IMG/VR virus record: IMGVR_UViG_3300009009_000047
Location: 1-23,432 of that record
Length of the DNA: 23,432 bases
Strand: one strand, 5' to 3'
From: a virus
Every line of letters begins with the position of its first letter. Position 1 is the stretch's first letter. Both the position numbers and the translations under genes were made by a program. This document shows positions 1-23,432 of this stretch, in pieces. Below the pieces are notes generated by a model that had not been told where the DNA came from, did no database searches, and saw only the letters and a list, made by a program, of their open reading frames with translations.

Positions 1-31
1 ACCTTGTCCACAAAAGCAAATTTGACATCAT
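1..31 (-). CDS. Partial unknown gene, 5' end only
   Basis: On the minus strand an ATG at 31-29 overlaps the TGA stop of the upstream gene in an ATGA arrangement, which is typical of translational coupling. The frame is open to the window edge and gives only about ten residues (MMSNLLLWTR). Nothing can be said about function. It would be the next leftward gene of the replication/recombination arm. The call rests only on the overlap geometry, and no clear Shine-Dalgarno is present, so it may be spurious. Confidence 0.35.
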   Translation of the reverse strand, partial: MMSNLLLWTR

Positions 32-231
32 TCAGAGTCAGTCCCGGTGGGAGCTTGTCCAGAATTATGCGCATCTTTGCCTTTGGTGTTATCGTTATTT
101 TCTTTTTCTTTTTCATATTCCTTTAGCCTTTTCAAAGCATTTAACTGTCCGTATTTGTCGGGACGTCCACAATAAAAGCACGGTCCCCGATCTGCGCAAA
201 TGTCGCATTGGTTACTGTTTGGGATTTGCAT
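28..231 (-). CDS. Small CX2C...CX2C zinc-ribbon-like protein, unknown
   Basis: This is a 67-residue product. Its N-terminal third has two CX2C knuckles (C9-X2-C12 and C18-X2-C21, in CDIC and CFYC), suggesting one bound zinc. The remainder is highly charged and probably helical or disordered (lysine/glutamate-rich residues 35-52, then a Gly/Ser/Thr/Asp tail). It starts inside the end of the recT-like gene (20-nt overlap) and ends overlapping the next leftward ATG, so it is part of one leftward operon. Its role is unknown; a small accessory of replication or recombination is the contextual guess. The cysteine spacing supports a real protein. Confidence 0.6.
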   Translation of the reverse strand: MQIPNSNQCDICADRGPCFYCGRPDKYGQLNALKRLKEYEKEKENNDNTKGKDAHNSGQAPTGTDSE

Positions 232-1063
232 ACTGCTCCTGAGTTAGCGCTTGATAATTTTTTTCGAGAGTTTCCACAATTCTTTGCATCTTTACCATTT
301 CGTCGTATGTCATCGTGGACTCAATTACAGAAACGATATTTCCCCTCAATTTCCCAACCGTTTTAAACCATGCGTCAGGCCTCGTGTTTATGAAATCCAA
401 TACCTCGCACTTAAGATCATTAAAAGAGCTGTCAGGAGCCACGTTTTGGGGTTCTGGTTGGGGTTCAGGCTCGATGGGAGCCGGTTGGGTTTCCATAGCA
501 GGTTCAACATCTATTGTAAGAGGTGCAACTTTGGCAGGTGTCACGTTCTTGGCAGCATGTACGTCATTGAGCTCCTCGACCGTGGACATGCCAAAAAGTA
601 CTTCAGGGAAGTGAGCACGAATCAAAAAGGTCGCCGCCCGGTATTTTAGCATCTGCTCAGGAATGGATTTGTAAATGGCATTCTTAGACCACCCAGCATC
701 GTTTGCCATCTGCATTGTTACCGTGGCCGATGCCTCGCTATCATCGTGCAGTTTCGCAATGGCTGTAACCGACAAGGAAGCACCAGATCCGGTGGTTTTG
801 TAGGTAAGGCTTTTCCAAACGTTGTGTTTGCGAGCCAGGGATATGGCCATACTGGCGTTCATCCCGACACGGCCATGGATCACGAACATGCTCTGCATGG
901 CAGCAAACGGAGCGATGTCGTTGCGATGAGCAAACTCAAGGGCAATCAGAACATTGGATGGTTTCTTTTGAAAGTGGGGAGGAACCAAATCAGAGGATGC
1001 CAAGGCGTTGGCAATATCCCGTGTTTGAGCAAAGTTTTCATAGATAGCTAAAGAATTATTCAT
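212..1063 (-). CDS. recT: RecT-family single-strand annealing recombinase
   Basis: The product (283 aa) resembles phage RecT-type annealing proteins. These pair complementary single strands during phage recombination and replication, usually with a partner exonuclease. The family pattern is visible: an N-terminal helix with 'ALASSDLVP', then 'KPSNVLIALEFAHR' and 'PFAAMQSMFVIHGR', and a 'MLKYRAATFLIRAHFPEVLFG' block followed by an acidic 'VEELNDV'. The C-terminal 80 or so residues include a Pro/Glu/Gln-rich linker and a separate helical tail. I chose the ATG at 1063 because AAAGGA lies just upstream; an in-frame ATG at 1078 has no such signal. A promoter-like pair sits at 1095-1123. No exonuclease partner is in the window; it may lie further left. 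Confidence 0.8.
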   Translation of the reverse strand: MNNSLAIYENFAQTRDIANALASSDLVPPHFQKKPSNVLIALEFAHRNDIAPFAAMQSMFVIHGRVGMNASMAISLARKHNVWKSLTYKTTGSGASLSVTAIAKLHDDSEASATVTMQMANDAGWSKNAIYKSIPEQMLKYRAATFLIRAHFPEVLFGMSTVEELNDVHAAKNVTPAKVAPLTIDVEPAMETQPAPIEPEPQPEPQNVAPDSSFNDLKCEVLDFINTRPDAWFKTVGKLRGNIVSVIESTMTYDEMVKMQRIVETLEKNYQALTQEQYANPKQ

Positions 1064-1094
1064 ACGGTTTCCTTTCATACGTTAGTATGCAGAA

Positions 1095-1123
1095 TATATA
1101 TAATACCAATGAGAGGAAATCAA
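1095..1123 (-). promoter_or_regulatory. Sigma70-like promoter for recT-like gene
   Basis: Read leftward, TTGATT (1123-1118) and TATATA (1100-1095) are separated by exactly 17 bp, a good match to -35/-10 elements, about 32 nt upstream of the recT-like start. This would give recT expression independent of the upstream gene. It is a sequence match only. Confidence 0.45.
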
Positions 1124-1126
1124 CTA

Positions 1127-1549
1127 TTAAAATGGGATTTCAATCGGTCGTCCCAATTCATCGGTGTAAATATCCATTTCATCCAAACCATCATTATTTG
1201 ATTCGAATACCTGGACTTCTTTCTTGTCGTTCAGCAAAGATTCATAATCTTTTTCAATGGCATCCAAATACCAGCGTGCACGTGTTCCAAGTTGATTACG
1301 CCTTTTAACCTCAGCATGAAGCGTTTTTACGGCATCAAATCCATATTTATCAACAAACTTGGCAACGGCATACTCCAGTTCATCGTTTGAAAGAAAATAA
1401 AGAGGCTTACCATTCCGATCATGAACCTTGGATTGATAGATATCCTTGGCCAGGATGATTGATTCTCGGATCCTGATATCAACGTCTGTAATGAGGTTCT
1501 GGCTATATCCTTGTGGTCTGCCAATCAGAAGTTCATCAAGTTTGCTCAT
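1127..1549 (-). CDS. Hypothetical phage protein in replication operon
   Basis: This product (140 aa) is not recognised. It is charged and mostly helical, with no signal peptide, membrane segment or cysteine cluster. Residues 30-110 look like a compact helical domain ('LSNDELEYAVAKFVDKYG', 'RARWYLDAIEKDYESL'), followed by an acidic tail. The ATG at 1549 is preceded by AGGAG at 6-nt spacing, which favours it over the TTG two codons earlier. The start lies inside the 3' end of the replication-protein gene (14-nt overlap), so the two are probably co-translated. Its position between the replication protein and RecT suggests a helper of replication, for example a helicase-loader-like factor, but no motif supports this. 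Confidence 0.65.
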   Translation of the reverse strand: MSKLDELLIGRPQGYSQNLITDVDIRIRESIILAKDIYQSKVHDRNGKPLYFLSNDELEYAVAKFVDKYGFDAVKTLHAEVKRRNQLGTRARWYLDAIEKDYESLLNDKKEVQVFESNNDGLDEMDIYTDELGRPIEIPF

Positions 1550-2384
1550 TATCAACTCCTAATGTTCGAGTAAATTCATTGACTGCTTCTCTTAAGAGCA
1601 AATCGACTGTTGCAAGATCGAACGGCTTTCGTCCACAGATGTCTCTTTCCTTACAGTGTCGATATAGCATATCTATGACTTGGTGACCGGATTCACCCTG
1701 CTTTTCAAGAAATTCGTCTACCCTAAAAAACAATGATCCCTTGTCCCAGTATGTATTTTTGACGAACCTTGAGTCAGGAGCGAATATGCGCGCGATCTTT
1801 TGATGGGACTGAGTAACCTTTGGTCTATCCGGTTTACGCGGCCTAGCTTTGCGTTTTGGGGCCCTGGGTTTGATTTCCTCCTCAATGGGAACCTCAACAA
1901 TCTGATCCTCACAATTTTGATTGGGTGCGTGCGCGTGCGCGCACACATCTTTATCTTTAGATAAAGATGATTTATTAGGGACCTCTTTCTGAGGGAGATT
2001 GGTAGGACTGTCAGTCCCTCCCCCCCCGGACTGTGAGTCCGGCCATAACTTGGCGCAGTACTCCTCGAACACCAGGTCAGTCAAGGAATAGACGTTGCTC
2101 TGCTGTCGGTCGTCTTCACCAAAACGGTTCTCAACGTTGATGTAACCTCTGGTTCGTAATGACACAGATATCCGTTGGATAGTCTTAATTGAGCAGGACA
2201 TTAGATCAGCCATTTTAGTATAGCTGACGTATCGGGATGAGTGGATGATATCCCGGAAATCCATCATGGCTCCCAGGTTGAGCATAAAAAACTTTTCTAA
2301 AGTGTTGAGGTTCTTTGAATGAGTAATTGCATTCAGATGCCTACCGCCAGAAAATGGATCTCTTAAGGATTTTTTTTCAGACAA
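1536..2384 (-). CDS. Winged-helix phage replication protein (lambda O-like)
   Basis: The product (282 aa from the chosen start) has an N-terminal winged helix-turn-helix: 'VSYTKMADLMSCSIKTIQRISVSLRTRGYI' is a typical recognition helix and wing, and 'RQQSNVYSLT' is the strand often seen in phage replication initiators. A low-complexity linker (Ser/Gly/Pro/Asp, then Lys/Arg-rich) leads to a C-terminal helical domain that could recruit a helicase or loader. I prefer a TTG start at 2384, with AAGGGAG 8-9 nt upstream. The ATG at 2423 has no Shine-Dalgarno and would place an 18-bp inverted repeat inside the coding region. First gene of the leftward operon. The linker DNA is rich in palindromes (see 1924-2042). 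It could instead be a transcription regulator, but size and position favour replication initiation. Confidence 0.6.
   Translation of the reverse strand: MSEKKSLRDPFSGGRHLNAITHSKNLNTLEKFFMLNLGAMMDFRDIIHSSRYVSYTKMADLMSCSIKTIQRISVSLRTRGYINVENRFGEDDRQQSNVYSLTDLVFEEYCAKLWPDSQSGGGGTDSPTNLPQKEVPNKSSLSKDKDVCAHAHAPNQNCEDQIVEVPIEEEIKPRAPKRKARPRKPDRPKVTQSHQKIARIFAPDSRFVKNTYWDKGSLFFRVDEFLEKQGESGHQVIDMLYRHCKERDICGRKPFDLATVDLLLREAVNEFTRTLGVDNEQT
1924..2042 (-). other. Palindrome-dense tract inside replication gene, candidate origin
   Basis: This 119-bp stretch encodes the linker of the replication protein and holds, in order: an alternating purine/pyrimidine run (about 1924-1946), a perfect 10-bp inverted repeat with a TTTA loop (1946-1955 / 1960-1969), two hairpins with related stems (GGACT-gtc-AGTCC at 2005-2017; CCGGACT-gtg-AGTCCGG at 2026-2042) and a C8 run (2020-2027) between them. 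Lambdoid phages carry their origin inside gene O in the equivalent linker position. That parallel, plus the structure density, makes this an origin candidate. No iterons like those of lambda are obvious. Confidence 0.35.
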
Positions 2385-2404
2385 TGTTAATTCTCCCTTG
2401 AAAA

Positions 2405-2477
2405 TTAACTTGTCAAACCACATACTCGGCAGTATATGTGTGTCGAACCGCAGTCTCCCTGTGGTTTGACAAGTTAA
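2405..2477. repeat. 18-bp perfect inverted repeat, 37-nt spacer
   Basis: TTAACTTGTCAAACCACA (2405-2422) is exactly reverse-complementary to 2460-2477. The spacer holds a second, competing small hairpin (ATACT-cggc-AGTAT, 2422-2435 region). The element sits just upstream of the preferred start of the replication gene and abuts a terminator hairpin. It could be a structured leader RNA, a protein-binding operator or part of an origin. Confidence 0.7.
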
Positions 2478-2506
2478 AAGGTCAGTTTGCAGCTGGCCTT
2501 TTTATT
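2476..2506 (+). terminator. Rho-independent terminator-like hairpin (possibly bidirectional)
   Basis: AAAAGGTCAG (2476-2485) pairs with CTGGCCTTTT (2493-2502) through one G-U wobble, with a 7-nt loop and a T-rich tail on the plus strand. The minus strand also ends in TTTT, so it could act on either strand. On the minus strand it would lie in the leader of the replication operon, where it could work as an attenuator. Confidence 0.5.
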
Positions 2507-2538
2507 TATTTACGAAGCAATAAATTAATCTCATCACA

Positions 2539-2567
2539 TAGTTAAATAGTTTTCAAAAAACTTTCAA
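2539..2567 (-). promoter_or_regulatory. Candidate leftward early promoter
   Basis: Read leftward, TTGAAA (2567-2562) and TAACTA (2544-2539) are separated by 17 bp. This would drive the replication/recombination operon through the hairpin leader at 2405-2506. The -10 is only a fair match. Confidence 0.35.
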
Positions 2568-2618
2568 GTAAATAAAACGACTATTTACATAAAATAAACC
2601 ATTTACATCTAATCACTA

Positions 2619-2646
2619 TTGATATTCCCCCAAAATACTGTAAATT
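2619..2646 (+). promoter_or_regulatory. Candidate rightward promoter for resolvase operon
   Basis: TTGATA (2619-2624) and TAAATT (2641-2646) are separated by 16 bp, about 38 nt upstream of the resolvase start. The -10 overlaps a GTAAAT box, so a protein binding that box could repress it. Confidence 0.35.
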
Positions 2647-2683
2647 CTGCGTATCAACAAAAAACCTTTTAGGAGCCAAACGA

Positions 2684-3187
2684 ATGAAAGTAGTGGGCAT
2701 AGACTCTGGGAGCACGGGATTTCTGTGCGAACTGGACGTATACGAAAAAACAGCAAGGTACCTTAAAATACCGTATCGGGAAGATGGGATCATCAACGGA
2801 TTCAAAATAGATCACATGTTCGAGGGATTCGCCAACGTTCACAAGGTGGTCATTGAAAAGGTGCAGGGCAGAGGCGGTTGGGGAGCAACGCAATGTTTCA
2901 ATATGGGAAAAAACTTTGGCATGCTCCTTGGTCTCCTGCACCATGTACCACTAACGTTCGTGCAGCCCCCGACGTGGCAAAAACGAATCCACAAGGGTGT
3001 CAAGGGTGTCACGGCCAAGGATAGATCCATGTCGGTATTTGCCAGCCTCAATCCATCGTTTGGTGATATCAGCAAGAAAATGAATGGTCTGATAGATGCC
3101 TTTTTTATTGCCAGATGGGCACTGGATGAGGCTAGAATCATATACCAGGATGATTGGACGTTTATAGATCTGGAGGATGAAGTATGA
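2684..3187 (+). CDS. RuvC-like Holliday junction resolvase
   Basis: The product (167 aa) fits the RuvC/RNase H-fold endonucleases that cut four-way junctions in replicating phage DNA. Visible family marks are 'VVGIDSGSTG' at the N-terminus (Asp7), 'KVVIEKVQG' (Glu58), a glycine-rich helix 'MGKNFGMLLGLL', 'QPPTWQK' and a C-terminal 'GLIDAFFIARWAL' (Asp138), which together supply the acidic metal-binding residues. AGGAG lies 8 nt before the ATG. It is the first gene of the rightward block, and its stop overlaps the next start. Length is normal for RuvC. It would act with the RecT-like protein to resolve recombination intermediates before packaging. Confidence 0.8.
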   Translation: MKVVGIDSGSTGFLCELDVYEKTARYLKIPYREDGIINGFKIDHMFEGFANVHKVVIEKVQGRGGWGATQCFNMGKNFGMLLGLLHHVPLTFVQPPTWQKRIHKGVKGVTAKDRSMSVFASLNPSFGDISKKMNGLIDAFFIARWALDEARIIYQDDWTFIDLEDEV

Positions 3188-3408
3188 AAGGCAAAATAAT
3201 AGTAGATATACCTGAAGAATGCGATGAATGCATTTTGCTTGTTGAGGACGGGACTAATGGTAAGTGGTGCTGCAAATTAAATCGAGTGGAAGTTGATCGC
3301 AAAGAAAAACCATACTGGTGTCCAATCAAACCAATCAAGGAAGAAAAGGCGATGAACTGCAAGGATTGTCCTTTGGGACGTAATACAGGTTTGGAGGATG
3401 AGCAATGA
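3184..3408 (+). CDS. Small cysteine-rich phage protein, unknown
   Basis: This 74-residue product has nine cysteines in pairs (CDEC, CC, WC, CKDC), so a metal-bound fold is likely. It begins with a strand 'GKIIVDIPEECDEC', a pattern I recognise in short uncharacterised phage proteins. It overlaps the resolvase stop by 4 nt and has GGAGG upstream, inside the resolvase gene. It ends overlapping the next ATG in the same way, so the three genes are coupled. Function unknown. Confidence 0.65.
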   Translation: MKGKIIVDIPEECDECILLVEDGTNGKWCCKLNRVEVDRKEKPYWCPIKPIKEEKAMNCKDCPLGRNTGLEDEQ

Positions 3409-3647
3409 ATAAAGACCAAGTTGACTATTTGTCAAAGCAAATTGTGAAAATCACAAACCACATTGAGAAACAACTGGACGACCGGTCGGCATTACTCAAA
3501 AGCTATAACAATGAGATTAAGGATAGTAAGAAACGGCTGAAGGTTTATGCAAAGGCAGTTGGTGCCGAGTCACTGGAACCGCTCCAGGAAATCATGGGTG
3601 AGTTCGAGCTTGCTGAAATCGAAAAGATTGGACACGTCAATGGTTGA
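3405..3647 (+). CDS. Short coiled-coil protein, unknown
   Basis: This 80-residue product is dominated by a long charged helix ('LSKQIVKITNHIEKQLDDRSALLKS'), probably a coiled coil. It has no cysteines, signal peptide or membrane segment, so it is not a classical holin despite lying directly before the amidase. GGAGG precedes its ATG, and the amidase start lies within its last codons. A spanin- or holin-like role cannot be supported. It may be an adaptor for its neighbours. Confidence 0.6.
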   Translation: MNKDQVDYLSKQIVKITNHIEKQLDDRSALLKSYNNEIKDSKKRLKVYAKAVGAESLEPLQEIMGEFELAEIEKIGHVNG

Positions 3648-4071
3648 TATCGTCCGGGATCTCAAAACAATCAACATGCTCGTCATACACTGTTCTGACT
3701 CGGATCGTCCAGAGGATGACAACATTGAAGTAATCCGAGAATGGCATATCTCTAAAAATAAATGGTCAGACGTGGGGTACCATTTCTTTATCAATAAAAA
3801 AGGGAAGGTTTTTGAAGGAAGACCACTGAATAAGGCTGGAGCGCACTGCATTGGACAGAATGCCAAAAGCATCGGTATTTGCATGTCTGGAAAAAAGGAA
3901 TTTTGGGAACAACAGTTTAGAGCACTTAATTTTCTAGTCGTTGGCCTCATGAGAACTTACAACATAAAGAAAGATCGCATCTATCCGCACAATCATTTCA
4001 ACGCTGCAAAATCCTGCCCGAATTTCGATGTAGATAAAATTTGGATGTTTGATGGTGAAAAAAATAAATGA
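3640..4071 (+). CDS. T7 lysozyme-like N-acetylmuramoyl-L-alanine amidase (endolysin)
   Basis: The product (143 aa) closely follows the Amidase_2/T7 lysozyme pattern. These zinc enzymes cut the bond between muramic acid and the stem peptide of peptidoglycan. Expected ligands are visible: His17 ('VIHCS'), His117 ('PHNHF') and Cys126 ('KSCPNFD'), with catalytic-site Tyr47 ('VGYHFFI') and Lys124. There is no signal peptide or cell-wall-binding domain, so release would normally need a holin, and none is seen. I chose the ATG at 3640, which overlaps the previous stop by 8 nt. An earlier in-frame ATG at 3547 would add 31 residues that just read the previous gene in another frame. T7 lysozyme also inhibits T7 RNA polymerase, but no such polymerase is visible here. 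Confidence 0.9.
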   Translation: MVDIVRDLKTINMLVIHCSDSDRPEDDNIEVIREWHISKNKWSDVGYHFFINKKGKVFEGRPLNKAGAHCIGQNAKSIGICMSGKKEFWEQQFRALNFLVVGLMRTYNIKKDRIYPHNHFNAAKSCPNFDVDKIWMFDGEKNK

Positions 4072-4112
4072 TAAGATGAAAGTAGATGGTTCTGTTACAA
4101 AAGGAGGTGAAC

Positions 4113-5291
4113 ATGAAACATTTACTGCATTTTTTAGCCTTATTTTCATTCCTATTGTTAACATCATGCTCCACGGTGGACGTTCCCGAAAATAAACAAT
4201 TTATCCCTGTAATTCCTAAGGATGCCGTGCTTTCATCCAGCGGAAAAATGTACAGGACCGGCCTAAAAATTCCTGTTGGTTTCAAACCAGATCGAGTAAT
4301 TAAAGCAAATCTGGGTGAACCACTACCGGCAACGTTTGACTGGAGAACACAGGTTCAACTGTCACCAATTGAGAATCAGGCAAGTTGCGGATCTTGTTGG
4401 GCTTTTTCCACATCAGCAACGTTTCAGGACGTCAAAAGAATCTTCGGTGAGACTGAAGATTTATCAGAGCAGTATTTGCTGTCATGCGCAAATCCTTCTG
4501 AGTGGAGTTGCAACGGTGGTTTCTTTGCCCACGATGCCCACAAATCACCGAGAGGTGCGGTACTAGCAAGCGAGTACCCTTACACTGCCACGGACTCGGC
4601 TTGCAAGTCTGGATTAAACTACCGTTGGAAACTTACTTCATGGGCCTATCTTCCAGGTGGTGAAAACCCTTCAGTCGATGAAATTAAAGCAGCAATCTAT
4701 AAATATGGTCCCGTATCAATTGGCGTCGCAGCAGATTCAGCATTCAGCAACTATTCAGGTGGAATTTTTCAAGGATCAGGTTCAACTCAACTTAACCATG
4801 CCGTTAACTTGGTAGGCTGGGGAGATGGTTACTGGATCCTAAGAAACTCATGGGGTGCAGGATGGGGAGAAAATGGATTTATGCGCATCAAATGGGGGGC
4901 TAATGGTGTAGGCGCATGGGCAAATTTTATCGTGTACAACAAAGAACCAGAACCTCCAGGACCAGGACCGGATCCAGATCCTAATCCAGATCCCGAGCCT
5001 TGTGATCCGCAGCCGTATGCCGACACTGGCTATGGTGATTCGATCAAAGTTAGGGTAGGTGCAACAGTTTATCTCGGCACCAAGGCACGGCCAGGGCATT
5101 ACTACTATTGGACAGCAGAGCCAGCGTTTGATAACGGAGCCGTACCAAAAGAGGCAAAAATTAAGTACTCGCCACGAATAACAAAAAGACTTACAGTGCA
5201 TGCTGTAACGCAATGCGGCGAGGCTACCGATTCGGTAACAGTCAACGCCATGAAAAGTTACAATTTAGAAATGAAACCAGAAGTTGATTGA
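4113..5291 (+). CDS. Papain-family (C1A) cysteine protease lipoprotein
   Basis: The product (392 aa) starts with a type II signal peptide ending in lipobox LTSC (Cys19), so it should be a lipid-anchored envelope or outer-membrane protein. Residues about 70-278 form a papain-type peptidase: 'FDWR' at the mature-domain start, the oxyanion Gln89 and catalytic Cys95 in 'QASCGSCWAFS', 'SCNGG', catalytic His229 in 'LNHAVNLVGWG' and Asn245 in 'ILRNSWGAGWG'. All catalytic residues are present. A Pro/Asp linker (279-296) leads to a C-terminal beta-sandwich-like domain with paired cysteines, PKD/Ig-like in feel. No long inhibitory prodomain is present. AAAGGAGGTGAAC before the ATG at 4113 is the strongest ribosome site here; an upstream in-frame ATG (4086) would bury the signal peptide. 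A terminator follows. Confidence 0.88.
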   Translation: MKHLLHFLALFSFLLLTSCSTVDVPENKQFIPVIPKDAVLSSSGKMYRTGLKIPVGFKPDRVIKANLGEPLPATFDWRTQVQLSPIENQASCGSCWAFSTSATFQDVKRIFGETEDLSEQYLLSCANPSEWSCNGGFFAHDAHKSPRGAVLASEYPYTATDSACKSGLNYRWKLTSWAYLPGGENPSVDEIKAAIYKYGPVSIGVAADSAFSNYSGGIFQGSGSTQLNHAVNLVGWGDGYWILRNSWGAGWGENGFMRIKWGANGVGAWANFIVYNKEPEPPGPGPDPDPNPDPEPCDPQPYADTGYGDSIKVRVGATVYLGTKARPGHYYYWTAEPAFDNGAVPKEAKIKYSPRITKRLTVHAVTQCGEATDSVTVNAMKSYNLEMKPEVD

Positions 5292-5311
5292 GAATCAATC
5301 TTGTTTACTTT

Positions 5312-5345
5312 AAGCTCCTATTAAAACCTAATAGGAGCTTTTTTT
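5312..5345 (+). terminator. Terminator hairpin carrying the next gene's ribosome site
   Basis: AAGCTCCTATTA (5312-5323) pairs perfectly with TAATAGGAGCTT (5329-5340) around a 5-nt loop and is followed by seven T residues (5339-5345). This is a textbook intrinsic terminator 20 nt after the papain-like gene. The 3' arm includes AGGAG (5333-5337), 8 nt before the next ATG at 5346, so the folded hairpin also hides that gene's Shine-Dalgarno. Confidence 0.85.
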
Positions 5346-6176
5346 ATGAGAGAAACACTACTCGCAATCATTGTTATGATCTGGCAGCCGATCCTCTATG
5401 CATCAATCCCGGAAAACCCATGGGACCAAGCGGACAACGGCACAACGTGGAACATATCCGAAAAAGAATTTCATGAGCGCATAGATCAGGTTTATGCTGT
5501 CTACAGTCCCATATTTAAAAACCTTGGCATCAATTTCTGGTTTGAGAGGCAATGGCAGTCCCACACCGTGAACATCTATGCCGACATTTTTGAAAACCAG
5601 TGGAATAAGAACTACAAGATTATTGTTCATGGTGGACTAGCGAGGCGCCCACAGTTAACAAAAGATGGCTTCAGTTTGGCTTTGTGCCACGAACTGGGCC
5701 ATCTGCTTGGAGGTTTTCCGCTAAAGGATTATACCAAATATAGTAGTGAAGGGCAGGCCGACTATTATGCAACTCATGTATGCGCAAAAAAGGTATTTGG
5801 TGAAATGGCAAAAAAAGCGCCAATTATCAACATGGGTGTCAAGGTACCGATATGCGATACAGGTTACGACACGAAACTTGAAACCGACGTTTGTTACCTG
5901 ACTGTGTTTGCTGCCAAGTCCCTGGCCGATACATTGAGCCAGGTGACCGGGGAATACCGCACGGCGGAGATCGATATTAAAGACAGCTATAAAGCTCCAT
6001 ACACGATCAAACAGCACACAGCGAGTCAATGTCGTCTCGACACGTACATTGCCGGGCTGTTGTGTCAAAAACCTTGGGATGATAAAGTAATTCCATATGA
6101 TAAAAAAAATGCATCATGTCTTAACAGACCGCAATGTTGGTACAATCTAGTACCTGGACAGGATGTCAAAAAATGA
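5346..6176 (+). CDS. Secreted HExxH zinc metalloprotease-like protein
   Basis: The product (276 aa) begins with a signal peptide (about residues 1-20, ending 'YAS'). The zincin motif is 'LALCHELGHLLGG' (His115, Glu116, His119), and a likely third ligand is Glu135 in 'SSEGQADYYAT', an EGQAD arrangement as in gluzincin-like families. Many cysteines in the second half suggest disulfides and an extracytoplasmic location. I recall similar 'CHELGH...EGQADY' exported proteins in Bdellovibrio-like bacteria, so the gene may have been acquired from the host. The ATG directly follows the T-run of the terminator hairpin, whose 3' arm supplies AGGAG. Translation is therefore probably low or conditional. 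Its end overlaps the nuclease start. Confidence 0.78.
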   Translation: MRETLLAIIVMIWQPILYASIPENPWDQADNGTTWNISEKEFHERIDQVYAVYSPIFKNLGINFWFERQWQSHTVNIYADIFENQWNKNYKIIVHGGLARRPQLTKDGFSLALCHELGHLLGGFPLKDYTKYSSEGQADYYATHVCAKKVFGEMAKKAPIINMGVKVPICDTGYDTKLETDVCYLTVFAAKSLADTLSQVTGEYRTAEIDIKDSYKAPYTIKQHTASQCRLDTYIAGLLCQKPWDDKVIPYDKKNASCLNRPQCWYNLVPGQDVKK

Positions 6177-6516
6177 TAGGACCGCCATGCTGCACAACTG
6201 TAAAGTCACGAGAGTAGTTGATGCTGATACGTTTAAGGGATCCGTGGATCTTGATTTCGGGATCACAATCGTGGTCACGGTGAGGCTTTTTGATTGCGAC
6301 GCGTGGGAAGTGCATGGATCTGAGAGGAAACGCGGCGAGGATGCTAAGGAGTTCGTCGAGGGATTGATAGGTGGTTCAACAGTTGTAATAGATCCACACA
6401 AACAGGACTCATTTGGCAGGTGGCTTTGTGAGGTGATGGTAAAGGGCAAGTCGCTCAATGGGATCTTGGCAGAAAAAGGCTATCTAAAAACTAGTACATG
6501 TCAAACCAAACCGTGA
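6163..6516 (+). CDS. Staphylococcal nuclease-like (TNase) protein
   Basis: The product (117 aa) is a single SNase/OB-fold domain that cuts DNA or RNA with calcium. The motif 'VTRVVDADTF' and the catalytic set of staphylococcal nuclease are conserved with the right spacing: Arg41, Asp46 and Glu49 in 'VRLFDCDAWEV' (matching R35, D40, E43) and Arg86 in 'DSFGRWLCEV' (matching R87). It has no signal peptide. The ATG at 6163 overlaps the protease gene by 14 nt; an ATG at 6187 with AGGA 5 nt upstream is an equally good start and matches the usual N-terminus of the family. It ends the rightward block. A 6-bp hairpin at 6512-6527 covers the stop but has no U-tail. Confidence 0.82.
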   Translation: MSKNDRTAMLHNCKVTRVVDADTFKGSVDLDFGITIVVTVRLFDCDAWEVHGSERKRGEDAKEFVEGLIGGSTVVIDPHKQDSFGRWLCEVMVKGKSLNGILAEKGYLKTSTCQTKP

Positions 6517-6581
6517 TAAACATCACGATCAGCCAGAAAATCACATTATAAAAAATTATGGTAAATATGCCAGATATGCGA

Positions 6582-6815
6582 TTAATCATATCGTGCCTCA
6601 TTCTTCAGCCACATTTCCATTTTCGCTCGTCTAAATGATCCACAAGTACAGTCAGGATAGCCGCAAAAGTGTCTTTCGAGCCTTTTGATCTGCCGATCAG
6701 ATAGATAATTTTCTTGTCGTGTTTGTAAAAACCGTGGATCAACAAACAGCTTGATAGGGTTCCTGTCATGGAAACCACCAGACAGGATAATACGAGTCAA
6801 GTTTTTAACGGTCAT
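6582..6815 (-). CDS. Small unknown protein with CX4CXC motif
   Basis: This 77-residue product is not recognised. It is basic, with a cysteine cluster 'FCGYPDCTCGSFRR' that could bind a metal, framed by helices ('SDRQIKRLERH', 'KMEMWLKNEAR'). The ATG at 6815 has TAGGAG 5 nt upstream on the minus strand. It is the last gene of a leftward trio and ends 65 nt from the convergent nuclease gene. A small nucleic-acid-binding or host-takeover protein is possible but unsupported. Confidence 0.55.
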   Translation of the reverse strand: MTVKNLTRIILSGGFHDRNPIKLFVDPRFLQTRQENYLSDRQIKRLERHFCGYPDCTCGSFRRAKMEMWLKNEARYD

Positions 6816-6823
6816 GTAGGCTC

Positions 6824-7030
6824 CTATGCCGGTAGTTTTGTTAGTTGAATTTCGAACCCTAAATTTTGCAACGCTTCCAAATCCCGATAATCGAGCGTGG
6901 TCTTGTTTGTCAGCACTGCAAGCATCTTGGCAGTACGCTCATCAGTTACATAAATGAGCAGCCTGCCATAGACGTTCTTCTCAGCGCATCGAATAACTGG
7001 GCACGGTCTCAGCGGTAAAACGTTTGTCAC
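6824..7030 (-). CDS. Small hypothetical protein, GTG start
   Basis: This 68-residue product is of unknown function, with a short beta strand 'YGRLLIYVTD' and a helical remainder. The GTG at 7030 is supported by AGGAGGG 8-9 nt upstream, one of the best ribosome sites on this strand. Its first 50 nt overlap the end of the upstream gene in another frame, an unusually long overlap. The middle gene of a leftward trio. Confidence 0.55.
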   Translation of the reverse strand: MTNVLPLRPCPVIRCAEKNVYGRLLIYVTDERTAKMLAVLTNKTTLDYRDLEALQNLGFEIQLTKLPA

Positions 7031-7193
7031 TTGTTGGTCCCTCCTTTATCAGTTCGTAGGCCAAGATCCGGCCGTCGTCGTTATGGATCACTCTCATGCG
7101 TTCAGCAGCATGGAAGAACCCGAATCCGTCAACAACATGAGTGTGGTTTCCAGGTCCATCGGGGTCAGCAATTATGATTCGGTAAGTGTTCAA
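6981..7193 (-). CDS. Small hypothetical protein, TTG start
   Basis: This 70-residue product is not recognised. It looks like a small alpha/beta fold ('TYRIIIADPD', 'HVVDGFGFFHAAERMRVI', 'DGRILAYELI'). The start is a TTG at 7193 with AAAGGAG 5-6 nt upstream. The last 50 nt overlap the next gene. The final residues are read within that overlap, so the true functional domain is probably residues 1-55. First gene of the leftward trio. Confidence 0.5.
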   Translation of the reverse strand: MNTYRIIIADPDGPGNHTHVVDGFGFFHAAERMRVIHNDDGRILAYELIKEGPTSDKRFTAETVPSYSMR

Positions 7194-7219
7194 TATTGCT
7201 CCTTTCTATAGTTTCGATC

Positions 7220-7246
7220 ATTGTACCTTAACCCTATTACTGTCAG
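7220..7246 (-). promoter_or_regulatory. Candidate promoter for the leftward small-gene trio
   Basis: Read leftward, CTGACA (7246-7241) and TACAAT (7225-7220) each resemble the sigma70 boxes, but the spacer is a short 15 bp. It lies 27 nt before the first start of the trio and downstream of the lipoprotein terminator, so the trio could be a separate transcript. Confidence 0.3.
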
Positions 7247-7289
7247 GGCTAGGATATATAACACATATCGGCATATTTCAACAAAACTT

Positions 7290-7325
7290 TAATAAATCAA
7301 AAACCCATTGCCGAAACAATGGGTT
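7290..7325 (-). terminator. Rho-independent terminator after the lipoprotein gene
   Basis: On the minus strand AACCCATTG (7325-7317) pairs perfectly with CAATGGGTT (7310-7302) around a 6-nt loop, followed by TTTTTGATTTATT. It lies about 40 nt after the lipoprotein stop and separates that gene from the small-gene trio. Confidence 0.75.
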
Positions 7326-7366
7326 AGAGATGTGAATAGCGCATAAACGCTAACCTAGGACTTGCA

Positions 7367-8020
7367 TCATGGTATGCAAGGAAGTTCTGTCAATTTGGAG
7401 TTGTAGGTACCAGTTGTCGCATCTGGATCTTTTGCCGGTGACGATGGCCAGAACCAAAACAAGTTGAGGCTAGACCTTTGGCTGTCGTGGTGGATCGGTT
7501 CAATCTCAGTCATTTTAGCATCGCATGACCGTTGGATCCTGACGTTTGAAAAGTTTGAGTTGTTTTTGACAATGCAATAAAACCCATTGCGGTTGTAAAA
7601 TTGCATCATGACATTTGAACACTCTTGCCTCATGTGAACAATGTTCAAAATGGGTATGGTGCTTGTCTCGAGATCCGCAATGGCAATCCCCTCGGACTTC
7701 CACGATGTCGCATCCAAGGTACGAGCCACAGTCGTATCGGGTAGCATGATACCCTTGCGGATAAAGGCATCGACACATAAGTTGGCATCAGGCGTATCAA
7801 GAAACGTGTAGGATCCAGGGATATCAGCGTTAGCGCCAAGGTTCGGAGCAGAGTAAACCGGGCAGGCTTTCCCATCACAATTCTGTGCTGGCTCTTGTTT
7901 CAAGATTACGGTGTCTGTCAGCTGCGCACCGGCAGGTACAGATCTTTTTGCGGGACGATCATCGCCACATCCGTTGATAAAAATTAAACTCACTACACTT
8001 GCAACAAATACATTTTTCAT
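7367..8020 (-). CDS. Phage-encoded lipoprotein, unknown
   Basis: The product (217 aa) has a lysine start, a hydrophobic stretch and a lipobox ending at Cys18 ('IFINGC'), then 'GDDRP', so it should be lipidated. Asp after the lipobox cysteine region hints at inner-membrane retention by the E. coli +2 rule, but position +2 here is Gly, so localisation is open. Seven further cysteines after the lipobox suggest disulfides in the periplasm. No family is recognised. AGAGGA lies about 8 nt before the ATG. It has its own terminator and opposes the flanking lysis and late genes, the usual layout of a moron expressed from its own promoter. Phage lipoproteins of this type often block superinfection, but here that is only a hypothesis. 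Confidence 0.7.
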   Translation of the reverse strand: MKNVFVASVVSLIFINGCGDDRPAKRSVPAGAQLTDTVILKQEPAQNCDGKACPVYSAPNLGANADIPGSYTFLDTPDANLCVDAFIRKGIMLPDTTVARTLDATSWKSEGIAIADLETSTIPILNIVHMRQECSNVMMQFYNRNGFYCIVKNNSNFSNVRIQRSCDAKMTEIEPIHHDSQRSSLNLFWFWPSSPAKDPDATTGTYNSKLTELPCIP

Positions 8021-8058
8021 AACTCAAGTCCTCTATATTTCAGCTTCAACTTCAACAA

Positions 8059-8073
8059 GCCCGACCATCGGGC
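8059..8073. repeat. Short hairpin GCCCGA-cca-TCGGGC in divergent gap
   Basis: A perfect 6-bp inverted repeat with a 3-nt loop lies in the 168-bp divergent gap between the lipoprotein and the next rightward gene. It has no T-tail on either strand, so it is more likely an operator or leader structure of the lipoprotein mRNA than a terminator. Confidence 0.35.
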
Positions 8074-8153
8074 AAACTCTCTATTGCAAAAGTTGGTACA
8101 CTCCTAAGCTACCGATTTCACAAGAAACTAGGTGTAAATAAAAGTTAATAGTG

Positions 8154-8159
8154 TATAAT
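8154..8159 (+). promoter_or_regulatory. TATAAT -10 element for rightward genes
   Basis: A perfect TATAAT lies 29 nt before the ATG at 8189. The position for a -35 (around 8131-8137) has no good match, so the promoter may need an activator or another factor. A GTAAATA box, as in the 2507-2646 control region, lies at 8134-8140, where a -35 would be. Confidence 0.4.
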
Positions 8160-8188
8160 AAATTGACAGTAACGATATGAGGTGAAAC

Positions 8189-8488
8189 ATGAAAAGGCTG
8201 GCATTATTAATTGCTATGATCCCTGGATTGGCTTGGGCAGAGATCCCGATCCAAAAGGTTCAACCTTTATTTATCAGTGTTCACATAACCACAACTCGTG
8301 TATTAAGAATTAACACAAATCAAATAAAGTGGTTCGAGGATTACTATCCTCCGGACGATCTTTATTATGGATCACATATTTGTCTAGTTGACAGCAATCA
8401 ACCGTATTCGGTCATCGAAAAGCCTGATGAGATAGAGCTTATGATGAGTGAAGGGTATGAGAAACCAAATCCTAAAGGGAAGAAATGA
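8189..8488 (+). CDS. Small exported protein, FlbD-like fold possible
   Basis: The product (99 aa) has a signal peptide with cleavage expected after 'LAWA' (residue 17), so it should be periplasmic. The rest has a strand-rich pattern ('RVLRINTNQIKWFE', 'HICLVD', 'YSVIEKPDEIELMM') similar to the short FlbD-like/phage 'INxxxI...V.ExxDEI' proteins, though those are cytoplasmic, so the match is weak. GAGGTG precedes the ATG, and the end overlaps the ParB-like start by 4 nt. Its coupling to a ParB and glycosyltransferase pair is odd for an exported protein. Confidence 0.6.
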   Translation: MKRLALLIAMIPGLAWAEIPIQKVQPLFISVHITTTRVLRINTNQIKWFEDYYPPDDLYYGSHICLVDSNQPYSVIEKPDEIELMMSEGYEKPNPKGKK

Positions 8489-9237
8489 ACGTTATAAAAG
8501 TGCCAATCAGTCAGCTTGTCACAGACCCCAACAATGCCAGGAAGCACGGCACAAAGAACCTATCAGCAATCAAGGGATCACTGGCCAAGTTCTCGCAGCA
8601 AAAACCGATTGTGATCGATGCCAAGAACGTGGTGATAGCAGGAAACGGAACCCTGGAGGCAGCAAAGCAACTCGGTTGGACACACATCAATGCTGTAGTT
8701 ACCGAGCTTGATGATCTTGGCAAAATGGCCTTTGCACTGGCAGATAACAAAACATCGGAACTGGCCGAGTGGGATGAATCCATGCTGATGGAACAACTCG
8801 ATTGGCTCGACAAGATGGATTTTGATATTGGTAGTATTGGATTTGACGAAATAGAACTTCCGAAAGATAGTTCCGAAGAAGAAAAAGATGATCTCTATAC
8901 CAAGAAAATCAAAGCACCAATCTATGAGATAACGGGAGAAAAGCCAAAGGTAGATGATTTATATGACGGATCAAAAACCAACCAGCTGATTGAACAGATA
9001 TCAAATGCTGATCTGCCTCCAGATATCACTAATTTTCTGAAACTTGCAGCACAAAGGCATACAGTTTTCAGTTATGAGAAAATAGCCGAGTACTACGCAC
9101 ACGCTCCAAAAGATATACAAGAGTTGATGGAAAACAGCGCTCTGGTTATTATCGATTTCAATAAAGCAATTGAAAACGGTTTCGTCACAATGGCAAAAGA
9201 GATAGCGGAGGCATATACAACAAATGAAGATGAGTAA
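8485..9237 (+). CDS. ParB-like nuclease-domain phage protein
   Basis: The N-terminal ~95 residues are a ParB/sulfiredoxin-fold domain: 'VPISQLVTDPNNARKHG', 'IKGSLAKFSQQKPIVID' and the nucleotide-binding-type loop 'VIAGNGTLEAAKQLGW', then 'ALADNKTSELAEWDE'. Phages often carry such domains beside DNA methylases, terminases and base-modification enzymes, where they are thought to help target or regulate action on DNA. The C-terminal part ('RHTVFSYEKIAEYYAHA', 'MENSALVIIDFNKAIENGFV') is a pattern I recognise in many phage ParB-like proteins next to terminase genes. It overlaps the glycosyltransferase start by 14 nt, which implies joint function. True chromosome-partition ParB would have a helix-turn-helix, which is absent. 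Confidence 0.82.
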   Translation: MNVIKVPISQLVTDPNNARKHGTKNLSAIKGSLAKFSQQKPIVIDAKNVVIAGNGTLEAAKQLGWTHINAVVTELDDLGKMAFALADNKTSELAEWDESMLMEQLDWLDKMDFDIGSIGFDEIELPKDSSEEEKDDLYTKKIKAPIYEITGEKPKVDDLYDGSKTNQLIEQISNADLPPDITNFLKLAAQRHTVFSYEKIAEYYAHAPKDIQELMENSALVIIDFNKAIENGFVTMAKEIAEAYTTNEDE

Positions 9238-10084
9238 TGATTTTGTTGCCTTTATAATATCTCACGGAAGACCAGATAACATAAAAACATATGCAACATT
9301 GAGACGTCTCGGATATACAGGTGACATAAGAATTGTAATAGATAACTTAGATAAAAGATCAAAAGAATATTATGATAAATATGGCAAAGAAGTAATTGAA
9401 TTTGATAAGGTTGAAATAGCAAAAACAACCGATCAAGGCGATAACTTCAATAACTTGAGAACAACAACACATGCAAGAAATGCAGTATTCAATATAGCTA
9501 AAGATTTAGGCTACAAATATTTTGTGGTTTTGGATGATGACTATGTAAAGTTTGATTATAGGTTTGATGATAAATATGATTTTAATTATAAAATGATAAA
9601 AAACTTAGATGATGTTTTTAAAGCAATTAAATCCTTTTTGATCTCAACCGATATACTATCAATTTCTCTGGCTCAAGGCGGGGATTTTATCGGAGGAGCA
9701 GGTGGATCGTTTGCACAGCAGCCAACACTCAAAAGAAAGTGCATGAACTCTTTTTTCTGTGCTACAGATCGACCATTCAAATTTATCTCAAGGCTCAATG
9801 AAGATGTGAATACATATCTCACATTAGGGAAAAAAGGCTTTTTATTTTTCACATCAAATCAAGTTATGTTAACTCAGGTTCAGACACAAACAAGTAGCGG
9901 TGGTATGAGCGATGCATATCTTGATTTTGGCACATATGTTAAAAGTTTTTATTCGGTCATATATCTTCCATCATGTGTGAAAGTTAAAATGATGCATACA
10001 TCTAATAAAAGGCTTCATCATGCTGTCAGTTGGAAAAATACAGTCCCATGCATTTTGAGAGAAGACATAAAAAAGAGGGCATAA
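9224..10084 (+). CDS. TAGT/GREB1-like glycosyltransferase
   Basis: The product (286 aa) matches the TET-associated glycosyltransferase pattern: an N-terminal 'FIISHGRPDNIKTYATLRRLGYTG', 'IRIVIDN', 'HARNAVFNIAKDLGYKYFVVLDDDY' with an acidic DDD metal/sugar-nucleotide site at 104-106, a glycine-rich 'GGDFIGGAGGSF' and 'RLNEDVNTYLTLG'. The family was predicted to add sugars to hydroxymethylated bases of phage DNA. No TET/JBP oxygenase or hydroxymethylase lies in this window, so the substrate is open; it could also be a protein. The DNA is more AT-rich than its neighbours, suggesting recent acquisition. It has no clear Shine-Dalgarno, so translation probably depends on coupling to the ParB-like gene. 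ATG at 9230 is an alternative start. Confidence 0.7.
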   Translation: MKMSNDFVAFIISHGRPDNIKTYATLRRLGYTGDIRIVIDNLDKRSKEYYDKYGKEVIEFDKVEIAKTTDQGDNFNNLRTTTHARNAVFNIAKDLGYKYFVVLDDDYVKFDYRFDDKYDFNYKMIKNLDDVFKAIKSFLISTDILSISLAQGGDFIGGAGGSFAQQPTLKRKCMNSFFCATDRPFKFISRLNEDVNTYLTLGKKGFLFFTSNQVMLTQVQTQTSSGGMSDAYLDFGTYVKSFYSVIYLPSCVKVKMMHTSNKRLHHAVSWKNTVPCILREDIKKRA

Positions 10085-10510
10085 ATGGCTAAGAAACCCG
10101 GACCACCCAAGGGCACAGGCGGCAGACCACCGAAACCTATCGACTGGGTAGAGGCTGAAAGACTGGCTTTGATGCAGTGTACACAGAAGGAAATAGCCAG
10201 CTGGTATCATGTTTCACACGACACTTTAGTTGAGAGATATGAGAAGGAATTTGGGGAAACTTTCTCGAACTGGTACGAAAAGCACAGCGCCAACGGAAAA
10301 AGTTCCCTACGGAGACGCATGTACAAAGCAGCAATGGACGGCAACGTGACGATGATGATCTGGCTCTCCAAACAGATGCTGGGAATGCGTGATAGAATAG
10401 ACGAGGTAACCGATCAAAAACCTGTTATCATCAAAAATAAAGATGGTTCAAGTATCACGTTGGGAACCACCAAAATAGACTTCAAAAAGGATGCTCAAAA
10501 TGACCAATAG
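10085..10510 (+). CDS. terS: Terminase small subunit
   Basis: The product (141 aa) has a basic Gly/Pro-rich start ('KKPGPPKGTGGRPPK'), a helix-turn-helix ('CTQKEIASWYHVSHDTLVERY') and 'MYKAAMDGNVTMMIWLSKQMLGMRD', a pattern characteristic of phage small terminases. It recognises phage DNA and loads the large subunit for packaging. GAGGG lies 5 nt before the ATG. The large subunit is not next in line: a structural gene, a tiny ORF and a NeuB-like gene intervene. Its stop overlaps the next start. Confidence 0.8.
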   Translation: MAKKPGPPKGTGGRPPKPIDWVEAERLALMQCTQKEIASWYHVSHDTLVERYEKEFGETFSNWYEKHSANGKSSLRRRMYKAAMDGNVTMMIWLSKQMLGMRDRIDEVTDQKPVIIKNKDGSSITLGTTKIDFKKDAQNDQ

Positions 10511-11759
10511 CAGCATTAATGACAGGATATATAATTCATTCGAGGAGACTACCCGAGGTGAGGATCTACAGTTCTCACAACGTGTAGCGTTTGGCGACAA
10601 CGCGTTGATAGACGCCTTTGGTCGAGTGAGAACATCATTACCAAGCGTGGTATTCGACAACTATGAAATCCAAGGCAAGAAAACTCTTGTCTGGAATGAA
10701 AAGATTGTTGGTGGCGCATCAATTGCTCATGTTGCCAACCAAGCCGCATGCCAGTTTGTTACAACCGCTGCAAACGGAGACAAGGCGACAAGATCGTCAA
10801 AAAAGCTATCCCTCTATACTCCAGGCACATCGATTCTAGTATTTATGACAGGAGTTATGGGAGTAGGTGCAACAGGTTCATCGCAGCGGATTGGTCTATT
10901 CAGTGCAATGGATGGTGTATTTTTTGAGCAAAAAGATAAATCCATGGGTATCGTAATTCGATCAAGCACAACTGGAAGTGCCAACAATAATAGGATCGAG
11001 CAGGATGATTGGAATGTTGATACATTTGATGGTAATGGTCCTACAGGAATAGATTTAGATTTTACTAAGACACAGATCTTTTTTATCGACTTGGAATGGC
11101 TTGGAGTAGGTCGAGTGCGATGCGGCTTTGTTCATGAGGGAAAACCATTGATTGCCCATGAATTCTATCACAACAACCGGCTGTCAACGGTCTACATGAA
11201 AACACCGATTCTACCGATCCAATACGAAGTCGAGAATACAGCAGCATCTACAGCACTGACCGACTTCAGACAAATATGTGCATCATTGATAGTTGAAGGT
11301 GAGGAAACCGTAAGCAAGATCCCTCGCTCTGTCAGCAATGGGGTAACAGCTAGAGCAACTACTACCACAACTGGAATACCGTTGATATCAATCAAGCTCC
11401 AGACAGGTGTTGTGGGTCAAGCAATGTTGAGACCGGTTAATGAATCTTTAATGTCGGTCGGCAACCGTGACCACGTTTTTGAAGTTCATTATGGCGGCAC
11501 ACTCGAATCAGCATCATGGGCAAATGCACCGGGAATAGGAATGGTAGATATAGCCGCGACACATATTACAGGTAGCACAAAGATTTCTACAATCTATACT
11601 GCCTCATCACTCAGAAGCTCTTTGGAGGACGTCTTCAAGAACCTACTATGGTTGGGAGGTGATCTTGACGGCAACGGTGAATCTTTGTCAATCGTAGCAA
11701 GATCGATCGGCGGTGGAGGTTCAGCACTTGCCGCTATCGACTACGAAGAATTTGCATAG
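10500..11759 (+). CDS. Putative virion structural protein (spike/fibre or head fibre)
   Basis: The product (419 aa) starts with a short helix, then 'DAFGRVRTSLPSVVFDN', a signature I recognise in large phage structural proteins near terminase genes. The rest is rich in Ser/Thr/Gly/Ala and beta strands, with no enzyme motif. The ATG at 10500 is preferred because AAAAGG is 8-9 nt upstream; the ATG at 10491 is too close to it. It overlaps the small terminase by 11 nt. A surface fibre, spike or decoration protein is likely. If the phage glycosylates its virion, this exposed Ser/Thr-rich protein would be a candidate target. Confidence 0.6.
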   Translation: MTNSSINDRIYNSFEETTRGEDLQFSQRVAFGDNALIDAFGRVRTSLPSVVFDNYEIQGKKTLVWNEKIVGGASIAHVANQAACQFVTTAANGDKATRSSKKLSLYTPGTSILVFMTGVMGVGATGSSQRIGLFSAMDGVFFEQKDKSMGIVIRSSTTGSANNNRIEQDDWNVDTFDGNGPTGIDLDFTKTQIFFIDLEWLGVGRVRCGFVHEGKPLIAHEFYHNNRLSTVYMKTPILPIQYEVENTAASTALTDFRQICASLIVEGEETVSKIPRSVSNGVTARATTTTTGIPLISIKLQTGVVGQAMLRPVNESLMSVGNRDHVFEVHYGGTLESASWANAPGIGMVDIAATHITGSTKISTIYTASSLRSSLEDVFKNLLWLGGDLDGNGESLSIVARSIGGGGSALAAIDYEEFA

Positions 11760-11772
11760 AAAGGAGGATGCT

Positions 11773-11823
11773 ATGGGATGTAAAGGCGGAAAACCAAAAA
11801 TGCCACCAAAGCCTAAGAAGTAG
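11773..11823 (+). CDS. 16-residue basic mini-protein MGCKGGKPKMPPKPKK
   Basis: A complete ORF encodes 16 residues: Met-Gly-Cys followed by a Gly/Lys/Pro tail with seven lysines. AAAGGAGG lies about 5 nt before the ATG, a near-consensus ribosome site that is unlikely by chance. It starts 13 nt after the stop of the structural gene. Very short Lys/Pro-rich ORFs with strong ribosome sites occur near head genes of other phages, in my recollection. It could bind DNA, membrane or capsid; function unknown. Confidence 0.55.
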   Translation: MGCKGGKPKMPPKPKK

Positions 11824-11922
11824 GCAAAAAAATAGCCGGATAAATAACCCGACTATTCATGGAAACAATCCCTTTAGGAGTTCGATCAATAACGTAAATG
11901 AAAGGACATAAGAAATAACGAT
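11824..11922. other. 99-nt gap with imperfect hairpin, no clear gene
   Basis: The gap holds an imperfect hairpin (AATAG-C-CGG ... CCG-A-CTATT, about 11830-11856). It would act as a terminator only on the minus strand, where CTATT runs into T7. Two mini-ORFs (from 11859 and 11898) lack convincing ribosome sites. No good promoter is seen. Confidence 0.3.
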
Positions 11923-12669
11923 ATGCGCATAGTAGCAGACCTATCTCTCAATTTTCAAGGGCTAGATGATATTCTTGACACAATCAAGGCAGTTCAGTGC
12001 GACTACATTAAGCTGCAATGGTACAGTGAAAAGGATCTCTATGGTACCGGATCCGAGGAAACTAAGCTCAATCCGGAATGGCTACCACAAATTCAGCATG
12101 CTTGTCACGAATCTAACAAACGACTGCTTTGCACCGTATTCAATCCTGATAAAGTGCGCATAATTGATCCATTCGTGTTTCTCCACAAAGTAGCATCAAG
12201 CGAGATAACCGACAGGGAACTATTAAAGCAGATTGCTCTGTGCAGGAAACAGGTGATTGTATCAACAGGTGGGGCTACCAAGGATCAGCTGTTGACGGTG
12301 CGAGGTCTGCTCTATGGCCTACCCATTATATGGCTTGCCTGTGACGTGGAATATCCAGCCAAACGGCATAATATCCGAAAGATGCTACAACTCAAGAATT
12401 GGTTTCCAAACGATCAGGTTGGATACTCAGACCATAGCCTTGATATCGAGTCGTTTCCGATCATATGTGCGCATTACAACGCTGCTATTTACGAAAAGCA
12501 TGTCAAACCAACGTTGGATCACCCAAGTTATGAGAAACATGCACTGACTGTTGTTGAGTTCAACGAGATGGTTGATGCCATGGCTGGAAAGGCTCCCAAG
12601 TTTACTGCAAATCCACACCAAAGGGTGTTCAACAAGGATCTCAACAAGTGGGTGAGGCCTATTGTCTAG
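11923..12669 (+). CDS. neuB: NeuB-family nonulosonic acid synthase, short form
   Basis: The product (248 aa) follows NeuB/SpsE/LegI/PseI enzymes, which join phosphoenolpyruvate to a six-carbon N-acetyl sugar to make sialic, legionaminic or pseudaminic acid. Motifs appear in order: 'YIKLQWYSEKDLY' (K30, Q32), 'HKVASSEITDRELLK', 'VIVSTGGAT', 'LACDVEYPAK', 'VGYSDHS' (H171) and 'YEKHV' (H193); the two His match the metal ligands of NeuB. The usual first-strand 'AEIG' reads 'VADLS', placing Asp6 where the family has a catalytic Glu. The C-terminal SAF/antifreeze-like domain, which closes the active site in the dimer, is missing (typical length is about 340-350). There is no Shine-Dalgarno at normal spacing (AAAGGA is 16 nt away), so expression is probably low. 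It overlaps terL. Confidence 0.82.
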   Translation: MRIVADLSLNFQGLDDILDTIKAVQCDYIKLQWYSEKDLYGTGSEETKLNPEWLPQIQHACHESNKRLLCTVFNPDKVRIIDPFVFLHKVASSEITDRELLKQIALCRKQVIVSTGGATKDQLLTVRGLLYGLPIIWLACDVEYPAKRHNIRKMLQLKNWFPNDQVGYSDHSLDIESFPIICAHYNAAIYEKHVKPTLDHPSYEKHALTVVEFNEMVDAMAGKAPKFTANPHQRVFNKDLNKWVRPIV

Positions 12670-13999
12670 TCTAATATTTGAACCCCACAGCGATAAACAA
12701 AATGATGTGCTATATTCACAAAAAAGAACCACGATATGCGCATCTGGCATACAATACGGAAAAACTACGATCGGTGTTATGCGTCTTAAAATAGCGATGC
12801 ATGAGTTCACGCATCCGACTGACAACTTCATCGTGACATCACCAACGTATAAAATATTGTACCAGTCAACACTGCCTCCATTTCTACACTGGAATAAGGG
12901 AATCGGAAGATATGACAAAAAAAACGAATGTTTCAACATCAAAGGTGGTGGAAAGGTTTGGTTCAGAACCGGCACAGATCCAGACAGTGTAGTTGGTATC
13001 ACTAACGTCAGACATATTCTGTGTGATGAGGCTGGCTTGTATGGCCTTTATTTCTATGAAAATATTCAAGCAAGAAGTGCAATTAAGGAATGTCCAATTA
13101 CAATTGTAACATCACCGTACAGCCTCAATTGGTTGTATCGTGATTATATCCGCAAATATAAAATGGGTGACCAATACACCCTAGAAACCGTCCACCTATG
13201 TCAAGCCAGGAGTAACGAGAACCCTTACTTTCCTTTAGCCGAGTATGAGAACAAACGCAGGACCATGGAACCTCGTCGGTTCAATATGATGTTTGGAGGC
13301 AACTTTGATAAAGCTCAAGGATTGGTGTATTCGTGTTTTGACAGTTCTAAACATTGGATCGATCCTGTACGTCTTCCAGAAGGAACCAGATACTTGGCAG
13401 GCGTTGACTGGGGATATACTCACCCTTTTGTTATTGTTGTGCGTGCCATTACTCCTTTGGGTATGCATTATCAAGTTGCTGAATTTTATGCCACGCAGCT
13501 GATGATCGGTGACAAGATCGATGCTGCTCATAGGCTCAAGGCTCAATGGCCGATAGAGAAATTTATTGCTGATAGCGCCAATCCAGACGACATAGAAGAG
13601 TTTAACCGGGCAGGATTGAGATGCGTCCCGGCAAATAAAGACATCAAAAAAGGTATTGAGGCACATTGGGAGCTTATCAACTCTGGATTGTACCAAGTGT
13701 TTAAAGGCGACAATTTTCATACTATTGATGAGTACGAAATGTACCACTACCCTGAAGCTAAGGATTTGAAACCGGATCAGGATGAGTCCGAGAAATCAGA
13801 CTTGCCGGTTGATAAAGAAAACCATTGTGCAGATGCCAACCGATATATTACAATTGCTACCTTTACAACTAGCAAAAAGCCTAATAAAATAATATCATCA
13901 GAGAATTCAAATATTATCCCTTCGCGGGTATCGTCAGATTATGATCTTAAGCGCGATAAATTACTCAAGAAAAAGCGCTTTGATGGTCATGTTTTGTAA
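12662..13999 (+). CDS. terL: Terminase large subunit (ATPase/nuclease)
   Basis: The product (445 aa) is the packaging motor. It has a Walker A-like loop 'ASGIQYGKTT' (27-36), Walker B 'HILCDEAG' (118-125), coupling motif 'TIVTSPY' and a C-terminal RNase H-like nuclease with Asp249 ('AGVDWGYT'), Asp304 ('FIADSAN') and Asp391 ('HCADANRY'). The start is TTG at 12662, overlapping the NeuB-like gene by 8 nt, with GGTGAGG just upstream. The first ATG lies after Walker A, so an upstream non-ATG start is required. Length is normal. It should cut concatemers and pump DNA through the portal encoded downstream. Confidence 0.93.
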   Translation: MSSLIFEPHSDKQNDVLYSQKRTTICASGIQYGKTTIGVMRLKIAMHEFTHPTDNFIVTSPTYKILYQSTLPPFLHWNKGIGRYDKKNECFNIKGGGKVWFRTGTDPDSVVGITNVRHILCDEAGLYGLYFYENIQARSAIKECPITIVTSPYSLNWLYRDYIRKYKMGDQYTLETVHLCQARSNENPYFPLAEYENKRRTMEPRRFNMMFGGNFDKAQGLVYSCFDSSKHWIDPVRLPEGTRYLAGVDWGYTHPFVIVVRAITPLGMHYQVAEFYATQLMIGDKIDAAHRLKAQWPIEKFIADSANPDDIEEFNRAGLRCVPANKDIKKGIEAHWELINSGLYQVFKGDNFHTIDEYEMYHYPEAKDLKPDQDESEKSDLPVDKENHCADANRYITIATFTTSKKPNKIISSENSNIIPSRVSSDYDLKRDKLLKKKRFDGHVL

Positions 14000-14010
14000 G
14001 GTTTATACCC

Positions 14011-14385
14011 GTGCCGACATACGACTACAGATGCGCAGCATGTAACACTGATTTTGATATAGTTAAATCTATGTATAATATCGATATTGTAGAGTCATGC
14101 CCATCCTGCCAATCAGCGTGTGACAAATCGTGTCGTGTCATTACTAAAGGCAAAGAGTTCTATGGTGAGAAGCCAGATGAGCCGTTCTACTCGATTCCTC
14201 TTGGGAAGTGGGTGAAGGGCAAGAACGACATGAGACGCCAAGCAAAAGAACGTGGTCTGATCGAGGTTGGCAATGAAGATGTCAACAAACTAGTAGATAG
14301 AGCAGAGCGCGACAGAGAAAAGAAACGAAATGATGGTTGGCGGGAATTTACTAACCCGGCAGCTTATCAAATAAGGGGTGCATAG
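14011..14385 (+). CDS. FmdB-like zinc-ribbon phage protein
   Basis: The product (124 aa) begins 'MPTYDYRCAAC', the start of FmdB-type zinc ribbons, with a second knuckle 'CPSC' (C8, C11, C30, C33). The rest is charged and helical. Such proteins are common between terminase and portal genes of phages, but their role is not settled. GTG start, with only weak AAGG upstream. The stop TAG shares a base with the portal GTG start, so they are coupled. Confidence 0.75.
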   Translation: MPTYDYRCAACNTDFDIVKSMYNIDIVESCPSCQSACDKSCRVITKGKEFYGEKPDEPFYSIPLGKWVKGKNDMRRQAKERGLIEVGNEDVNKLVDRAERDREKKRNDGWREFTNPAAYQIRGA

Positions 14386-16217
14386 TGTTAGAAACTCTTT
14401 ACCCTTCCGATGCAACAGGTAGCCCTATTAGCGGTACAAACGGGGCTAATCCTGATATATCACCCGAAGAGCAGGCGCAGGTTAAAGCAATCATGCGCAA
14501 GTTCTACGAATACAAGAAGGTCAGGGATCAGGCAGCAAAGAATTGGATCTCGTTTTATAAACTGTTTCGAGGCCAGCAGTGGAATACCAAGCGTCCTAGT
14601 TGGAAGACATCTGAGATCATCAACCTAATCTGGCAGACTATCCAGTCTCAAGTTCCTCTCCAGACAGATGCACGTCCAAAATTCACATTCTTGGCAACAG
14701 AACCACAAGATGTACCGTTTGCTGAGATCTTAGATAAGATTTGTGATGCAGAGTGGGATAAATACAACTGGATGAACGTTGTCCAGGAGGTAATTCTTGA
14801 CGGTTATATCACCGGATCCGGTATCAGTTCGATGAACTATGATCCTTCGCTCATGTACGGCATGGGTGCACCGGTATATGTAAGTGAGGAACCTCTGTTC
14901 TGCTACCCGGATCCAGAGTGTAACGACATCAATGACGAGAAATCCGAGGGATTTTTTAAAGCATATCCGATGCCGACCGAAAGGCTTAAGCAGAAGTACC
15001 CAAAACGTGCTGGCCAGATCAAATCAGACATCACATCGGACAAGATGAAAAAAGATAAATACGATCTGCACAGGGCATACCTGACAGAAAACATGTCAAC
15101 ATCGTTGCAGATGCCAGAACTATCTTACGACACTGAAACACCAGGTGATTACACTACTCCCAAGACCATGGTGTTTGAGTGCTACCTTAAACCCAAGGAT
15201 GTCGAGGAATTTGCAGAGCAGAACGGCGAGGAAAAGATCTACACCGTCAAAAAGAAATATCCCAATGGTCGGTATGTTTGCATCGCCAACGGCATGATAC
15301 TTCATGATGGGGATCTACCGTATGAGGATGGGCTAATACCCTTCAGCAAATATTGCAATTATGTTGATCCAAGGCAGTTCTGGGGGATCAGCGAAGTTGA
15401 GCAGTTGGCATCCCCACAGATCATCATCAACAAGATCATGTCTTATACAATTGACACCCTGCTCTATACCTCAAATCCGATCTGGCTCGTCTCAAACGAT
15501 GCCGATGTTGATACAGATAACCTCTCGAATATTCCCGGTGCGGTGGTTGAACACTCACCAGGTGCAACGGTGCGCAGGGAAAACGGTCCACAACTCAATC
15601 CCGGTTTTATGCAAGTGATCGACAGGCTATTCGGTTGGTTCAGTGATCTTGCCGGTCAAGGCGACTTTAGCCAAGGCAAAGCCGAGGGTGGTGTTACCGC
15701 CGCAAGTGCAATCGAACAGCTGATCGCAGCTAGTCGCACACGGATCAGGCAGAGGATGAGAAACCTTGACTGTTATCTCAAGACAGCGGGACGTCAATGG
15801 CTCAACCGTGTTCTTGAACACTATACCGCTCCTCGCGTTTTCCGCATGACTAATAGCGATGGATCAGCATATTTCATGAAGTTTCACATTGACGATGTCG
15901 ATGTTGAGCAGGATGGAATGATGGTCAGAAAGAAACGCGCTACCGTCCATACCTATGATGAGAGTGGTGAAACTCAAGTCCAGCAACTCATGCTCTCGGG
16001 GGAACTTGACATCAAGGTGCAGGCTGGATCTGACCTACCCTTTGAAGCAGCAGACAAGGAGCGCAAAGCCTTGGCACTGTTTGATCGTCAGATTATTGAT
16101 GAAGAAGAAGTACTTTCCCAGTTACAATATCCCAATAAAGAAAAAATATTAATGAGACTAAACGAACGTAAACAACTTATGGCACAGCAACAAGCAGCTG
16201 CGCAGCAAGGAGCATAA
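14385..16217 (+). CDS. Portal protein, P22-like family
   Basis: The product (610 aa) resembles P22-type portals, the dodecameric ring for DNA entry and exit. Features are an N-terminal helix with 'NWISFYKLFRGQQWN', 'EIINLIWQTIQSQVPLQTDARPKFTFL', the 'DPRQFWGISEVEQLASPQIIINKIMSYTIDTL' core and a helical 'AASAIEQLIAASRTRIRQRMRNL' segment, then a Gln/Ala-rich tail. Length fits the family. GTG start with AAGGGG 5-6 nt upstream, overlapping the previous stop. P22-like portals support a podovirus assignment, together with gp4- and gp10-like genes downstream. Confidence 0.85.
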   Translation: MLETLYPSDATGSPISGTNGANPDISPEEQAQVKAIMRKFYEYKKVRDQAAKNWISFYKLFRGQQWNTKRPSWKTSEIINLIWQTIQSQVPLQTDARPKFTFLATEPQDVPFAEILDKICDAEWDKYNWMNVVQEVILDGYITGSGISSMNYDPSLMYGMGAPVYVSEEPLFCYPDPECNDINDEKSEGFFKAYPMPTERLKQKYPKRAGQIKSDITSDKMKKDKYDLHRAYLTENMSTSLQMPELSYDTETPGDYTTPKTMVFECYLKPKDVEEFAEQNGEEKIYTVKKKYPNGRYVCIANGMILHDGDLPYEDGLIPFSKYCNYVDPRQFWGISEVEQLASPQIIINKIMSYTIDTLLYTSNPIWLVSNDADVDTDNLSNIPGAVVEHSPGATVRRENGPQLNPGFMQVIDRLFGWFSDLAGQGDFSQGKAEGGVTAASAIEQLIAASRTRIRQRMRNLDCYLKTAGRQWLNRVLEHYTAPRVFRMTNSDGSAYFMKFHIDDVDVEQDGMMVRKKRATVHTYDESGETQVQQLMLSGELDIKVQAGSDLPFEAADKERKALALFDRQIIDEEEVLSQLQYPNKEKILMRLNERKQLMAQQQAAAQQGA

Positions 16218-16219
16218 TC

Positions 16220-16480
16220 GTGGCACAAGATATGGCAGGGCAAGAAGGCGGCGGAGTTTCCCCCGAAGAGATCGTGCAAAACGTGGCCGACACTATCAAC
16301 TCTCTTGCACAAGCAGCAGGTCAGCAGCGTCCAGATGTTGCACAGAAGTTGCAGCAAATTGGCCAGCAATTTATGCAGGTCATGAGCGAATTTGTAGGTG
16401 GAGCCGGTGGCGGTGGTGGACCACAGCCTGTTCCTGAACGTGGACAAGGTACCCCACAGGGGCCGCAAGGAGCTATGTAA
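16220..16480 (+). CDS. Small Gln/Gly-rich head-module protein
   Basis: The product (86 aa) has a central amphipathic helix ('EEIVQNVADTINSLAQAAGQ', then 'VAQKLQQIGQQFMQVMSEFV') and a disordered Gly/Pro/Gln tail. GTG start with AAGGAG 8 nt upstream, 2 nt after the portal stop. It is located between portal and scaffold. It could be an assembly chaperone or scaffold helper; no family is recognised. Confidence 0.6.
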   Translation: MAQDMAGQEGGGVSPEEIVQNVADTINSLAQAAGQQRPDVAQKLQQIGQQFMQVMSEFVGGAGGGGGPQPVPERGQGTPQGPQGAM

Positions 16481-16483
16481 TAT

Positions 16484-17377
16484 ATGGTAGATTTCAATAT
16501 TGATCAAATAGCGGGTGAGATTGATAACGGTTCTTTCGGTGGTGGGGATCCAGCACCGACAGGACAAGCACCAATTCAACAGTCGTCGTTTGATCCCAAT
16601 TTAGTTATACCGTACAAGGCAAATGGCAAGGAATTGCAAGAACCGCTTAGTACGGTTATTCAACGTGCATCGATGGGTTACAACTACGCTCAACTTGTCC
16701 AGCAGCACAAAGCAGAACAAGCAGCGTTAGAGGCTCAAAAGGCACAAATACAGGAACAAGCGCAAAAATGGCAACAGTACGACGAATTTGCAAATTCAAA
16801 TCCCGAATGGGCAGAATATGTAAGATCGCAATGGGAGAGTCGTTTCAATTTTGGCCAGCAAAACCAAAATCAAGGGATGAATTCTTTTGGAGGCCAACAA
16901 GCGCAGCAGCATCAAGCAGGAATACCTCCGGAGTTATCCAGCAAGCTGCAAGAGATGGAAAGTTTCATTGGTCAATATCGTCAAGAACAGCAAGCAAGAA
17001 TGCAAGCTGAGCAAGATGCGGAACTGGCGTCAGAAATATCGGCAATACAAAATCAATACCCCGATATCGATTTGAAAGCCACCGATTTTATGACCGGTGA
17101 AAATGTCGAGCAGCAAGTATTACGTCATGCACAGGCTCATGGAATAAGCAACTTTAGGGCTGCCTTCCGCGACTTCATGTTCGATAAATTGCAGGCTCGA
17201 GGACAGACACAAGCAAAAGAGACTGTTGCGCGACAAATGCAGCAGCAACATAAAAATGGGATCCTTGGGCAGAGTAGTAGCCCAATGCTCCAGACAGAAC
17301 AAGGCAATGTCAACGTGAGAGGCCAGTCCTATCACTCGTTAATGGACATGGCCGCAAAGGAACTTGGTTTAACATAA
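16484..17377 (+). CDS. Scaffolding protein
   Basis: The product (297 aa) has the expected character of a scaffold: acidic, Gln/Ala-rich, strongly helical ('YAQLVQQHKAEQAALEAQKAQIQEQAQKW' region as a coiled coil) with disordered joints and no cysteine. It lies directly before the capsid gene, the usual scaffold place. ATG at 16484 with AAGGAG about 11 nt upstream. It would direct procapsid assembly and then exit or be degraded. The call depends on position and composition. Confidence 0.75.
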   Translation: MVDFNIDQIAGEIDNGSFGGGDPAPTGQAPIQQSSFDPNLVIPYKANGKELQEPLSTVIQRASMGYNYAQLVQQHKAEQAALEAQKAQIQEQAQKWQQYDEFANSNPEWAEYVRSQWESRFNFGQQNQNQGMNSFGGQQAQQHQAGIPPELSSKLQEMESFIGQYRQEQQARMQAEQDAELASEISAIQNQYPDIDLKATDFMTGENVEQQVLRHAQAHGISNFRAAFRDFMFDKLQARGQTQAKETVARQMQQQHKNGILGQSSSPMLQTEQGNVNVRGQSYHSLMDMAAKELGLT

Positions 17378-17401
17378 TAAATACTCAAAAGGAGAGTTAA
17401 A

Positions 17402-18325
17402 ATGGCGGTTTCAGTAGATCAGCTAACAGCGATCACCCAGAGATATATTGCACCCAAAATTTATGACAACATCTTCGATTCAAATCCACTTCTCAAGAGA
17501 ATGCTTGCCTCCGGTCAGTATAAATCCGTAAGTGGTGGTACCTCTATCGATTTACCTCTGAACTACGCCCAAACGACAGCCAATGGTTGGTATTCCGGTG
17601 CAGATTCACTTGATACATCTGAGAATGAGCAGCTCACAGTAGCCCGATATGATTGGAAATCCTTGTTTGCAGGGATCACAATCACTGAAGAAGACGAGTT
17701 GAAAAACGGTGGATCCGCTGGTGTTCTAAAACTTCTGGCCTCCAAGGCACAAATTGCTGAAAAGACAATAAAAGATGCTCTTGGTACTGGTCTTTACTCG
17801 GACGGCACAACAGCGAAATCGATCATCGGTTTGCGCGATATTATAGCTGTGGACCAAACTGTCGGTGGCATTGCGCAGAGTACAAATAGCTGGTGGCAAG
17901 GTATCGTTGACTCGACAAGTACCACCTTGACGATTGCAGCAATGAACACTGTGTTCGAGAATGCCTCGATTGACAGCGAGAAACCTACCGTCGCAGTTGG
18001 TACCAGAACCAACTACACACGTTATTACAACTTGCTTCAGCCACAGCAAAGATTCACAGACAGCGAGACAGCAAAAGGCGGCTTTGTAAATTTAATGTTT
18101 AACTCTGTGCCTTTTATAAGTGACTCACACGTGCCTTCCCAGCATTTATTTTTCTTAAACGAAAAACACCTGTGGCTGTGCTACCACCCTGAGCGCAATT
18201 TCAGCACAGAGAGCTTTCAGAAGCCGCTAAATGCGCAAGTCAAAGTGAGCAGGATCTTGTGGATGGGTGCTTTCGGCTCGAGCAACAACCGTCTTCATGG
18301 GAAAATGTCCGGGCTAACCGCTTAA
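17402..18325 (+). CDS. Major capsid protein (HK97-fold-like)
   Basis: The product (307 aa) looks like a major capsid protein of the type found after scaffolds in podoviruses and some siphoviruses: 'APKIYDNIFDSNPLLKRML', 'GGTSIDLPLNYAQTT', 'YDWKSLFAGITITEEDELKNGG' and a C-terminal 'NAQVKVSRILWMGAFGSSNNRLHGKM'. AAAAGGAGAG precedes the ATG, and an almost identical site (AAAGGAGAGCTAAAATGG) precedes the next gene; both suggest very high expression. A hairpin overlapping its stop may reduce downstream transcription. No protease gene is nearby, so no pro-domain cleavage is expected. Confidence 0.85.
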   Translation: MAVSVDQLTAITQRYIAPKIYDNIFDSNPLLKRMLASGQYKSVSGGTSIDLPLNYAQTTANGWYSGADSLDTSENEQLTVARYDWKSLFAGITITEEDELKNGGSAGVLKLLASKAQIAEKTIKDALGTGLYSDGTTAKSIIGLRDIIAVDQTVGGIAQSTNSWWQGIVDSTSTTLTIAAMNTVFENASIDSEKPTVAVGTRTNYTRYYNLLQPQQRFTDSETAKGGFVNLMFNSVPFISDSHVPSQHLFFLNEKHLWLCYHPERNFSTESFQKPLNAQVKVSRILWMGAFGSSNNRLHGKMSGLTA

Positions 18326-18337
18326 TTGCGGTTGGTT
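18312..18337 (+). terminator. Weak terminator or attenuator after capsid gene
   Basis: AACCGC (18316-18321) pairs with GCGGTT (18328-18333) around TTAATT; wobble pairs extend the stem outward. It overlaps the capsid TAA. The following sequence is T-rich (AAGTTTGTTTTGTGTTTTG) but interrupted, so partial termination is likely, leaving capsid mRNA in excess over distal genes. Confidence 0.5.
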
Positions 18338-18386
18338 CCTAAGTTTGTTTTGTGTTTTGACATTTAATTTTTAAAGGAGAGCTAAA

Positions 18387-18851
18387 ATGGCTTTTTATAG
18401 TGATACCCCAGTTATCTTTGGCGGACTTTCCGGCGTTACTGCAACACCTGGTACTAAGGATCCTGAACTTGGCACTCGTGTAAATTACGCTGGAAACGAG
18501 TACCTTTATGTTTATAATGCAGCAACAACCGATGTACCCATTGGCTATGCTGTAACACCGTTGGCTGGAACAACTAACTATAGTTGCACGATCTCGACAA
18601 CCGCTCAGATCGATGTACCCATGGGGGTAGTTAAGAATGCAACTCTTAGCGCATCGTGCTATGGTTGGGTCCAAACTAGAGGTTACTGCAAAATCCACGT
18701 CAGTGCAGCTGTTGCAACTGGTACCCCTATGCAACTCGGTGCCAATGGACTTTGGATTTCAGGAGTAACAGGTCCATATTTTGCAAAACTAATGTCTGTC
18801 GCATCGGCAGCAACAACCGTAAGCTCTTTGGCTTACATTTCTTGTCAATAG
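18387..18851 (+). CDS. Putative capsid decoration/stabilisation protein
   Basis: The product (154 aa) is small, strand-rich and very rich in Ala/Thr/Val/Ser/Gly, with no charge clusters. Residues such as 'YLYVYNAATTDVPIGYAVTP' and 'GTPMQLGANGLWISG' are typical of head decoration proteins. It lies directly after the capsid gene with the same strong ribosome site. High Thr/Ser content would make it a plausible substrate of the transferase encoded 13 nt downstream. Assignment is by position and composition. Confidence 0.65.
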   Translation: MAFYSDTPVIFGGLSGVTATPGTKDPELGTRVNYAGNEYLYVYNAATTDVPIGYAVTPLAGTTNYSCTISTTAQIDVPMGVVKNATLSASCYGWVQTRGYCKIHVSAAVATGTPMQLGANGLWISGVTGPYFAKLMSVASAATTVSSLAYISCQ

Positions 18852-18864
18852 AAAGGGTTTTTGA

Positions 18865-19896
18865 GTGATAAAGACAGCAAATATTCAGTTAGAGCTCCAG
18901 CCATATATCCAGCATCCACCGCAGAGTTTGCAGCAGATGTACGGTTCTGCATGCTCGTCGGATGGTGCTACGATACAGACGTGGCGGCCAAAATGGATAT
19001 CTAATATCACTCAAAACTCACGAGACTATGGACCGTTTGCATCAAAGGGGCTAGGCCTCCTACACCAGTCATGGCTTGGTGGAACCTGCATCATCGCAGG
19101 ATCCGGACCGAGCCTTGCCCTAAATATCGGGAAATTGAAAGATCGACCGAAGCACATGAAACTCATCTCATGCCTACACAATTTTCATGCGATGGAAGAC
19201 AATTGTGCCGAGGTTGATTACTATGTGACACTCGATGCAGGTCCAATTACTGTTCACGAAGTTTCCGAAGGCGGATCAAAAACGCCAGACGAATACTGGA
19301 ATCTGACAGCATCAAGAACACTCATTGCTTTCATAGGGACTGAACCGGAGTTATTGAAAAAATGGCAAGGCACAGTGCTATTTTACAATGCACCGGTACC
19401 TGATGAGTCCTATATGAAAGAGGTCGCGGCAATCGATCCATTTCACCAGTACGTTAGTAATGGTGGCAATGTTTTGGGAGCCTCGATGTACATAGCAAAG
19501 GCGTGGCTTGGTGCTGTCAGTCTAGTATTTATTGGTGCTGATTTCGCTTTTAGTAACCGAGACAAAGTAAAGTTTCATTACTGGGATAGCCAGTATGATG
19601 CCTCGATCGGACAGACTATTCGTACAGTAGATATCTACGGAAACTCTGTAAAAACATGGCCTTCTTATCACAATTTCAAATTGTGGTTTGATTATGTTTC
19701 ACAAGTCTGCCCTGGTATTTACATCAATGCGAGTGAAGGAGGAACGTTCGGAGCATATCGAGAGGGCAATATCATGACGGTATTGCAGATGGATCTCGAA
19801 AGTGTTTTTAACATGCACCAAATGAGTGATAAACTAAAATATCGCGTCGATGAGCCGACAGCCGAGCTCGCCGGCAAAGATGTTATACTTTTCTAA
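18865..19896 (+). CDS. Maf/DUF115-like putative nonulosonate glycosyltransferase
   Basis: The product (343 aa) matches the MAF_flag10/DUF115 domain of motility-associated (Maf) factors, which transfer pseudaminic or legionaminic acid onto flagellin, and of MptE-like pterin enzymes with the same Rossmann-type fold. Motifs are 'CIIAGSGPSL' (75-84), 'DYYVTLDAG' (118-126), 'GNVLGASMYIA' (201-211), 'VFIGADFAFS' (221-230), 'IYGN' and 'YINASEGG' (286-293). GTG start with AAAGGG about 9 nt upstream. It is the only enzyme in the capsid block, sandwiched between decoration-like proteins. With the NeuB-like gene about 6 kb upstream it suggests virion glycosylation. An MptE-like pterin kinase is the main alternative and makes less sense in this context. 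Confidence 0.75.
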   Translation: MIKTANIQLELQPYIQHPPQSLQQMYGSACSSDGATIQTWRPKWISNITQNSRDYGPFASKGLGLLHQSWLGGTCIIAGSGPSLALNIGKLKDRPKHMKLISCLHNFHAMEDNCAEVDYYVTLDAGPITVHEVSEGGSKTPDEYWNLTASRTLIAFIGTEPELLKKWQGTVLFYNAPVPDESYMKEVAAIDPFHQYVSNGGNVLGASMYIAKAWLGAVSLVFIGADFAFSNRDKVKFHYWDSQYDASIGQTIRTVDIYGNSVKTWPSYHNFKLWFDYVSQVCPGIYINASEGGTFGAYREGNIMTVLQMDLESVFNMHQMSDKLKYRVDEPTAELAGKDVILF

Positions 19897-19908
19897 GGAG
19901 AGAAAAAC

Positions 19909-20178
19909 GTGGCTTACACTGTAACAGTTCTCAATAGTACAGTTCACGGCAATGAAAGAGTGATCCGTTACAACATCCTTGCCGATGCGACAACACAAAC
20001 CATTGCAACTGGTTTGCAAAATATCACAGATCTTCGTATTACCAACAAGAGTGCGACATCTGGCATGGGCAAGTTTAAAGCCAATGTAAACGCAACAGGA
20101 TCGGCAGCAGCTGGTTCCTTTGCAATGACAAGCATTGTCAGTGGTGACGAGTATTATGTCACAGTTTACGGTGTGTAA
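19909..20178 (+). CDS. Small beta-rich virion protein
   Basis: The product (89 aa) is strand-rich and Thr/Ala/Asn/Ser-rich ('VTVLNSTVHGNERVIRYNILADATTQTIATG'), with no enzyme motif. GTG start preceded by AAGGAGAG, as strong as at the capsid gene. Position between the Maf-like gene and other structural genes suggests a minor head or decoration protein, possibly an acceptor of the sugar. No family recognised. Confidence 0.6.
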   Translation: MAYTVTVLNSTVHGNERVIRYNILADATTQTIATGLQNITDLRITNKSATSGMGKFKANVNATGSAAAGSFAMTSIVSGDEYYVTVYGV

Positions 20179-20180
20179 AC

Positions 20181-20528
20181 ATGTCGACCATATCACCTGT
20201 AAAGGTGTTCTCAAAATCGCTGGCATCAGCCACAACTGCCGTTACATTTAACATTGGTGGTGGATATAAAGCCTACCAAGTTAAAATTCCAAGCATGGCA
20301 AGTGGTGGTGATGTGCGTTTTGCTGTTTCGGATGATGAAGGGACGACATACCGCACCTTGTATCATGCTCCCACAGTAGCAACGGCAGCGCCAACAGTGG
20401 TAAATATTCCTTCAAGTGTTTCTAACGCGATAGTCGGGGTTCCACCGCTCGGTCAATACTTCCAGATTTATTTGACTTCAGCGACAACCGCAGCGTCGTA
20501 TATTTTCAGCGTAATAGGCATAGCATAA
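20181..20528 (+). CDS. Small beta-rich virion protein
   Basis: The product (115 aa) resembles Ig-like or jelly-roll accessory domains: 'VTFNIGGGYKAYQVKIPSM', 'VRFAVSDDEGTTYRTLY' and 'PPLGQYFQIYLTSATTAASYIFSVIG' are alternating strands. It begins 2 nt after the previous stop with no strong ribosome site, so it is probably coupled. Likely a decoration or minor head protein. Confidence 0.6.
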   Translation: MSTISPVKVFSKSLASATTAVTFNIGGGYKAYQVKIPSMASGGDVRFAVSDDEGTTYRTLYHAPTVATAAPTVVNIPSSVSNAIVGVPPLGQYFQIYLTSATTAASYIFSVIGIA

Positions 20529-20537
20529 GGGCAAATT

Positions 20538-20915
20538 ATGGATTCGATGGTTAAACTGCACAATCGCAACGAATATGACTACACAGAACTGTTTAGAAGT
20601 CAGCCTATTTTTATCAAGGCAAAAGGCTTCATAAAAATGGATTATGAGGATGCCAACAGGTTTCTTGGTCAGATGCCAGAGTTCAAGCGTTTAAAAGATG
20701 GTACTCAGGATCCACGGTCATTCAAATGGCTTGAAATGGACAAGGAAGATCGTCGCAGAGTTGAGCTTGCTTTAAGAAACGAATCCGAAGAAAAGTCAAA
20801 GCGTATTTTTGTGTGTCATGCTTGCGGCAAGGAATTTGACGACAAGAAAGCACTATCAAAACATGCAAAAGAGCATGAAAGTATGATGGTTAAGGATGAA
20901 TCCGACAAGGAGTAG
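20538..20915 (+). CDS. Phage head-module protein with C2H2 zinc finger
   Basis: The product (125 aa) has a helical N-terminal part ('PIFIKAKGFIKMDYEDANRFLGQMPEF', 'WLEMDKEDRRRVELALRN') and a C-terminal classical C2H2 finger C93-X2-C96-X12-H109-X3-H113 within 'FVCHACGKEF' and 'KALSKHAKEH'. Classical C2H2 fingers are rare in phage structural modules. AAGGG lies 6 nt before the ATG. It may be a packaging or head-completion factor that touches DNA, or a regulator. No family recognised for the N-terminal part. Confidence 0.65.
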   Translation: MDSMVKLHNRNEYDYTELFRSQPIFIKAKGFIKMDYEDANRFLGQMPEFKRLKDGTQDPRSFKWLEMDKEDRRRVELALRNESEEKSKRIFVCHACGKEFDDKKALSKHAKEHESMMVKDESDKE

Positions 20916-20917
20916 TC

Positions 20918-21358
20918 ATGAAGGTAGAAGGACAATGGTGGATGACTCTCTATGGAGCACCAGGAGAGATAAAAGAGCAGCGTCACGGCCACAATGTGGT
21001 AGTGACAACAGGACATCAGTTTTTAGCAGATTTTCTGGCAAGTGCAGCAGCAGCAGCATCAACTTTCACGATGCGATATATTGCAATCGGCAGTGATTCG
21101 ACAGCTGAGGCAGCATCGAACACAGCACTTGGAACCGAACTGGCAAGGGTTTCAGCGACAGTTTCAGCAGCAACGGCAATCTACCGGCTAACCGCAACTT
21201 ATGCGTCCGGAATTGGCACAGGTAATATATACGAGTATGGTGTTTTTTCGACTATTACATCAGGTGCCGGTACAATGTTCTCGAGAGACGTTGAAGGGTT
21301 GATCACAAAATCAGCCAATGACCAGCTGGTTGTAACAACGGAAATCACCATCTCCTAA
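20918..21358 (+). CDS. Putative virion structural protein
   Basis: The product (146 aa) begins 'MKVEGQWWMTLYG' and contains 'HNVVVTTGHQFLADFLASAAAA' and 'MRYIAIGSDSTAE', a pattern I know from phage proteins at the head-tail or tail-fibre level. The rest is Thr/Ala/Ser-rich strands. AAGGAG is 5 nt before the ATG, with 2 nt between genes. Function within the virion is not known. Confidence 0.6.
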   Translation: MKVEGQWWMTLYGAPGEIKEQRHGHNVVVTTGHQFLADFLASAAAAASTFTMRYIAIGSDSTAEAASNTALGTELARVSATVSAATAIYRLTATYASGIGTGNIYEYGVFSTITSGAGTMFSRDVEGLITKSANDQLVVTTEITIS

Positions 21359-21371
21359 TCGGGGATGTGGC

Positions 21372-21806
21372 GTGGCAGATTTAACGATCACAATTTCAAA
21401 TAGGCTTGGTGTCTATGCCGGAGAACCCACCAACAAGTGGGGAACGATGGTATGGGGAACTGACGATTGGGGTTGGGAATCTACCCAGTGGGAGTTCTCC
21501 AAAGGTATCGCTGAATCATTCGTCCTGGCATCATCAATCACCGGCAAAAACGCATGGCACCTCATCAGTGAGGCAGTAACTCTTGATACTACCATTTCAA
21601 GGGAAGTGTATTACGCAATAGCAAGTACTATGTCTCTTGCAAGCGCAATAACAGTTGTGAACGTCATAAATAATGGCTGGATCCTGTCGCTGGGTGAAAA
21701 GTCTAATGCACTTGATTGGCCGGAAGATAATTTTATAATCGTAACCGATCCGACAACAACGTGGTCTAATGTTGGAAACTCTACAACAAGTTGGGCAGAA
21801 CTATGA
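21372..21806 (+). CDS. Putative virion protein with Trp-rich repeats
   Basis: The product (144 aa) has a tryptophan-rich segment 'NKWGTMVWGTDDWGWESTQWEFSKG' and a similar C-terminal 'TTTWSNVGNSTTSWAEL', framing Ala/Ser/Thr strands. Trp pairs of this type recur in some phage tail and adaptor proteins. GTG start; its stop overlaps the adaptor start as ATGA. Function unknown. Confidence 0.6.
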   Translation: MADLTITISNRLGVYAGEPTNKWGTMVWGTDDWGWESTQWEFSKGIAESFVLASSITGKNAWHLISEAVTLDTTISREVYYAIASTMSLASAITVVNVINNGWILSLGEKSNALDWPEDNFIIVTDPTTTWSNVGNSTTSWAEL

Positions 21807-22462
21807 GCATGACTCTATCGACTTTGACTGATTTTATCCGGGCAGCATACAACAGCGCCGAGGGTGATACGTTCTTTAGTTCATCATGGATGATTACCCA
21901 GATCTGGGCGGCCGAAACCCAGTTGGCCAATGAGGGTTGGGTAATTGAAAATACCTATTCAACCGCCTCAGTAATTGGCACTAGAACCTTGGCTTGGCCA
22001 ACAAACTGCATTGCGGTGAAAGAGGTCAGGTATCGCGGTGAAAAACTGCTGAAGGTTGATCTTGAGAATGATCCCAAAAACGACGACAACAATCCAACAG
22101 GTCGGCCAACATCCTATGCCGTGTGGGACAAGGAAATCATTCTGTTTCCAACACCGGACACAGCAGCTGATACCATCCAGATCAGGACGTACCAGGCACC
22201 GAGTCAGCTGTCAGCTGCTACGGATCCGCTGAACGTCCCCGATGAATACCAGATTTGTATTGCCGATAAAGTCATAGCCGAGATGGCGATCAAGGATCAG
22301 AACATAGCGCTTGCCCGGGAATACATGTCAAAATGGGTACAATGTGTAGAAAAAGCAAAGCAGAATCAGAGGCGACAGAAAAGATCTGACAAGCAAGCCA
22401 GGACGAAAGACTATTACTTTGGTTCAGATTCTGTCAGTAACAGGTTTCCATACCAATATTGA
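21803..22462 (+). CDS. Head-tail adaptor, P22 gp4-like
   Basis: The product (219 aa from ATG 21803) resembles podoviral adaptors that extend the portal ring: 'LTDFIRAAYNSAEGDTFFSSSWMITQIWAAETQLANEGW', 'GTRTLAWPTNCIAVKEVRYRGEKL', 'GRPTSYAVWDKEIILFPTP' and 'IQIRTYQAPSQL', followed by a helical C-terminal arm rich in Lys/Arg/Gln. The ATG is chosen because it overlaps the previous stop as ATGA; the TTG at 21791 would only add four residues. Followed by a gp10-like gene, the P22 order. Confidence 0.72.
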   Translation: MSMTLSTLTDFIRAAYNSAEGDTFFSSSWMITQIWAAETQLANEGWVIENTYSTASVIGTRTLAWPTNCIAVKEVRYRGEKLLKVDLENDPKNDDNNPTGRPTSYAVWDKEIILFPTPDTAADTIQIRTYQAPSQLSAATDPLNVPDEYQICIADKVIAEMAIKDQNIALAREYMSKWVQCVEKAKQNQRRQKRSDKQARTKDYYFGSDSVSNRFPYQY

Positions 22463-22470
22463 GGATTCCT

Positions 22471-23432
22471 ATGGCCGGTTATTTTAACGTAGCGTATCCA
22501 CCAAATGAGGATTATATCCGCTTCAACGGTGGTAAAAATAGCAAGATCCAGAAGAACCTTATTCTGGATAACCAATCCCCTGACTGTTTGAATGTCATTT
22601 TCGATGATGATTCCGCACAAACAAGACCGGGATCAATTCAAATCAACACAGCAGCAGCAGGATCATTTGCATGCGATGGTTTTTACACACGACACGTTGT
22701 AAACTCAACTGCCGAAAGTATGGTGGCATGGTTCGGTGGGACCATGTTCGTTTTGAGCGGCACGAGCTTCATTCCCATTGCAAGCGGTACATCACTTTAC
22801 ACGGCTGGGACGAAAGTATTTGCAGTAGAATACCAAAATCATATGTTTTTTGGTGGAGGCTCAGCAAATATCCCCTACAAATACAACGGAACGGATCTAA
22901 CGAGACATGGAATATATCCAGCGACAAGCACGATGTCGGTTAACTCAGGAGCAGGATCAAATCTTTCAGGGAATTATGTTTGGGGAATGACTTTCATAAA
23001 CAGTGCTCTTGTCGAAAGTGATATCAGCCCTTTTACAGCTACATTTACCCTTGCTGCAACCGGAGCATCATTGACAAGCGTACCGATTGCTCCTCAGTCG
23101 TGGGGAGTAGCAACAAGGGCTATTTATCGGTCGGAGGCCAACAGTTCAACAGTTTTATACCGTGTAGGAACCATTGCCAACAACACAGCTACAACCTTTG
23201 TTGACAACGTGGCCGATGCTGCATTAGGCGCGGAACCTCCGACAGATGCCAATGTTCCACCACTGTATGGAGCATGTCTTTACCATCAGTCTCGGTTGTT
23301 TGTGATTGGTAGATATCCAGCCGACCAGGTTGATCGTGTTTACTACTCTGATCTTGGCAATCCCTACGTTTTCGGTACCACCAATTTTATCAATGCAGGT
23401 GACCAAACGAGTGATGTGCCCGAGGCTTTGGG
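22471..23432 (+). CDS. Tail-nozzle/DNA-stabilisation protein, gp10-like (3' truncated by window)
   Basis: The frame stays open from ATG 22471 to the window end (320 residues). GAGGA lies 5 nt upstream. 'LILDNQSPDCLNVIFDDDSAQTRPGS' is the N-terminal mark of podovirus packaged-DNA stabilisation or nozzle proteins, and 'LYHQSRLFVIGRYPADQVDRVYYSDLGNPYVFG' is the blade pattern of their beta-propeller. It should plug the adaptor and form the tail nozzle. It is rich in Ser/Thr. The C-terminal part is outside the window. Confidence 0.78.
   Translation, partial: MAGYFNVAYPPNEDYIRFNGGKNSKIQKNLILDNQSPDCLNVIFDDDSAQTRPGSIQINTAAAGSFACDGFYTRHVVNSTAESMVAWFGGTMFVLSGTSFIPIASGTSLYTAGTKVFAVEYQNHMFFGGGSANIPYKYNGTDLTRHGIYPATSTMSVNSGAGSNLSGNYVWGMTFINSALVESDISPFTATFTLAATGASLTSVPIAPQSWGVATRAIYRSEANSSTVLYRVGTIANNTATTFVDNVADAALGAEPPTDANVPPLYGACLYHQSRLFVIGRYPADQVDRVYYSDLGNPYVFGTTNFINAGDQTSDVPEAL

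Follow-up and report, generated by a model that had tools for sequence, protein, structure and literature searches.

A putative phage-encoded nonulosonic acid pathway with a Maf-like protein, possibly serving virion glycosylation, in an uncultured tailed-phage lineage

Gene organization of the late operon

The window (the whole stretch of viral DNA analysed, 23,432 nucleotides of IMG/VR record IMGVR_UViG_3300009009_000047) carries a NeuB-type and a Maf-like ORF, the coordinates and plus strand of which were both confirmed (Table 1). They belong to a co-directional late block that runs from TerS through a virion structural protein, NeuB, TerL and a zinc-ribbon-like protein to the portal, and onward from the portal through scaffold, major capsid protein (MCP), a small head protein and Maf to head-completion and tail genes. 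An earlier note on this DNA had placed both genes on the same strand within one packaging/head operon, and this was borne out by the gene map. The TerL start and the NeuB stop share 8 bases, a 163-base gap lies 5' of NeuB, and in one relative (G006) the virion structural protein and NeuB are fused in frame. Promoter and terminator scans gave no signal above chance.

The Maf-like gene had also been described as having Ser/Thr-rich capsid and decoration genes on both sides, which is true (combined Ser and Thr content of 18-22% in the flanking head proteins versus about 11% in the enzymes). Such structural proteins are frequent in phages, and the bracketing is for that reason weak evidence.

Table 1. 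Features of the window relevant to the proposed glycosylation system
Feature	Coordinates	Strand	Evidence
TAGT glycosyltransferase	9224-10084		PF20691 2e-33; ParB-like gene adjoins
Virion structural protein 5' of NeuB (context; possible acceptor)	10491-11759	+	phrog_1645 4e-81
NeuB/PseI-type nonulosonic acid synthase, short form, 248 aa	11923-12669	+	PF03102 8e-29
Terminase large subunit (context)	12662-13999	+	phrog_2 3e-37
Major capsid protein (candidate acceptor)	17402-18325	+	phrog_9953 major head protein 1e-57
Small Ser/Thr-rich head protein (candidate acceptor)	18387-18851	+	Directly 5' of Maf in 21/21 mapped records; S+T mean 20%
Maf/MptE-like protein, 343 aa, GTG start; proposed CMP-nonulosonate:protein O-glycosyltransferase	18865-19896	+	PF01973 8e-17
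Two small Ser/Thr-rich late proteins 3' of Maf (candidate acceptors)	19909-20178, 20181-20528	+	Conserved beside Maf; S+T 21-22%

Family and predicted fold of the two proteins

The families to which the earlier note had provisionally assigned the two proteins were confirmed by profile searches. PF03102 was the sole family to pass its curated cut-off for the NeuB-type protein (101 bits versus 22.1), which also matched the PseI and NeuB NCBIfam models below their equivalog cut-offs. Its predicted structure (pLDDT 93) had SpsE (1vli), PseI (8h2c) and NeuB (2wqp) as top Foldseek matches, and consisted of a TIM barrel with a C-terminal stub ending in KWVRP in place of the full SAF domain; the loss of most of this usual C-terminal domain was unmentioned in the earlier note. 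The active-site residues of NmNeuB include Gln55, Lys129, Ser213, His215 and Glu234 (PMC6795526), and the equivalent residues (Q32, K89, S169, H171 and E191) were invariant in an alignment of 27 phage sequences. NmNeuB Glu25 is replaced by Asp6 and NmNeuB Asn184 is not retained in the window clade, while an arginine aligned by eye with SAF-domain Arg314 was present in nearly all NeuB sequences. In one relative (G017) NeuB matched TIGR03569 over its full length (residues 2-328 of 329). The dN/dS of the window NeuB relative to its nearest relative (0.057) indicated purifying selection. Judged by family, predicted fold and conserved catalytic residues, the protein is a NeuB/PseI-type synthase.

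The Maf-like protein matched PF01973 (61.9 bits versus a cut-off of 34.6) and no other family, and the motif G-x-GPSL at residues 79-84 was invariant. The flagellar Maf N-terminal domain PF20157 (Maf_flag10_N), present in Aeromonas Maf, was absent from the window protein, which is by its domain content therefore Maf-like rather than a flagellar Maf. Its dN/dS relative to the nearest relative was about 0.06, again indicating purifying selection (0.05 for the MCP).

The PF01973 family, which is named after MptE, also includes pterin kinases. The protein might thus be an MptE-like pterin pyrophosphokinase, or join the TAGT glycosyltransferase, which has a ParB-like neighbour, in DNA modification, with the proximity of NeuB being incidental. 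We regard this as very improbable: although MptE/HPPK (8sd5, E 5e-4) was the second solved structure matched by the predicted model (pLDDT 92), MptE (6-hydroxymethylpterin pyrophosphokinase) was not the closest fold, Maf 5mu5 being a far better match (E 2.5e-9). The TAGT gene, moreover, was found in only one of 21 mapped records, whereas Maf is accompanied by NeuB and by PseB-like, cytidylyltransferase, aminotransferase and PseH-like genes. DNA modification as a role for the nonulosonic acid (NulO) genes, suggested by the upstream TAGT and ParB-like genes, was likewise rejected, the NulO genes being core to the lineage.

A biosynthetic cassette in related phages

In the closest near-full relative (G001) and in most other relatives, a biosynthetic cassette lies 3' of the tail-spike genes, usually following spike and S74-like chaperone genes. 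It encodes a PseB-like dehydratase (top model TIGR03589, 2e-45 or better; PDB 2gn4, 7e-31), a SpsF/PseF-like cytidylyltransferase (identified as CTP_transf_3), a class-III aminotransferase and a PseH-like GNAT acetyltransferase (top model TIGR03585, 1e-16 to 1e-22), and the lineage encodes an extra short Gfo/Idh/MocA protein. Since the PseB, PseH and PseI models were all matched below their equivalog cut-offs, the sugar is given here only as a NulO. PseB-, PseH-, PseI- and PseF-type enzymes of the CMP-pseudaminic acid pathway are all represented. A DegT-type PseC (PF01041), present in bacterial genomes, was found in none of 20 phage contigs, the class-III aminotransferase being present in its place, and no PseG was recognised in the gene maps of the relatives; the route to the sugar may consequently have gaps, or use unidentified or host enzymes.

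A near-complete gene set for NulO synthesis and CMP-activation in this lineage is nonetheless well supported by homology, and the window's own genome, to judge from its close relative G001, probably carries the cassette as well. The earlier view that the rest of the pathway was missing holds for the 23.4 kb fragment and fails for the lineage, in which relatives hold a conserved cassette outside the covered part. Given this cassette, dependence on the host for precursors or activated sugar would be much smaller than had been proposed.

The position of the cassette 3' of spike and chaperone genes, and the Ser/Thr-rich composition (23.5%) of the chaperone-bearing spike family, could mean that the NulO pathway is real and has the tail spike or tail fibre, not the head, as its main target. 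This is improbable: in every mapped relative (21 mapped records) the small head protein is directly followed by Maf, which is constant among genomes in which the spike genes vary.

Co-occurrence, conservation and distribution

Twenty Maf-positive contigs were at least 33.9 kb long. Of these, 18 had NeuB and 17 had all six genes (NeuB, Maf, PseB-like, cytidylyltransferase, aminotransferase and PseH-like); two near-full contigs (G007 and G033) had Maf without NeuB. The co-occurrence that the earlier note had named as a check in related phages was therefore strong, with the places in the late operon kept. When the search was started from the aminotransferase, 43 further viral records were positive for it; 40 of them had NeuB and 20 had PF01973. 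Conservation of NeuB, Maf and most of the cassette was roughly on a par with that of portal and capsid, while the early genes turn over. A second phage lineage has NulO genes within its head-tail operon.

In a NeuB tree, 26 phage and 36 bacterial sequences (a limited bacterial sample) were split by one branch with 100/100 support, and recent uptake of NeuB from hosts was on this basis rejected. NeuB was detected in 32 of 60 sampled Pseudomonadota genomes, about half, and large marine phages have similar NulO clusters lacking PF01973. Both observations would fit a role as auxiliary metabolic genes, feeding or reshaping the host's NulO metabolism without a dedicated phage acceptor; this reading is scarcely credible, however, as in this lineage no gene of the set is as constant as the dedicated transferase, which is kept even where NeuB is lost.

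The lineage is large and uncultured, with lytic-type genomes. NeuB is almost absent from deposited phage genomes: of 50,697 records, at most 3 matched the NeuB queries used, and none matched Maf. In this environmental lineage, conservation of the system is close to that of the portal protein. A set of 84,980 species, each represented by one genome, yielded no prophage or Maf relative, and no host could be assigned in that way; there is thus no sign of lasting lysogenic conversion. This bears on a further alternative, in which the Maf-like protein places phage-made NulO on host flagellin, pilin or surface polysaccharide during infection, leading to superinfection exclusion or preventing the trapping of progeny on cell debris. 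Known Mafs act on flagellin (PMC11339370), phages do alter host surface sugars, as in prophage conversion of Acinetobacter capsule pseudaminic acid (PMC12053666), and the cassette adjoins host-recognition (spike) genes. We consider it unlikely, although worth weighing, in view of the absence of prophage relatives, the location of NeuB and Maf inside the late packaging/head operon of every mapped relative, and the little time that late surface changes would have to work.

Proposed mechanism

By homology, the PseB-like dehydratase, class-III aminotransferase and PseH-like acetyltransferase would prepare an amino sugar, which the NeuB/PseI-type synthase would condense with PEP, and the cytidylyltransferase would turn the resulting NulO into its CMP-sugar. 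Fold and gene company suggest that the Maf-like protein then moves NulO from CMP-NulO onto Ser/Thr hydroxyls. The acceptor may be a particle protein of the phage, as favoured by late-operon position and conservation, the likeliest candidates being the capsid and/or the small Ser/Thr-rich proteins on either side of Maf. Modification could take place before or during assembly, by analogy with Maf acting on flagellin before export, and any advantage to the phage, whether through altered surface charge, stability, adsorption or shielding, is speculative.

In our judgement it is probable that a CMP-nonulosonic acid is synthesised by the phage and O-linked by Maf to proteins of the phage's own particle. 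In favour were counted the families and folds, catalytic residues, cassette, conservation, likeness to Aeromonas flagellin-glycosylation islands, purifying selection, tree split and second lineage. Counted against it were the absence of DegT-type PseC and of PF20157, the lack of a recognised PseG, the PseB, PseH and PseI matches below equivalog cut-offs, the MptE pterin kinases within the family, the two near-full contigs with Maf and no NeuB, and the nearness of the cassette to spike genes, which could make a spike or host structure the target. The window itself is best explained, with reasonable confidence, as a piece of the genome, roughly 36-40 kb in size, of a tailed phage whose lineage has NulO glycosylation as a core trait. 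Somewhat less firmly, we lean towards a widespread uncultured lineage with long-inherited core NulO synthesis, CMP-activation and Maf-type O-glycosylation coating its own particles, possibly by a variant route using the class-III aminotransferase and the short Gfo/Idh/MocA protein.

If so, these phages would produce a sialic-acid-like coat of their own, with consequences for particle stability, adsorption and recognition. They would also provide a compact O-glycosyltransferase of Maf type, with candidate natural acceptors encoded beside it, and a gene set with which the long-standing question of why phage particles are glycosylated could be put directly to the test.

Comparison with known systems

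No description of a phage NulO/Maf/capsid system was found in the openly licensed PMC literature, and an apparent precedent (PMC6292376) was a false lead. A close known system is Maf-dependent flagellin O-glycosylation with pseudaminic or legionaminic acids in Aeromonas (island group I), Campylobacter and Clostridium botulinum. The Aeromonas islands share with the phage lineage the PseB-like enzyme, a SpsF/PseF-like enzyme followed by a class-III aminotransferase, PseH, PseI/NeuB and Maf; in subgroups IA and IB the class-III aminotransferase comes immediately after pseF (PMC7874193). Unlike the islands, the phage genes reside in lytic-type phage genomes, split over two late loci, and the set has no DegT PseC, no recognised PseG and the extra short Gfo/Idh/MocA protein. 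The phage Maf-like protein also differs from flagellar Maf in lacking N-terminal PF20157, and no flagellin acceptor was seen.

Uncultured-phage 'MptE-like' proteins in BFVD (for example A0A0F7L3H2) have the same fold as the Maf-like protein (E 1.7e-12), but only 13-16% identity, and no function or NulO link is described for them in the sources available. The Acinetobacter baumannii prophage genes epaA and epaB encode enzymes that act on pseudaminic acid and alter the host capsule sugar (PMC12053666), and differ from the present lineage in involving neither a biosynthesis set nor particle modification. The Bacillus subtilis sps pathway, which according to PMC7439481 produces legionaminic acid for the spore crust, resembles the phage set in its SpsE-type NeuB (1vli being the best structural match), in its SpsF-type cytidylyltransferase and in directing NulO to a protein coat surface; it serves a bacterial spore, not a virus, with another kind of transferase. 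In mycobacteriophages, phage glycosyltransferases have been shown experimentally to modify capsid and tail tube (Freeman et al. 2023, as cited in PMC12619734 and PMC11256854). The likeness lies in a phage-encoded glycosyltransferase that here, too, may act on particle proteins, and the present lineage would differ from what those citing accounts describe in combining a Maf-type transferase with phage-encoded NulO synthesis and CMP-activation.

Identity and setting of the two genes

The NeuB-type synthase (NeuB) and Maf-like protein (Maf) proposed in an earlier note were both present as open reading frames in the window, and Pfam profiles upheld both assignments (see table), the NeuB match spanning residues 38-220 and the Maf match being to the MptE-like family formerly called MAF_flag10. 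No other family reached its curated cut-off for either protein in this search; NeuB also matched the NCBIfam PseI and NeuB models, with scores under their equivalog cut-offs. The packaging/head setting was likewise as described: the neighbouring genes share the plus strand and encode a terminase large subunit (TerL), a P22-like portal, a virion structural protein and a major head protein, and the window ends within a tail gene. Ser/Thr content was 18-22% in the head proteins flanking Maf versus about 11% in the enzymes, which is compatible with an acceptor role without being specific for it. A tiny ORF (MGCKGGKPKMPPKPKK) with a strong Shine-Dalgarno site lies between the structural protein and NeuB, and a similar peptide (MGCDKKKPMPKPKMPKK) is found at the equivalent place in the related contig G007.

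Predicted structures and active site

AlphaFold2 models built from family alignments were of high confidence (pLDDT 92 and 93 for Maf and NeuB, respectively) and agreed with both assignments. The top solved match of Maf was the Magnetospirillum Maf glycosyltransferase 5mu5 (E 2.5e-9), followed by Methanocaldococcus MptE/HPPK (5e-4) and human sialyltransferase ST8SiaIII (6e-4), while SpsE, PseI and NeuB headed the NeuB matches (about 1e-15 to 1e-14), with DAHP and KDO8P synthases behind (6e-10 and weaker). Equivalents of Gln55, Lys129, Ser213, His215 and Glu234, all listed among the active-site residues of meningococcal NeuB (PMC6795526), were invariant in 27 phage NeuBs (22-85% identity to that of the window). 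The C-terminal antifreeze-like (SAF) domain, which supplies the key Arg314 in the meningococcal enzyme, is mostly gone from the window clade, in which a conserved KWVRP or RWVRP ends the C-terminal stub. By eye, an Arg occupies the corresponding place in 26 of the 27, other shortened forms included (GFFR, GYYR), and may stand in for Arg314.

Co-occurrence and the biosynthetic cassette

Scans of viral contigs gave one close NeuB and 10 Maf relatives; a scan with an alignment raised the latter to 130, of which 80 were kept. In gene maps of relatives, NeuB adjoins or sits near TerL, and Maf directly follows the same small head protein. The proposed pairing held among 20 metagenomic Maf-positive contigs of at least 33.9 kb: NeuB was found in 18, a PF02719 dehydratase in 18, CTP_transf_3 in 18 (Pfam) plus the nearest relative, G001 (BLAST), a class-III aminotransferase in all 20 (weak in G033) and a PseH-like GNAT in 19. 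Counted over the individual search results, Maf and these five genes occurred together in 17/20.

The earlier note's statement that the rest of the pathway is missing stands for the window itself and fails for its relatives. In G001 (94% identity in Maf, 85% in NeuB) and most others, the spike genes are followed by a small protein, a PseB-like dehydratase, a short Gfo/Idh/MocA protein (16/20 contigs; not in G001), an SpsF/PseF-like cytidylyltransferase, the class-III aminotransferase and a PseH-like acetyltransferase; judging from G001, the window's own genome probably carries this cassette. G037 and G041 differ in having their dehydratase gene upstream of NeuB. The small protein, possibly membrane-anchored, heads the cassette position in most relatives, including G033.

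Among the exceptions, G007 has only a short gap at the NeuB place, G039 has no dehydratase, and G033 lacks NeuB, dehydratase, CTP-transferase and GNAT, so that its pathway has apparently decayed; it keeps Maf and a shortened, divergent aminotransferase. As the contigs are metagenomic, a missing gene is not proven absence. Since known Mafs accept several CMP-nonulosonic acid (NulO) donors (PMC11339370), G007 and G033 might rely on sugar from the host. In G006, the upstream structural protein, without its C-terminal part, shares one reading frame with NeuB, reflecting either a real fusion or a deletion.

Coordinates of features in the window and in related viral records
Feature	Record	Position	Strand	Basis or remark
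NeuB/PseI-type synthase	window	11923-12669	+	PF03102, 8e-29
Maf/MptE-like protein	window	18865-19896	+	PF01973, 8e-17
Tiny ORF	window	11773-11823
Papain-like lipoprotein-type protein	window	4086-5291		motifs, by eye
Likely zinc metallopeptidase	window	5346-6176		motifs, by eye
ParB-like gene, then TET-associated glycosyltransferase (TAGT)	window	8485-10084		TAGT: PF20691, 2e-33; phrog_842, 1e-70 range
Small cassette-head protein	L030; L033; L036	9759-10130; 2510-2803; 13328-13579
Joined structural protein/NeuB frame	L032 (G006)	2-1549
Shortened aminotransferase	L128 (G033)	9140-10090
Long TerL frames	L031 (G001); L037 (G010); L023; L024	8870-11155; 13073-15349; 672-3062; 527-3838
Second-lineage NulO block	L314	7658-14366		also L310-L320, L324, L329
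439-aa protein	L314	12493-13812		no Pfam match
L321-type cluster	L321	8965-14349		also L322, L326, L328, L330, L333-L335

Evolution and distribution

Structural genes, Maf, NeuB, CTP-transferase and aminotransferase are common to nearly all mapped genomes, and early genes to few. Between the window and G001, dN/dS was 0.057 (NeuB) and 0.065 (Maf), near the 0.047 of the major capsid protein (MCP). When 26 NeuBs from phages and 36 from bacteria were placed in one tree, a single branch parted the two groups (100/100 support). Maf relatives were found neither in prokaryotes (84,980 species, one genome each) nor, with three queries, in 50,697 phage records; in the latter, the window NeuB retrieved one record, an Aeromonas PseI three and the NeuB of L119 none.

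Elsewhere in the lineage, TAGT occurs in 1 of 21 mapped records, with different genes at that place in the others; with the ParB-like gene, it suggests hypermodified DNA. Several TerL frames far exceed 445 aa; the insert in G001 resembles an intein that contains a homing-endonuclease region, and TerL inteins appear to recur. The papain-like and metallopeptidase pair is kept in close relatives and is unusual at this phage size.

Other phages with NulO genes

Scanning viral contigs with the class-III aminotransferase gave 43 further records, 40 with NeuB. One lineage (contigs of about 45-52 kb, such as L314), with portal and MCP distantly related to those of the window lineage, carries a block of NulO genes that separates MCP from the tail genes: NeuB, PseB-like, aldo/keto reductase, aminotransferase, GNAT and CTP. 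Since these too lie within the structural operon, they support a particle-related role. Profile searches of the aminotransferase-positive records found no PF01973 in this lineage; its 439-aa protein could be the transferase. The scan also gave phages on contigs of 114-131 kb, such as L321, with a more bacterial-like cluster. On L321-type contigs (43-131 kb, several above 110 kb), full-length NeuB is accompanied by genes for methyltransferases and by PseB-like, aminotransferase, CTP-like and MocA genes.

Proposed mechanism and comparison with known systems

The gene assignments support dehydratase, aminotransferase, acetyltransferase, synthase and cytidylyltransferase steps, of which the first four would yield a NulO and the last its activated form; Maf would then place the sugar on Ser/Thr. 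The acceptors would be phage particle proteins, and the benefit an altered particle surface.

The closest bacterial aminotransferase relatives sit in pse-type clusters. The Aeromonas rivipollensis (L159) cluster runs PseB, DegT-type PseC, aldo/keto reductase, SpsF-like, class-III aminotransferase, PseG-like, PseH and PseI, with Maf nearby (PseC, reductase and PseG assigned by sequence and published map), an arrangement known from Aeromonas flagellin-glycosylation islands (PMC7874193). Set beside this arrangement, the cassette of the phages resembles a shortened form, with no DegT PseC (0/20 contigs by profile search) and no PseG recognised in the gene maps. Because Aeromonas has both aminotransferases together, the phage class-III enzyme may do something other than PseC. 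Flagellin glycosylation by Maf/NulO systems is known. Virion glycosylation is likewise known in mycobacteriophages (Freeman 2023, as cited in PMC12619734 and PMC11256854). The openly licensed literature yielded no paper combining Maf/NulO glycosylation with phage virions.
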